From a virus: a stretch of DNA of 55,823 bases. Where the stretch lies: the IMG/VR virus record IMGVR_UViG_3300005264_000018, positions 1 through 55,823 of that record; one strand, given 5' to 3'. The translations under genes were made by a program, and so were the position numbers. How positions within the stretch are numbered: position 1 is the first letter of the stretch; each line of letters begins with the position of its first letter. This document shows, one piece after another, positions 1-55,823 of the stretch. The notes under the pieces were generated by a model that made no database searches, was not told where the DNA came from, and was given only the letters and a program-made list of their open reading frames with translations.

Positions 1-584
1 TTATCTGCAATTCTTTTAACTGCTTCGATATTTAATGTAAGCTGACCTGTAACATCGTTGATTTCCCTTGCTACATCAGCAGAAGTTGTAAGATTTTGTG
101 TTCTTAATGCTAACATTTGAACATTCATATCATTTATGATATTATCAATTTGAGAGTTGATATCTGTAACTTGACCATCAGCTTCAGCTTTAAGAGCGGC
201 TAGTTGATTATTAACATTACCAACTAAATTAGTGATAGCACCATCCGTTTCATTTCTTAATGTATTGATTGAAGTGTTTAAAGTTCCAACCCATGCACCT
301 AATTCAGCATTAACAGAATTTTTTAAGCTCTCTGCAGTTCTGTTAAGTGACTCATTAGTAATTTCATCTGTTGTAGAAACAGGAGAATAAACAACACCAG
401 TTGGTGCAACTTGTGAAAATGCTGATATAGCTGTAGCTGAAACAGTTTTTACTGTAGCAGTTGAAGTAATATCAACATCTGCAATATTTACAGGGGCTGG
501 TGCTACAATGTCTGAAGCTAAAACGGGTTCAACCGCACTAAGTGTCTCTGTATATAATGTTTCTAAATCTTTAATTGTTGCCAT
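1..584 (-). CDS. Coiled-coil tail-fibre-like protein, 5' part only
   Basis: The first 194 codons of a gene that runs off the left edge. The ATG at 584 follows AAAGGA at a good distance and the frame stays open to base 1. The protein begins MATIKDLETLYTE and is rich in Ala, Thr, Asn and Val. From about residue 85 it has heptad-like runs (NSVNAELGAWVGTLNTSIN, then QLAALKAEADGQVTDIN) typical of trimeric coiled-coil stalks in tail fibres. It is the most downstream gene seen in the tail module, after the LamG-like protein and several small unknowns. A fibre or whisker role is inferred from composition and position; no receptor-binding domain is visible because the 3' end is missing. Confidence 0.6.
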   Translation of the reverse strand, partial: MATIKDLETLYTETLSAVEPVLASDIVAPAPVNIADVDITSTATVKTVSATAISAFSQVAPTGVVYSPVSTTDEITNESLNRTAESLKNSVNAELGAWVGTLNTSINTLRNETDGAITNLVGNVNNQLAALKAEADGQVTDINSQIDNIINDMNVQMLALRTQNLTTSADVAREINDVTGQLTLNIEAVKRIAD

Positions 585-812
585 AACAATTCCTTTGTGT
601 TTGATTTTTAGGAACTCGTCACTTTTAAAGTTGGTGAGCAACCTATTGGGACTTCACGAACGATTTCGCTTCATCTGTTCTAACATATAAAAACTTGTTT
701 TCTTGTAATTAAACCTAAAAGCTTTAAGTTTGGGATATTGTAAAAAGGATTGTAGATTTAAAGTATAAAGGAGATTCTGTTCTACTATTAACTGAGGTCG
801 AACCCCTAATCA
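585..812. other. 228-base intergenic gap, possible structured leader
   Basis: The longest gap without a gene in the window. No convincing reading frame is seen. Bases about 610-680 look GC-richer than the surrounding DNA. On the minus strand, bases 639 to 616 can fold as a hairpin with nested stems (CTC/GAG outside, ACTT/AAGT inside). Bases 711-731 form an imperfect inverted repeat around AAAGCTTT. This could be a 5' leader, promoter region or small RNA for the fibre gene starting at 584. I looked for a tRNA on both strands and did not find one. Confidence 0.35.
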
Positions 813-1052
813 TTAATTGTTTGCTTCATCATTTAAGTATATACCATTTTCAGATAGTTGAGAAATCAAATTATTCAATTTAGAGTCTAATTGAATAAAA
901 GGCTTTTTAAGATTTTCAGAAGTTGTCTCCGTAGTAGGTTTATAATATTCTATTGTTTCACTTAAAGGAACTGTATCTAAATTATCTGAACCACTTATAG
1001 AAGTACCTCTAAAGGTGGAATGAGTTGTATATCTATCATTTAAACGAAACAT
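813..1052 (-). CDS. Small tail-module protein of unknown function
   Basis: A 79-residue protein, MFRLNDRYTTHST..., rich in polar residues and Leu in its C-terminal half (IQLDSKLNNLISQLSENGIYL), which could form a short amphipathic helix. It starts three bases after the stop of the gene at 1364..1056, so the two are probably translated from one message. It is followed by the longest gap in the window. No family is recognised. The position among fibre genes suggests a small fibre- or baseplate-associated protein, but that is inference. Confidence 0.55.
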   Translation of the reverse strand: MFRLNDRYTTHSTFRGTSISGSDNLDTVPLSETIEYYKPTTETTSENLKKPFIQLDSKLNNLISQLSENGIYLNDEANN

Positions 1053-1055
1053 AAT

Positions 1056-1364
1056 TTACACCTTACCATTAAATAGTAAACTCACATCAGTTGTGGATGT
1101 AGTAACCCTTAAGGTATCTCCAACATTCATGAATAATTTAAATTGCTCTAGGAATACAGTTTCTTGTGCCTTCCAAGAACTGTTTATTAATATAGCTTTA
1201 ACATTCCCATTACTTCCATTAAGAGTTAGATAGATATTACTGTCGGATACATTACCATTAAATATAAATGCACTAACTAAATCAGGTTTTTCAGCTTCAG
1301 TTGCTCTAATAACAATTTGTTCTGTATTAGCTGTTGTAGTAATTAATGACCAATTTTTTAACAT
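1056..1364 (-). CDS. Small beta-rich tail-module protein, unknown
   Basis: A 102-residue protein beginning MLKNWSLITTTANTEQIVIR. Alternating hydrophobic and polar residues (IVIRAT, IYLTLNGSNGNVKAILINSS, DTLRVTTSTTDVSLLFNG) suggest a compact beta sandwich, like small accessory virion proteins that sit on fibres or capsids. No catalytic motif is seen. Its neighbours are other small unknown genes of the tail module in the same direction. The function is not recognised; the structural guess rests on the beta-rich pattern and on position. Confidence 0.6.
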   Translation of the reverse strand: MLKNWSLITTTANTEQIVIRATEAEKPDLVSAFIFNGNVSDSNIYLTLNGSNGNVKAILINSSWKAQETVFLEQFKLFMNVGDTLRVTTSTTDVSLLFNGKV

Positions 1365-1373
1365 CTTATCCCC

Positions 1374-1898
1374 TTATCCGAATACTAAAGCTTGTTCAAT
1401 AGCAAAGTCTTCAATTCTTTCTGTATTAAAACTTATAGCTTGACTTTCATTATTAGGTTCAATATCTATCAAACCATCCGAAGCTAGAAACAAAGAACTG
1501 TCACTATCTATACTTATGTTACCTTTATCTGTTAAAACCTTTTTTAAGTGTTCTTCTACCCCTATAGTAACTACATCCCCATCCCTTAATATCTTCAGCC
1601 CTGACCTACTATCTACACGAATCTTAGTAACAGGTTCAGTAGACCCTGTTGATAAGATGTCATAAACATAAATCCTATCAGAAGCATGAGTTTTCAGATA
1701 CTCTATATAAGATTTGTCTTCTTTAGATAATAAACCATCATTAAAAGAAGAAACAGGAACTATAGTGGAGTCTAAGACCTCTAATACTTCTTGTAAATTA
1801 TTCTTATCTTTTAATAAATGATATAAGTCCTCTTTATTGAATAAAATAAATTGTGATTGCTTTTTCTCTAAGATTAATTCTAAATTATTATTTTCCAT
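1374..1898 (-). CDS. Tail-module protein of unknown function (174 aa)
   Basis: A 174-residue acidic protein starting MENNNLELILEKKQSQF. The N-terminal 70 residues look helical. The second half contains short beta-like runs around DGDVVTIGVEEHLKKVL and NISIDSDSSLFLASDGLIDI. No signal peptide, membrane segment or metal-binding motif is visible. It is closely spaced with the genes on both sides (stop of 2522..1902 three bases upstream), so it belongs to the same late operon. No family is recognised. Confidence 0.6.
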   Translation of the reverse strand: MENNNLELILEKKQSQFILFNKEDLYHLLKDKNNLQEVLEVLDSTIVPVSSFNDGLLSKEDKSYIEYLKTHASDRIYVYDILSTGSTEPVTKIRVDSRSGLKILRDGDVVTIGVEEHLKKVLTDKGNISIDSDSSLFLASDGLIDIEPNNESQAISFNTERIEDFAIEQALVFG

Positions 1899-1901
1899 AG
1901 G

Positions 1902-2522
1902 TTAAACCTTTACTTCCTTTTTATTTAGATACTCTTTATCTACAATATTAGTTATTTGCATGGTTCGTTGGAATAACTTGTGAAATAGAGCACTAGGTTC
2001 CTCTAAATCGGCAACATCCATAACACCTCCTGAAGATTCCAACATATATTTATAATCAGAAATCATTCCTCCATATTTCTTTTTAGTTTTAGGTGTAGTA
2101 CCACCTTGTGTCAATTCATCCACCATAAATAATAGTAATCTCTCTGCCATAACTAGTCTTTTAGATAAATCTGTAACTAAATCGTATATATCCCCTACCT
2201 CTTCATCTATTATCTTTCTAGCTCTTAATTTATAAATATCCTCTTTCTCTTTAGGTTTTCTATATTTATCATCAGTTAAATAAACTATATTCCCACGATT
2301 AGGGATTTTATGGACTTTAGTATACTTCCTAAAATTATTAGATTTAAATAAATCAATATCTCCTGTGACCTCTGCAAATATCTTTAATGACTTTTTATCA
2401 TAAGCTAAATCTGAAACTGTATATAAAGGGTCTGCAATTCTATTTAAAGCTCTTTGCCCTTCTACTTCTTCATATTTAGCTTCTAAGATAACTAAAGCCT
2501 CAGGTAGATATTTAATTAACAT
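1902..2522 (-). CDS. Tail-module protein of unknown function (206 aa)
   Basis: A 206-residue protein starting MLIKYLPEALVILEAKYEEVEGQRALNR with a strong AAAGGAG site ahead of the ATG. The start overlaps the end of the LamG-like gene by about 10 bases, which suggests coupled translation. The middle is lysine-rich (YRKPKEKEDIYKLRARKI), followed by a helical stretch (DIYDLVTDLSKRLVMAERLLLFM). No known domain is recognised. Position suggests a structural or assembly role with the adjacent LamG-domain fibre protein. Confidence 0.6.
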   Translation of the reverse strand: MLIKYLPEALVILEAKYEEVEGQRALNRIADPLYTVSDLAYDKKSLKIFAEVTGDIDLFKSNNFRKYTKVHKIPNRGNIVYLTDDKYRKPKEKEDIYKLRARKIIDEEVGDIYDLVTDLSKRLVMAERLLLFMVDELTQGGTTPKTKKKYGGMISDYKYMLESSGGVMDVADLEEPSALFHKLFQRTMQITNIVDKEYLNKKEVKV

Positions 2523-3465
2523 TGGTTACTCCTTTATTATATAATAGACTATTCTCTTTTATAGATAAACACTTAGCATGAATATATAAGTCATCTAAAG
2601 AGCCTACGAAATTGGCATCAGAACCTGAACCAATAGTTACATCAAAGTTAGATGTAGATATTGACCAAGCATACTGTGTATCAATCTCTGCTACTAAAAC
2701 CCCATTTAAAATAGCATACATCTTTCCACTAACTTTCACCCTAGCGAAGGTTAGATGCGACCAATTCTTTTGATATAAAGACTTTTTAGGAGTTCTCACT
2801 TCATCATACCTCCAAGAATTAGCCGTACCTTTATTTCCACATAAAAAAGATATAGAAGCATCTTTATTCATTATTATAGAAAATTCACCATCGTAACACT
2901 TATCTATAATACTCTGAACCTTATTAAAAGCTCTAGGGTTAATCCAAAAACTAATAGAAAGGTCATCTACTAATTGTAACTTGTAGCTATCCCCTGATAT
3001 ACGAACATCAGTTGTTCCGTTAAAATAAAAAGCATTACCTACTAACCCTCTTTGAATCAGTGCTCCACTAACAATAGCCTCAATATTACCTGTAGAATCC
3101 GTAATAGTATTACCATCTAAAGTGTCAAAATCAAAATGTGCTACTAAATTATCAGATAAAGATTCAGAAGTTGGGCTAACTATTGTACCCATTTGACCTA
3201 TCCATATATTATTAGAGTCTGTTTTATCTACACATATAAATATTTCTCCTGTAGAAATATTTACCCAAGACTCTATATTGTCTATACCATCTCTATTCTC
3301 AATTACAGAGGGGTTAGATGTAGAGACTTTATCAAATATTTGATTTAATTGTAAATTACTATGGCTATTATCTAAATCTTCTTGTATATAATCTTCAGGT
3401 GTTTTAGAACCACGAGAGTCTTCCATAGCTTGTTGTAAGATTGCCATCTCTGCATAAGTTGCCAT
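2512..3465 (-). CDS. LamG/concanavalin-like domain tail fibre protein
   Basis: A 317-residue protein. From about residue 105 it matches the LamG-like jelly-roll pattern: LVAHFDFDTLDGNTITDSTG, then NAFYFNGTTDVRI, LSISFWINP, WSHLTFARV, MYAILNGVLVAEI and FVGSLDDLYIHAKCL. In this family the fold is a carbohydrate-binding beta sandwich, common in phage fibres and adhesins. The N-terminal 100 residues are helical then beta-like and may attach the protein to the tail. It sits between a DUF1353 gene and small unknown genes of the tail module. Binding to a host surface glycan is inferred. Confidence 0.75.
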   Translation of the reverse strand: MATYAEMAILQQAMEDSRGSKTPEDYIQEDLDNSHSNLQLNQIFDKVSTSNPSVIENRDGIDNIESWVNISTGEIFICVDKTDSNNIWIGQMGTIVSPTSESLSDNLVAHFDFDTLDGNTITDSTGNIEAIVSGALIQRGLVGNAFYFNGTTDVRISGDSYKLQLVDDLSISFWINPRAFNKVQSIIDKCYDGEFSIIMNKDASISFLCGNKGTANSWRYDEVRTPKKSLYQKNWSHLTFARVKVSGKMYAILNGVLVAEIDTQYAWSISTSNFDVTIGSGSDANFVGSLDDLYIHAKCLSIKENSLLYNKGVTNVN

Positions 3466-3474
3466 TTTTTCTCC

Positions 3475-3822
3475 TTAATATAAATTTAACATATCATATC
3501 TAATATAATGATAACTTCTAACACCAGTATATAAAATATTTATGTAATTTTTGTGAACTTCTAACTCTTGTAAGCATTCTTTGAAATAATTATCTGCTTT
3601 TTCATATAAACATAAGTCGCATAAATAATCATGAATAATTACAGCAGGTAAATTGTCAGATTTATTAGGAGGAATTATTGACCAAAGTATTCTAGGAATA
3701 TCTGCACCATTTGTTAAATAACCTTTAGGAACAGTTGTATCTTTGTAAGTGAAATCTTCTAATAACAGATATTGAGAATTAGGTCGGGGAGAGACTTGTA
3801 CTAAGTCGTATAATGGAGACAT
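3475..3822 (-). CDS. DUF1353 family phage protein
   Basis: A 115-residue protein with the hallmarks of the DUF1353 phage family: FTYKDTTVPKGYLTNGADIPR near residues 24-44, corresponding to the family pattern vPxGfxTDgASIPr, and IIHDYLCDLCLYEKADNYF near residues 62-80, corresponding to aiiHDyLy with aD. The family is frequent near tail-fibre and lysis genes of phages; its biochemical role is not established. The ATG at 3822 lies at the edge of a 10-bp hairpin that also carries the Shine-Dalgarno bases, so translation may be controlled. Confidence 0.75.
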   Translation of the reverse strand: MSPLYDLVQVSPRPNSQYLLLEDFTYKDTTVPKGYLTNGADIPRILWSIIPPNKSDNLPAVIIHDYLCDLCLYEKADNYFKECLQELEVHKNYINILYTGVRSYHYIRYDMLNLY

Positions 3823-3849
3823 AATAAGCCTTTTTAAAGGGCTTATTAT
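3821..3849 (-). promoter_or_regulatory. Hairpin covering RBS and start of the DUF1353 gene
   Basis: On the minus strand ATAATAAGCC (3849 to 3840), a 9-base loop CTTTAAAAA and GGCTTATTAT (3830 to 3821) make a perfect 10-bp stem. The Shine-Dalgarno bases AAAAAGG straddle loop and 3' arm, and the 3' arm ends inside the ATG at 3822. The arrangement resembles RBS-sequestering hairpins of phage genes. It could also act as a weak terminator for the gene ending at 3860. Confidence 0.5.
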
Positions 3850-3859
3850 TAAAACTTAA

Positions 3860-4528
3860 TTAAGCGAAGATTGCTTCTGAAACATCTATAGCATCAAAAT
3901 CAGCTTTAGCAGTTTCACTTGTTAAATCAACTAGAGCTAATAAGTCTTTAGTATCCCATTTAATTTGCATTAAAGAAAGACCTCTTTCGTCTATAGCATT
4001 TATGATAGTATCATAATCCTCTAATACAACTGTTTGAGGTGTACCATCTACATCTACTATGGTTAGAAGACCTGCTCTCTGACCGATTTGGAAGTTCTGT
4101 AAATCTGTATAAGCACCATCTACTGAGAAACCTAAACCTGTAACAACAGAAGGTCTCTCTGAAGCTCGTTCAAATGAAGCTTTTAAGTCTCTTAATTTAC
4201 TATTTAAAGTAAGAGTATTACTTCTTAAAACATCTTCAGCTTTAAGCTCAGGTGTGTCATAAGTGATATCTTGAAGCCTCCATTTCTGAACCCATTCTAA
4301 GTCAGTATTTTGTTCTGTAGCTACTATCTCTACATACTCTTTAGTTAAATCAGTATTTGAAGGTTTATCTTTATGAGTAAAGATACCATAACCATAAGGT
4401 TCTACATCTTCTGACTTAAAGAAACTTTTTTCAGAATGTCTTAACTCTATAACAGAATTTTTAACATTATTTAATAATAAAGGATTTCCTACAGGAGTTC
4501 CATTTTCTAGTTTAATTACGAATTGCAT
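3860..4528 (-). CDS. Tail-fibre-associated protein with DUF4376-like C-terminus
   Basis: A 222-residue protein. The N-terminal part (MQFVIKLENGTPVGNPLLL) resembles short domains found in phage tail-fibre assembly proteins. Residues from about 125 to 220 follow the DUF4376 pattern: GLGFSVDGAYTDLQNFQIG, then a short DG-containing beta hairpin (LTIVDVDGTPQTVVLEDYDTI), then a helical tail with MQIKWDTKDLLALVD. DUF4376 proteins are usually encoded next to tail-fibre genes, as here directly downstream of the glycine-rich adhesin. A role in fibre structure or assembly is inferred from family and position. Confidence 0.6.
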   Translation of the reverse strand: MQFVIKLENGTPVGNPLLLNNVKNSVIELRHSEKSFFKSEDVEPYGYGIFTHKDKPSNTDLTKEYVEIVATEQNTDLEWVQKWRLQDITYDTPELKAEDVLRSNTLTLNSKLRDLKASFERASERPSVVTGLGFSVDGAYTDLQNFQIGQRAGLLTIVDVDGTPQTVVLEDYDTIINAIDERGLSLMQIKWDTKDLLALVDLTSETAKADFDAIDVSEAIFA

Positions 4529-4552
4529 TTATTTTCCTTTAATTTTATATTT

Positions 4553-4572
4553 GGTAAGGGTTAACCCTTACC
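4553..4572. terminator. Perfect 20-bp palindrome after the adhesin gene
   Basis: GGTAAGGGTTAACCCTTACC is a perfect palindrome one base past the stop of the adhesin gene. As RNA it gives an 8-bp stem with a TTAA loop. There is no run of T on the minus strand after it, so it may stabilise or process mRNA rather than terminate transcription. Confidence 0.45.
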
Positions 4573-4573
4573 T

Positions 4574-6343
4574 TTAAACTGCACTATTTGGGAAACTCAT
4601 ACCTGCACCAAATACAAGTCTAACAGCCCCGTTACCACCATTTCCGGCAGCTCCACCACCACCCGGCTTACTACCAGTTGAACTATTACCTAAATCAGTT
4701 CCTGAAACATAAGAACCTACATTACCTGCACCATAACCAGTTACACTTGCACCAGAAGCTCCTTGACCGTAAAGGAAAGTACCACCACCAGTATTTGAGC
4801 CTAGACCGCCATAAGAACCGCCTCCGCCACCTGCTCCACCTGAACCGGCAGCACTTGTATTGTCTCCAGTTGCACCATTAGCACCCTTACCACCTGCACC
4901 TGCATAACCACCGGCACCGCCACCACCTGCACCTCCGTAAGTATCATTGGAACGATTACCACCGTTACCACCTTTTCCACCAGTACCTGCTAATATGTTT
5001 CCACCGCTACCACCGTCGCCTATACCATGATACTCACAGCCACCAAGTCCGCCACTTGCACCTACTACATCTGTACTTTGGAAATAACTGCTTCCACCGT
5101 CTCCGCCTGAGCCGTAATCTTGATAAACACCACCTGCACCTACACCTACAAGATAAGAAGTTCCCGGCGTTACAGCTATGTTATTTTTATAAGCAAAGCC
5201 ACCACCACCACCACCACTTGCGTAACCTGCACCTTGTCCACCACCTGCAACACAAGCTACAGAAACAGAAGTCACACCTGCTGGACAAACCCAGTAGTGA
5301 TTTCCTGGTACATCAAATAGAGCCTCAATTGGAATTACACCTGCATAAGTGCTTACTGATTTAGAAGCACCTACAGCACCTTTATCATCAATAGCTGAAA
5401 CTGTGAAAGAGAAAAGAACATCAGGGTCACCTTGATTAGTAATATTACTAGCTACATTAAATGTATGAGCAGAACCGGCATCTACTATTGCGGAACTTAC
5501 AGTTACTTTACTATTAGAAATATCTGTTACTTGGTAAGAAACTACTGTACCATCAGAGTCCGTTGCACCTGTGAAAGTAACTGAATGTGAACCTACATAC
5601 ATAATGTTAGGAAGATTAGAAGTAATATTACCTGTTGGAGCTTCATTATCTTTATAAGTCATAGCATGAGAAGTAGCATTAGAAGTGTTTCCTGCACTAT
5701 CAATAGCTGTTACTTGAACTTGAATAATAGTATTATTCGGTTGGTCCGATGGGTAAGTATAAGAAGCAGAAGTACCGCTAACTGTTACAGCTTCAGAACC
5801 ATCTGCCCAGTCTATTACATAAGAAACTATGGTAGCACCTACAAGTAAAGGAGTTGCTGAAAAAGATATACTTACACTTCTAATCCCATTGGCAATTGTA
5901 TTTGAACCAGTTACAATTGGTGAAGAAACAACTACAGAACCACCACCTATGCTACCATCATCAATCGATGTCTGAATAGTAGATAAATGTTCGATATTTT
6001 TTGTAACCAATTCCTTAGTTGTATCTAAATCCTCTTGAACAGCACCAGCTTTTGCTTGTGCTATAGAAGTTGCTTCTGCTACCATTTTAGCAGAAGAGTA
6101 ACATTCAGTTGCACTTGGAGCTGTATCATTAATACTTGCTACACCATCTATGGAACTAGCATCCATATTAGAAATTTTAGTGTCGATACTTGCATCCACT
6201 CTCTCAATTTCTGTAACAACAGCCTTTTGATTAACTAATAAAGCATTAGCGGCAGCATTCAGATTAACACCTGTTAAATCTGAATATTGAGCAGGGTCTG
6301 TACCCTCATAAAAGTTAAATACACTTTCGTTTGGTAAATTCAT
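4574..6343 (-). CDS. Tail adhesin with PKD-like modules and glycine-rich receptor-binding tip
   Basis: A 589-residue fibre protein. Residues 1-125 are helical and coiled-coil-like. Residues about 135-335 look like two Ig/PKD-like beta modules (YVIDWADGSEAVTVSG, then VTAIDSAGNTS and FTVSAIDDKGAVG). From about residue 350, WVCPAGVTSVSVACVAGGG opens a long domain made of Gly-rich stretches that ends with NGAVRLVFGAGMSFP. This is the typical layout of glycine-rich adhesin tips of contractile phages, where stacked glycine-rich helices carry variable receptor-binding loops. It is the best candidate for the host-range determinant in the window. The GC content of the Gly-rich part is raised simply by its codons. 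Confidence 0.75.
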   Translation of the reverse strand: MNLPNESVFNFYEGTDPAQYSDLTGVNLNAAANALLVNQKAVVTEIERVDASIDTKISNMDASSIDGVASINDTAPSATECYSSAKMVAEATSIAQAKAGAVQEDLDTTKELVTKNIEHLSTIQTSIDDGSIGGGSVVVSSPIVTGSNTIANGIRSVSISFSATPLLVGATIVSYVIDWADGSEAVTVSGTSASYTYPSDQPNNTIIQVQVTAIDSAGNTSNATSHAMTYKDNEAPTGNITSNLPNIMYVGSHSVTFTGATDSDGTVVSYQVTDISNSKVTVSSAIVDAGSAHTFNVASNITNQGDPDVLFSFTVSAIDDKGAVGASKSVSTYAGVIPIEALFDVPGNHYWVCPAGVTSVSVACVAGGGQGAGYASGGGGGGFAYKNNIAVTPGTSYLVGVGAGGVYQDYGSGGDGGSSYFQSTDVVGASGGLGGCEYHGIGDGGSGGNILAGTGGKGGNGGNRSNDTYGGAGGGGAGGYAGAGGKGANGATGDNTSAAGSGGAGGGGGSYGGLGSNTGGGTFLYGQGASGASVTGYGAGNVGSYVSGTDLGNSSTGSKPGGGGAAGNGGNGAVRLVFGAGMSFPNSAV

Positions 6344-6375
6344 TTGAATTCCTTTTTTATTTTTTTAATGATTTC

Positions 6376-6558
6376 TCATTGTCTATATTGCTTAAAACTT
6401 ATTGGATGAGGAGGTGCATTAATCAGATGATTGACATATATCAACTTTATAAAAGAAGGAATAGGAGTGTAAAAGATATTATTGCATACTATAATATTAA
6501 TAATCTTAATTGGATTAACATTATTAACTATAATAGGGTTTACATTATTAACTTTCAT
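6376..6558 (-). CDS. Short protein with VNNVNP repeats
   Basis: A 60-residue protein whose ATG at 6558 has a near-perfect AAAGGAG site five bases upstream, so I treat it as real despite its size. The first 20 residues hold two copies of VNNVNPI. The same motif recurs in the large protein encoded at 9373..7106 (VNNVTPYK, INNVTPDK, VNNLTPV, NNLNPIK). It lies between a baseplate or fibre-connector gene and the adhesin gene. The shared motif suggests that it derives from, or binds the same partner as, the repeats in that protein. Function unknown. Confidence 0.5.
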   Translation of the reverse strand: MKVNNVNPIIVNNVNPIKIINIIVCNNIFYTPIPSFIKLIYVNHLINAPPHPISFKQYRQ

Positions 6559-6581
6559 TTTTACTCCTTTATATCTTAAAC

Positions 6582-7091
6582 TTAACTGTTAAAAACTAAG
6601 TACCAAGTAAATTTAAAGCTAGTCTCATTATCTTTATAGATAGCGGCTCTTGTTTTTCTTGTAAAAATTCTATTTTGGTCTGTTGCTAAAGCAAATTCTG
6701 TAATAAGCTGTTCGCCATTACCGTTAAATTCAGTTCTTTCCAAGATTACTTCATACTTAATAGCTGGATGAGTTCCATATTCTATAATAGATTTTGTAAC
6801 ATCTTTCTCATATAACATATTGGCTAAAGAGGTATCTGTAACTAAAGGACTATCAATATTTCTTAAATCATCAGTTGCTGGGTTTAAATTCATATCCCCA
6901 AACTGTATTTTAGAAATTCTTTCTTCCCCTCCAAACATTAAGTCTCTTAAAATATAAGAAGCCTCTGCTACTACTAAGTTAAATTGCTCTGATTGGTGTT
7001 CAACCCATTTGCCATCTACTAATTTATCTACCTTTAAGATACCATCAATTAGGTTCTTACTAGCACTATGCTCGTCTATTAATTTTTTCAT
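6582..7091 (-). CDS. Baseplate/fibre-connector-like protein, unknown family
   Basis: A 169-residue protein starting MKKLIDEHSASKNLIDGILK. The central part (NLVVAEASYILRDLMFG, then ISKIQFGDMNLNP) and the beta-rich C-terminal half (YEVILERTEFNGNGEQLITEFAL, ending FKFTWYLVF) look like a small structural domain of tail proteins that carry fibres. It lies between the P2 gpI-like protein and the adhesin, where fibre-attachment proteins are usually encoded. No named family is recognised with confidence. Confidence 0.6.
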   Translation of the reverse strand: MKKLIDEHSASKNLIDGILKVDKLVDGKWVEHQSEQFNLVVAEASYILRDLMFGGEERISKIQFGDMNLNPATDDLRNIDSPLVTDTSLANMLYEKDVTKSIIEYGTHPAIKYEVILERTEFNGNGEQLITEFALATDQNRIFTRKTRAAIYKDNETSFKFTWYLVFNS

Positions 7092-7105
7092 TTATCATCC
7101 TTTAT

Positions 7106-9373
7106 TTAAAATATAGAACTATAATCTACAGTTCCATCATTTATGATTATAGCTTTTCCTATAGATTGCTGTTTAACATCTAAAACATTATTACCACCTA
7201 TTTTCAAATTATCGTAAGGGGTATAATTTGACTCTTGACCTATACTTAAAATATCATTTGAAGCCCTATTTAATCTAACTTCAGATAAAAAATCCTTTGT
7301 AATTTCAAATTCAGAGGAATCTATATAAGGAGTTACCTCAGATATAAGATGCCTCTCGGTTGCGATTGCTAAAGCCTCTTTGTCTATAGCATCTAATATA
7401 TTATTGTTTACAGGACTTTTAAGGAGGTTATTAACCTTGGAATCACTAACCTTATGTATTGGCATAGCTTCTACATAATTTAGAGCTACAGAGCTTGTAA
7501 GAGATTTTTCTACACTCATTGTGAAATGGTCTCTTCTATCTCTATCACTACTTTTGTAATTAACTACTTTAAAATCTCTTTTAGCATTGTTTAATAATAC
7601 AGGGGTTAAGTTATTTACACTTTGTACCCAAGCATTTATTACTTTATAGGGAACTTGGTTATCTACCTTTAAATTAGGAATAAGTAAAATAGGGGCTATA
7701 GCATTCATCCCAGTATGTGTAGTATACTCTTTTGTAGCTTCAGTATATAAAGAAGAACTAGGTAAAGAATAATTATCTTCATAGAGTTTAGAGGTATCAT
7801 ACTGAAAATAATCTGTAATTTCTTCTTTATATGTATCCACTTGCTCCACTTGCATTTCAGTGGATAAATCCATATCATTAATAATATTACCGAAAGGTAA
7901 ACCCTTCAGTTTTATAGGATTAAGATTGTTTGCCTTGTAAGGATTACTATAACTGACAGCTAATGAAAAAACAGTACTTTCAGTTACAGGAGAAGTATAA
8001 TCAGGGGAGAAGAAAACACCTGCCACTTTATAGGGAGTTACATTATTGACAAGCTCTGTAAATAGGAAATCTATAACCTTATCAGGAGTTACATTATTTA
8101 TCTTAACTATATCTATATTATTTACTTTACCTTCTAAATGTGTATTCATTACAAAATAAGGAGTAGGAGGTCTTGAAGGTAAACAACCTTGTATTACTTC
8201 TTTACAGCAGTTAGGGTGAAATACTTTAGAACCGTTTTCAGTAATATAATAGCCTGTATTACTAATAGGATAATTAGATACACTTCTAACGGCTAAATTA
8301 TCTACTTTAATCTCATAGTTAGGCTCTTTAAGAGGATTTATAGTGTCACAAACAGTTCTCTGTATATCAAATGTAGAGGCATCTTCTACAGGGATAAATC
8401 TATTACATTTACCATCAAGCTGGTCCTGAGTTTTATATACCCCTACAACCTTTTGACTTTTAACTAAGGTTCGTTCATCATGAGGTAATAGAACCCTTTC
8501 AAACTGAGCTTGAACTGTTAAAAGGTTTAAATTATCTATAATATAAGGAGTTCTATTATTTACATATCTTCTATCAGTTAAAAGTAAGGGTTTACAATCT
8601 CTCTGCCCTGATACTAAATTTCTTTCACTTCTAGGAGGTGGAGTACAATTATAAATACTTTTAGTATACTTGACTAACTGAGCATAATCACTTACAAAGG
8701 TTCTATCTAAATCTATTATAGAGGGGTCATTCATTTTCTCTAATGTATTATAATTAGTAACGGTTTTTAAATTTAATTGTAAAGCTTTTAACTGAACACA
8801 TAAAGAAATACGGGATATAATTAGTTTGCGAATTTGTGTAGCTACATCTTTAGAGCGAAATCCTTGAAAATCTTCTACATCTAAATCTAAAGATAAAACA
8901 GAGAATAAATTACAGTCTAAATCATCCTCGTTTACATTATCAGGTAGATTTTCATCATCTTCATTTGTAAGAAAATTTCCATCTATATCATAAAAGTCTT
9001 GTGCTTCATATATAGCTAATTCAAAACCTACCACTTTCATAATGTATTGTAAATCTATCCAAGTCCCTTTGAATTTAAAAAAACCTTTCATCAATTCAGG
9101 ATGGTTAACAGAATAAAATCGTTCATCATCAAATAGTTTTTCTATCTTAAATTCTTTGATATAATTATGTAAATTTTCCCAAGTATTAAAAGATTCAAGC
9201 CCATCGTGAATTTCATCTATTAGACAAGCGGGTAGATTAACAGCATTTACATTTAACAGTTCAATGTTTTCGTTAAGACTCCCATCTTCATTATATATAA
9301 TATCTTGTTCTAATTTCTCATCAACAAGATATTCAGGGATATTATTGAGTGCACTATCTTTTCTGAATACCAT
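7106..9373 (-). CDS. P2 gpI-like baseplate/fibre-attachment protein with VNNxTPYK repeats
   Basis: A 755-residue protein. The N-terminal 130 residues resemble the phage P2 tail protein I family: short helices, a W motif (FNTWENLHNYI), then YSVNHPELMKGFFKFKGTW and a helix of the form VGFELAIYE. This family links the baseplate wedge to tail fibres. The rest has a recurring motif NN(V/L)(T/N)P(Y/I)K at about residues 430-620 (INNVTPDK, VNNVTPYK, NNLNPIK, VNNLTPV), each followed by a short beta-like stretch. It directly follows the gp6-like wedge gene, as expected for gpI. The length is much greater than P2 gpI; the repeats make up the difference. Confidence 0.6.
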   Translation of the reverse strand: MVFRKDSALNNIPEYLVDEKLEQDIIYNEDGSLNENIELLNVNAVNLPACLIDEIHDGLESFNTWENLHNYIKEFKIEKLFDDERFYSVNHPELMKGFFKFKGTWIDLQYIMKVVGFELAIYEAQDFYDIDGNFLTNEDDENLPDNVNEDDLDCNLFSVLSLDLDVEDFQGFRSKDVATQIRKLIISRISLCVQLKALQLNLKTVTNYNTLEKMNDPSIIDLDRTFVSDYAQLVKYTKSIYNCTPPPRSERNLVSGQRDCKPLLLTDRRYVNNRTPYIIDNLNLLTVQAQFERVLLPHDERTLVKSQKVVGVYKTQDQLDGKCNRFIPVEDASTFDIQRTVCDTINPLKEPNYEIKVDNLAVRSVSNYPISNTGYYITENGSKVFHPNCCKEVIQGCLPSRPPTPYFVMNTHLEGKVNNIDIVKINNVTPDKVIDFLFTELVNNVTPYKVAGVFFSPDYTSPVTESTVFSLAVSYSNPYKANNLNPIKLKGLPFGNIINDMDLSTEMQVEQVDTYKEEITDYFQYDTSKLYEDNYSLPSSSLYTEATKEYTTHTGMNAIAPILLIPNLKVDNQVPYKVINAWVQSVNNLTPVLLNNAKRDFKVVNYKSSDRDRRDHFTMSVEKSLTSSVALNYVEAMPIHKVSDSKVNNLLKSPVNNNILDAIDKEALAIATERHLISEVTPYIDSSEFEITKDFLSEVRLNRASNDILSIGQESNYTPYDNLKIGGNNVLDVKQQSIGKAIIINDGTVDYSSIF

Positions 9374-9382
9374 AATTTTTTC

Positions 9383-10752
9383 CTAGCTTACTAATTCTAT
9401 ATCTACTTTTCTAAATTTAATGTAAGAATATTTACTTGCTTCTATATTAAACACCTCTTGATTAGGTATAACAGATACAACAGGGTTAATAACTTCATCT
9501 CCATTCATAACCTCTATTTTTGCTATCTCAACTAAAGCTTCTCCATAACGAAAGGGAGTCATTAATCTTAGCTCATATTGACTTAGAATTTCAACTACTT
9601 TATTTTGAACCTCAGTTAAATAATTAGAATTATTTAATAACATTTTAACTTTAAAATCTCTATTATCTACAAGTGCAGGAACTAGAACTACTCTTAATCC
9701 TACTAACTTCAGTTCTTTTAAATAAAGCTGAAAATCATTTCTTTCTTGATTAGTTAAAATCACAGGGTCATCTACTACATTGTACATAACATAATAAAGA
9801 TGAACTGTACAACAAGCAGGAACCTTATTCTCGTCTATAACTACGATTTGTAAATTATCTGAATAATCGAATTCTAATTTATCTCTGGAGTCTACTGCTT
9901 GTATCAATAGATAAGGGTCTAAAAGCCCTTCTTCATCTCTAATAATTGTAACCTTAATACTTTAAAGAAGAATTTATCATTTAACTTTAAATTATTAGTG
10001 TCTATATCTATATAACCATCTGTTTCTAAAAATTTAACTTTCATTACATCAATATTATTAGTTACAGATAATCCATACATATTATTTCTATCCGTAATAA
10101 AGAACATAGCTTCTGTAGGGTTTACAGAATAATCTACTGCTTGATTAAATACTACATAATCTTCTATATGTTTAGTTAATTCTACTCTACTATCATTTCT
10201 AAATAGTTGGATACTCTTGTCATCTACAGCACTTAATAGACTAGGAGTTAAATTGAATAGAAACTCTCCTAAATCATTTAATTGAACAAGTGTTTCATAC
10301 TCAGCATAATGACCTATATAAACATCTATATCATCTAATTTTTCAATGATTCGGTCTTCTCCAAAATAAATAACATCATATTCAATATCGCTAGAATATT
10401 TATATTTACCTAAAATAGTTCCTGCTTGTAAAGGAACAGATGGAATATCAAAATATCTAACTTTCAAACTAGGTGCAGTTTTCCTACTAATATAATATCC
10501 AAATGTTTTAGCTATATTATGTACACTAGATTCTAATTTAGCTGTACTTAAATAAGTCTCTTCTTTGAACATTTGATTCTTATGATTAGTGTATACAGCA
10601 TAACCAGCGATTAGCTCTTTAATAATAGTAATAGTAGAATCATCCAAATTATCTTTAATTTCTTCATAGTTATTTAAAGATTTTATATAACTATCTATGC
10701 TTTCTTTAATAGTGCCAATAGAGGTATCATCATTCATAATTAACGATTTCAT
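9383..10752 (-). CDS. Baseplate wedge gp6/gpJ-like protein, interrupted by an apparent one-base frameshift
   Basis: Two frames together encode a baseplate J/gp6-like protein. The first runs from ATG 10752 (AAAGGA site upstream) to a stop at 9919. The second, ending at 9383, has no ATG or SD of its own; its first possible codon is TTG at 9907. Reading upstream in the second frame stays open to about 9963 and gives SIKVTIIRDEEGLLDPYL, joining smoothly to NDKFFFK of the first frame. One extra base in the A run (T run at 9961-9963 on the plus strand) would give one 456-residue protein. The C-terminal part (LVPALVDNRDFKVKMLL, YGEALVEIAKI) fits the gpJ pattern. The break may be a true mutation, a sequencing error or recoding. 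Confidence 0.6.
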
Positions 10753-10762
10753 AAATTTCCTT

Positions 10763-11251
10763 TTATTTTTTCTCTTTAGGAGATAAGCTATCATTATAAT
10801 ATAAAACATCATCTAAACCACGAATTTTAATAGCTACTGTAATAGCATAAGTTCGTGTATCTTCATTCATCTTAACATCAGTTTGTTGTGTTATAACATC
10901 AATACGAGAATCATTTCTAGTAATAGCTCCAATTAATTCTGATAATATCATTCTAGTAGTTAAAAAAGTGAAAGGTTCAAATAAGAAATCCTCTATCCTA
11001 CTTCCAAATTTTCTATTAAATATTCTCTCACCTACACGAGTGTGTAAAATATTATGAATACCTTGCATAACAGAGTCATGATTAATAAGATTATCACCTT
11101 TTATAGCAATATCTGAATATTTACTTTTAATTGCTACAGTGGAAGTAGCTCTTCTCTTTACAGGAATCTGTTTAGCAGATAATTGCTTTACTGTAATATC
11201 ATAAGTTTCCTTCGAAGTGTTAGTATCCTTCCCTAAGCTTATATAATTCAT
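10763..11251 (-). CDS. gp25-like baseplate wedge protein
   Basis: A 162-residue protein with the gp25/GpW family signature in residues about 70-150: ILHTRVGERIFNRKFGSRIEDFLFEP, followed by TTRMILSELIGAI and DSRIDVITQQTDV. In T4, gp25 is a conserved part of the baseplate wedge core and helps trigger sheath contraction. The N-terminal 60 residues are an extra lysine-rich extension (STVAIKSKYSDIAIKG). Its order next to a gp6-like gene matches the usual gp25-gp6 arrangement. The RBS lies in the arm of a perfect palindrome. Confidence 0.85.
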   Translation of the reverse strand: MNYISLGKDTNTSKETYDITVKQLSAKQIPVKRRATSTVAIKSKYSDIAIKGDNLINHDSVMQGIHNILHTRVGERIFNRKFGSRIEDFLFEPFTFLTTRMILSELIGAITRNDSRIDVITQQTDVKMNEDTRTYAITVAIKIRGLDDVLYYNDSLSPKEKK

Positions 11252-11254
11252 AAT

Positions 11255-11276
11255 ATACCTTTTAATTAAAAGGTAT
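11255..11276 (-). promoter_or_regulatory. Palindrome holding the RBS of the gp25-like gene
   Basis: On the minus strand ATACCTTTT, loop AATT and AAAAGGTAT form a perfect 9-bp hairpin. The only Shine-Dalgarno candidate, AAAAGG, lies in the 3' arm six bases before ATG 11251. Folding of the message would hide it, as in the hairpins at 3821-3849 and 24331-24366. Confidence 0.45.
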
Positions 11277-11282
11277 TAAAAC

Positions 11283-12653
11283 CTACCCTTTAATGTGGTT
11301 ATATATCTCACACATAGTTATTGTGCCACAATCCATATTATAAACTATATCAGGCATAGTATTAACCTTAGCTTCTGAACATTCATTAATTATACTACCA
11401 TCTGCTTTATTTATAATATCCCTCTTAGCTTCAGTTGTAATATCTATATCGGCTTTATTTATAATATTCGTAAAAGACTCATTAATTGTATCTAATTGTG
11501 AAACATTTTTAATCTTAGCTGTACTGCCATTCTTAATATTAAATGCTGTAATTGTTAAGTCTTCCCCTGAACCTATCTTTAAAGATTGACCTACTTGTAT
11601 TTTTCCTGTCTCTCCTATTTTCCACTCCATATTTTCAGTAACTAGCATCTTACTATCTTTGTTAATAGTATGTTCACTATTACCTTCTATAGTAATTTTA
11701 GCATCATCCCCAATCTCTTGAGTATAGGTTTTACCAATTTTCTGATAAACTTTCTTATCTATCAATTGTATCATTTCTCCTAGTATATGTTCAAAATCAT
11801 CTAAGTCTACTACTACATCTCTATTCTTAGCTATATGCTGTGAAAAGTCTTTATCTATAACTTGTTTATGACTACCTTTTAGATGAAGCATAGAGTTACT
11901 ATCCTTTTCTATCTTGAAGTTAGACCCTTTATTATGTACAAACTCTATATGCATCTTAACCATATTAACTTTAATCCAGTTTCCAATTTTATCTATAAAA
12001 CCATAAGTATTAGGATAATCTTCATCTAAAGTATATCTAGCATTTTGGATAGCTATAGGTGCTGTAAATACGGGTTCAGGAAATACAGGGTCTTCCCAAT
12101 ATAAACTATCTGTACTATCTTGTATATCGTGGGCTTCTGCCAATAATCTCTCTTGAATCTCTCTATCTTCCCGTTGTTTCATAATTATTGCATGACTAGC
12201 CTCTGCTTTAGCTAATTCTCCACTACCTGCGGCAGACCCGTTAGAACTACTGCCACCTGCACCTTTATGAGAGGAACAATAGAAAGCATATATTGGATTT
12301 TTACCATAATTTGGGTCATTCACATTACTTACAGTTGAAATATTATCAGGATTTATACCACCATAACTAGGTGCATTGATTCCTACTGGAGTTCTTATCC
12401 CCCCCATTTCACTAGAGTTATTATAATTATGAGGAGACTCCCTTTTACAAGAATGTATCTTTGCATCAGCATCTATTAACTTACCTGTAGTAACTGCTAA
12501 ACCTACAGCATCTATACTATTCATTGTAGCATCTACATCTGCACTAGTTAAACCTCTTGCATACAATTTATTGACATATACATCTTTTAACTGACCATAG
12601 CTTTTCATTGAAGAAGCAGTGGTTTCAGAAGATAATTGAGCTATATTTACCAT
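11283..12653 (-). CDS. Central spike (gp5 C-terminal beta-helix-like) protein
   Basis: A 456-residue protein. The N-terminal 230 residues are mixed, with a Gly/Ser-rich linker near residue 132-145. From about residue 240 there is a run of short beta repeats with polar turns (GNWIKVNMVKMHIEFVH, GSNFKIEKDSNSMLHLKGS, GDDAKITIEGNSEHTINKD, GKIQVGQSLKIGSGEDLTI). This is the pattern of the triple-stranded beta-helix of gp5/VgrG spikes that pierce the outer envelope. No lysozyme domain is seen. The OB-fold expected just ahead of such a helix is encoded separately at 15427..15122, so the spike seems to be split over genes. Confidence 0.65.
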   Translation of the reverse strand: MVNIAQLSSETTASSMKSYGQLKDVYVNKLYARGLTSADVDATMNSIDAVGLAVTTGKLIDADAKIHSCKRESPHNYNNSSEMGGIRTPVGINAPSYGGINPDNISTVSNVNDPNYGKNPIYAFYCSSHKGAGGSSSNGSAAGSGELAKAEASHAIIMKQREDREIQERLLAEAHDIQDSTDSLYWEDPVFPEPVFTAPIAIQNARYTLDEDYPNTYGFIDKIGNWIKVNMVKMHIEFVHNKGSNFKIEKDSNSMLHLKGSHKQVIDKDFSQHIAKNRDVVVDLDDFEHILGEMIQLIDKKVYQKIGKTYTQEIGDDAKITIEGNSEHTINKDSKMLVTENMEWKIGETGKIQVGQSLKIGSGEDLTITAFNIKNGSTAKIKNVSQLDTINESFTNIINKADIDITTEAKRDIINKADGSIINECSEAKVNTMPDIVYNMDCGTITMCEIYNHIKG

Positions 12654-12655
12654 GA

Positions 12656-15112
12656 TTAATCCTTACATATTTTTGTTGAACCGATATTAGACAGTTTGAT
12701 TTTTGGAACTAAAGACAATAAAATATCTTTAATATTGGGAAGCATGATTTTAGGTAAAGAAGTAGGGATTTGCATAGGAGAACAACCTTCAGTTTTAAGA
12801 ACACCTTTTGCTTCACTTTTTAGAATTTGAGTCATTGTCTCAAATTCTTCTTGGACTAAGAGTGCCAAACTTCCATTTTCAGATAATAAATCATCTTTGG
12901 TATTCTTTTTAATAGCATAAGCCATCTCTTCCATAGTCTGTTGCCAAACTCCTGCTTTAGCTATGCCCATTTCAGGGTGTTTGGGATGAAGACCTTTTAA
13001 TGTGCCTTCTACAGAAGAAGCTTGTATTTCCACTTCCTTCAACATTAGTTCTTTACATCCCATTTCTGAACAACTTATAGCAATACCTACTTGGTAATCA
13101 GCTTTTATACCATTTAATTGAGCTAGTTCATCTTTTGCATTTTTTTCCATTTTCTTAGCAGAGTGTGCTAATTTTTCAAATGTTTGAGGAAGACTTTTTA
13201 AGGTAGTTATAAGAGAACCTATTGCACATTCGGAAGAAGATAGTTTACAAGCTACTGACAATAGAACTGTTAGTAATAATAGTATAGGAGATTTGGAAGA
13301 TTTCAGGGCAGATAGAATAGAACCTAATTGACCACTAGGACTAGTAGATAGATATTCAGGTAATTTAGCTGTTTGTTGAACAACCTTTAGGGCGTCATTA
13401 ACTGTAGCTATAATTTGCTTTCCTATGAGATTCACCTCATTTAAAGATTGTTGTAAAGAGACTCTGGTTAAAGAAGTCTCTTCTGTAATTATAGAGGTTT
13501 TAGCTAAAATATCTTGTACAGGATAACGACCCCCAGTTTGGTTAATCTCCCTATCCAATTTAGCTGTCTCTTCGTAAATATAAGCTTGTTTTGAAATACT
13601 TTCATTTATTAAGTCTATATCAACTTTAATAGCTAACGAAAATTTAGTTATTTTCTCTGTTAAAGTATAGGAAGCTTCTAAAGACATTTTATTCGCTTGA
13701 ACAATAGGGGACTCAGGACTTAAAGGATTTAAAGGAACTGGAAATGAACCTTCAAATTCGTCTATAGCTATCTGTAAATTTTGTCTATTTTCAATTATTC
13801 GCTCTTTAGCTTGTAACTGTTGAATATTCTCATCTTTTAGAGTTAAACTAATTTTAAATAATTTATTCATAACTACTATAGAATTAAAGTCCTTCATATT
13901 TAAAAGATTACTTATAATTAAATCCTCTTTGGCTCCTATTTTAGGAGGTTTAATACCATCTGTAGATATAACCATACCATCAGGAGTTATAAAATCTTCT
14001 ATAAGCTCTTGACATTCCATTTCTATGGAACTATAAGTAACAGTATCTATAACATGGGTTTCTACTAAAATCCCATCTATTATCTCTTCATCCATTATAT
14101 TTTTAGTTGTTTCTACTAATTTAGGAACCTTAATACAATTGTTAGAAAAATCCACTACTATTCCATCAGATGTTAAATAGGTGTTATCATCTAATAAAAC
14201 TGAACTTACTATTTTACTTTTAATTAAATCATTATCTACTTGTAAACTTTGTGATAACTTATTTAAACTCCCAAAATACTGAGTTCCTAATTCAACTGTT
14301 TCATGGAAATTATTAACTAAACCATCTTCTAAAGAACATAAATCTAAATCACTTAATAGATAACTATGAATAGTCATAAACATTTCTTGGGACTCTCTGA
14401 AAGCCTTTGTGGAATGAAATAAACTATCCCCTAATTTAGACAGTTCACGACTTAATTCTAGTAAAGCTAACATTTGTACATTTGTATCCGTGTTAAGCCC
14501 TGTCGTGACTATCTCTTCATAATATCTCTCTTTAAAAGATAAGCTAGAAGATAAAACTCTATCAATCAATATCTTTTTTTCTATATCTCTTAATTTTCTG
14601 GGATTAGCAAAGATAATCTCATATAAACCAGTTTCTTCTGTTTCTAACAAGTCTTTAGGCTTAACTAACAAATTTGTATTATACTTCATTGTGTTAAAAT
14701 AATAATCATGGTCCATTCTATACAATACTGTATGCTTTAAACATACTAACAATTTACGATAAATATTTATTTCATCTTGAGTGAACCAGCCTTGTGTAGA
14801 TAAAGCATCCAGTAAATCTATTAGCTTAACATCTATATCATGTAAGTACCAAGAACTGTAGTCATAACTATTATAAACATCTTTTGCTATAATAGGTGCT
14901 AAATCTTCATTAGATATTAAGAATTCAACTTTATTAAAAGTCTCATCTGTTTCTATAACTTTCATAAGATTAGCTGTTTGTTTTTCTATATAAGCAATTA
15001 ACTCAGGTTTATTATCAGGAAGACTTATATGAAAAGTATCTTCTCTAATTCTATCTAAAGCATAAGTGCTTAATTGAGAATAGGTGGAGTCTTTATATAT
15101 ATCTGTTATCAT
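12656..15112 (-). CDS. Large baseplate-region protein with one hydrophobic segment, unknown
   Basis: An 818-residue, mostly helical protein starting MITDIYKDSTYSQLSTYAL. It is rich in Leu, Ser, Glu and Lys, and long stretches are compatible with coiled coil. Near residues 603-622 it has a hydrophobic segment (SPILLLLTVLLSVAC) that could cross a membrane, followed by a Cys pair (SSECAIG) and another at ISCSEMGC. It lies exactly between the gp5-like OB-fold gene and the beta-helix spike gene. A hub-associated protein, perhaps carried down the tail and inserted in the host membrane, is a reasonable guess; no family is recognised. Confidence 0.55.
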   Translation of the reverse strand: MITDIYKDSTYSQLSTYALDRIREDTFHISLPDNKPELIAYIEKQTANLMKVIETDETFNKVEFLISNEDLAPIIAKDVYNSYDYSSWYLHDIDVKLIDLLDALSTQGWFTQDEINIYRKLLVCLKHTVLYRMDHDYYFNTMKYNTNLLVKPKDLLETEETGLYEIIFANPRKLRDIEKKILIDRVLSSSLSFKERYYEEIVTTGLNTDTNVQMLALLELSRELSKLGDSLFHSTKAFRESQEMFMTIHSYLLSDLDLCSLEDGLVNNFHETVELGTQYFGSLNKLSQSLQVDNDLIKSKIVSSVLLDDNTYLTSDGIVVDFSNNCIKVPKLVETTKNIMDEEIIDGILVETHVIDTVTYSSIEMECQELIEDFITPDGMVISTDGIKPPKIGAKEDLIISNLLNMKDFNSIVVMNKLFKISLTLKDENIQQLQAKERIIENRQNLQIAIDEFEGSFPVPLNPLSPESPIVQANKMSLEASYTLTEKITKFSLAIKVDIDLINESISKQAYIYEETAKLDREINQTGGRYPVQDILAKTSIITEETSLTRVSLQQSLNEVNLIGKQIIATVNDALKVVQQTAKLPEYLSTSPSGQLGSILSALKSSKSPILLLLTVLLSVACKLSSSECAIGSLITTLKSLPQTFEKLAHSAKKMEKNAKDELAQLNGIKADYQVGIAISCSEMGCKELMLKEVEIQASSVEGTLKGLHPKHPEMGIAKAGVWQQTMEEMAYAIKKNTKDDLLSENGSLALLVQEEFETMTQILKSEAKGVLKTEGCSPMQIPTSLPKIMLPNIKDILLSLVPKIKLSNIGSTKICKD

Positions 15113-15121
15113 TCTTTATCC

Positions 15122-15427
15122 TTATCTTGGTGGTATAGAAGGAACTTGATAATTCACCATTCCATTATAGATATCATCATTTATAAAAGAAACTATTACC
15201 CTGCTATTTAAAGGAGGAATAGTAGTATTAGTATTTCCATTATTAACTGGTTGCTTAATATGATACCAAGGTAACTGTTCAGGTTTCAAACCTTCTGTTA
15301 AATTAGCTATTTCAACCTTAATTCTCGACCTTTTTTCAGGGTCTACAATATCTACTACTGTACCCATCCAGTCACGATTTTCTAGCCCTCTATTTGCTAT
15401 TCTATATTTCAATCTTGCTTTATTCAT
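15122..15427 (-). CDS. gp5-like OB-fold domain protein of the tail spike
   Basis: A 101-residue protein matching the N-terminal OB fold of gp5/VgrG: DWMGTVVDIVDPEKRSRIKVEI, then EQLPWYHIKQPV, PPLNSRVIVSFIND and a final beta strand ending VPSIPPR. In T4 this domain binds the gp27 hub trimer. Here it is a free-standing protein encoded just downstream of the gp27-like hub gene, while the rest of the spike is in another gene about 2.5 kb downstream. The call is from the motif pattern and gene order. Confidence 0.75.
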   Translation of the reverse strand: MNKARLKYRIANRGLENRDWMGTVVDIVDPEKRSRIKVEIANLTEGLKPEQLPWYHIKQPVNNGNTNTTIPPLNSRVIVSFINDDIYNGMVNYQVPSIPPR

Positions 15428-15436
15428 TTTTTTTTC

Positions 15437-16528
15437 CTATAATTGGAAGTCTCTGCTTAATCCCAATCTCTGTGTAAAACCTTTCTGCTGAATAATGATA
15501 TTTTTAGAAGTAATTAAATATTTACCTTTAAGCATATCTTCAATAGCTCCGTCGGATTTATTTAGCATCACCTTAACTAAATCTAATAATTTTAAATCAG
15601 ACTCAGGTAGGAATTTACGAGACACGAATAAATATAAAGTGTTTCCATATAAATTTACTTTATTAGATAAATTGGAAGTATAAGCTTGATAGTAATCATC
15701 ATGACAATTGCCACAGTCTATTAAAGGAGGACTTTCTCTTGAATATGTAACCTCTTCATAATCTTTACCATCTACCATACTCTTTTGGTTGGATGAATAA
15801 TCTTTCATTGAACCCTTATTGAAATCATATACATTAGTAACAGTTCCTTCAGAGAACATATACTTAAAGATACTACTATCCCCCTCTAAAGAGTAAGAAG
15901 TAAATCGGATTTTACTAGTATCTTCATCCACTTTTCTATTAGTAAATATTTGTTTAGGTTCTTCTCCGAATTTCTTCTTGACAGATACACCTATTAATTT
16001 ACTATCAATATTTACAGCCACTATAGGTAAGTCATCTTTAGCTAAAAAAGCATTACTAACTACTCTATCTACAAATTCTTTCTCAGGAATATTATGTCTT
16101 AACCAATACTGTTTATCTTTACCAATCCAGTTTATATCAGGGGTTAATGTAGTAATAGCCTTTAGTATTTTATCACTTGTGTCTTTTACAGAAGTTATCT
16201 TAATTTGATTTGTATAACCTATAACATCTAGTATACCTGTTAATTTAACCGAATATTTATCTTCATCAGGTTGAAACTGATAACTCTTAATTCTCCACTT
16301 CTTTAAAGTGACATCAGAGTTACTTCTCCCCCAACCTATATTAATAATAGCATTATTCTTTTTAATCTCAGGAAGAATAGAAGGGTCAAACATAGTTAGT
16401 TGTAATTCAAATTGTGGAATAATGTTATCTGCTTCTTGCACTATTTTCAGTAATATAAAATTTAATTTAGTGAATAGTATATTACCTATTTTAATATCTA
16501 CAGACATTCCTTCTTTTATATTAATCAC
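15437..16528 (-). CDS. gp27-like baseplate hub protein
   Basis: A 363-residue protein beginning at GTG 16528, which has AGGAG seven bases upstream; the later ATG at 16507 has poor spacing. The N-terminal half has the hub pattern (FELQLTMFDPSI, NNAIINIGWGR, WRIKSYQFQPDEDKYSVKLTG), and the middle has ISPDIN-like and LRHNIPEKEFVDRVV stretches seen in gpD/gp27 proteins. A late region (DDYYQAYTSNLSNKVNLYGNTLYLF) fits the second barrel. The hub trimer would hold the OB-fold protein encoded next. A CxxC pair (CGNC) is present near residue 270. Confidence 0.65.
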   Translation of the reverse strand: MINIKEGMSVDIKIGNILFTKLNFILLKIVQEADNIIPQFELQLTMFDPSILPEIKKNNAIINIGWGRSNSDVTLKKWRIKSYQFQPDEDKYSVKLTGILDVIGYTNQIKITSVKDTSDKILKAITTLTPDINWIGKDKQYWLRHNIPEKEFVDRVVSNAFLAKDDLPIVAVNIDSKLIGVSVKKKFGEEPKQIFTNRKVDEDTSKIRFTSYSLEGDSSIFKYMFSEGTVTNVYDFNKGSMKDYSSNQKSMVDGKDYEEVTYSRESPPLIDCGNCHDDYYQAYTSNLSNKVNLYGNTLYLFVSRKFLPESDLKLLDLVKVMLNKSDGAIEDMLKGKYLITSKNIIIQQKGFTQRLGLSRDFQL

Positions 16529-16844
16529 TATATAACTCCTGATATTTTAAAAATAGTTCTTCTAATTCACCTTGATTAGGGATAAATATGATAGTATTAT
16601 CTGGGATATCTAAAGGGTTAAGAATATCGTTGTATATAGCCAATATCCACCATAAATCTTCTGAGTCATAATACTTTTCAGATACAGCATCTAATAAATT
16701 AGTTGTAAGAACTTCTTGATGGTTATAGGTAACAGCTTTTAAATCATTTATAAACTCTTTACTCTTAGGTGCTAAATAATCATATATACCTACTTCAGGA
16801 GAATATGTTATATAAGTTTCTAATTGATATTTAACTATACTCAT
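16521..16844 (-). CDS. gp53-like baseplate wedge protein
   Basis: About 107 residues from ATG 16844, which overlaps the stop of the upstream gene in an ATGA arrangement; the longer frame from TTG 16856 is less likely. The central motif VSEKYYDSEDLWWILAIYNDILNPLDIPDN followed by IIFIPN fits the family that includes T4 gp53 and LysM-like baseplate proteins, where the consensus is a tyrosine pair, then LWW, an asparagine, NP and an IP strand. This protein joins wedges to the hub. Its place next to the gp27-like and tube-initiator-like genes supports the call. Confidence 0.65.
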   Translation of the reverse strand: MSIVKYQLETYITYSPEVGIYDYLAPKSKEFINDLKAVTYNHQEVLTTNLLDAVSEKYYDSEDLWWILAIYNDILNPLDIPDNTIIFIPNQGELEELFLKYQELYSD

Positions 16845-17503
16845 CTCTTTATCCAATCTGATAACTCAGTAGCATTTAGGGATTTGTAAGGTGAAAAAGT
16901 AATGCTTACACTCATATACAAAGGTGCTCCTTTATCATCAACATACTTGCTATAACTTCTGCTAACATTATCTACCTTTAACCCAGTAGCCATAAACCAG
17001 TCTCCTATAGAACAGTGTACCAATTGATTTTTAAAAGGGTCACTTCCTAGAGCTATCTTAGCAGTATCTTTAGGACTATACAAATAAGATTTTAGTATAT
17101 CTGTCATTCCATCTACATTAGGTTGTGTTAATTTAGCTAACTGTAATTCCATATTATTATAGGAACCGTTTCCATATTTATTAGGAAAGAAGTGCATATT
17201 AAGAGAAAAAGAAACTCCACTATCCCCTTCATAACCTTGGAATGTAGATAATAAAGTCTTTAGATTCTGACTCACAGCATTCCCTACACCGCTTCCAAAT
17301 ATCTTAGTTGCAAATTTAGAAGCGGCACCTCTTATTAATCCCTCTCCTGCACTGGCTACTGTTGAATTACCCCAACTAGCACCATTACTATAACTAAACT
17401 CTTCGTCATCTATCAAACCTTTTAATGAGATACCTGCGAAACCACAAGATATCATAACCAAATAATCACTATAGCTGTCTAATTTATCATAGTATATACT
17501 CAT
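16841..17503 (-). CDS. Baseplate tube-initiator-like protein
   Basis: A 220-residue protein. A Gly/Ser/Ala-rich section (GASWGNSTVASAGEGLIRGAA) separates the N-terminus from a C-terminal domain with a tube-like pattern (VHCSIGDWFMATGLKVDNVS, APLYMSVSITFSPYKSL). In T4-like phages, gp48/gp54 at this position start tail tube polymerisation at the baseplate. The gene follows the tape measure and precedes the gp53- and gp27-like genes, the expected order. The assignment is from fold-like pattern and order and is moderate. Confidence 0.5.
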   Translation of the reverse strand: MSIYYDKLDSYSDYLVMISCGFAGISLKGLIDDEEFSYSNGASWGNSTVASAGEGLIRGAASKFATKIFGSGVGNAVSQNLKTLLSTFQGYEGDSGVSFSLNMHFFPNKYGNGSYNNMELQLAKLTQPNVDGMTDILKSYLYSPKDTAKIALGSDPFKNQLVHCSIGDWFMATGLKVDNVSRSYSKYVDDKGAPLYMSVSITFSPYKSLNATELSDWIKR

Positions 17504-17519
17504 AAAATAGCTCCTTTTC

Positions 17520-20500
17520 TTAGAATAATGCCATCATTCTTGTACCTGTATCAGATATACTAAAACTACTTTCTCCGTTAGTTCCCCTACCTAAATTACT
17601 ACTACTATTATTATTGATAATAGTTACGGGGGCTTTGTCTTCAGAAGTTTTAGGCTTATCCTTTAAACCTATATTTATATATTTACCTGTTGTACTCATT
17701 AGAGATATATCACCTGTATCTTTTCTAGTTAGAACTTCCTTAATCTTCCTTATATCAATACCTGTAGCTACTGCTATCTGATTAGGGTTCTTTAGACCTT
17801 GACTTGTTAAGTTATCTATTCTACTTTTTTCATCTTTAGTAACTCTAGTTTGCATTTCAGTAATTTGAGGAAAATCGGAACCTTGCTCAACTCCATCCTC
17901 AGTATCCTTCACCTTAGCAGGGGTATTGAATCCTTTGGACTTAGAACTTCTATTCTTATTAAATTCCTCTAAAGTCTCTGAATTGATGGCTTTCTTATCT
18001 TCTTCATATTTATCTATTATAGATTTCTTACGAGAACTAGCTTCTTTCCAGTTAGGAAATTGTTCAGTAAATTCTTCTTCAGTTAGACTCCTACCTCCAA
18101 TACTGAAATCGGAAACTTGACCAGAATATACATCTGTACTATAAATATAACTCTCTCCTGACTTAGGGTTATACTCCTTTATAGCTTCATTCTTTTTATC
18201 TTCGAGTTCTTTTAACTTTTCCTTCTTTTTCTCATCTAAATAAAGTTTACCACTATCCATATCTTTTAGCAGAGATTTTACTTTTGTCTGGTCTTTATCA
18301 TTTAAGTTGCCATTATCCACTAATTCTTGGATAACAGATTGTGGTAATTGTTTCAACTTGTCATACCCACCCTGACCGATGGAGTTGTCACCCCAATCAT
18401 CATTTACAATACCTGCATCAACTAAAGCATTAAAGTTCTTATCCTGATTACCAGAGGTAAGAGATAATTTCTGCTCATCTTTACCTAAAGTATTGTCTTT
18501 ACTGTTAAATTGGTTCATCTTTGCGGCTTTCTGTAACTGTACCTCAGGGGTTTCTTCAGGTTTACTAATCAATTTATCTATTAAACCTATAGGAGTATAA
18601 TTGTACATAGTGTGCATAGCCCTACCTACATCTATATCACTCTCGGAAAATTCTCCTTTGGGGTCATTTATAACATCCATACCTGCATTATAATATAACT
18701 CATTACCTTGTTTATAAGACATCATATCAGTTAGAAATTTCCTTTGAGTTTCAGCATCAGCATTGGATAGACCTGCATCATCGACTTGACTTTCCATCCA
18801 ATCTTCTAAGTTATCAGGTTTTAATAATTCATCTGCTGTTTTGCTAATCTCCTCTATATCATCCTCTATATCTTTTCTTTTATCAGGGTCTGTTTCTGCT
18901 TTATAAGCTTCTTGCATTTTGGGAATATACACCTGTGTTAAATATTCATGAGCTGTAAATGGATTATCCTTTTGGTCATCAGGTATTTTATCTAAAGGTC
19001 CTGCCATTGTTTCATGGATATAATCAGTTACTCCTGCACCCATTTTCAAACCTAAACCTGCTCCTACAATACCTCCTACAAAGGCTCCTCCACCTGCTCC
19101 AATAAAAGTACCTACTAAAGGCATAGATAAAGACCCTAACCAAGCCCCTACAGTTCCTCCTACTTCTGCACCAGCTAAAGCACCTGCAGTAGCTCCTGCT
19201 AAACCCCCTCCAGTTCTAGCTACAGCTTTATCCCTATCAAAATCATTATCCGCCATTTGATATTGGTCGTAATTACTAGACATTTCGTCATACATAACAT
19301 AAGCTGAAGTTCCTGCGGCTATCACTCCTGCACCTAATACTGCAGCAGTTGTTCCCCATCCTAAACCATCATCACTATCTGTAGCTACAGCTCCTCCCGT
19401 AGAAGCTATTTTGCTTTTAGTACTTTGGGGAGAATTTCTATTCTCTTTCTTCTTAGCTCGTTCTTCTCTTTTAGACTTCTTAATATCTCTTCTTTCTTTT
19501 GCCAAGTCATTCTTCTCAACTTCTTCGGCTTGTTTCTTTTCAAATTCTGCTTGTTTCTTTTGCTCATTCAATAAGTCTTCACGAGATTTCTTAGCTATTT
19601 CTCTATCTTCATCAGCATTAGCTCTATCTTCATCTGCGTCTTTCCTATAAGAGGCAGTCTCCTTCTCTTTTTTATCTGATAAACTAGATGGAGCTTGATA
19701 TGCTTCTAAATAAGTTTCTTTCTCCTTACTTTCTCTACTTTTTTCGATACCTAAGATAATATCTTCTAATTTTGTATCTTCATCTTTGGATTTTAAACCT
19801 CTATACATATTACCGACTAAAGAGCGGTCATTTTCTACTGTATTTCCATCTTCATCTATTCGGGTTTTTTGTAAAGCTTCTATACCTGTATTTTTACCGA
19901 GAAAGTCTAACATATTTTCAGCTACCATACTCCCTGCTTCCTCAGCATCAGAAGGTCCTGCTAACAATTCTTCCTTTAAACCCTTATCATCTTTAATGTT
20001 AGACAGTGAACTTAACACTTCTCCCATTTTTTCATTATTATCTTTTTCTAATTCAGCTTTATTATGATTAGCAATTTTATCAGCATTGGTTAGTTTACCT
20101 TCTTCATCTGTGTTTTCTTCGATTACTTTTAAAGAAGAACCTAAAGAGTTAATTGACTTAGAATAAGTAGAGAAATTACTATCATTTTTCTTTAGATAAT
20201 CTTTTAATACTGAAATAAAATCTTTTAAATCAACAGAGTTTTCACCTTTATCTAAATAACTATTTATTAACTCATCTACAAATTTCCTATTAGAAGAGTC
20301 TAAATTAGCTATATGCTCTCCTAAATAACTATCCATTGAAGCTAATTTAGAAGAAGTAGAGTCAAACATATAATCCAAATTATCATTCTCATTAACAGTT
20401 AAGGGGCTTTTTAACTCAGTATCTAGCTGATTTTTTACTTCTATAAAGGAAGTAAGTCCCTCTTCAAATTGACTTTGTATATCTTCTAATCTTAATTTAT

Positions 20501-21326
20501 CTTCACTATCTTCCAGTCTATTAAATATATCATCTAAAAGGTCTGACATAGTATTTTTAACAAAATCATAAGTATCTAAATTTACATCTGCTAATTGTTT
20601 ATCAGTTATGGCTGTTTTAATATTTGAGTCTACTTGTACTTTTTCTGTACTTTCTAAGACATCTATAAATCTTTCAATTTGAGCGTTATCAGCTCTACCT
20701 TCTTTTACATAATCTTTAACTAGATTTTCTATTGTAGCTTTATAACTAGCTGTTTCATCTTTGCTTAAACCTTTTGCATCTTCTACACTCCGTTTCAAGC
20801 TAGATAGGATTTTAATAGTGTATTCATTATTAAGTTTTTCAAGAGATAGAGAGGAGTCTAAAGCTTTTAGAAACTTATCTTTATCTTCACCTATATCACC
20901 CTCCTTAATATTAGAGAGATATTTCTTAGTATCAGTTCCGATATAATCTGCTTGACTATATTCTTCTATTATAGATTCCAAAGAAGATTTAGACAAAGCA
21001 TCTTTTAATTCAGAAGTGTTGAGGTCTTTACTAGATATATTATTTGTGATTGTTTTATTGAAAACGATGTTGGGTTGTTTCTTATTAGGTAAAGGAGCTA
21101 ATTTATTAACTTTATTATTAGGATTTTCAGAGAAGTTAGATATACCTTTATAAATATCTTTCTTCTCTGCATCACTTACTTTGCTTACTTGTTTTTTTGG
21201 AGCTAATTTATTAAATTTCTTATCAGTGTTTTCTATAGAAAAATTAGAAGCTGTATTATAAATCTTATCCACTTCATTATCTTTTAAGTCTTTATCTTCT
21301 GATACTTCTTCAATACTTCTATCCAT
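17520..21326 (-). CDS. Tail tape measure protein
   Basis: The longest gene, 1268 residues from ATG 21326, which has AAAGGTG six to seven bases upstream; an upstream GTG at 21335 is less likely. Residues up to about 640 are very charged and helical. The N-terminus holds two copies of a unit of the form IY....NFS....KxNKLAP. Residues about 660-770 are a Gly/Ala-rich hydrophobic region (AAVLGAGVIAAGTSAYV, then GAGGGAFVGGIVGAGLG) typical of tape measures, which may enter the host membrane. The C-terminal part is again charged. Its length sets tail length in known phages. It directly follows the frameshifting chaperone gene. Confidence 0.9.
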   Translation of the reverse strand: MDRSIEEVSEDKDLKDNEVDKIYNTASNFSIENTDKKFNKLAPKKQVSKVSDAEKKDIYKGISNFSENPNNKVNKLAPLPNKKQPNIVFNKTITNNISSKDLNTSELKDALSKSSLESIIEEYSQADYIGTDTKKYLSNIKEGDIGEDKDKFLKALDSSLSLEKLNNEYTIKILSSLKRSVEDAKGLSKDETASYKATIENLVKDYVKEGRADNAQIERFIDVLESTEKVQVDSNIKTAITDKQLADVNLDTYDFVKNTMSDLLDDIFNRLEDSEDKLRLEDIQSQFEEGLTSFIEVKNQLDTELKSPLTVNENDNLDYMFDSTSSKLASMDSYLGEHIANLDSSNRKFVDELINSYLDKGENSVDLKDFISVLKDYLKKNDSNFSTYSKSINSLGSSLKVIEENTDEEGKLTNADKIANHNKAELEKDNNEKMGEVLSSLSNIKDDKGLKEELLAGPSDAEEAGSMVAENMLDFLGKNTGIEALQKTRIDEDGNTVENDRSLVGNMYRGLKSKDEDTKLEDIILGIEKSRESKEKETYLEAYQAPSSLSDKKEKETASYRKDADEDRANADEDREIAKKSREDLLNEQKKQAEFEKKQAEEVEKNDLAKERRDIKKSKREERAKKKENRNSPQSTKSKIASTGGAVATDSDDGLGWGTTAAVLGAGVIAAGTSAYVMYDEMSSNYDQYQMADNDFDRDKAVARTGGGLAGATAGALAGAEVGGTVGAWLGSLSMPLVGTFIGAGGGAFVGGIVGAGLGLKMGAGVTDYIHETMAGPLDKIPDDQKDNPFTAHEYLTQVYIPKMQEAYKAETDPDKRKDIEDDIEEISKTADELLKPDNLEDWMESQVDDAGLSNADAETQRKFLTDMMSYKQGNELYYNAGMDVINDPKGEFSESDIDVGRAMHTMYNYTPIGLIDKLISKPEETPEVQLQKAAKMNQFNSKDNTLGKDEQKLSLTSGNQDKNFNALVDAGIVNDDWGDNSIGQGGYDKLKQLPQSVIQELVDNGNLNDKDQTKVKSLLKDMDSGKLYLDEKKKEKLKELEDKKNEAIKEYNPKSGESYIYSTDVYSGQVSDFSIGGRSLTEEEFTEQFPNWKEASSRKKSIIDKYEEDKKAINSETLEEFNKNRSSKSKGFNTPAKVKDTEDGVEQGSDFPQITEMQTRVTKDEKSRIDNLTSQGLKNPNQIAVATGIDIRKIKEVLTRKDTGDISLMSTTGKYINIGLKDKPKTSEDKAPVTIINNNSSSNLGRGTNGESSFSISDTGTRMMALF

Positions 21327-21337
21327 TTTGAACACCT

Positions 21338-21473
21338 TTAATTATTTTTCAATTGTCTTAACTCCAATAAATTTAAAACATCTTCATAAAAGGTTTTTTC
21401 AGGAATATTCGAGTGAAACACTTCTAGGAATTTTAACCTAATCTCCATCATTTCCTTGTAAGATAAACTAGGG
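21338..21473 (-). other. Probable +1 programmed frameshift site and frame-shifted extension of the tail chaperone
   Basis: The chaperone frame ends TAC CCC TAG (CCC at 21473-21471, TAG at 21470-21468). If the proline tRNA slips one base forward on CCC-T, reading continues for 43 residues (SLSYKEMMEIRLKFLEVF...) to TAA at 21340-21338, just before the tape measure RBS. The extended product would be 341 residues. CCC followed by a stop is a known type of +1 shift site in phage genes, and frameshifting between tail tube and tape measure genes is a conserved trait of tailed phages. A weak AAAGG lies five bases upstream. The extension could instead be a separate 37-residue gene from ATG 21451, whose SD spacing is poor. 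Confidence 0.6.
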
Positions 21474-22364
21474 GTAAGCCTTTAGCTTTGTTAAACCAAT
21501 ATAAATTTTTAAAAGATTGTGACATTTAGGACAATGCTTGATTACAGGTTCTACTTTGATAAATAAATCTTCATCTAACTTCTTTAAATTCTGAATATCG
21601 GGAGTTGCGGAATATTTGATTATTTTTAATCTTTCATCTAAAGATAAATTATCTACAGAACTTAATAAAGAAGCATAAGTAACATATAACTTATTCTCAT
21701 TAGGGTATAATTCCATAAAATCTTCTATTTCTATTGTATTACCTACAGTTAAACCACTAACACCATAATCTTTATCTTCTATCTTAATAGGAATAGGAGT
21801 CTTTTTTATAGAACTATCTTTTATTTCTAAATCATCTAAAACAATAGGAGTGTTTAATATACCATCGCATTTAACAGTATCGGGTGTAAATTCTAATTCA
21901 GCTTCTATTTTCTTAACTTCTTCTGATAATTTTACAATATCACATTCAGGAACAGTCATATCCTCATATAACTTCTCAATATTAACTTGAAGAGTAGCTT
22001 TATGTTTATTAGGAACATCATGAATACAAGCCAAGTTAGGAATCCACCCAAACCCTTTAACAGTCCATATAGAAGATATAATCATTAGTAATATAAAATC
22101 AGGTAGTTCTAAATCTTCTAATTCTATACCTTGTATAACATCTCTATATAATGTAACTAATTGCTTATAACTAGGTTTATGGTTTCCTACATATTTTGAT
22201 AAAGCTTCACTTTCCTCAAAGAATAAACCTCTTACATACAATGTATCTATTTTATAACCTCTAAAGCCACTAGGAAGCTCATTTATCACTAAATACTTAT
22301 GAGACCTACCTGACTTGATTGAAGACCTCTCAGTGGGCTTAAATTTATTATTACCATCTATCAT
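21468..22364 (-). CDS. T4 gp26/gp51-like tail assembly chaperone
   Basis: A 298-residue protein between the tube genes and the tape measure. The N-terminus INELPSGFRGYKIDTLYVRGLFFEESEALSKYV follows the pattern of the T4 baseplate hub chaperone family (LPS-G-Y, then a beta strand and a helix starting with acidic residues). It continues with YRDVIQGIELEDLELPDFILLM and a C-terminal CPKCHNLLKIYIG that may bind zinc. Such proteins assist tape measure or hub assembly. The stop is preceded by CCC and the next frame is open for 43 more codons, so a longer form is likely made. Confidence 0.65.
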   Translation of the reverse strand: MIDGNNKFKPTERSSIKSGRSHKYLVINELPSGFRGYKIDTLYVRGLFFEESEALSKYVGNHKPSYKQLVTLYRDVIQGIELEDLELPDFILLMIISSIWTVKGFGWIPNLACIHDVPNKHKATLQVNIEKLYEDMTVPECDIVKLSEEVKKIEAELEFTPDTVKCDGILNTPIVLDDLEIKDSSIKKTPIPIKIEDKDYGVSGLTVGNTIEIEDFMELYPNENKLYVTYASLLSSVDNLSLDERLKIIKYSATPDIQNLKKLDEDLFIKVEPVIKHCPKCHNLLKIYIGLTKLKAYP

Positions 22365-22365
22365 G

Positions 22366-22890
22366 TTATTCCTTACCTATAATTATTAATGCTATTGAAT
22401 TAGTCTTTACTTGAAAAGAATTATCACCATGAATATCTGTAGCACCTTTTGGTACTACATAATAAGTATCACTACTTATGGGATTTAATCCTTTATCGAA
22501 ATAGTCTACCCTAACCTTCATAGCATAAGCTTTTAAATCAGCTAACGATTTTGTTCTTTTTTTAGATACCAAATCAGTCATCGCTATCCAATCTTCTCTT
22601 AACTTATGAATTAGGTTAGTATGAGTCTCATAATAAGTGAATTTAATTTCTCTAGGATAAGAAGCAGTTACAGGAAATATTAATTCAATATTAGGTCCTA
22701 CTGTAATAGATTTGTCCTGTACTGTAACTGTAGGGTAATCTACATCCAGAGCAGGAAACCATTTACCATCTATGATATTAAAAGCATCAGCTGGAGGGTG
22801 TTTACCCCCAAAACCATAGAATGAAACTAGCCAATTAGATGTAGTTCCCACTTCAAAAGAATTCTTAAGCTCATTGTGAGTAAATCTCAT
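22366..22890 (-). CDS. Second tail-tube-like protein
   Basis: A 174-residue protein beginning MRFTHNELKNSFEVGTTSNWLVSFYGFG. The pattern (NWLVSFYGFG, FPALDVDYPTVTVQDKSI, IELIFPVTASYPREIKFTYYETH, then a helix LIHKLREDWI and beta strands) resembles the tube fold of T4 gp19 and gp54. It lies downstream of the main tube gene, separated by the broken endonuclease gene. It could be a tube terminator, tube initiator or a variant tube subunit. The call rests on fold-like pattern and position only. Confidence 0.5.
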   Translation of the reverse strand: MRFTHNELKNSFEVGTTSNWLVSFYGFGGKHPPADAFNIIDGKWFPALDVDYPTVTVQDKSITVGPNIELIFPVTASYPREIKFTYYETHTNLIHKLREDWIAMTDLVSKKRTKSLADLKAYAMKVRVDYFDKGLNPISSDTYYVVPKGATDIHGDNSFQVKTNSIALIIIGKE

Positions 22891-22892
22891 TA

Positions 22893-24331
22893 TTATATCC
22901 TTTTATTTTTCTTCCATAAAAACCTATTGTTACCAGTTGTATAACATATATGCAATCCTAAATCATTTGTATAAGAATACTCATCTACAGCACCTTTAGG
23001 AAGTCTCTTATAACTAAATCTTAATCTGTGAAATTTAGTTATACCATCTGTATAAAAATAAGAAGGTCTAGTAACTCCTATAAAATCAAAATCATTGTTG
23101 AAATATACTGTTTTTCTATAATCAGAGGAAATATCTATATCATTATAACTAAATACTGTATTAGGAGTATATTCTCTTTTGAAATAACTCCATAATTTAC
23201 TGAAGCCTCCTACAATAGAATGTTTAGTAAGATTACAGAATCTTATTAGCTCCCACTCGTATTTTTTATGTTTTGAGAAAGTTAGTAAACTTACAAGTTC
23301 ATTCTCAAAATAAAGACCTAGATTAACTTTAGCATATCTATTACCAAATAAATGGTTTGCTTCCAAAAAGGACTTAGCAGTTTTATTATTAACTTCTTTT
23401 ATAATACATTTACGAGCATACACAAAATAAGGATTCTGTTTCAGTTTATTAATTAACATTGACTCCCATAAATCCCTTTTAAGAAACCAGTCTATCTCCC
23501 ATATATGAATTATATTTATACCTTCCTCTAAAAAGGATTTGGATTTTTCTATATGATAAGAGTTATCTTTGTTTCTATCACTATGCCAATAATTACCATT
23601 GCACTCTATACCTATATTAAGGTCAGGTAAATAAATATCTATTTCTAAACCTCTCCAAGAGAATCTTTTAATTCTATTTTACTTTTATAGATAGTTGTAA
23701 TATAATTATAAACATCCTTTTCAAATTGCGAAGACTGTTTAGGATTACATTTAGGACAGTTTAGACTTTTAATATAATTACCACCTCGTCTTATTATATT
23801 ACCACACTTTAGACATTTAAAAGAATAACGAACAGGAACTCCCACTTTATTAGTCCATACACCTCTCCATCTCCCTTTAATAACAAACCCCTTATCAGAA
23901 ATAATAGGTATAGAGGTTTTCTTAGACATATTATGCTGTTCTATTATAATCTCTTGTTTTCGGGAAGGTTGTTGATTATAATTTTCAAATCCAAACTTCT
24001 TTAGATTGGTTTCTTTAAATTGTTTTCTATTATTATAAGTCTTATCTCCATATAATTCAATTTTAGTATTTTCGGTCTTTTCCATTTTACATAAATGACA
24101 CCCTGCTATTTTATCGTTTCTACAAATACAATAGTTATTATGTTTACATTGGAACAAAGAGAAATACTTTTTACCTTTAAGAATAGTTCCATAAGATTGT
24201 TTAGCCAATTTATTAAGGGAAAGAGGATTATATAGTCTATAATCCTTTGTGAGAAATGCAGACCCATCTTTAAACTTTGTTAAGCTATGAGGGTCTGAAA
24301 TTTGTTTTGTTTTTAAAATTGTTTCTATCAT
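22893..24331 (-). pseudogene. Homing-endonuclease-like gene broken by a one-base frameshift
   Basis: An N-terminal part of 228 residues (24331..23645) and a C-terminal part (in frame to 22893) lie in different frames. The intervening sequence translated in the second frame gives FSWRGLEIDIYLP, then CNGNYWHSDRN and NIIHIWE, which is the nuclease core missing between them. Adding one base in the A run (plus-strand T run at 23666-23669) restores a 479-residue protein. The N-part has CxxC pairs (CKHNNYCIC, CHLCK, CLKCG, CPKC) and a NUMOD/DUF723-like stretch (RKQFKETNLKKFGFENYNQ). The C-part has YARKCIIKE and the shared C-terminal domain. It lies between the two tube genes and is a fifth member of the family in this window. 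Confidence 0.75.
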
Positions 24332-24366
24332 TTAAGCACCTTTGTATATAATACTAGGTGCTTAAA
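24331..24366 (-). promoter_or_regulatory. 11-bp hairpin sequestering RBS and start of the endonuclease gene
   Basis: On the minus strand TTTAAGCACCT, a 14-base loop AGTATTATATACAA and AGGTGCTTAAA form a perfect 11-bp stem. The 3' arm holds the Shine-Dalgarno AAAGG (partly loop) and ends in the A of ATG 24331. The loop is AT-rich and contains TATTATATA, which could be a promoter element. T4 homing endonucleases such as I-TevI use a hairpin of this sort with a late promoter inside, so that only late transcripts are translated. Confidence 0.55.
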
Positions 24367-24373
24367 ACTCCTT

Positions 24374-24916
24374 TTACCAAGAAGTAGAAGAGCCTACTCC
24401 TCGGTGGAAATCGTCATAGACCCATGTAATTGTAGGTTGAACAGCCTCGGCAGATTGACCAAGTTCAGAACCTTGTGAATACTTAGGCATAGCTCCAATA
24501 AGAGTATATGTCTGAGTAACTTCATCATCAGGTCCCAACATTTGAATTTGTAAATCAGCTTTAACTTCAGCAGTGAGTTTCTGCTTACCTGTTGTATCTG
24601 AACCATCACCTGACCATCTTGCATTAATCCATTTAGTAAAATAATCAAATACGGCGGCGTCTGTACCTTCAAAGAATTTCCAAGTAATTTCACCATTTTT
24701 AGTGACTTTACCTGTATAATTAATTTTATGACCTTGAAGCTCAACTTGTACATCTTCTACAGTCTCTTCAGGAACACTAGTTGTTGTTACACGAATTTGT
24801 AAATCCTCTGACATAGCACCTACAGCACTAGAAGGGTTAATTATATTAACCCCCCAGTGTAGAGTTGTTTGTACTTCTGCAAGAGCTGATTTAGTTCTAT
24901 TAATTGCGAATTTCAT
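24374..24916 (-). CDS. Tail tube protein
   Basis: A 180-residue protein directly downstream of the sheath gene, the usual place of the tube subunit. It shows the beta-barrel-like pattern of gp19-type tubes: LHWGVNIINPSSAV, DLQIRVTTTSVP, VQVELQGHKINYTGKV, ITWKFFEGTDAAVFDYFTKWI, and a final strand VQPTITWVYDDF. Stacked rings of this protein make the channel inside the sheath. The spacing to the sheath stop is 11 bases. Codon use and length (about 160-180) fit the family. Confidence 0.8.
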   Translation of the reverse strand: MKFAINRTKSALAEVQTTLHWGVNIINPSSAVGAMSEDLQIRVTTTSVPEETVEDVQVELQGHKINYTGKVTKNGEITWKFFEGTDAAVFDYFTKWINARWSGDGSDTTGKQKLTAEVKADLQIQMLGPDDEVTQTYTLIGAMPKYSQGSELGQSAEAVQPTITWVYDDFHRGVGSSTSW

Positions 24917-24927
24917 TTGTTAGCTCC

Positions 24928-27516
24928 TTATAAACTTACATCAATATCTACAGATTTATTAAAGATAGCCAGTGTTACAGGAATTTCTTTAATATCCATA
25001 GTTGGTTGAATACCTAAAAATACAGGCATTCTACGGTTGTCGATATCACTATCTGTGATAACTTCCTCAACTGCTATAGAATAATCGTATACACCATCTT
25101 TTGCTTTTACTTCATCTCTCATAAAGCCGTTTAATGCTCCTTCGACTAAAGACCAAGTTCTACGATTGTTTAAATCAAATGTAATATACTCTAACATATC
25201 TTCTAAACCATATTTGATATAGATTAACAAGAATGCTACTGAACGAAGTTGCATTGGACTAGGTCTAACTAATGTAGTTTCATTACCCCAAATTACAAGA
25301 CCTGAACCTTTTTTGTACCTAATAGGATTAATTCTATTATTAACTAACCAGTCTCTGTCTCCTTCTGAGAAACGAACTTTAACATCTAAAGCACCTGTTA
25401 ATTTACCTCTTTTCCAACCTGCGGCAGGGTAGAAAATCCTATAGTTTCTTGTAGTATACTCTTGAGAAGCGGCAGCAAAACCATCAGGTGCTACCCAGAT
25501 TTCTTTTTGATTATAATCATCATAGATTTTAACCCAACCTGCAAATATAGAGGCTTTCTCAGTGTTAAGCATTGTACTTGCTTTATAATCAACTATAGCA
25601 CCTTTGTAATCAAAAGACTCTTCAGCTACAGGGTCTATAGAAATAAAACAGTGTGTAAGATTTTGTTTCTGTGCCACTTCTACTAAGGCTTGTGCGTAAG
25701 CAGGAGTTGCGAAACCGCCATCCATTAAAATAGTAACAGGATACTCTTCTTTATTTTCAACAAGTTTAACTGCTGTAATTAAGTCGCCAACTGTTACAGG
25801 AGAGCCATTATCACCACCTCTTAACATATTAACACCTGCGTCAATTAACTTACCATCAATACCACCAATAACAAAATCAGAGTTGATTGGATAATTATAG
25901 AACACTTTATCGACTTTAGATAGTTGGTAATATTGAATACCATCTACAATACCAGCTAGAGAGTCATTTTGAGTTTCATCCCAAAAGAATACACGAGTAG
26001 GGAAAGGATTACCATCTACATCTAACCACTCTTTATCTATTTGGTCTTCTTCTATAACTCTATCAAGCTTGATGTAACCCTCTGAAGAGTTAATAATTTG
26101 AACTTTATATTCTGAACTCAACTTAGGTTCAACATTGTTAATTTCAAACTTAATTCTCATACCCAAAAAGTAAGGAGTAGTATCTGAAACTTTAACTTCG
26201 CTGTGACCTGCTAGTAAATTCTCTATAATATTTGTAGCTGTTGTTACAAATAAATCATCAGGGTTTTGTCTCCAAAGACTATAATCAGTATTTAAAGGAA
26301 CTTCAGGAACTTCTTCTGAGTCTACATCGAATGGATTATCTTTTACTGAAATATAAGCAGACTTACCGTTGATTTTATCTTCCAAATACATTTGGCGACC
26401 AAAACCGTCTAATACATTTTTACGAGACACTAACCAACTTTCAACTTGAACACCTTTAAAGTAAACAAGAATATAAAATCCACCTTCTTCCACATAATCC
26501 TTAGATGGGCTAATGCCTACAGAAATATCATCTCCCCACTTACCTTGTGAATTTGTAGTTACTAAAAAGGCGTCTCTATCTTCTAATTCATATTGAACTA
26601 AATCATAGACAGGAGTTTGAGCCGCTATAGTAATATAATTATCTACTTTAATAAAGTGAGCATCTTCTTTATATTGGTCTTTCTGTAAAAAAGTATTAGA
26701 AATTGTACCTACTTTGATATCCTCATTAGGAGTGATATAATCTGCATTTGTTACTAGAACTTCTGTAGTTCCTACTGCATCTCTTACTACTACAGGATTG
26801 GCGTAAGCAGGGTTGAAAGAAGAACCATCAGCTCTTGTTAATACATCCCCTATAGATACATCTTGAGGGTTACCTAACTGAATTTTATCATAAACAAGCT
26901 TTTCTTCATATACATCTATAACTTCATATAAAGGAGTATTTTCCCCTACATTATCCTGTCTATCATTTAGTTCTGAAAGAGTGTTAACAGCTGTGAAAGA
27001 TAAACGACTACCTATGGATAAACCCTCAGTTGTTGTCATTCTAATAACTTGTGAGTCATTAACATCCAACTCAACTTGATTAATTTCATTTAAAGCATAC
27101 TCACGATTTGTGAAGTAAGTTGGAAATGAAAAACTGTCTAAATCTTCTTGTGTTAATCCTGCTATTGGTTTAATAATAGAGTCTGCTACATAACTAGCTG
27201 TAGGAACACCTTGTGGAATTAAATCTATCTTAGAACGAACTAAAGCACCTGAAAATCGAATATCTTCGTGTGCGGCTCTCATAACCCATAACTTGTTTGA
27301 TTGACTTAGATATGTAATAGCTGAATAATGGGATACACCATATTCAGGAACAGGTTCACCAAAGATATCTATTAACTCATTTTCACTTGTTATTAGAACA
27401 GGCTTACCTATAGGTCCTTTATTACATACGATAGTTATTGCACCATAAGAACCCGGCATACTAGGAACGATTGCAGAACGGTCTTGTTCTCGTATAATTA
27501 CTTTTGCACTACCCAT
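24928..27516 (-). CDS. Tail sheath protein
   Basis: An 862-residue protein with typical sheath features. The N-terminus reads GSYGAITIVCNKGPIGKP followed by ENELIDIFGEP, the standard opening of contractile sheath proteins. The C-terminal domain contains IWVAPDGFAAASQEYTTRNYRIFYPAAGWKRGK, INPIRYKKGSGLVIWGNET and NRRTWSLVEGALNGF. The mid region (DINAGVNMLRGGDNG-like, TVGDLITAVKLVE) is the variable surface domain. It is long for the family, so it probably has extra surface domains. Presence of a sheath shows that the phage has a contractile tail. Confidence 0.93.
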   Translation of the reverse strand: MGSAKVIIREQDRSAIVPSMPGSYGAITIVCNKGPIGKPVLITSENELIDIFGEPVPEYGVSHYSAITYLSQSNKLWVMRAAHEDIRFSGALVRSKIDLIPQGVPTASYVADSIIKPIAGLTQEDLDSFSFPTYFTNREYALNEINQVELDVNDSQVIRMTTTEGLSIGSRLSFTAVNTLSELNDRQDNVGENTPLYEVIDVYEEKLVYDKIQLGNPQDVSIGDVLTRADGSSFNPAYANPVVVRDAVGTTEVLVTNADYITPNEDIKVGTISNTFLQKDQYKEDAHFIKVDNYITIAAQTPVYDLVQYELEDRDAFLVTTNSQGKWGDDISVGISPSKDYVEEGGFYILVYFKGVQVESWLVSRKNVLDGFGRQMYLEDKINGKSAYISVKDNPFDVDSEEVPEVPLNTDYSLWRQNPDDLFVTTATNIIENLLAGHSEVKVSDTTPYFLGMRIKFEINNVEPKLSSEYKVQIINSSEGYIKLDRVIEEDQIDKEWLDVDGNPFPTRVFFWDETQNDSLAGIVDGIQYYQLSKVDKVFYNYPINSDFVIGGIDGKLIDAGVNMLRGGDNGSPVTVGDLITAVKLVENKEEYPVTILMDGGFATPAYAQALVEVAQKQNLTHCFISIDPVAEESFDYKGAIVDYKASTMLNTEKASIFAGWVKIYDDYNQKEIWVAPDGFAAASQEYTTRNYRIFYPAAGWKRGKLTGALDVKVRFSEGDRDWLVNNRINPIRYKKGSGLVIWGNETTLVRPSPMQLRSVAFLLIYIKYGLEDMLEYITFDLNNRRTWSLVEGALNGFMRDEVKAKDGVYDYSIAVEEVITDSDIDNRRMPVFLGIQPTMDIKEIPVTLAIFNKSVDIDVSL

Positions 27517-27526
27517 AATATACCCC

Positions 27527-27712
27527 TTACACTTTTCTAATTATGATTTGTTTCTTAAACTGTTTTGCTATTTCAAGAAATCTTTTTTCTGAAGGTATAT
27601 CTACCTTAACTCTGCCTTTAGGTCCTACTACTACAGTATCATCTGTACTAGAGTTACCATCCTTATCAATGTATACAGTATGTAAAGATTGATTTGTTAT
27701 GTTTACTAACAT
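27527..27712 (-). CDS. Small beta-rich protein before the sheath gene
   Basis: A 61-residue protein starting MLVNITNQSLHTVYIDKDGN. I choose ATG 27712 because AGGAG lies six bases upstream; a longer frame from GTG 27760 is possible. The C-terminal half is basic (AKQFKKQIIIRKV). It is encoded immediately upstream of the sheath gene, where small tail-completion or connector proteins are often found. No family recognised. Confidence 0.55.
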   Translation of the reverse strand: MLVNITNQSLHTVYIDKDGNSSTDDTVVVGPKGRVKVDIPSEKRFLEIAKQFKKQIIIRKV

Positions 27713-27795
27713 ATAAACTCCTATATAAGTGTTTTTATAAATTTGAGAAATGTGCATCACACCCTCTATATAGGAATTGTTAAAACTTAATTTAG

Positions 27796-28554
27796 TTATC
27801 TATCTAGGAATTTTAATTGGATATCGACTGTATCCAACATTGGAAAGGTTTTACTATAAGAACTAAAGAAAGGTCCTTCTAATTTTGCAGTAAATGTAAG
27901 CTCTTGTAGATTACCATATTGTGCATAATCAATATGACCTACAGAGTCTACTTGTCGAAAAGTAGTTGTGTAATCAAATTCTACTTGCCCTATATCCTGA
28001 CCCATATTAAAGCTCATCTCAATAACTCTATTTCTCATAAGTTTATTAAGATATAAAAACTGTAAATCATTTATAATCCTTGAACTGGTAGTAAGCAGTT
28101 TAAATGTTAATTCAATTTCTCCATAAATCATATCACGAATTATGAAATCAGTTGGCTTAGAATGAGCTTCATCTAAATCTCTTACTTTTTGAAAAAACCT
28201 AGACATATCGTCTTCGCCAATTTTCTTTAACTTATCCATCTCTACCAAACCTCGGGAGTTCTTAGGGTCAAAAACAGCTTCAAAATTAATATTATTTAGT
28301 CTCTCTTCGGACTTTCTCAGAGGGGTGTAATTATACATCATTAAAATATGAGACTCTTTATTAGCTACTATTAAATCTTCTTCAGTTAGTAAACTCATAT
28401 CACTATTGCCGAATAAAGCTCTAGTTGATAAAGATTTTGTATACTGAGAAATCATTTCTAAATCACTATTATACATAACTGTAAAGTCTAAATTATAATC
28501 TTTATACCATGCTTCTATTTCATTTACAAATTTATTAATAACTATGTCTAACAT
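27796..28554 (-). CDS. Neck/tail-completion-type protein, unknown family
   Basis: A 252-residue protein starting MLDIVINKFVNEIEAWYKDYNLDF. The N-terminus is helical and the C-terminal part has beta strands (FDYTTTFRQVDSVG, ELTFTAKLEGPFFSSY, DTVDIQLKFL). This alpha-beta arrangement and the position between capsid genes and sheath fit a tail terminator or neck protein. SD AAGGA is present seven bases before the ATG. There are no catalytic motifs. The role is inferred from gene order. Confidence 0.55.
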   Translation of the reverse strand: MLDIVINKFVNEIEAWYKDYNLDFTVMYNSDLEMISQYTKSLSTRALFGNSDMSLLTEEDLIVANKESHILMMYNYTPLRKSEERLNNINFEAVFDPKNSRGLVEMDKLKKIGEDDMSRFFQKVRDLDEAHSKPTDFIIRDMIYGEIELTFKLLTTSSRIINDLQFLYLNKLMRNRVIEMSFNMGQDIGQVEFDYTTTFRQVDSVGHIDYAQYGNLQELTFTAKLEGPFFSSYSKTFPMLDTVDIQLKFLDR

Positions 28555-28562
28555 ACTAATCC

Positions 28563-29123
28563 TTAATTGATAGGGTCGTATTTATATTTAATTGACCCTC
28601 TATTTTCATCTTCTGAAATCAAATTATCATTAGTTAAGAATAAATCATCATCTTCCAGTTCATCTTCATACTCTTTCATATCATTAAATTCATCTCTATT
28701 TCTTTCAATATCTATAGATACAAAAGGAATGAGAGTGTACTTCTGAAAAATAATACCTTCATCATCATATATTTTAGGAATATCTTCTATCTTAAAGTTC
28801 ATTATCTTACCACTTTTCAATCTAGCGACCACTTTAGCATAATAAGGTAGTTTTAACTTAGCAGGAGTGTACATAAACATTTCTCCACCTTCAAAATCTT
28901 CCATTATACTTTCCGTGTTTGTTTTACTTTTAAACAATGTAGGAATTAAAACCTTAGCAGTTTCTTCAGCTTCTTCAGGGTATTCAATATCATCATCTTT
29001 ATAACCGTGCTTTAGATTGTTGGCTTGAATAGGGAAATATATATCTGCTGTAACCCCATATATCTTAGTAAGTTGCTTAACTGCTATATAACCTGCTCTA
29101 CCTGTTAATTGAGATATATCCAT
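28563..29123 (-). CDS. Head-tail connector-region protein, unknown
   Basis: A 186-residue acidic protein starting MDISQLTGRAGYIAVKQLTKIYG. It has a beta-rich middle (ETAKVLIPTLFKSKT, EMFMYTPAKLKLPYYAKVVARL, IIFQKYTLIPFVSIDIE) and a very acidic tail (YEDELEDDDLFL). Position between a SWIM-type protein and a likely tail-completion protein points to the head-tail joining complex. No named family is recognised. Confidence 0.55.
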   Translation of the reverse strand: MDISQLTGRAGYIAVKQLTKIYGVTADIYFPIQANNLKHGYKDDDIEYPEEAEETAKVLIPTLFKSKTNTESIMEDFEGGEMFMYTPAKLKLPYYAKVVARLKSGKIMNFKIEDIPKIYDDEGIIFQKYTLIPFVSIDIERNRDEFNDMKEYEDELEDDDLFLTNDNLISEDENRGSIKYKYDPIN

Positions 29124-29133
29124 TTTGAACTCC

Positions 29134-29742
29134 TTATATTAGTAAACCGACTTCTAATAACTTATCTTCAAAATTATCTTCATTAAAGTCTTGGAAAAAA
29201 TCTTTACTATCTATTTGATGTTCATCTAAATAATACTTAATTGTTGTAAAACATTCATTCATTGAAATAGTTGATAATTCCTCTATAGAACTTGTTACAG
29301 CCATTCTACCTTTAGAAATCTGTTTAAAACCCTTATTTCGGAAACTCTTAGTTGCGGCGACTAAATGTTTACATATTTTATTTTGTCTATGAGGGTCTCT
29401 TATATTAGGCTCACGATTTTCTCTTTCTCTTTTAAAAGAGTATTTCTCTTGTGAAGCATTATAAGCAGAACCCCAATATAAAAAAGCAGGACAATGGCAG
29501 TGTACTTTAACATTTGCTTCTAAGGGGGAAATCAGTCTACGACCAATCTTTGCATCTTTGTTAGCAAATGTTAAAGAAACTATATGACCCTTAGGGTCGC
29601 TATAGCTTTCTTTACACTTAACCAAAAATATAAACCTCTTTTCATTAACAGGTTTATATTTGATTTGATAAACACGACAATTATTAGACTTACTGTTAGG
29701 ACTTAGACCGTTGGCTCTGAATAATTCTAATAAATTTGTCAT
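29134..29742 (-). CDS. SWIM-type zinc finger protein
   Basis: A 202-residue protein containing a SWIM-like metal site: VHCHCPAFLYWG near residues 80-91 and KICKHLVAATKSF near residues 120-132, giving a CxC...CxH pattern with a long insertion rich in Lys, Arg and Glu. SWIM domains bind zinc and interact with DNA or protein. Proteins with this signature occur between capsid and tail genes of some large myoviruses. The N-terminal 75 residues form a beta-like domain. A role at the portal-connector or in DNA binding during packaging is possible but unproven. Confidence 0.7.
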   Translation of the reverse strand: MTNLLELFRANGLSPNSKSNNCRVYQIKYKPVNEKRFIFLVKCKESYSDPKGHIVSLTFANKDAKIGRRLISPLEANVKVHCHCPAFLYWGSAYNASQEKYSFKRERENREPNIRDPHRQNKICKHLVAATKSFRNKGFKQISKGRMAVTSSIEELSTISMNECFTTIKYYLDEHQIDSKDFFQDFNEDNFEDKLLEVGLLI

Positions 29743-29750
29743 GGTTATAC

Positions 29751-30224
29751 CTACTCTTGTTCAGCTAATTCATCGATAATAGCATCTATAATATCAGATT
29801 TTCTAGTTAAGCCTTCAATATCTACATTATGTTCGTTAGCATAAACTTTAATTTGCTTAACATTCATACTCTCAAAATCAGGGAAGGCATCCTCATCCTC
29901 AGGTTCATCTGTTTCAAGGTCTGGATTAGCTCCTAAATCAGGGAAGGCATCCTCATCCTCAGGTTCATCTGTTTCAAGGTCTGGATTAGCTCCTAAATCT
30001 ACAGATGCTTTATCTTCAGTAGGTAAATTTGTAACTTCAGTAACATTTTCAGTTGCTTCTTCTGTAATTTCTTTAGAAATAGCTAACAATTTTTCCTCAC
30101 AATGCCAATTCAAATAAGTTTTAGAGAACTTACCACCTAAATCACTTCTAACCTCTCCACGAGTTAGGCTTAAAGATAAACCTCTTTCCGAGAGGTTACA
30201 GTTCTTCAATACATCGTATTTCAT
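29751..30224 (-). CDS. HeH/SAP-like domain protein with an exact tandem repeat
   Basis: A 157-residue protein. Residues about 117-157 (MNVKQIKVYANEHNVDIEG, then RKSDIIDAIIDEL) fit the HeH/SAP/Rho-N type of DNA-binding helix-extension-helix domain often found in small phage head proteins. The middle is very acidic and includes a 20-residue unit (beginning DLGANPDLET) twice in tandem, encoded by an exact 60-bp duplication. The N-terminal domain holds CNLSERGLSLSLTRGEV. It follows the capsid operon terminator and an endonuclease gene. A head-completion role is inferred. Confidence 0.65.
   Translation of the reverse strand: MKYDVLKNCNLSERGLSLSLTRGEVRSDLGGKFSKTYLNWHCEEKLLAISKEITEEATENVTEVTNLPTEDKASVDLGANPDLETDEPEDEDAFPDLGANPDLETDEPEDEDAFPDFESMNVKQIKVYANEHNVDIEGLTRKSDIIDAIIDELAEQE
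29875..29999. repeat. Exact tandem duplication, period 60 bp
   Basis: Two adjacent copies of a 60-bp unit (29881-29940 and 29941-30000) differ only at the last base, and period-60 identity runs from 29875 to 29999. The unit adds 20 acidic residues in frame to the HeH-domain protein. The lack of divergence between copies points to a recent slip or unequal recombination event, or ongoing copy-number variation. Confidence 0.95.
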
Positions 30225-30258
30225 ATTTCGTCCTTTGTTAAATATCTGACTTGGTAAT

Positions 30259-30302
30259 CACCTCATCTATATATACCTTTTAAGATACATAGAGATAAGG
30301 TG
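30259..30302. terminator. Long imperfect hairpin after an endonuclease gene
   Basis: Bases 30259-30277 and 30284-30302 can pair over about 16 of 19 positions (CACCTCATCTATATATACC against its imperfect complement) with a six-base loop. It starts just after the stop at 30303. No T run follows on the minus strand, so it may be an RNA processing or stabilising element ahead of the HeH-domain gene rather than a strong terminator. Confidence 0.5.
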
Positions 30303-31940
30303 CTACCTTGTCAAATTGTACTTTATTTTACCACTATCATAGTAACGGATAAAACCTAATTCATCCGACATCTGAAACTCAGTTTTATCCTTAAAGTCTA
30401 AACCTTTTTCACTCATCAATTGTTTAAGTCTAGCCTTTCTAAAATAAGACTTATGATACATATTATAAGCACTATCATAATAATTATAGCTAGGAGAGGT
30501 TGTATAAATTTCTTTAAAACCATGCTGTAAATAAACAGCTCCTTGCGACCCTTGTAAATCTGCAAAAGATATTATATTATCATAAGTCCTATTTTTGGTG
30601 AAATATCTTAATAGCTTACTAAATCCACCTTGAACATTAGTAAAGGTTTTTGTAGCGAAACGATTAAGATTGTATTCACCTTTTTTTGATATACTGAAAG
30701 TCATTACAGATAATAACTCTTCTTCAAAATATAATCCTAGTTTGACTGAGCTTATAGCATAACCTTGTAAATGATTATCATCCATAAACATTTTAGCAGT
30801 CTGAGAAGATAATTCTTTTATATTACATTTTCTAGCTCCTATTTTAAAAGGAGTTAGATTAAGCTTATTCAATATTAAGGACTGAACTATATATTTATTA
30901 TGAATCCATTGACTATCAGTTATATGAATAATAGATTTACCTAAAGCTAAACTGTCTAAAGTTTTATCTCTTTGATAAACAGTTCCTTTAAATTTATCAC
31001 TATGCCAATAAACCCCGTCAAACTCTATAAAGAGATTATGCTCAGGAATATGTATATCTATCTCTCTTTTGTCTTCAAAAGGATTTATATGCCTCTCAAT
31101 CACTATATATTGACTTATAAAAGAAGCTAATTCCTCTTCCATTTTTGAAGTTCCTATATTATGACACTTTTTACAGAAGCCATGACCTTGGGTTATCCTT
31201 TCCCCTCTAGTTGTATATTTATGACCTTTACCACACATAATATCAATATTCTCTTTTACACCTTTAAAGTCAGACAATAATTTATAACCCTTATCCACCT
31301 TATGTAAAAGTTTTAAAATAGAGTCATTATCATAAACTAAATTTCTACCAAAGATATATTTATAACCTCTATCATTTATAGTCTTTTTCATTTTAATAGA
31401 TTGCTTTGAAGTGTTGCACTTAGCACAACCAACTCCTGCTAATAATCCATCAAGTCGGATACTTTGGGTTTTATGTATTTTACAATAGAAATCTATTTTA
31501 TTATGGGTGCCTTTATAAACGGAATTACTAAAATCCAGTTTTCCCTTATAAATTTTATTTAACTTATCAATCATAGTTTTAGTTGTATAAGGATTATTAG
31601 ATGAACATTCTTTACAATATAACCCTCTTTTAATCATATCTAAAGAAACTTCCTGTTCTCCGTGTATATCACAATTATAAATAGACTTAATTCTCAATCC
31701 ATAATAGAACCAGTTATCCCATTGATTACCTGTTAAATTATATTCTAAACGATACTTAACAGTCTTGCTAGTATAAACAGACGGACACATATTATTAGTG
31801 CATTTGTAATTCTTTAATCTATCCAACCTTATTGAATAATCTTTTCTACAAAATTTACAAACAGCATCTATCTTTTCAGAGGGGTCATAATGTTCTACAT
31901 TATATTCAAAACTATTATTAACTAACCTAGCATCTTTCAA
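30303..31940 (-). CDS. Homing-endonuclease-like protein with zinc modules (capsid-linked copy)
   Basis: A 545-residue protein starting at TTG 31940, which has AGGAG six bases upstream. Residues 1-270 hold four zinc-type modules, each of the form IxCxxH/C....C..C (VCKFC, YNCDIHG, FYCKIHK, MCGKGHK). Residues about 285-350 hold the nuclease core: KREIDIHIPEHNLFIEFDGVYWHSD, a PD-(D/E)XK/Vsr-like pattern. The C-terminal 150 residues (IGARKCNIKE, FMDDNHLQG, RFATKTFTNVQGGFSKLL, YYDSAYN) are shared with the other copies. It lies between the capsid gene terminator and the HeH-domain gene. Such free-standing genes spread by cutting and copying into a homologous site. Confidence 0.75.
   Translation of the reverse strand: MKDARLVNNSFEYNVEHYDPSEKIDAVCKFCRKDYSIRLDRLKNYKCTNNMCPSVYTSKTVKYRLEYNLTGNQWDNWFYYGLRIKSIYNCDIHGEQEVSLDMIKRGLYCKECSSNNPYTTKTMIDKLNKIYKGKLDFSNSVYKGTHNKIDFYCKIHKTQSIRLDGLLAGVGCAKCNTSKQSIKMKKTINDRGYKYIFGRNLVYDNDSILKLLHKVDKGYKLLSDFKGVKENIDIMCGKGHKYTTRGERITQGHGFCKKCHNIGTSKMEEELASFISQYIVIERHINPFEDKREIDIHIPEHNLFIEFDGVYWHSDKFKGTVYQRDKTLDSLALGKSIIHITDSQWIHNKYIVQSLILNKLNLTPFKIGARKCNIKELSSQTAKMFMDDNHLQGYAISSVKLGLYFEEELLSVMTFSISKKGEYNLNRFATKTFTNVQGGFSKLLRYFTKNRTYDNIISFADLQGSQGAVYLQHGFKEIYTTSPSYNYYDSAYNMYHKSYFRKARLKQLMSEKGLDFKDKTEFQMSDELGFIRYYDSGKIKYNLTR
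30814..30874. repeat. 61-bp segment identical in two endonuclease genes
   Basis: Bases 30814-30874 are identical to 35345-35405. Both encode the shared motif around NLTPFKIGARKCNIKE in two endonuclease paralogues whose other parts differ clearly. A related but diverged version is at about 37784-37840. Identity confined to this block suggests recent gene conversion or strong selection. Confidence 0.9.
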
Positions 31941-31975
31941 TCTCTTCTCCTATATAAATACTTTATATACATATA

Positions 31976-32007
31976 GAAAAAGAGTAGAGCTTTTAAAACT
32001 CTACTCT
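31976..32007 (-). terminator. Rho-independent terminator after the major capsid gene
   Basis: On the minus strand AGAGTAGAG, a nine-base loop and CTCTACTCT form a perfect 9-bp stem, followed by a run of five T (31980 to 31976). It lies eight bases beyond the stop of the major capsid gene and is the clearest terminator in the window. It would separate the capsid operon from the endonuclease gene and the tail genes. Confidence 0.8.
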
Positions 32008-32014
32008 ATTAAGG

Positions 32015-32938
32015 TTACTGACCTACAAGGATTTTGATAGCTGAAAGACCTTTAGGGTTATGAATCAGTAATCCAATTTCCTCAAAGATACTATATCCAA
32101 CTTCAAGAGCCTTATTATCTTCTGCTTCAAGCACCGTTAAGTCCCACGAAACTACCAATCTACCAAAGTAAGAAGGTTCGCAGGTGATAAAGATATAATC
32201 TTTAGGTACCATACTTGATGTATTGATTTGAGTACCATTAATTCTAGCAATATAACCTGCTGTGATTAACTCTCTGCTTGTTTCAAAATCAATATAGTAA
32301 CCAGTTTGAACATTGTTCATTTCTCTTAGAACTTGTTTCCAAAAGGGGTTCATATAAATAGAAACAGCATCAAGCTCTCCCCATTTTTCAATCTCAGCTT
32401 GTGCTTGACTGAAGTGTTTAACTGTAAGCTCTGATTGCTTAACTGTAGTGATAGCATTGATATCAGTGCTTCTCTCTGCAACAATTTTCATAAGGTCAAA
32501 GATTTTACCATCTTCTACTTTTACGATTTCAGATTTTACTTTTTCTCTTACTCTATCATTAAGGTCAAATCTAGCTTGTTTAATTTCTGTAAGTGGTATC
32601 ATTGGATTTGCTGTTATTTTAAATAACGGAACAAGTACCTTTTTACCTTTAACTTTTGCTTGAACTTCTTCACCCTCTTCACCAATCACATAAGCTGGTA
32701 CTTCAATGTCTTTTGGAAATTCAGGAATTGCACCTTGACCAAGTGGATAGATACGGAATGCTCTACGACCTACTGCTCTATAATCTCTCATTTCTCTTAA
32801 TGGGTCTACCATTGATACTGAAAGTTCTTCTCTACCAGCAGCTGTTGCCATCAGTTGAGCTGTTGATTCATTTCTAGCATTAATATCTGCTAATGTTTCT
32901 ACTTGTCCTACTGTTGCAGGGATAAATGGGTTATTCAT
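32015..32938 (-). CDS. Major capsid protein (HK97-like)
   Basis: A 307-residue protein following decoration and scaffold-like genes. The N-terminal part is helical (VETLADINARNESTAQLMATAAGREELS), then come an E-loop-like strand region (FRIYPLGQGAIPEFPKDIEVPAYVIG), a spine-helix region (FDLNDRVREKVKSEIVKVEDGKIFDLMKIVAER) and P/A-domain strands (DAVSIYMNPFWKQVLREM, GYYIDFETSRELITAGYIARINGTQI, DYIFITCEPSYFGRLVVSWDLTVLEAED). It has the length and pattern of compact HK97-fold capsid proteins. A strong terminator follows it, as often seen for this highly expressed gene. Confidence 0.85.
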   Translation of the reverse strand: MNNPFIPATVGQVETLADINARNESTAQLMATAAGREELSVSMVDPLREMRDYRAVGRRAFRIYPLGQGAIPEFPKDIEVPAYVIGEEGEEVQAKVKGKKVLVPLFKITANPMIPLTEIKQARFDLNDRVREKVKSEIVKVEDGKIFDLMKIVAERSTDINAITTVKQSELTVKHFSQAQAEIEKWGELDAVSIYMNPFWKQVLREMNNVQTGYYIDFETSRELITAGYIARINGTQINTSSMVPKDYIFITCEPSYFGRLVVSWDLTVLEAEDNKALEVGYSIFEEIGLLIHNPKGLSAIKILVGQ

Positions 32939-32949
32939 AGTTTAGCTCC

Positions 32950-33408
32950 TTATACTTTTGATTGAATTTTAACTGTTTTATCAGTTGCTGAGTTTGCACT
33001 CATAGCTACACCATAAACTGTACCAGAACCATCACCTGATGGGTCTACCTTTGTCCACATACCCTTTGCACCACAATAAAGTTTATCAGAAGCTACAATA
33101 TCTTCATCAATAACTTGTGCAGTTTCTATAAGACCCCCACCAAACATCAAAGGAACTTTACCACTTGCCATTGCAGGTTTGTTAAATAAAGGAACACCTG
33201 AAGCATCATTAACAATTAGACCAAGAACATCTCCGTCTGAAGCTAATGCTACGAAACCATCTGTACCTATTGTTGCCATTCTACCGGCTTGTAACTCTAC
33301 TACCTTAGGGTCTAAAGCAGAAACCATTGGGTCTAAAGCTTCATAAATTGCAGGGTCTAACTCAAATGTATTACCATCAATTGAACCATTTTTGTATAAA
33401 ATTTTCAT
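32950..33408 (-). CDS. Head decoration-like protein
   Basis: A 152-residue, Gly- and Ala-rich beta protein immediately upstream of the major capsid gene. The motif LQAGRMATIGTDGFVALASDGDVLGLIVNDASG and the closing GSGTVYGVAMSANSATDKTVKIQ are typical of small capsid-stabilising proteins that trimerise on the head surface. A K-G-M-W segment (CGAKGMWTKVD) resembles decoration proteins of this type. The call is from pattern and gene order; a minor capsid protein is the alternative. Confidence 0.65.
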   Translation of the reverse strand: MKILYKNGSIDGNTFELDPAIYEALDPMVSALDPKVVELQAGRMATIGTDGFVALASDGDVLGLIVNDASGVPLFNKPAMASGKVPLMFGGGLIETAQVIDEDIVASDKLYCGAKGMWTKVDPSGDGSGTVYGVAMSANSATDKTVKIQSKV

Positions 33409-33419
33409 ATCTTTCCTTT

Positions 33420-34244
33420 TTAATTAAAATTCCAACTTACTAGTGGTTGTGAAGAAGCTTCACTTGACATAGCTGTTGCATTTGCGACTGTTTTTACTGA
33501 AGGAGGGTTAGTATCTCTACCTTGTTCAATAATCTCATTAGCACCTGATTTCTCAGTTACTTTTAAATCAGAATTAATTTCTCCATGATTAACACCTGTA
33601 CCCAGTTTCTTAGCAATTGCCATAAGTTCACCAGCTTCTACAGTAAAACCATCTGCTAGAAGTTCTTGTGCTTGTGCTTCTAAAGAAGTAGCTTTCATAA
33701 CCTTAGTTGGTTTAACTGCATGACCCTTTTTAACATTTAAAGAAGAAACTTTACCTGTTTTGTTAGATTTTACACCTGATTTCAGTTTAGCCGCATCAGG
33801 TATAGACTGTCTTCCAACATTAGGTCCTGCTGTTACTTCTGTATAATCATCTTCATCAAAAGATACAGACTCTTGGACTTCATCAGTTGCTTTTTCTTCA
33901 TCATCTATATCATCTATATCATCTTCATCTTCAGCAGTTATTCCTAACTCACCCTCAATCATTTGACCGACTAAAGTTGCCTGAGCTTTTGTAGCAAGTA
34001 CTACAGAATAAGTATCATCAAAATCCGTAGTACTTGCTACAGATGTAAAAGTATCTACATCACTCACTTGACCTAAGATATAGTTTTCTGCTGAAGCAGT
34101 TGTTTCTAAAACATTTGCAACTGAGCCTAAAGCTTGATGTAAATCATCAGTTGAATAAGCACCACTTGTAACATTACTTGCGATAGCATCTAACGACTGA
34201 GACATACCAGTTATTGTTTTTACAATTTGAACATTTTTGTTCAT
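33420..34244 (-). CDS. Scaffold-like prohead core protein
   Basis: A 274-residue protein between the polymerase C-fragment and the decoration gene, the usual place of the scaffold. It has an acidic central segment (GITAEDEDDIDDIDDEEKATDE), a lysine-rich section (KLKSGVKSNKTGKVSSLNVKKGHAVK) and a helical stretch (LEAQAQELLADGFTVEAGELMAIAKKLG). These low-complexity charged parts fit an internal scaffolding protein removed by the prohead protease. Near the N-terminus it has AIAS (residues 20-23), similar to the IIAS at the start of the effector proteins, which might be a protease site. Confidence 0.55.
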   Translation of the reverse strand: MNKNVQIVKTITGMSQSLDAIASNVTSGAYSTDDLHQALGSVANVLETTASAENYILGQVSDVDTFTSVASTTDFDDTYSVVLATKAQATLVGQMIEGELGITAEDEDDIDDIDDEEKATDEVQESVSFDEDDYTEVTAGPNVGRQSIPDAAKLKSGVKSNKTGKVSSLNVKKGHAVKPTKVMKATSLEAQAQELLADGFTVEAGELMAIAKKLGTGVNHGEINSDLKVTEKSGANEIIEQGRDTNPPSVKTVANATAMSSEASSQPLVSWNFN

Positions 34245-34266
34245 AGTAATTCCTTTAAATCTTATT

Positions 34267-34315
34267 TTAGGTAGTTTCTAATTTTATTAAAAACAAAAGT
34301 GAGTAACTAACCTAA
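34267..34315. terminator. Inverted repeat before the scaffold-like gene
   Basis: TTAGGTAGTT (34267-34276) and AACTAACCTAA (34305-34315) can pair over ten positions with one bulge around a 28-base AT-rich loop. It lies between the polymerase C-fragment and the scaffold-like gene. There is no clean T tract next to the stem, so it may be a weak terminator or a processing site. Confidence 0.4.
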
Positions 34316-34323
34316 GTATTATA

Positions 34324-34842
34324 TTAATCTAAAAACCTAGTTATCAATTCCTTACTAACTAAGTTTTTATAAAACATCACTTCTCCATTCACTTTAATAC
34401 CCAAGCGAACATCCCCTGCTAATACAGATGAGTTGATTTCTTTTAACAACTCATCTATATCAATATTATCAAGAATAATCTCTTCGACCTTCTCGGGTTC
34501 ATCTTCTTTAATTCCCTCCTTTATAGATTGGTATTTTTTCAAAGCATCTAACTCTTCTTGATTCCTAGTAACTTGATATACATCTAAGGCTGTTTTGGAA
34601 GTCCAACTTCCATATTTATCATATTCTATGTCAAATAAGAAATTAAGATAAGGGACACCTAGCTTATTAATTGTTTTCTTTAGAGTAGATATTTCAGATA
34701 ACTTTTTCAATAGAGCCTTTAATAAGTAATTATCTACTAAATAATCTATCTCATCGTGTACTGTATTAACAAATACTAACATATCTTGCTGTATGGACTT
34801 TTTATAATCATCTATTGATTTATACTTAGCTTTTTTAAACAT
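34324..34842 (-). CDS. Family-A DNA polymerase fragment carrying motif C
   Basis: A 172-residue protein whose N-terminal half matches the end of a family-A polymerase palm: LVFVNTVHDEIDYLV, with the catalytic H29-D30-E31 of motif C, then helices and a closing stretch FDIEYDKYGSWTSK like the C-terminus of T7 and Pol I-type enzymes. The last 90 residues are an extra acidic tail. It begins three bases after the stop of an endonuclease gene, with AAGGAGAAG upstream of the ATG. Upstream of that endonuclease is the matching piece with motif B. It would need the missing pieces in trans to form an active enzyme. Confidence 0.75.
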   Translation of the reverse strand: MFKKAKYKSIDDYKKSIQQDMLVFVNTVHDEIDYLVDNYLLKALLKKLSEISTLKKTINKLGVPYLNFLFDIEYDKYGSWTSKTALDVYQVTRNQEELDALKKYQSIKEGIKEDEPEKVEEIILDNIDIDELLKEINSSVLAGDVRLGIKVNGEVMFYKNLVSKELITRFLD

Positions 34843-34845
34843 AGA

Positions 34846-36531
34846 TTACTCTTCTCCTTTCACATAAGTATCTGTTCCACAATTAAATATTCTCTCATAC
34901 CCTAGTTTCTCCATCTGTTCTACCTCTTTAAAATCTTTTATATCTATATCTAAATTAAATTTCTTTTTAATCATTTTCTTTTGGAAACCTCTCCTATGAT
35001 GACGAATACCATTTTTAAAATAAAAATAAGAAGGTCTATTACTTCTGACCTTAATGAACTTATTTGTCTTATATACAGAACCCGTAGACCATCTTAAATC
35101 TACATAAGATATAATAGGTAAACTGGTTCCCAAGAATTTAAGTAATTTAGAGAAACCTCCTTGTACTAAAGTATAAATTTTAGTAGCAAATTTAGTTAGT
35201 TCTATTTGATTTTCTTTTTTAATGAAGCCCATAACACATAACAGCTCATCTTCAAAATATAAACCTAAAGCAGTTGTATAATTAGAATTACCTCCTAATA
35301 AATGATTTTCTTTTAAAAAAGAGTTAGCTTGTTTATTGGCAATCTCTTTTATATTACATTTTCTAGCTCCTATTTTAAAAGGAGTTAGATTAAGCTTATT
35401 CAATAACATAGAATGTATAATAGGTTTTTGAAAAATCATTTCATCTTCCCATATATGAAATAAGTTTACATTGTTTGCATTACATAAATCTGTCTTATCC
35501 TTATGATAACTCTTACCCAATCTTTTTTCACTATGCCAATACAAACCGTTGTATTCAATAGCTAGATTAAATTTAGGTAAATAAATATCCAATTCTTTAC
35601 CTTTTAACCAGCTAGGTTTATAATTTTCTATAACATCTGTATAAGAAGATAACCAGTCTGCCAATTCCTTCTCTACAATAGAATAACTTTTAGATTTACG
35701 ACATTTATCACAGCCCCTAGATGTGTATAAACTATCTGCTTGTTTTAAAGTGAAAGGTTCCTTATGTATAGTGCAATAGCAATCTATAGGGGAGTTAGCT
35801 CCTTTATATAAAGTATTAGAAAAATCAAATGTTTTCGAGAAAGGGTTTCTCTCTTTAACTCTCTGTATAAAATCTTCATTAGTTATAGCAAGAGCTTCAA
35901 ATATATTACACTTGAAACACCCACATAATCTTTTAGATGTAAAATTATTAGCTATTATAGAAAACTCATTATTGCATCTATTACAAATAACAGTTACGGG
36001 TTTGTCCCATCTTGTATATACAATTTTAGAATAATCATAATCGTCTCCGTGTAGAGCCTTAGCCTTGGCTATATATTCTTCTGTAGTTAAGGATTGATTA
36101 GAAATAGTCCCCATGTCTCCACATTTACTGCATCCATATTTTTGGTTCATTAAAACAGATAAAGACTTGGTAAACTTACCATGATATTTGCATTCAAACT
36201 CTATCAGGGAAGTCATATTCTCAAATATAACTTTATCCCAAAGTATATTAGGGTATTTTACCTTCAATTTGGGTAATAATTTATTATACTTAACCAAAGA
36301 AGAAGCCTTTATCTTTTTTAATCGTTCTTTCTGTAAGGATAATGCAGAGCATTTTTTACAATCATATAAATAATGAGACTTAGGAGTTATATTAATAATA
36401 GATTGACATCTATTACACTTAATCTTGATTTTAGTTCTACTATCTTTATAAATAACTTCTGAATAATTAAAATTATCTCCGTGTATAGATTTAGCTTTTA
36501 TTAAAAAGGACTTTAAATCAGTTACTCTCAT
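34846..36531 (-). CDS. Homing-endonuclease-like protein inside the split polymerase
   Basis: About 561 residues from ATG 36531, which overlaps the stop of the polymerase fragment as TAATG and has GGAG five bases upstream. Residues 1-270 contain four zinc-type modules (IKCNRCQ, FECKYHG, ICNRCNN, CYCTIHK, each closed by CxxC or a close variant). The nuclease core follows: GKELDIYLPKFNLAIEYNGLYWHSE, with YHKDKTDLCNANNVNLFHIWEDE. The C-terminal domain (IGARKCNIKE, ENHLLGGNSNY, FATKIYTLVQGGFSKLLKFL, RPSYFYF) is common to all copies. It separates the motif B and motif C pieces of the polymerase, so it is the likely cause of the split. Confidence 0.8.
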   Translation of the reverse strand: MRVTDLKSFLIKAKSIHGDNFNYSEVIYKDSRTKIKIKCNRCQSIINITPKSHYLYDCKKCSALSLQKERLKKIKASSLVKYNKLLPKLKVKYPNILWDKVIFENMTSLIEFECKYHGKFTKSLSVLMNQKYGCSKCGDMGTISNQSLTTEEYIAKAKALHGDDYDYSKIVYTRWDKPVTVICNRCNNEFSIIANNFTSKRLCGCFKCNIFEALAITNEDFIQRVKERNPFSKTFDFSNTLYKGANSPIDCYCTIHKEPFTLKQADSLYTSRGCDKCRKSKSYSIVEKELADWLSSYTDVIENYKPSWLKGKELDIYLPKFNLAIEYNGLYWHSEKRLGKSYHKDKTDLCNANNVNLFHIWEDEMIFQKPIIHSMLLNKLNLTPFKIGARKCNIKEIANKQANSFLKENHLLGGNSNYTTALGLYFEDELLCVMGFIKKENQIELTKFATKIYTLVQGGFSKLLKFLGTSLPIISYVDLRWSTGSVYKTNKFIKVRSNRPSYFYFKNGIRHHRRGFQKKMIKKKFNLDIDIKDFKEVEQMEKLGYERIFNCGTDTYVKGEE

Positions 36532-37289
36532 TACCACTCCACTTTCATTTGTAACTCTTCTATATCCCTCATATTAATATGAAGATTCCTATCAAATTCC
36601 TGTACAATTACACCTTTAGAGTTCTTTACTAATATCTTAACATTACCATCTTCCATTTGTTCTAAATAGTCTTCTACCCAATCATATAGATATTTTTCTT
36701 CAATAGAGACTATTCTTTGATAATAATTCTTACATATATTGTTATTTTGTAATTGACTTAAATCGTTCTTCTCTATATAATTACCTACTATATTTATAAT
36801 CAGTTTGATAGTTTCCGCACCGAAACTTTGAATCGGACTATTGTAAATCTTATTTCTTGCCTTAGCTTTCTCTCTCCAGTTATCGCTACCTAGAGCAGGT
36901 AAATATAATCTTCTACCTAAAAAGGTCTTTACAAATAAATCTCTATTAGCTTCTTTTTCTAGTTTAACTAAATGTTTCTTAAAATATTTAAGATGTTTGA
37001 AATAGTTGCCAAATAATTTTATATTCTCTGCTTCTGTTCCACCTAAGATAGATTGAAGCACTTTATAAGAACCTCCATAGTTAAGTCCTAGACCCATTCC
37101 TTTAGCTTTCTTTCTGTATTTCTTTTGAACCTCTTCTTGACCCTGCGGTCCCGATAGATACAAAGTTTTCAATTTATCATATCCAAAGAAAGCGGCAGCA
37201 TTAGAAGTATGCCAATCGCCGATTTCAGGAAATACTATATCGCTATTTATATTATGACTTTTAATTTTATCTAGTATGCTCAATTTCAA
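36531..37289 (-). CDS. Family-A DNA polymerase fragment carrying motif B
   Basis: A 252-residue piece of a Pol I-type DNA polymerase. GDWHTSNAAAFFG (residues 24-36) matches the DIHT segment after motif A. YRKKAKGMGLGLNYG (residues 58-72) is motif B, the O helix, with R59, K63, G68 and Y71 in place and Leu at the position of E. coli Phe762. TFLGRRLYLPAL (122-133) and RNKIYNSPIQSFGAE (145-159) match the GRRR and PIQG regions. Motif A itself is absent, as is any exonuclease domain. There is no ATG start; TTG at 37289 or 37283 after AAAGG is the best candidate and overlaps the upstream endonuclease stop. It is flanked by endonuclease genes on both sides. Confidence 0.75.
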   Translation of the reverse strand: MKLSILDKIKSHNINSDIVFPEIGDWHTSNAAAFFGYDKLKTLYLSGPQGQEEVQKKYRKKAKGMGLGLNYGGSYKVLQSILGGTEAENIKLFGNYFKHLKYFKKHLVKLEKEANRDLFVKTFLGRRLYLPALGSDNWREKAKARNKIYNSPIQSFGAETIKLIINIVGNYIEKNDLSQLQNNNICKNYYQRIVSIEEKYLYDWVEDYLEQMEDGNVKILVKNSKGVIVQEFDRNLHINMRDIEELQMKVEW

Positions 37290-38764
37290 CCTTTAACCTT
37301 TATGTAGCAAGATAATCCGCTTTCATAAATTCTTCTATATCCTTTATTATACATAAAGTCTCTTTCATTACTAACTTTAACTTTATATCTCTTTTCTAAT
37401 TTCTTCTTAGTGAAATTTTTTTTATTATAAGTTATACCACTCTTAGTGTAAAAATAATTAGGAGGTGATTTATGTGAGAATTTAAAACCATTACTTAAAT
37501 ATAAATTACCAGTTGACCATCTATCTTCAGAATAAGAGATTATATCTGTTTGTATATTAAATGCTTTTAATAACTTAGAAAAACCACCTTGAACTAAGGT
37601 GTAAGTCTTTGTTGCGAACTTAGTTAAATTATAGATACCTTTCATCTTCTTCATATACATAACACATAATAATTCATCTTCATAATATAAACCTAGTAAG
37701 GAGACACCTCTATTACCTCCTAACAAATGGTTCTCATTAAGAAAAGAGTTAGCCTCTTTTAATGTAGGCTTTTTAATATTACATTTTCTAGCACCAATTT
37801 TAAAAGGAGTTAGATTCAATTTGTTTAATAACATAGAGTATATAATATTGGGATGGTCTCTTAATTCATCTTCCCATATATGGAACAGATTTATATTATT
37901 ATCATTACATAAGTCTGTCTTCTCTTTATGATAATTCTTATGCTTAAAATTCTCACTGTGCCAATAAACCCCGTTATGTTCTATAGCTAACTTGAAATTA
38001 GGTAAATAGATATCTAACTCTAATCCATGCATCCATTTAGGTCTATAATTCTCTATAACATCTGTATATTGTTTTAAGAACTTTACTAAATACCTCTCAG
38101 GTCGAGAAATACCAGAATTACTACACTTTTTACAACCTTGTCCTCTTCTTAAATGGTCATAATCTTTGTAAAAGTATTCCTTATGTTTTTTACAGTAAAT
38201 CTTTAAAGGAGTATAAGCATCTATATAAATAGTTTCACTAAAATCAAGAAGAGGGAACCTAGACTCCAGCTCCTTTTTATTAAAAGAGTTATTTTCAGAT
38301 TGTGCTTTACTTAGTTTATCTTTGTAACAAAACTCACATCCATGTTTTTCTCTAAGGTCTATTAAGTTTTTATAGAAATAAGTTCTATGCTTTTTACAAT
38401 ATACTTTCATAGGTGACTTAACTTGCTCATAGGTCTCATAAAAGTATTTAAAATTTTCTGTATAATCCTTATTAGACTTGACCCACTTCTTAAAAGATAT
38501 TAAAGAACTAGCGATTTGATTAGAGTTTGATTTTATTATACCCTGCTCTAATCTTTCTAACCTACAGTAATTACAACTATGAGTATTTTCCTTAAACTCT
38601 TTCGGTAAGTTATAAAAATATTCATTATGTTTCTTACAATAAATTTCTATAGGAGATTTACCAAATTTATAATAGTCGAAGTTAAATTCATAACCCTCAG
38701 CCCTAGCGGGGTTATCTAGTAACCATTGCTTAAATTTAACTATAACAGGACTAGTTTTATTCAC
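37286..38764 (-). CDS. Homing-endonuclease-like protein between prohead protease and polymerase fragment
   Basis: A 492-residue protein starting at GTG 38764, overlapping the protease stop as TAGTG, with AAGGA upstream. Three zinc-type modules of the form IYCKKHxxYFY....C..C lie in residues 1-215. The nuclease core is GLELDIYLPNFKLAIEHNGVYWHSE plus YHKEKTDLCNDNNINLFHIWEDE. The C-terminal domain carries IGARKCNIKK, NENHLLGGNRG, FATKTYTLVQGGFSKLLKAF and SPPNYFY. It is closest to the copy at 36531..34846. Its stop overlaps the start of the polymerase motif B fragment. Confidence 0.8.
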   Translation of the reverse strand: MNKTSPVIVKFKQWLLDNPARAEGYEFNFDYYKFGKSPIEIYCKKHNEYFYNLPKEFKENTHSCNYCRLERLEQGIIKSNSNQIASSLISFKKWVKSNKDYTENFKYFYETYEQVKSPMKVYCKKHRTYFYKNLIDLREKHGCEFCYKDKLSKAQSENNSFNKKELESRFPLLDFSETIYIDAYTPLKIYCKKHKEYFYKDYDHLRRGQGCKKCSNSGISRPERYLVKFLKQYTDVIENYRPKWMHGLELDIYLPNFKLAIEHNGVYWHSENFKHKNYHKEKTDLCNDNNINLFHIWEDELRDHPNIIYSMLLNKLNLTPFKIGARKCNIKKPTLKEANSFLNENHLLGGNRGVSLLGLYYEDELLCVMYMKKMKGIYNLTKFATKTYTLVQGGFSKLLKAFNIQTDIISYSEDRWSTGNLYLSNGFKFSHKSPPNYFYTKSGITYNKKNFTKKKLEKRYKVKVSNERDFMYNKGYRRIYESGLSCYIKVKG

Positions 38765-39921
38765 TAATTATCCTTAAACAAATCTTCATATAAAATATCA
38801 TTACCCTTTTTATCAGATATAGAATATTTACCTTGCCAAGTTTTAAATGCGTTTTTACTTAGATATCCCGAAGGTAATTCTACCTTCAATTCTGTATCAG
38901 CAGGAATATCTAAGATATGTGAAGTACTTGCACCTTTAAAAGCAGGATTAACATCTAAATAGCTAAGTTCAATAAACTCCACATATCCTTGCCCTTGTTT
39001 ATTTCTATAATCTTCCACTAGGTGGGCAATTCTAAGCTTACGACCTTTATCATCAATAAAGTATTTACCCTTACTATATTTGAAATGGTCACAGAACTCA
39101 TCTATAGATGTAGCAATATTACCACAATAAGTACATCTAAAGCTAGAACTCTCTGCACCCATAGAAACAAATTTAACTACACCATTTTCTATAGCCTTAG
39201 ACCATTGAGGGTCTTTATTTCTATTAGTAGCTATCAAGGTATCTATATAAATTACTTCAACTTCAGGGTTGTTCTTTAAAGGAACCTTCCTCATAACTGC
39301 ATCTATTATAATACCATAACTCTCTTCAGGGTTTTGGTTATGATTCCTATAATTGTGAGAACCTATAAAAGTTTTATAATATTTTGCTAAAATTCTATCT
39401 GAAAAAGCATTACCATTGTTATTTACAAATTGAGAAGTTGTTGGACTAATTTTAAAGCCTTCTATAATATCTACACTCGCTACAGCAGTTGTTTGAGAAA
39501 ATAACCAATCGCTAGAATTGAACCCTATAGTAATTGTATCTGCATTATCATCTATAATTACAGCATTTTCCTTAGAGTTGTGTCTTAGATGAGCTTCTTG
39601 ACCATCTGTATTTATAAAACAGGTAAAGTTGTCACATTTAACTTTCTTTAAATTATCTTCTGTTTTATGTTCTTCAGGTCTTTGAATTCCACCTACATCA
39701 GCATTATCTTTTGTTAAAGCAGTTACATCTAACTCTTCTCCTGCACTAGGTAAAGTTGGAGTTTTAATACTTGTAGGAATTGTAGGAGCTTTGATACTTG
39801 TTCTTGAAGTCTGTTTTTTGTTACTACGGGCAATACTAGGTGCTTGTATCTTTGATACAGGTTTTTTATGGGATTTACTATTATCTACAGTGTGTTTTTC
39901 TATATTTGCTATTATGTTCAT
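38764..39921 (-). CDS. Prohead (capsid maturation) protease with zinc finger
   Basis: 385 residues from ATG 39921, which overlaps the upstream stop as TAATG and has AAGGA seven bases before it. It starts MNIIAN, like the MRIIA genes upstream. Residues 25-60 are a repeat-like linker with IKAPTI and IKTPTL. The protease-type core has FIGSHNYRNHNQNPEESYG (H189 or H194) and NGVVKFVSMGAES (S253), fitting the His and Ser pattern of U35/S78-type prohead proteases. A zinc site follows: C263, C266, C277 and H279. Location between portal and scaffold/capsid genes supports the call. It would process scaffold and other head proteins. Confidence 0.65.
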   Translation of the reverse strand: MNIIANIEKHTVDNSKSHKKPVSKIQAPSIARSNKKQTSRTSIKAPTIPTSIKTPTLPSAGEELDVTALTKDNADVGGIQRPEEHKTEDNLKKVKCDNFTCFINTDGQEAHLRHNSKENAVIIDDNADTITIGFNSSDWLFSQTTAVASVDIIEGFKISPTTSQFVNNNGNAFSDRILAKYYKTFIGSHNYRNHNQNPEESYGIIIDAVMRKVPLKNNPEVEVIYIDTLIATNRNKDPQWSKAIENGVVKFVSMGAESSSFRCTYCGNIATSIDEFCDHFKYSKGKYFIDDKGRKLRIAHLVEDYRNKQGQGYVEFIELSYLDVNPAFKGASTSHILDIPADTELKVELPSGYLSKNAFKTWQGKYSISDKKGNDILYEDLFKDN

Positions 39922-40283
39922 TACAATTCCTTCTCTACCAAATTCATAGCTCCACCCCAACCCTTAAAACGATAACCTCTATCATCTATATACAATTGAG
40001 CAGGTAGTTTCTTATTTGTTATTTTTATCTCAGAAATTCTTTTATCTTCAAAATTAGCTTCCAGCCATTCTTTAATACCTTTAATAGGTCTAGCTGTGAA
40101 TATAAATAACTCATAACCTTTATTTAATAACTCAGTTAGAGCTTCTGATGTACCTGCAATAGGTTTATCATAAATTGAACCGTCTTGCCAACCTTTACTG
40201 TAAGAATGTATAACACCATCAAAGTCTATACCAATTACACTTTTATCTTCTTTCCAACCAACTGTTAAAGCAATTATTCTCAT
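39921..40283 (-). CDS. HAD-superfamily phosphatase with MRIIA leader
   Basis: A 120-residue protein. VIGIDFDGVIH (D20 and D22) is HAD motif I, LFIFTAR (T63) is motif II, and LYIDDRGYRF (D100, D101) is the acidic motif IV. No large cap domain is present. Small HAD phosphatases act on nucleotides, sugars or phosphorylated proteins. The first five residues MRIIA are the same as in the five genes upstream, and a further ten residues precede the catalytic fold. AAAGGG lies at a good distance before the ATG. A role in the host after delivery from the capsid is a hypothesis. Confidence 0.75.
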   Translation of the reverse strand: MRIIALTVGWKEDKSVIGIDFDGVIHSYSKGWQDGSIYDKPIAGTSEALTELLNKGYELFIFTARPIKGIKEWLEANFEDKRISEIKITNKKLPAQLYIDDRGYRFKGWGGAMNLVEKEL

Positions 40284-40352
40284 TTAAAGCCCTTTATACT
40301 GATTTTATATCTTACATAAGTAAAACTTCCTAGAAGACTTAATTATGAAGAT

Positions 40353-40372
40353 AAGGACAAGTTAATGTCCTT
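40353..40372. terminator. 7-bp hairpin after the unknown MRIIA gene
   Basis: AAGGACA and TGTCCTT (40353-40359 and 40366-40372) form a perfect stem with a six-base loop five bases past the stop at 40377. The minus-strand sequence after it is only moderately T-rich (ATCTTCAT), so termination is probably partial. The 70 bases beyond it, before the HAD gene, could hold a promoter (GATATAAAAT). Confidence 0.5.
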
Positions 40373-40376
40373 ATAA

Positions 40377-40997
40377 TTATCTAATTTTTTTATTAGATTT
40401 AATCTCCAATCTTTTAGCGATAGAGCCATCCTCTTTAATAGATAATAGAAAACGATGTCCACCTACTATAGTTCGCCCATTAACTTGTGAAAAACCTTTT
40501 AAATTATAAGCCTTGTTAGAAGGTTGTGCAATATAAAAAGATGAAAATCTCTTACCTTTTATTAGAGTTTTAGCTTTAGATAAAGCTTCTTTTTCTGATT
40601 TATACCGTTTACTTACGACTAATTCATCTCTATCATCTCTAAGCTCTATAAAAAATTCAGAAATAGGTTTACTTTTAGAAGAAGTTGTAGGAGAATCTTT
40701 TGGAACTTCATTAGTTATTATAATGTGACTATCATCATAATTTCCTACAACTTTAATACCTACACCTGCTCTCTTTAAATCACCTTTAAAAGGTGCTTTA
40801 ACATCAAATCTTAAATCCGTTTGGTTGATGTCTAATCCTCCATTAAGCTCTGTAACTACGATATCTTTATATTTAGCATTACTTTTAATAACACCCTCAA
40901 TCTTAGCTTTTAGTTTAGGTAAATTCTTTAGCTTTACCATATCTTTACTAGAATTAAAATCGTCATCTGCTGTACTTTCCATTGCTATAATTCTCAT
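40377..40997 (-). CDS. Unknown MRIIA-leader protein
   Basis: 206 residues from ATG 40997; a second ATG three bases upstream is possible, but AAAGGAG is better spaced for 40997, which restores the start MRIIAMES. Residues about 40-90 form an alpha-beta domain (KYKDIVVTELNGGLDINQTDLRF, GVGIKVVGNYDDSHIII). The C-terminal half is lysine-rich with beta strands (EFFIELRDDRDELVVSKRYKSE, SSFYIAQPSNKAY). No known domain is recognised. It belongs to the row of genes sharing the MRIIA leader and may be another packaged protein. Confidence 0.65.
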   Translation of the reverse strand: MRIIAMESTADDDFNSSKDMVKLKNLPKLKAKIEGVIKSNAKYKDIVVTELNGGLDINQTDLRFDVKAPFKGDLKRAGVGIKVVGNYDDSHIIITNEVPKDSPTTSSKSKPISEFFIELRDDRDELVVSKRYKSEKEALSKAKTLIKGKRFSSFYIAQPSNKAYNLKGFSQVNGRTIVGGHRFLLSIKEDGSIAKRLEIKSNKKIR

Positions 40998-41041
40998 CAT
41001 AGACTCCTTTTATTTTTTAATTAACTAATATATATAAAACC

Positions 41042-41695
41042 TTATTTAGGGTTTCTAATCATAGTTTCAATATATAAGTAATTTTTATTTCTACCTAGAT
41101 TTCTTTTAAAACCAAACTTACCATAGAATTTACGAAGTCTGCTTACAGATGTTGCACCAAAATCTTTAGAAGGTGTAAGCACTATAACATAACCTTGTCT
41201 ATCTGCGAACTGAGTTAGCTCTTCCATAAACTTAGAACCAATACCTTCTTTTCTCGCTTCTTTAGGAACAAAGATTGAAGCTAACTTAATATTCTTTTCG
41301 CCTTGAGTTACATTAAAATAAGCTGTGTATTCTATGTTTAACTTTTTGGATAATACTAGTCTATCAAAATCACTCCTATCTTTATCAATATTATCTGAAG
41401 CTGTTATATCCAACTTATGATGTGGTCTTACATTATCTAACTCTTTAATCATCTCTTTTAACATAGGAGTAGATTTCCATCTAATACGGTTTTTTTCTAA
41501 CTCATTGTAAAAGATTTCAGTTAATTGCTTACCATATTGCCCCATCATTTTAGGAAATACATTAGGGTATCCCATTTTCATTAAAGCAGATATTTCATTC
41601 TTAAATTCGTGAGGAAAACTAGCAGGAGTATTCTGCATAGCATTTATCATTCTCCTTAACATTAAATCTTTAGGAACACTGGCTATTATTCTCAT
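41042..41695 (-). CDS. GNAT N-acetyltransferase with MRIIA leader
   Basis: A 217-residue protein. The C-terminal half is a GNAT domain: strand KNIKLASIFVP, then the acetyl-CoA loop R148-K-E-G-I-G153 and helix SKFMEELTQFAD, then YVIVLTP and the closing motif LRKFYGKFGFKR (residues 187-198). The N-terminal 90 residues are helical and unlike standard GNATs. It begins MRIIAS, and ITAS at residues 97-100, just before the GNAT part, is a similar motif. The start overlaps the upstream stop as ATGA. It could acetylate a host protein or small molecule. Packaging in the capsid is a hypothesis based on the leader. Confidence 0.8.
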   Translation of the reverse strand: MRIIASVPKDLMLRRMINAMQNTPASFPHEFKNEISALMKMGYPNVFPKMMGQYGKQLTEIFYNELEKNRIRWKSTPMLKEMIKELDNVRPHHKLDITASDNIDKDRSDFDRLVLSKKLNIEYTAYFNVTQGEKNIKLASIFVPKEARKEGIGSKFMEELTQFADRQGYVIVLTPSKDFGATSVSRLRKFYGKFGFKRNLGRNKNYLYIETMIRNPK

Positions 41696-42246
41696 ATCGT
41701 TTCCTTAGTTAACTTATATTTAGGATTAATGATAGCATACCACATACCAATATCTCCACCTCTATCTACATAAGTACCATCTATCTTTATATGTTTATTC
41801 CAAAGCTTAACAAAATCTGTAACATTGAATTTACTGGCTAAATCAGTTTGTAAATTTCTTACCTCTTCATTTAATAAATAATCAGCTAACATTTCTAAAT
41901 GATAATCTTCTACTTCATCAGGTTCCCCTAATTCTACACCATAATCTGTTATAGCATAATATAGAGGTTCATCATCTAACTTATGAAGCTCTCTTAGAAC
42001 TTTAACTATCTTATCTTTCTTAATATGTTTAGAAGCGTCATCTCTACTATGGACAAAATCTTTAGGGTTAATCTTTGTGGATACTACATTTTTACCATAA
42101 TGGTCTGCTGTATCTCTATTACCGAAATATATACCTACACCTAATTCATTATTACCATTATTCATTAATTTAGGTTCTAACTTACTTGTTCCATAATTAT
42201 CTCCATGGTATATTGTCAAATTGGTATTACTAGCAACTATTCTCAT
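41692..42246 (-). CDS. ADP-ribosyltransferase-like protein with MRIVA leader
   Basis: A 184-residue protein. TIYHGDNYG (residues 11-19) fits the first ART motif (YHGT-like), and LGVGIYFGNRDTADHYG (residues 35-51) fits the second motif, seen as G-x-G-x-Y-F-T...A..Y in many mono-ADP-ribosyltransferases. The rest is acidic and helical and ends WYAIINPKYKL. The third-motif catalytic Glu cannot be assigned by eye. It begins MRIVAS, like its neighbours. T4 carries a head-packaged ADP-ribosyltransferase (Alt) that modifies host RNA polymerase, so this gene is a strong functional parallel. Confidence 0.6.
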   Translation of the reverse strand: MRIVASNTNLTIYHGDNYGTSKLEPKLMNNGNNELGVGIYFGNRDTADHYGKNVVSTKINPKDFVHSRDDASKHIKKDKIVKVLRELHKLDDEPLYYAITDYGVELGEPDEVEDYHLEMLADYLLNEEVRNLQTDLASKFNVTDFVKLWNKHIKIDGTYVDRGGDIGMWYAIINPKYKLTKETI

Positions 42247-42247
42247 T

Positions 42248-43390
42248 TCACCCCCTTAGATACTTACGAATAAATAAAGGAATACTTTTATCAGTGTCTC
42301 TATATCTGATAGCTACAGGGATAACCTTTTTACCTACCATTATAGCTGTAGTTGCTCTATTGTAACCCTCTTGTGAAAAAGATTTACTAGGTTTTTCCCT
42401 ATCCCCAAAGATTAAATAAGGCATATCTACTTTTATACCTTTTTCATAAGTATCTCTCAATTTGGCTAACTTACTCTCATCTGCTCCATACTTTTTATGG
42501 TCGGGCTGATTTAATTCTACAATATCAATATAATCATTAGGATTCATCCAAACTGTGATTGCTTTAAGACCTGACTTCTTCTCTGAGAAATAGCTAGGGT
42601 CCTTGAGAATTTCCTTAAAAGGATTTTCTAATAAGAACATAGTCTCTTTACTTATATAAGAATGGATTTTACTTTGATTTGTAAAAAGAGTAGGTCTCAT
42701 ACCTGAAGGTAAGCTACTAGCTATAATACTAGGATTTCTAGTAGCTTGTAATTTCTCTAATTTTTCTTCTATTGTAGAAGCTACAGTCTGACCGTTCTGT
42801 GTCTTATCTGTATCAATCAATCTTGTGCTATCTGCTATAACATAAGAAGCCCAGTCTCCTTTGGTTTTAACACCCTCTAAACTCATCCAAATATGGTTCA
42901 CATTCTCCTCGTATTCATTCTCAGGAACCATAGGTGTGTTAGGTAAGCCCTCTACATCTACTAAATACAGATAAGCTACTTCATTTGTTTGTGAACCCAA
43001 TCCCATAGGTCTTACTAAAGTAATTCTCTCAGTATCTTCTAAAGTAAATTCACTCTCTTCATTAACTTCTTCTCTACAAATTTCAATTAAGGGAAGGGGT
43101 TTATCATTACTACCACTATAGGCAGTTTGTAATATTTCATTACGACTAGCTTCAAAATGTTCTAATAAACAGAATGGCTTAGGTCTTGATTTATCATATA
43201 AGATAAATCTAATACTATCTTTACCTTTTCTTTGACTATAGAAATAATAATTTTCAGCACTATCTCCTCGTCTAATGATAGAAAGATACTTTTTGCCACC
43301 ATTTAACTTAGGACTCTCAAATATCACTTCTTCAGGTAAGTCTTTGTTCTTCTTTAAAAAAACAGATTGTATTTTTGCTATTATCCTCAT
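42248..43390 (-). CDS. Nudix-like and ParB-like fusion protein with MRIIA leader
   Basis: A 380-residue protein. Residues about 30-190 look like a Nudix fold with an imperfect box (ICREEVNEESEF at 104-115) and a Nudix-type C-terminus (NEVAYLYLVDVEG, then NHIWMSLEGV). Residues about 275-365 fit a ParB/sulfiredoxin-like domain (ITVWMNPNDYIDIVEL, VDMPYLIFGD, FSQEGYNRATTAIMVGKKVIPVAI). Between them, at residues 222-226, is IIASS, nearly the same as the N-terminal leader, as if two leader-bearing genes had fused. The start overlaps the metalloprotease stop as ATGA. Substrates are unknown. Confidence 0.55.
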   Translation of the reverse strand: MRIIAKIQSVFLKKNKDLPEEVIFESPKLNGGKKYLSIIRRGDSAENYYFYSQRKGKDSIRFILYDKSRPKPFCLLEHFEASRNEILQTAYSGSNDKPLPLIEICREEVNEESEFTLEDTERITLVRPMGLGSQTNEVAYLYLVDVEGLPNTPMVPENEYEENVNHIWMSLEGVKTKGDWASYVIADSTRLIDTDKTQNGQTVASTIEEKLEKLQATRNPSIIASSLPSGMRPTLFTNQSKIHSYISKETMFLLENPFKEILKDPSYFSEKKSGLKAITVWMNPNDYIDIVELNQPDHKKYGADESKLAKLRDTYEKGIKVDMPYLIFGDREKPSKSFSQEGYNRATTAIMVGKKVIPVAIRYRDTDKSIPLFIRKYLRG

Positions 43391-44214
43391 AATTGTCTCT
43401 TTACTTTAACTTTAATAGAAGTTGCCAAGTCTTCTAATTGAGAATATTGTTCATCATACTCAGAGTAATCTTTTTTAAGAAAATAGTATGATAATAATTC
43501 TGCTATCATTTCTTCATCGTTCTTATGACTATATCTTGAAGTATAAATTGGATGATTTCTTAAAGCCTTAACTAGCTTTTTAACATTAGCATTTTTACTA
43601 CTAAATATTAAATCAAAATGATGCATCAATTCATGTATCAAGGTATGCTTTTGTTCTTTGGGACTTAGTAGGGGTCTACCTGTTTTATCATAGCTTACTT
43701 TAATAACAATTTGTGGTAAGTCAATTGTCTTAGTATTAGAAGAGCTTTTACCTACTTGCATATCAGATTGTTCTGTAAAATAACCTCTTCTATTATCTAA
43801 AGTCATCATTGAATCTAAATTGTTATTATCTTCTACAATAACTGTTAATAAAAATTTAGATTTTGAATTTTTTAACTCTTTAAATAAATCAGTAAAAATA
43901 CCACCTGCTGACAATAATTTAGATACAGTTCCGTCTATGTCTTTAGCAATATTCACAATAGCCTTATCATCAAAGGTTAAGCTATCTTCAGGTCTAATAG
44001 ACATATTAAAGAATTTTGTCATTATTGTAGGGTCTTCATGAACCTTAGGTAAAGCTTTTCTTCTACCTGTTTTATCCAAAACAGCTTGACCTTCTCTAGT
44101 TTCACCTATCTGTACTGTACCCATTTTCTTATATCTATTAGATATAATATCAGTTTTCTTACCTCTCATTACTTCATATACTTTAGCTTCTGTTGCTAGT
44201 GCTATAATTCTCAT
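43387..44214 (-). CDS. Zinc metalloprotease (HExxH) with MRIIA leader
   Basis: A 275-residue protein with HTLIHELMHHFDLIF (HELMH at residues 194-198), the zincin active site, and a downstream acidic helix DEEMIAELLSYY (233-244) that can supply the third zinc ligand. A strand before the helix (IVIKVSYDKTGRPLLS) is typical. The N-terminal 60 residues are Lys- and Arg-rich. It begins MRIIAL, and the ATG overlaps the portal stop as ATGA with AAGGAG six bases upstream. It is the first of six consecutive genes with this leader. It may cleave a host target or act in head maturation. Confidence 0.75.
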   Translation of the reverse strand: MRIIALATEAKVYEVMRGKKTDIISNRYKKMGTVQIGETREGQAVLDKTGRRKALPKVHEDPTIMTKFFNMSIRPEDSLTFDDKAIVNIAKDIDGTVSKLLSAGGIFTDLFKELKNSKSKFLLTVIVEDNNNLDSMMTLDNRRGYFTEQSDMQVGKSSSNTKTIDLPQIVIKVSYDKTGRPLLSPKEQKHTLIHELMHHFDLIFSSKNANVKKLVKALRNHPIYTSRYSHKNDEEMIAELLSYYFLKKDYSEYDEQYSQLEDLATSIKVKVKRQL

Positions 44215-46226
44215 TGCTCATCTCCTTGAACTTCTTCTGTTTTATCTTCTGTTTTTACTACTTCGTTTTTGTCTTGTATATCAGGACTATCTTCTGAAGG
44301 TTCTGTTTCGTTTGAAGACTCATCACTGTCTTCAGACGATGCATCATTTTCTTCAGGTTCTTCTACACTTTTAGCATCATCAGGAAGTTCCTCAATTTCT
44401 TTTACACCTAAAACATCTGCTACTTTTTGTGTAAAGTCTTCACTCTCTAAAAGTTTCTCAGACATTTCAGCTAAGGCGTTATCAAATACCATACCCATAC
44501 TATCATTCATCATAGACAATTTCTCTTTCTTAAGTTCTGACTGAACTTCTTCGTAATCAAAATTTAGGGCTTCTATAAGGGTTTTCCAAGGGAGCTTATT
44601 ACTCATAGCCAAATCCTGAAGTAAGCTAAAGTCTTCTGTACCCCTTGCTATAGTAATTCTGTCAAATTTTAAACTAGGGTAGATAGGAGTAGGTTTTCCC
44701 CAATCATCTGTTATAACAAAGCCTTTCTTAATAGCTATAGGTTTGAACACTTTATCTTCAACAAATTCTTTTAAGGCTAATCTAACTGTTTGAAATTCAT
44801 TAGTCATCATCTCCATTTTCATAAAAGAATTGGCATAACTATCATCTCCCCCTATTAAGGCGTCAGGCATACCAAATGAACTGTAAATATCTCTCTCTGC
44901 TTTATCTTCATAAGGAGCTAAATCCACTTGTTCTCTGGCATCCATAGAAAATTCTGACCAACTTACATCATAGTTGGTAACTATTAAGGAACCTTCATCA
45001 GAAGATGCACTAGCTAAGATTTTGGCTTCTAAAGCCATTATATCTCCTTCGTTTAATTGGTCAGCAGGGACTGTTACAATTCTATTAACTTTATAAGATT
45101 GTTTAGCCTTAAATCGTTCTCTATCTCTTATAATTTTTAAATCTATAGCAGATTGTAGCACTCTATTAAAAGCAGATTTATCATTAATACCAAGTCCTTC
45201 ATTTTCCAAAGAAACTATATAGCAACCTTTATTATAAAAAGGATTACTGTCCACCATAATAGAGTTTATATTATCTAAAAATAATTTAACATAAGACTTA
45301 CTATAACCTAGAGTTGCTAATATATCTGCCTTCTCTTTAATTGTTTTGCCCTTAGCTACATCACTAGCCAAGAATTGAGCTATATTAGGATTATGTCTTA
45401 ATTGAAATGAATGATAATTAATATCTATATTGGATAATCTTTTAACAGCTACAAAGGGGTCTAAAACTGTGATAAATTTAATACCTTGATAATCAGGGTT
45501 TACATTTTTAACCAGTTTAGATATAACCTTATCTTTTTCCTTATAAGAAACTTCATTAGGACTATCATTGTATTTGGCAGTCTTTTCTTTTATCTCGTCC
45601 CACTCTTCTTCTTCTACTTCATCTTGAACCATAGTTTTTAAATTAGTAAAGTCTAAGATAGTATCACTATCTTCTTCATAATCATCAGATATAAGCATAG
45701 AACCAAATCCATACAGTTTAGAGTATAAAAATACCTTCTTCAATTTAGCTTTAAAATCCACACCATCCCACATCCTTTTAAAGAAGTCATAAACATAATC
45801 TTGTAGAATATCGTTTGTAGCATTAGCAGGTTTCTGTAAACGAAGTGAAGATAAAGGGAGTTCTGTAAATACATCTATTATTCTACCCATTTTTTTATCA
45901 TACTTATAAAAATAAGAGAATAGAATAATCTTTTGTTCCATAGTTAAACGAGATACAGTCATACCACCTGATATGATTAGCTCTATCAATAATTCAGCTC
46001 TAATATACATATAATCATCTGTAATATGTAAATCATCTATACTATTTCTTAATGATTGAAAAGAGTGTGAATTTGCACCTACACTTAAAGCATTACTTCT
46101 TAGACTGTTAATTCTATCATTGGATAGAGTTTTTAAAAATTTCTGAGAAGCTTGTACACCCATAGAAGCTCTTGTTTTATGTGTAATCATTTCTGTTTCA
46201 GTTACACTTTTATTCACCTTAATCAT
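44211..46226 (-). CDS. Portal protein
   Basis: A 671-residue protein directly after the large terminase. The pattern fits portals: FLYSKLYGFGSMLISDD near residues 165-182, ITVLDPFVAVKRLSNIDIN near residues 255-273, a long helix region with EDKAERDIYSSFGMPDALIGGDDSYANSFMKMEM near residues 445-480, and a very acidic C-terminal tail (about residues 615-671, rich in Glu, Asp and Ser). The portal ring is the DNA entry channel and prohead assembly start point. The acidic tail may interact with scaffold or protease. The stop overlaps the metalloprotease start. Confidence 0.85.
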   Translation of the reverse strand: MIKVNKSVTETEMITHKTRASMGVQASQKFLKTLSNDRINSLRSNALSVGANSHSFQSLRNSIDDLHITDDYMYIRAELLIELIISGGMTVSRLTMEQKIILFSYFYKYDKKMGRIIDVFTELPLSSLRLQKPANATNDILQDYVYDFFKRMWDGVDFKAKLKKVFLYSKLYGFGSMLISDDYEEDSDTILDFTNLKTMVQDEVEEEEWDEIKEKTAKYNDSPNEVSYKEKDKVISKLVKNVNPDYQGIKFITVLDPFVAVKRLSNIDINYHSFQLRHNPNIAQFLASDVAKGKTIKEKADILATLGYSKSYVKLFLDNINSIMVDSNPFYNKGCYIVSLENEGLGINDKSAFNRVLQSAIDLKIIRDRERFKAKQSYKVNRIVTVPADQLNEGDIMALEAKILASASSDEGSLIVTNYDVSWSEFSMDAREQVDLAPYEDKAERDIYSSFGMPDALIGGDDSYANSFMKMEMMTNEFQTVRLALKEFVEDKVFKPIAIKKGFVITDDWGKPTPIYPSLKFDRITIARGTEDFSLLQDLAMSNKLPWKTLIEALNFDYEEVQSELKKEKLSMMNDSMGMVFDNALAEMSEKLLESEDFTQKVADVLGVKEIEELPDDAKSVEEPEENDASSEDSDESSNETEPSEDSPDIQDKNEVVKTEDKTEEVQGDEQ

Positions 46227-46237
46227 TTTTACCCCTT

Positions 46238-48079
46238 TTATCTAGTTATAGAACCTCCATATAGGGAGCCTCCATTTTGTTTGTTAATTCTTTCAATTAA
46301 TGCTTTCATATTAGATAAATCTTCGAGAGATTTTTCTTTAACATTTACTTGTTTATTACTACCTGTTACACCAGTCATATAAGGTTTTTTATCACCCATT
46401 TCATAAGTTAAGTAAATAGACCTACTTACTGCATCGAATAAATCATCATGACCACCTGACAAGGCTTCAACTTTAACATAGCTGTTTCTACCAGTTGTCT
46501 CTTGAAGATTCAATAACTCCGTAATTAATGGCTCATAGTCTGGTACCATAATTTTACCTTCCATTAACAATTGTCTAAATTGTTTAGCTGTTTCACTATT
46601 AACTGCTTGAGTTGAAGGTTTCATTTCTAGTCTTGGTATCTTAGCTTTAGCAAATAATTGTGTAAATACTTGCCCTGCCCACTGGTCATATATACCTTTA
46701 ATAATATTATATTTACCATATAAATCTTTTATTGTTTTAATGATAAATTCATGGTCTAATACCTCTCCTGCTTCAGGGGTGTAGACTGCCATATAATCTA
46801 CTACATAACATTCTTTATAATGCAATAATAAGCCTAATTCTTCTTCTTCATATTCACCAATAGGTCTAATAGACTCTTTATGTGATACACATAAAGCAAA
46901 TCCATCGCCTGACATTGCTAAATCCAGTCCTAGATAATATTTTTTACGAGGATTACCATTATTTATACTATTAGTCCATAGCTTGTTCACCATAGCTCTA
47001 ACTTTGTTTACATTTGAAATCCATCCATTAACATTATCAACAAATTCGCCTAAATATTCTTGTCTATAAGACAGTTCAGACTTATTAAAAGCATTTCTTA
47101 ACCTTTTAGGAGCTATCTTATTATTAACCCAGTGTGATGGCATATTAAGAACTAAATAAGTATCTTTATTAGCCTTTCCTGCTTGAAACATATTGTATAG
47201 TTCGCCTTTTTTACCATTAGGTGAACTCATTACAAATGATTTTCCATAAGCATTACCATCTTCATCTGAGAAACCCGCTACAGACGGAGTTAAAGCTTCA
47301 TATAATCTTATATCTAAAGGCTTCTTCTTAGCTACTACAGCAGAGTCATTAAAGTGACCATACTCATCCATAACTACTACAATATTCGATGCACCCCTTA
47401 CAGAAGGACTTGCGGCATAAGCTTCAATTAAAATATTACCCGGCGAGGTCGTAACACCTAAAGCTTCCTTTTCTTTGAAGATTGGAGTTCGTAACCAATA
47501 TTTACCACCTTTTGTACCATAGATATAAGGTTGAAAGAACTTACAAGGGTGCATAAGCTGTACCAAGTTTCTTAACTGTCTATCAGCACCTTCAGCAGAG
47601 TTAGAACATAAAGCTATACCAATAGGCTCTGAATGAGCTACTTCAAAGAAGGAATGAGGGTCTTCCATCAATAATAGTAAATAAACTGTATAAGCAGATA
47701 TGATAGAGGTCATAGTTGTTTTAGAACCTCTACGACCTATGATAAAAACTATCTCATCGATAGTATCTTCCATTTCTTCCCAGTCTTTAGGAGATAGATT
47801 TATACGACCTTCAGTATATAAAAACTCAAAAAATTCTACTTCACTAAATTGATATAATATCTTTTCATTGAAATTGTCTCTAATAATTATTTCATTTTCT
47901 TTTTTATCATTAGATAAAGGAATTTTATAAAAGAGTTTAAATATAAAAATTTGTGCAGGAAATAACTTTAAATCTAGTCCACTTCCTGAAGTAGCAAACT
48001 CTAAGATTGTTAGAGGCTTGACCCTAGCTTCACTTTCTATTTGTCTAGTTAAGGTTCTAATATAATCTGATAAAGCCAT
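46238..48079 (-). CDS. Terminase large subunit
   Basis: A 613-residue DNA packaging motor. GRRGSKTT (residues 115-122) is the Walker A type motif of terminases, IVVVMDEYGHF (233-243) is Walker B with the catalytic Glu, and MSSPNGKKGELYNM is motif III. The nuclease domain has KYYLGLDLAMSGDGFAL (first Asp), IKGIYDQWAGQVF and GGHDDLFDAVSR (last Asp pair). The ATG overlaps the upstream endonuclease stop as TAATG, and GGAGG precedes it within the end of that gene. Length and domain order are normal, so the enzyme appears intact. Confidence 0.93.
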   Translation of the reverse strand: MALSDYIRTLTRQIESEARVKPLTILEFATSGSGLDLKLFPAQIFIFKLFYKIPLSNDKKENEIIIRDNFNEKILYQFSEVEFFEFLYTEGRINLSPKDWEEMEDTIDEIVFIIGRRGSKTTMTSIISAYTVYLLLLMEDPHSFFEVAHSEPIGIALCSNSAEGADRQLRNLVQLMHPCKFFQPYIYGTKGGKYWLRTPIFKEKEALGVTTSPGNILIEAYAASPSVRGASNIVVVMDEYGHFNDSAVVAKKKPLDIRLYEALTPSVAGFSDEDGNAYGKSFVMSSPNGKKGELYNMFQAGKANKDTYLVLNMPSHWVNNKIAPKRLRNAFNKSELSYRQEYLGEFVDNVNGWISNVNKVRAMVNKLWTNSINNGNPRKKYYLGLDLAMSGDGFALCVSHKESIRPIGEYEEEELGLLLHYKECYVVDYMAVYTPEAGEVLDHEFIIKTIKDLYGKYNIIKGIYDQWAGQVFTQLFAKAKIPRLEMKPSTQAVNSETAKQFRQLLMEGKIMVPDYEPLITELLNLQETTGRNSYVKVEALSGGHDDLFDAVSRSIYLTYEMGDKKPYMTGVTGSNKQVNVKEKSLEDLSNMKALIERINKQNGGSLYGGSITR

Positions 48080-49512
48080 TATAGAACCTCCAATTTAACT
48101 TTAGTTAATCCTGAATTATATACCTTTAAATAGGAATTCAGTTGTTTATTTTTTTCTTCTTCTCTGAGAATAGATTTATGAAATCTATTTATTTTATTAG
48201 GACTAATATATACATAATCAGGTCGTAAGGTTTTAACAGTCTTGAAATTATTAGTATAATATATACTACCTATAGACCAAGACTTATCTATAAAAGAGAA
48301 TATAGTCTTGCAGGAATGTTCTCTTATAAAATACTTTAATAGCTTACTAAACCCACCTTGAATCGAAGTATATTCTTTTGTAGCGAATTTAACTAATTCC
48401 CAATTCTCTCTATGTCTGAAGGTCATTATAGATAGAAGCTCCTTATCATAGAATAAACCATAACTAATTATGCTACCTTTATTTCCACCTTGTAGATGAT
48501 TAGAGTTTAAGAAATTGAATGACTCCTGCATATCTACTTTCCTTATAATACATTTTCTAGCACCTATTACAAAAGGAGTGAGACCTAATTTATTTAATAG
48601 CATAGATTTTATAAGACTCTTCTTTTTGAACCAAAGGTCGCTCCATATATGAAACAGATTTACCTTATTTGCATTACATAAATCTGTTTTACCTTTATGA
48701 TAATTCCTACCCTTAAAATGAGAACTATGCCCATATACTCCGTTGTATTCGATAGCCAGATTAAACTTAGGGAGGTAAATATCTAGCTCCTTACCTTCCA
48801 TCCATTTAGGTCTATAGCTTAATTGTACATCTGTATAATAAGATAACCAGTCTGATAACTCTTTCTGCTCTTTAGAAGAATTAAAGGAATTAGAACATTT
48901 AGAACATCCTGCAGTTCTTTGCATTAAACTACCTGCCTCTTTATCTTGTACAAATTTACACTTTTTACACTTAACAGTTATGTAAGACTTGGCACCTTTA
49001 TAAACTGAATCAGTTGTATCCCATAAATCTAAATCTACTCTACTTTCAAAATAGCTTAAATCTTTTAGTCTTGAATTGCAGTATTTACACCCCTGTTGCT
49101 TACCTAGATAACTAGGAAATTGTTCATAGGTGCATTTATGTTTTATACAGTAAAGGATAGCTTTTTGTGAATGACCTCTATATTCAAGTAGCTTAACCCC
49201 TTCAGGTATTAAAAGGTCTTTAACTGTTTTAGTTTTAAATTGTTTCATCTTTAGACTAGCACAATCTCTACAGCCTTTAGTAAAGAGATGGTTCATATTA
49301 CTTTTAAATACAATATGATTACATTTATTACATTTAGCTTCTATCCCTTTATCTTTGAAAGCAATTTTAGAATAGTCTTTATTATTTTCTTCACATTTAT
49401 CTATATAATATTGTAAAGGTAGTTTTACACCCCCTTTACAATAAGGACAGCCTCTACCTACTAAATGAGATTGTAATTGTTGAAGAAAATAGGAATTACA
49501 AGAAGTACACAA
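48079..49512 (-). CDS. Homing-endonuclease-like protein between terminase genes
   Basis: Up to 477 residues. The frame opens after a stop at about 49524, and the first usable codon is TTG at 49512, without a clear SD and inside the end of the upstream gene. The first zinc module starts at the first codon and lacks its usual lead-in strand, so the N-terminus may be eroded. More zinc modules follow (CNKCN, YCIKH, CKKCK with CxxC partners). The nuclease core is GKELDIYLPKFNLAIEYNGVYGHSS, where W of the usual YWH is G. The C-terminal domain has IGARKCIIRK and FATKEYTSIQGGFSKLLKYF. It lies between the candidate small and the large terminase genes. Confidence 0.7.
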   Translation of the reverse strand: MCTSCNSYFLQQLQSHLVGRGCPYCKGGVKLPLQYYIDKCEENNKDYSKIAFKDKGIEAKCNKCNHIVFKSNMNHLFTKGCRDCASLKMKQFKTKTVKDLLIPEGVKLLEYRGHSQKAILYCIKHKCTYEQFPSYLGKQQGCKYCNSRLKDLSYFESRVDLDLWDTTDSVYKGAKSYITVKCKKCKFVQDKEAGSLMQRTAGCSKCSNSFNSSKEQKELSDWLSYYTDVQLSYRPKWMEGKELDIYLPKFNLAIEYNGVYGHSSHFKGRNYHKGKTDLCNANKVNLFHIWSDLWFKKKSLIKSMLLNKLGLTPFVIGARKCIIRKVDMQESFNFLNSNHLQGGNKGSIISYGLFYDKELLSIMTFRHRENWELVKFATKEYTSIQGGFSKLLKYFIREHSCKTIFSFIDKSWSIGSIYYTNNFKTVKTLRPDYVYISPNKINRFHKSILREEEKNKQLNSYLKVYNSGLTKVKLEVL

Positions 49513-50251
49513 TATAAGGATTAGTTACCTGTTCTAATAAACTAAAAGCTACACCCTTAAATCGCTTCGTAAGCTCATCCTCGAACCCCATCATCTTAAG
49601 ACTCAAGGCGTTAATTATCAAAGCTTTAACACTAGGGTCTACTCCAACTTCTGTAAGCACATAGAAAAAAGCTTCTGTAAGAAATGTAAAAGCCTTTTGT
49701 ATCTTAGGGTGATGTAAATCTACTTCTTCTTTTAACTCAAATTGTTGTTTCTGTACTAAACTATTTTTTAAATGATTAATTGTTTCATTAAGTTTCAATG
49801 CGGCGTGAGCTTTCCTCTCATCATACATAGTATCATCTAAATTCTGAACAGTAGGTAATAAAGATAACATTTGTAGTTGAAATATACTATCCATTTTAGA
49901 GCCAAAAGTTTTATTATCATTAGTAAGGTTATCGAAAACACTACCCATAGCATTTTGAGCTTCATCCAACATAGTGTCTAATTTGAAACCAGTTCTTTTA
50001 CCATCTCCAAAATTTGCAATTTCCTCTTGACTAGGAATATTAGCGGATATATCAAAAGATATTTCTGAATTAATATCAGTAACTTCATCTATTTCAATTT
50101 CTAACTTCTCAGGATTAGCTACTAATTTTCTTTTTCTCTTTTTAGGCATACCCTCTAATTCAGGACTAGAGGGTTTTCTTTTTTTTCTTCTAGTAACAGC
50201 ATTAGAAGGTTTTCGTTTTCTTATTTTTGGTTTTTGTGCATCATTAACCAT
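49496..50251 (-). CDS. Candidate small terminase subunit
   Basis: A 251-residue protein with a very basic N-terminus (KIRKRKP, RRKKRKP, PKKRKRK within the first 42 residues), an acidic and Ser-rich link, and a helical body (FQLQMLSLLPTVQNL, LKLNETINHLKNSLVQKQQFEL, KAFTFLTEAFFYVLTEVG). It lies just upstream of the large terminase, separated only by an inserted endonuclease gene, which is where small terminases are found. The basic tail could bind DNA. No HTH is obvious, so the call rests on position. The C-terminus may have been changed by the endonuclease insertion. Confidence 0.45.
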   Translation of the reverse strand: MVNDAQKPKIRKRKPSNAVTRRKKRKPSSPELEGMPKKRKRKLVANPEKLEIEIDEVTDINSEISFDISANIPSQEEIANFGDGKRTGFKLDTMLDEAQNAMGSVFDNLTNDNKTFGSKMDSIFQLQMLSLLPTVQNLDDTMYDERKAHAALKLNETINHLKNSLVQKQQFELKEEVDLHHPKIQKAFTFLTEAFFYVLTEVGVDPSVKALIINALSLKMMGFEDELTKRFKGVAFSLLEQVTNPYIVYFL

Positions 50252-50266
50252 AATTCCTACTTTAAT

Positions 50267-51115
50267 TTAATTTGTGAAGTCTCTGACGGCTTTTATCAAC
50301 ATAGATACTCTCTGTAATTTATTTTCTCCTACTCCGTTATCTCTTGCGAATTGAAGACCTAAATCTAAATTACTTGAAAATTTTCTAGTTAGGTATTCAG
50401 CCAACTGTTTTATATTCATACCTTTAAGCACGACTTTATCACTTAATATTGTATTATTATCTACCACAGGTGCCTGAAATTTATTACCCTGTGAATTTAT
50501 GAATTCAAACAAAGATAAACCCTTTCCAGCAGTTGAAACTTGACTAGCTACTGTTCTAACAAATGCTTGAACACGATTAATACTAGAAGAGTCATAGGCT
50601 GTTATACAAGGTAGATTACCTTTGAACTCATAACCTGCTTTTAAATTCATATCCATAGCTTGATTATCCAAATCTGTTTTAAAATAGAGTTTAATAGGGT
50701 TAGCTATAATACTTTCAATACCTGCTGTTACTAAGAAACCATTAGCCATAGCATTAATAGTATTTTTATAAGTGGGGTTGCTTTTATAAAGACCTACTAT
50801 ATCTATACTATGATTATGTTTAGCTGTATAAGCCTTTGATAACATACCTAAACTCTCATCAGTTACACTCATAGCCATGGCTTTAAGTATTTTAGATTGA
50901 CCTCTCATAGCTATAATAGTATTTTCAATAGCTGTAGGGATAGTAATCTCTCCTTCTTCTTGTTGAGCTATAGTTGTTAAGCTACCACAGGTTGTTTCAT
51001 TATGTTTAGCAAATATACCAGTGTCTTTAGTATTTCTTTCTATCTTTAAATTTGCTTCAAAAGGAGTACCTATTTGACCACCACTTCCACCTATTAATCT
51101 ATCGAGTGCTTTCAT
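50267..51115 (-). CDS. Unknown protein (282 aa) upstream of the packaging genes
   Basis: A 282-residue protein starting MKALDRLIGGSGGQIGTPFEANLKIE. The sequence has helices (AIENTIIAMRGQSKILKAMAM) and beta stretches (GFLVTAGIESIIANPIKLYFKTDLD). The C-terminal part (IKQLAEYLTRKFSSNLDLGLQFARDNGVG) is helical and basic. There are no metal or nucleotide motifs. It is followed by the candidate small terminase, with the stop 15 bases before that ATG. No family is recognised; a virion or packaging accessory role is possible. Confidence 0.6.
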   Translation of the reverse strand: MKALDRLIGGSGGQIGTPFEANLKIERNTKDTGIFAKHNETTCGSLTTIAQQEEGEITIPTAIENTIIAMRGQSKILKAMAMSVTDESLGMLSKAYTAKHNHSIDIVGLYKSNPTYKNTINAMANGFLVTAGIESIIANPIKLYFKTDLDNQAMDMNLKAGYEFKGNLPCITAYDSSSINRVQAFVRTVASQVSTAGKGLSLFEFINSQGNKFQAPVVDNNTILSDKVVLKGMNIKQLAEYLTRKFSSNLDLGLQFARDNGVGENKLQRVSMLIKAVRDFTN

Positions 51116-51126
51116 TTCAATTCTCC

Positions 51127-51465
51127 TTAGAAATTTCTTTTAATACGGAACTCTCCGTTGTTCTTATCTACTGACCACAAAGGTTCCTCTGTTTCGGAAA
51201 TTTGGTCATTACCTGCTAAATCACTTTTATAATGGACTTCTGCTACACCTTTATTCTGTTTCTTAATTAAATCAATAAAGGCTACAGTGGGCATAGCTGG
51301 TACACCTTTAATAGTATAACCGTCCTTATTTCTAAAAACCCGACCACCTATTCTTTTAACATCACCCAATCTTAATTCAGTAGCTGTTGCACTCATAGAG
51401 TTACGAGCTATGTAATGATTTAATTTTTCTACTTGGCTGTTTTGTTTCATACCTATAATCTTCAT
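51127..51465 (-). CDS. Small unknown protein beginning MKIIG
   Basis: A 112-residue protein with a strong AAAAGGAG site. It starts MKIIGMKQ, close to the MRIIA leader found 7 to 11 kb downstream, so it may be a distant member of the same targeting group. The body has VKRIGGRVFRNKDGYTIKGV and ends with WSVDKNNGEFRIKRNF, suggesting a small beta domain. It precedes the 282-residue unknown gene by 11 bases. No known family. Confidence 0.55.
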   Translation of the reverse strand: MKIIGMKQNSQVEKLNHYIARNSMSATATELRLGDVKRIGGRVFRNKDGYTIKGVPAMPTVAFIDLIKKQNKGVAEVHYKSDLAGNDQISETEEPLWSVDKNNGEFRIKRNF

Positions 51466-51478
51466 TATAGTCTCCTTT

Positions 51479-52120
51479 TTATTTTTTCAATGTCTTTAAA
51501 ACATCAGTGTTACAAATATAATAATCTATATCAATATCTGATATTACATCACTATAGTAAGGATTAACATATAAAGAGTTACTTCCTAGTAAATATAGAG
51601 GATTAAAACCTTTATATGTCAAAACTTTGGACTTCCATAGTTTGGATTTTCTTTTAGTAAAGTGTAAAAGGAAAAAGTTCTTCTGTTTAAAAGTATCAAG
51701 CCTACTATTGAAATTAACTATCTTATCAAATATATGGTAAGTCTCTGCATAAGGAAAGTTCAAAGGAATTTCAGTATCAAATATGTGATATTTATATTCA
51801 GGTGGATAATATTTAGGACTTCTTATATACACTTCATTCGCATATAGATTATTTACAATGTTGAATATATGTTGATAAAACTCCCAAGGTTCTGACTCTT
51901 CTAATATATTACCTACCCAAGCACCACAACTGCATCTTTTATTCTCGTCTATATTTCTATGCTCACAATCATCTATACCATTAAAGCTAGACTTTATGGT
52001 TCCTTTATCATACCATATATCAATATAAATAATATCATATCTTCTTACAGGATTATTTAAAGACCTTTGAACCAAATCAGATATAGACCCTTTATCAAAA
52101 TTTATAAAATGCTCAGTCAT
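51479..52120 (-). CDS. Unknown protein with a possible zinc site
   Basis: A 213-residue protein rich in Tyr, Phe and Ile. The segment CEHRNIDENKRCSCGAW (residues about 52-68) could bind zinc through Cys and His. Further on there are many aromatic residues (YHIFDKIVNFNSRL, KNFFLLHFTKRKSKLW). Its start overlaps the end of the sigma-region-4-like gene by eight bases, suggesting coupled translation and perhaps joint function. No family is recognised. It could be part of a phage transcription or replication accessory group with its neighbours. Confidence 0.5.
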   Translation of the reverse strand: MTEHFINFDKGSISDLVQRSLNNPVRRYDIIYIDIWYDKGTIKSSFNGIDDCEHRNIDENKRCSCGAWVGNILEESEPWEFYQHIFNIVNNLYANEVYIRSPKYYPPEYKYHIFDTEIPLNFPYAETYHIFDKIVNFNSRLDTFKQKNFFLLHFTKRKSKLWKSKVLTYKGFNPLYLLGSNSLYVNPYYSDVISDIDIDYYICNTDVLKTLKK

Positions 52121-52802
52121 CTTTGAATCTCTTTAACCTCTTGTTATCATCTCGCTTAAATAAGTAATCCCCATAGTTATGTGAAGACACTAGCTCATTT
52201 AGATAATCATAATATCTTTTTGTCTTAACCTGCTCATTAAGAAAAAAGGACTCATTATTCTTAACAGTATCTATGTATAACTTATCTATAAAGCCTTTAT
52301 TTACTTCTTGATATACTTTGATATACTCATGAACGGTTTTAGCCTCTGTATAGCTCTTTAAAGCTTCTATTACACTGTTAATCTTATTTCGCATATTACC
52401 ATAACTAATATCAATTAAACTAACTGTTAAACTAAAAGTCTTTAGGAAATAATATAATACAATTAACTCTACCATCTCAGCTGGAAATAAACTTTTAAAA
52501 TCCTGCCTTACAATATTTCTATCGTTTTCGGGTCTCTTAAAAATAGTATTGATTTTACCTATACCACTTTTAATTCTCTTAGATACCCCATATTGACTAA
52601 CACCAAATAAGTCTCCTATTAAAGCCTGAGGTAAATCCCAAACATAATTCAGATAGATATAATTAGCTTCTATATAAAATAGCTCATTTAGATAAGGATT
52701 GAAGAATTTAAAAGCGTCTTTAATTAGCTCTCTCAATGGCTCTTCAATCTCTTTATTATCTAAAGTAGATATGTAATCCCAATAATTGTTGTTCTCTTCC
52801 AT
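52113..52802 (-). CDS. Sigma-region-4-like HTH protein
   Basis: A 229-residue protein with a helix-turn-helix near residues 58-85: LPQALIGDLFGVSQYGVSKRIKSGIGKI. This follows the sigma factor region 4 pattern (tQxeIAxxxGvSqxxVSrxxxxai). Ahead of it is a helix with ELFYIEANYIYLNYVWD. No region 2 pattern is visible, so it is not a complete sigma factor. Late-transcription control by a phage protein that binds promoter DNA or RNA polymerase would fit its place ahead of the virion genes. The start is two bases after the stop of the upstream gene. Confidence 0.6.
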   Translation of the reverse strand: MEENNNYWDYISTLDNKEIEEPLRELIKDAFKFFNPYLNELFYIEANYIYLNYVWDLPQALIGDLFGVSQYGVSKRIKSGIGKINTIFKRPENDRNIVRQDFKSLFPAEMVELIVLYYFLKTFSLTVSLIDISYGNMRNKINSVIEALKSYTEAKTVHEYIKVYQEVNKGFIDKLYIDTVKNNESFFLNEQVKTKRYYDYLNELVSSHNYGDYLFKRDDNKRLKRFKDD

Positions 52803-52804
52803 AA

Positions 52805-53920
52805 TTAACTCTTTAGTATAAAAATATAATACTCTACATTATCTATATAGTAGTGAAGTTTCAATTTTTCAAATTCCTTCTGTAGTTCTTGAATATTGAT
52901 AGAACCTTCTTGCCTTATTATATCTAATTCGTTGTCTAGGCTTAACCCTTTATTCAATTCTATATCTATTTCAGATTTATAAGAGATATAAATACTTCTA
53001 GCAAAATCATAAGATTGTATTATCTTATTTTTTAAAGATTTAAAATTTATATTTTGGTCTATAACTCTATTTATATGTAATCTTTTAATAACATTATACA
53101 GCTTAAAAGATTTAACATCAGGGAAACCTAAATTATCTAAAGTTATCTCACTTATATAACTGTAATATTTACCTTTCTCTTTAACTAATAAATTAGGAAT
53201 ATACTCCAAATAAACTAAATTGTGGGTATAGATTAAGTCTTGATAGCCCATATTATGAACTATATTATCTATATTTCCATAAACTGAAGATATTTTCAGT
53301 ACATTTAATAAATTCTGCAAATCTTCATCAGGATTCAGAAATATAATCTCATAACCTTTATACATAGTTTTTAATCTAACAATTAGAGAGAACTGTCTCG
53401 CAGTATCTTCATCTATACTATCTACATCAATATAAATAGCTCGTTCCAGCTCAGGAAAAACAGTTGAAGTATAATTAACTATTACTTCATCCTCTTCAAC
53501 AATAGATAAATTATTCAGAGGTATATCTAATACCAAATCTATATTTCTTAAACTATGGGATATAGTTGCTACATCATCTTGTATGCCTATTACACTAAAT
53601 ACTAATTTCTTATATTCACTATAACGAACATTATCTCCTATAGTAGGTAAGTTTACGGTTTTGACTCTTTCTAAATGTTTATTAACTTCATACTCATTAA
53701 CTTCCATTACACCAAAATTATCTCCAAAGGATGCAAAATGAACACTCTCTACAATAGACTTCAATTTAGATAAAGAAGTAGTATCTTCTGTAGATTGGTA
53801 AATATATATATTACTATCAGGGGATTTAGGGTCAAAAGGAACTCGAAGCCCTAAAGCTTCTAATTCCTTAAATGCTTTATAGCTTATAGGACTGTAAGTA
53901 GTTAATATTCTATATTGCAT
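52805..53920 (-). CDS. Unknown protein (371 aa) of the regulatory/replication block
   Basis: A 371-residue protein starting MQYRILTTYSPISYKAFKELEALG. Residues about 90-150 (LPTIGDNVRYSEYKKLVFSVIGIQDDVATI) have a weak resemblance to a KOW-type beta domain found in transcription elongation proteins, but I am not confident. The C-terminal half is helical (KNKIIQSYDFARSIYISYKSEIDIEL). It lies between the HU-like gene and the sigma-region-4-like gene, so a role in DNA or RNA metabolism is plausible. No named family is assigned. Confidence 0.5.
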   Translation of the reverse strand: MQYRILTTYSPISYKAFKELEALGLRVPFDPKSPDSNIYIYQSTEDTTSLSKLKSIVESVHFASFGDNFGVMEVNEYEVNKHLERVKTVNLPTIGDNVRYSEYKKLVFSVIGIQDDVATISHSLRNIDLVLDIPLNNLSIVEEDEVIVNYTSTVFPELERAIYIDVDSIDEDTARQFSLIVRLKTMYKGYEIIFLNPDEDLQNLLNVLKISSVYGNIDNIVHNMGYQDLIYTHNLVYLEYIPNLLVKEKGKYYSYISEITLDNLGFPDVKSFKLYNVIKRLHINRVIDQNINFKSLKNKIIQSYDFARSIYISYKSEIDIELNKGLSLDNELDIIRQEGSINIQELQKEFEKLKLHYYIDNVEYYIFILKS

Positions 53921-53930
53921 CTTTAATCTT

Positions 53931-54395
53931 TTACTTTTTAGCTACAGGAGTTTTTTTAGCTACAGTTTTCTTTACAGATACTTTTTTAGGAGTAGGTGCC
54001 TTTTCTGTCTCTACATCCTCTTCAAAATCTTCTTCCTCTTCACCATTACCCCAAATTGATTCAATATCGTCAATAGCAATATTTCTTTCACCAAATTGGA
54101 TTGTACCAGTTGTTTCAGCCTTTTGAACTGCTTCCATTTTTGCAAATGTATTTAGGTTCAATGCACCTTTAACTACTACAGCTTCCTGTATAGAAGCCAT
54201 AACAGCAGTCACTATCATATCAGCTTGTTCTTTACCAGCTCCAGTTAATCCCAAACCTAATCTCTTACTAACTCTTCTAAGCATATTATCATTAGCTGAT
54301 AATTTCTCTTCTGCTGTTCTAACAGCCTCATTTACTTTAGCACTTGCGTGTACAACTCTCTTCGTAGTAGTTTTCGTTGGGGCTTTCTTTGCCAT
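53931..54395 (-). CDS. HU-like DNA-binding protein with basic tails
   Basis: A 154-residue protein. Residues about 38-110 fit the HU/IHF pattern: two helices (NMLRRVSKRLGLGL, EQADMIVTAVMASIQEAV), then VVKGALNLNTFAKMEAVQKAETTGTIQFGERNIAI in place of the G-x-GTF and DNA-clasping beta arm. Both ends are lysine-rich and histone-like: AKKAPTKTTTKR at the start and KKVSVKKTVAKKTPVAKK at the end, after an acidic link. It may compact or organise phage DNA. AAGGA precedes the ATG, and a gap of 78 bases follows the clamp loader gene. Confidence 0.6.
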   Translation of the reverse strand: MAKKAPTKTTTKRVVHASAKVNEAVRTAEEKLSANDNMLRRVSKRLGLGLTGAGKEQADMIVTAVMASIQEAVVVKGALNLNTFAKMEAVQKAETTGTIQFGERNIAIDDIESIWGNGEEEEDFEEDVETEKAPTPKKVSVKKTVAKKTPVAKK

Positions 54396-54473
54396 AACTT
54401 TTCCTTGTTTTAAATTTGCCTAAAAACTCTTATACATATCAGGTACTAAGATTTTAAACCTATAGAGATAATC

Positions 54474-55700
54474 TTACTCGTCTTTTATAGAGACGAAACC
54501 CATATCTTCAAACTTTTTCTTCTTTCTCTGGTCTTTATTGATAACTGTCTTCTTTTTAACTTCTTTCTTAACTGTTTTGGCACCTAGATGGTTATCTACA
54601 TTATCTACAAATCTTCGACCTTGATTTGTAGATTGCACAAATGTAGTTTTGAATTGTATCCCCAATTCTGTTACAGATAATAAGAATAACTTCATATCAT
54701 CAAAATTATCAGGTTTGAACTTGACATACAATTCTATTAAAGATTTTAAATCCTTACCTACCATCTCTTTGAAATCATGGATTAACTTTTGGTCAATACC
54801 TGTAGGTATTATAGCAGGATATAAAAAGGTTGCAGATAATAAATTACTCATAGCTCTTGAATACTCATTAGCTTCGACTGTTATTAAGTTTTCAAGCTTT
54901 TTATAACTCTCTTCCATCTTATTAAACAAAGCTAACTTCAGTACTTCTGCCATATCCTCTTCTATAGAAGATATATCTATGTTTAAAAAATTGCCATTGC
55001 TCTTATAATACATATCAAGGATTTTAATAGCGTCTCTTGTTCTACCTCTGTAATTAATAGCTAACCTAGATATACTATTATTATCATACTCAATGCCTTC
55101 CTTTTCACAAATAGATATAAGTTCATCTTGTATCTCTAATGTACCTAAAGGCTTAACCATAAAAGGTATACATCTTGATTGTATTGCTGTTCGGATTTTA
55201 TTTGGCTCTGTAGTCGCAAATATCCATATAGTTCTTGTCTCGCCTTCTTCTAATTGCTTTAAGAGAATATCCCAAGCGGCATTACTTAAAGCGTGTGCTT
55301 CATCAATATAAATTATTCTAAACCCATCAGGAATAGAAGCATATTGGTTTGCTAAATCCTTTAGAACTGCTATATCTTCTTTCTTATTATATTCAGCTCC
55401 ATCTTCTTCTATGTAGTCTGGATACTCATTAGCATTAAATCTTCTACAATTATCACACTTATTGCAGGGTTTATTTTTTGCAGAACAATTGATAGCTTTA
55501 GCGAATAAACGACTTAGAGTTGTTTTCCCGCCACCGGCAGCCCCTCCGAGAATTATTCCATTAACATATTTATAAGTACCTCTTTTAAGCATACCTTTCA
55601 TAATAGATATAATATGATTTTGACCTCTTACATCAGACCAAGAATGAGGTCTATATTTGGTAAATAAACTATGCTTATGGTCATCTCCTGTTGTCTTCAT
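54474..55700 (-). CDS. dnaX-like: DnaX-like clamp loader ATPase subunit
   Basis: A 408-residue AAA+ protein. KYRPHSWSDVRGQNHI opens as in gamma/tau subunits. GGAAGGGKTT (52-61) is Walker A, C72, C79, C82 and C85 form the DnaX-type zinc module, RIIYIDEAHAL (128-138) is Walker B, FATTEPNKI (161-169) is sensor 1, and QSRC (174-177) is the arginine-finger motif. It would load the DNA sliding clamp during phage replication. The C-terminal tail is lysine-rich. It starts right after the TAA of an upstream gene (TAAATG). A full-size loader gene next to head genes suggests that the replication module lies just outside the window. Confidence 0.9.
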   Translation of the reverse strand: MKTTGDDHKHSLFTKYRPHSWSDVRGQNHIISIMKGMLKRGTYKYVNGIILGGAAGGGKTTLSRLFAKAINCSAKNKPCNKCDNCRRFNANEYPDYIEEDGAEYNKKEDIAVLKDLANQYASIPDGFRIIYIDEAHALSNAAWDILLKQLEEGETRTIWIFATTEPNKIRTAIQSRCIPFMVKPLGTLEIQDELISICEKEGIEYDNNSISRLAINYRGRTRDAIKILDMYYKSNGNFLNIDISSIEEDMAEVLKLALFNKMEESYKKLENLITVEANEYSRAMSNLLSATFLYPAIIPTGIDQKLIHDFKEMVGKDLKSLIELYVKFKPDNFDDMKLFLLSVTELGIQFKTTFVQSTNQGRRFVDNVDNHLGAKTVKKEVKKKTVINKDQRKKKKFEDMGFVSIKDE

Positions 55701-55823
55701 TTAAACTCTTTTCCTACTTCTACCACTCAAAGCCCTACTGTAAGTTTTAGTTGTCACTTTCTTTTTAAGAACGGAGCCAATTTCATTAGTCTTCTCGGCT
55801 TTATCTGCTTTACTTATATAATA
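55701..55823 (-). CDS. 3' end of an unknown basic protein
   Basis: The right edge of the window holds the last 40 codons of a minus-strand gene, reading ISKADKAEKTNEIGSVLKKK, then a Ser-, Arg- and Lys-rich tail, with TAA at 55703-55701, adjacent to the clamp loader ATG. The basic tail could bind nucleic acid. The function cannot be judged from this fragment. Confidence 0.55.
   Translation of the reverse strand, partial: YYISKADKAEKTNEIGSVLKKKVTTKTYSRALSGRSRKRV

What the first reader, a model, noticed from the sequence alone, without database searches (positions are those of the whole stretch)
34324..38764. Family-A DNA polymerase fractured into pieces by endonuclease genes inside the capsid gene cluster
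A 252-residue piece has motif B (R59, K63, Y71) and the PIQ region, and a 172-residue piece has motif C (HDE). They are separated by one endonuclease gene and preceded by another, all in the middle of head genes. Motif A and the exonuclease are not in the window. The overlaps (TTGA-type, TAATG) leave no room for a group I intron, and no intein ends are seen. Split DNA polymerases with endonuclease genes between parts are known in T4-like phages for family B; here it is family A, in at least three parts, and far from where replication genes are expected. Either the parts assemble in trans or this is a mobile cassette that carried polymerase pieces along.
Basis: partly seen in the sequence, partly recalled or inferred. 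Interest (0 to 1): 0.85.

Follow-up and report, generated by a model that had tools for sequence, protein, structure and literature searches.

The report
Phage DNA polymerase in four pieces
In a pair of related bacterial viruses, the enzyme that copies DNA appears to be coded as four separate protein pieces, two of them about 60 kilobases away among the capsid genes; both viruses keep the two capsid-cluster pieces intact under strong selection, so the pieces probably join up after translation into a working polymerase.

Summary
Window 36531-37289 is the motif-B/PIQ part of a family A DNA polymerase (Pfam E 2e-19) and 34324-34842 is the motif-C (HDE) part. A homing-endonuclease-family gene lies between them and another precedes them, all between the prohead protease and scaffold genes. 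A related phage (IMG/VR 3300026484_000095, 110 kb) has both pieces at the same place (72% and 64% identical), still as separate ORFs but without the endonuclease between them. dN/dS is about 0.1 for both pieces. Catalytic residues are conserved. That phage also encodes the rest: a 591-aa exonuclease/thumb part (Klenow match, E 3.5e-7) that ends just before motif A, and a 307-aa zinc-type protein that carries motif A (TDVKSQEPRAFTLLSREPNW). These lie 63-67 kb from the head-cluster pieces. No intact family A, family B or PolIII-alpha polymerase was found in the 127 kb of that phage. A third, more distant phage has the same head cluster with no insert. No intron or intein is seen at any break. 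Best reading: endonuclease invasions broke the gene, the C-terminal half moved into the head operon, and four polypeptides assemble in trans. Assembly and activity are inferred, not shown.

The parts
36531..37289 (-). Polymerase piece B (252 aa): region after motif A (GDWHT, like GDIHT), motif B/O-helix RKKAKGMGLGLNYG (R59, K63, L67, Y71), NSPIQ helix, then an 80-aa extension
   Evidence: PF00476 E 2.3e-19; PDB Pol I E 8.5e-11; 72% identical to L002:9992-10744; dN/dS 0.107; core 83-91% identical, extensions 48-60%
34324..34842 (-). Polymerase piece C (172 aa): motif C NTVHDEIDY and the end of the palm
   Evidence: motif-C profile E 2.2e-4, top of 2801 ORFs; hhalign ranking; 64% identical to L002:10746-11303; dN/dS 0.105
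34846..36537 (-). Homing-endonuclease-family gene between B and C (probable start ATG 36531, overlapping the stop of B as TAATG); absent at this place in the relative
   Evidence: phrog_559 E 2.5e-104, phrog_3339 E 2.8e-80; weak match to I-Bth0305I 3r3p, E 0.31; junctions
37286..38764 (-). Homing-endonuclease-family gene just before B; also present in the relative (64% identical)
   Evidence: phrog_559 E 4.2e-91; synteny
38764..39960 (-). Prohead protease, upstream flank of the insert (likely start ATG 39921, MNIIAN...)
   Evidence: phrog_18299 head maturation protease E 2.3e-18; in L025 the protease gene is followed directly by the scaffold gene
33420..34244 (-). Scaffold-like protein, downstream flank of the insert
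   Evidence: syntenic with L002:11386-12651 and, by position only, with L025:8495-9310
32015..32938 (-). Major capsid protein, head-cluster context
   Evidence: phrog_2522 E 4.3e-39; 95% identical in G002
30303..31940 (-). Further homing-endonuclease-like gene beside the capsid gene
   Evidence: 37-41% identical to the G001 endonucleases
48079..49512 (-). Further homing-endonuclease-like gene beside the large terminase gene
   Evidence: 84.5% identical to G001:96929-98479; 40% to the endonuclease before B in G001

Best explanation
The phage lineage replicates its DNA with a family A polymerase made of four separately translated polypeptides. N: 3'-5' exonuclease, thumb and the TSRFS...NxQxVP motif. 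A: a zinc-type protein that carries motif A. B: fingers with motif B and PIQ. C: motif C. Homing endonucleases broke the ancestral gene at points next to active-site motifs, and the B-C half moved with an endonuclease into the head operon between protease and scaffold. In the window phage a further endonuclease then landed exactly between the stop of B and the start of C. The pieces fold together without intron or intein splicing, helped by extensions at the broken ends. Shown here: the pieces, their order, their conservation under selection, and the empty site in a distant relative. Inferred: how the gene broke, assembly, activity, and that the window phage also has N and A, which lie outside its contig.
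For: B and C are conserved at the same genomic place in two phages at 72% and 64% identity, with pN/pS 0.28 and dN/dS about 0.1, like the clamp loader (0.12) and portal (0.12) and lower than the protease (0.20). Conservation peaks in the polymerase core. In the relative no endonuclease separates B and C, yet they stay separate ORFs in different frames. N matches Klenow over residues 98-362, E 3.5e-7, and DNA_pol_A_exo1, E 1.2e-11; its TSRFS...NAQGVP pattern occurs in no other ORF and in none of 200 shuffled ORF sets. Motif A: A-ORF E 0.0016, 15.3 bits against 7.3 best in 20 shuffled ORF sets, and first of 267 ORFs by hhalign. Its C-x4-C-x2-C motif occurs in no other listed ORF of the two phages, and among 19 reference polymerases only in Tunturi_5, directly upstream of motif A. 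The four parts are complementary and collinear: N ends before motif A and B begins just after it. No other PF00476, PF00136, PF03175 or PF07733 match in G001 or G002. Precedent: phage 25 gp43A/43B and Aeh1 NrdA pieces assemble and work (PMC2988022).
Against: N and A are known from one relative only; the window contig does not reach them. The A assignment rests on about 30 residues of a 307-aa protein with no database relatives. The thumb part of N is too diverged for significance apart from the Klenow match and the motif pattern. Neither genome is complete, so an intact polymerase could lie in the missing part. AlphaFold2 models of B and A were useless (pLDDT 36). dS is near saturation (pS 0.71). 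B and C sit in the head cluster, where late expression would be expected, which is awkward for a replicative enzyme.
Confidence: 0.72

Rival explanations
1. B and C were moved into the head operon by an endonuclease and then recruited for a non-catalytic role there (for example binding DNA or a scaffold protein), while DNA synthesis depends on another polymerase.
For: Position in the head operon; large lineage-specific extensions on B and C.
Against: R59, K63, Y71, PIQ and HDE are kept and the polymerase core is the most conserved part. Complementary N and A parts exist in the same genome. No other replicative polymerase found in 127 kb.
Confidence: 0.1
2. An intact DNA polymerase lies in the unsequenced rest of the genome, and the four pieces are parts of an older, still conserved accessory polymerase.
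For: G001 plus G002 are not closed; the window is a fragment.
Against: G001 holds clamp loader, DnaB-like helicase, RecA, RNR and ligase genes but no second polymerase. The region not seen in G001 is, in the window phage, structural genes without a polymerase.
Confidence: 0.08
3. The pieces are joined as RNA or protein: trans-splicing introns or split inteins restore one polypeptide.
For: The same relative carries a recA gene fractured by what looks like a split intein with an endonuclease between the halves.
Against: No Rfam intron at the window junctions or in the relative's stretches that hold the pieces. No Hint or intein match and no Cys/HN ends on the pieces, whereas the recA halves show a CVTADTMVEV start and an HNS end. 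Shine-Dalgarno-like sequences and start codons precede B and C.
Confidence: 0.05
4. A recently mobile endonuclease cassette carries dead polymerase fragments.
For: Two endonuclease genes flank B; three or more further ones lie near terminase, capsid and tail genes.
Against: Open frames and dN/dS about 0.1 over saturated synonymous divergence in two phages; the pieces remain without the middle endonuclease in one of them.
Confidence: 0.05

Closest known systems
Split gene 43 (43A/43B) of T4-like Aeromonas phages 25 and 44RR
   Same: Replicative polymerase in separate polypeptides associated with a homing endonuclease or an untranslated insert; the phage 25 pieces co-purify and are active (PMC2988022).
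   Different: Family B, two pieces, presented as one split gene; here family A, four pieces, 63-67 kb apart in two gene modules.
Split nrdA of phage Aeh1 (mobE) and T4 topoisomerase large subunit split by mobA
   Same: Endonuclease insertion splits an essential enzyme into polypeptides that must reassemble; shown functional for Aeh1 NrdA (PMC2988022).
   Different: Two pieces on either side of the inserted endonuclease; not a polymerase.
Two-ORF PolA of OM43 phages MEP401/MEP402
   Same: Family A polymerase with exonuclease plus N-terminal polymerase part in one ORF and the C-terminal part in another (PMC10580990).
   Different: Only a small ORF between; its authors suspect an intron; pieces are neighbours.
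Fractured genes with split inteins and Vsr-type (EDxHD) homing endonucleases (Dassa et al. 2009, known here only as cited in PMC6892783 and PMC10448857 and from memory)
   Same: Genes broken around a free-standing endonuclease that appears to be of the same general type.
   Different: Those are rejoined by split inteins; none is seen at these polymerase breaks. The recA gene of the relative fits that class.
Three-exon DNA polymerase of Pectobacterium phage CB7
   Same: Polymerase coding split in three by HNH endonuclease genes (PMC7344957).
   Different: Interrupted by introns, at least one shown to splice by RT-PCR; here no intron and no adjacency.

Membership tests
Family A DNA polymerase (PF00476) | motif B / O-helix and PIQ region | tested here: met
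   E 2.3e-19 in piece B
Family A DNA polymerase (PF00476) | motif C (HDE) | tested here: met
   piece C top hit of motif-C profile, E 2.2e-4; no Pfam match on its own
Family A DNA polymerase (PF00476) | motif A (DxxxxE) | tested here: met
   not in the window; in the relative in a separate 307-aa ORF, E 0.0016, first of 267 ORFs; moderate strength
Family A DNA polymerase (PF00476) | 3'-5' exonuclease domain and motif T of the long PolA | tested here: met
   in the relative: PF01612 E 1.2e-11, Klenow E 3.5e-7, TSR...NxQxVP pattern
Family A DNA polymerase (PF00476) | polymerase activity of the assembled pieces | not testable with these tools
   needs co-expression and assay
EDxHD (Vsr-like, I-Bth0305I) homing endonucleases | sequence relation to the catalytic domain of I-Bth0305I | tested here: inconclusive
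   only PDB match is 3r3p at E 0.31; phrog_559/3339 homing endonuclease matches are strong
Fractured genes with split inteins | intein halves at the broken ends | tested here: not met
   no Hint/intein family on N, A, B or C; no Cys/HN splice ends by reading
Intron-interrupted polymerase genes | group I or II intron at the breaks | tested here: not met
   no Rfam intron in window 34000-39200 or in L002, L006, L007
T4-like split gene 43 | family B polymerase | tested here: not met
   pieces are family A; no PF00136 or PF03175 match

The most novel reading that the evidence does not exclude
A replicative family A polymerase whose palm is built from four separately encoded polypeptides, with the two catalytic aspartates on proteins encoded about 67 kb apart, and with the fingers and motif C encoded inside the head operon, so that polymerase assembly could be tied to expression of the head genes.
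Probability: 0.6. Interest if true: 0.87.

Novelty: new variant of a known kind. Interest (0 to 1): 0.8.

Why it matters
Endonuclease-split enzymes known in phages are two adjacent pieces. Here an essential active site would be divided among four proteins from two distant gene modules, stable long enough for synonymous sites to saturate in both head-cluster pieces. It makes testable how far a polymerase palm can be divided and still assemble, how endonucleases relocate host gene parts, and whether DNA synthesis can be tied to head-gene expression. It also shows that searches for intact polA in metagenomic phages will miss such enzymes.

Tried and rejected
A motif-A part within the window: none. 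Chance or decay of the pieces: rejected by two-phage conservation. Intron: none in Rfam. Split intein at the polymerase breaks: no match and no splice ends. B-C fusion by frameshift: in the relative C is in the +1 frame one base after the stop of B, but in the window 1.7 kb separates them. Further relatives: viral-contig scans with B, C, N, A, capsid and terminase gave only G001, G002 (contiguous with G001 by a 36-37-base overlap that differs by one A in a run) and the distant L025; genome scans gave none. These scans need exact short matches (the one with C missed its 64% relative), so few hits do not prove rarity. AlphaFold2 on B (2 sequences) and A (1 sequence) gave pLDDT 36 and was not used. 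Profiles of the thumb region did not single out N. Literature searches for other split PolA in phages found only MEP401-type and intron cases.

Full report
What is in the window. The window is a 55.8 kb fragment of a tailed phage. On the minus strand, between the prohead protease (38764-39960) and a scaffold-like gene (33420-34244), lie four ORFs in the direction of transcription: an endonuclease (37286-38764), a 252-aa ORF (36531-37289), a second endonuclease (34846-36537) and a 172-aa ORF (34324-34842). The 252-aa ORF, piece B, is family A polymerase: PF00476 E 2.3e-19, profile positions 199-325, PDB Pol I E 8.5e-11. Its O-helix RKKAKGMGLGLNYG keeps the residues that correspond to E. coli R754, K758 and Y766, with Leu at position 762, a type known in phages (PMC6302109). 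Piece C has no Pfam family, but a motif-C profile from 18 polymerases picks it first among 2801 ORFs, E 2.2e-4, and its relative in G001 is second. Both endonucleases are phrog_559/phrog_3339 homing endonucleases. The only solved relative is I-Bth0305I, and only weakly, E 0.31.

A relative with the same arrangement. A scan with piece B found IMGVR_UViG_3300026484_000095 (109,819 bases, here G001; locus L002). A capsid scan found a second contig from the same sample (G002) that overlaps its end by 36-37 bases apart from one A in a run. Gene order from clamp loader to scaffold is the same as in the window, with most proteins 47-85% identical. Pieces B and C sit at the same place, 72% and 64% identical. 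In G001 the endonuclease between B and C is missing: the stop of B and the start of C are one base apart and C is in another frame. In the window the second endonuclease begins exactly there, at TAATG. So the B/C split does not need the endonuclease between them. Whether it arose before that gene arrived, or the gene was lost in G001, is open.

Selection. Nei-Gojobori estimates give dN/dS 0.107 for B and 0.105 for C, against 0.12 for clamp loader and portal, 0.20 for the protease and 0.43 for the scaffold; synonymous sites are near saturation (pS 0.71), so the values are rough. Within B, identity is 83-91% over the polymerase core and 48-62% over the stretch before it and the extensions. The pieces are not decaying.

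The missing parts. G001 has a single PF00476 match, piece B, and no PF00136, PF03175 or PF07733 match. A 591-aa ORF at G001:42451-44226 (N) has the exonuclease domain (PF01612, E 1.2e-11) and matches the Klenow fragment over residues 98-362, E 3.5e-7. Near its end it has TSRFS...NAQGVP, the pattern of motif T and LQNIP, found in no other ORF and in none of 200 shuffled ORF sets. It stops before motif A. A motif-A profile then points to G001:38788-39711, a 307-aa ORF (A) with KVVATDVKSQEPRAFTLLSREPNWVSVF: E 0.0067 with 10 references, 0.0016 with 19, 15.3 bits against a maximum of 7.3 in 20 shuffled sets, first of 267 ORFs by hhalign. The phage phi18-2 polymerase has ADFKAQEIRCVAYLSGEP at the same place.

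An independent hint for A. A carries C-x4-C-x2-C twice. No other listed ORF of G001 or the window has this spacing; among 19 reference polymerases only Tunturi_5 (308 kb phage) has it, in an insertion directly upstream of its motif A. By eye, the tail of N (INAQGVPAQPYYTIKAKRMKVLPEQ) also resembles the start of that insertion (MNIQAIKSVGGNWWVKGDVLVPDY). This suggests the N/A break lies inside a zinc-type insertion of such polymerases. The resemblance of N's tail was not tested statistically.

Collinearity. Against intact polymerases the parts line up as N, A, B, C, with B starting just after motif A and C starting before motif C; B has about 80 residues after the PIQ helix that intact enzymes lack. 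In G001, A and N lie in the replication region (primase before N), 67 and 63 kb from B.

How it arose. A more distant phage (L025, terminase 45% identical) has protease followed directly by scaffold, with neither polymerase pieces nor endonucleases between. The insert is therefore probably derived. Endonucleases of one family sit beside terminase, protease, capsid and tail genes, so movement of a polymerase half by such an element is plausible. This is inference.

How it works. No Rfam intron lies at the window junctions or in the relative's stretches and no intein is recognisable on the pieces. By contrast, the recA gene of G001 shows a CVTADTMVEV start, an endonuclease ORF and an HNS end, the picture of a gene fractured by a split intein. 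For the polymerase, non-covalent assembly in trans remains, as shown for phage 25 gp43A/43B and Aeh1 NrdA (PMC2988022).

Limits. N and A come from one relative; genomes are not closed; the A assignment rests on about 30 residues plus the cysteine spacing; structure prediction failed for lack of relatives; activity is untested.

Noticed in passing
window 38764-44214 and 51127-51465 (minus strand); G001:102358-105882: Consecutive, mostly unrelated proteins between portal and prohead protease share an N-terminal M-x-I-I-A/G start (usually MRIIA): 7 window ORFs and 9 G001 ORFs, and no internal occurrence in over 57,000 residues. It looks like a capsid-targeting tag on internal head cargo, as in T4. 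Cargo would include a GNAT acetyltransferase, a HAD-like hydrolase and an HExxH protein.
   Followed up: partly
G001:55719-58340 (L007:17719-20000 and L008): recA is fractured: a short N part ending in CVTADTMVEV, an ORF of 282 aa between (by position an endonuclease), then a C part with intein-like sequence ending HNS before the P-loop.
   Followed up: partly
G001:44244-45282: A phage-encoded HD-GYP-like protein (PF13487, E 4e-30) and a GGDEF-domain protein (PF00990, E 5e-14) directly follow polymerase part N.
   Followed up: no
G001:47674-48413: A DNA methyltransferase-like gene in two adjacent ORFs (DPPY motif in the first, the rest in the second).
   Followed up: no
window 22893-23459: A short ORF that resembles only the C-terminal half of the endonuclease family (38-40% identical to the G001 endonucleases), between tail genes, perhaps a remnant.
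   Followed up: no
window 29751-30224: Head-region protein with an internal tandem repeat (PDLGANPDLETDEPEDEDAF twice).
   Followed up: no
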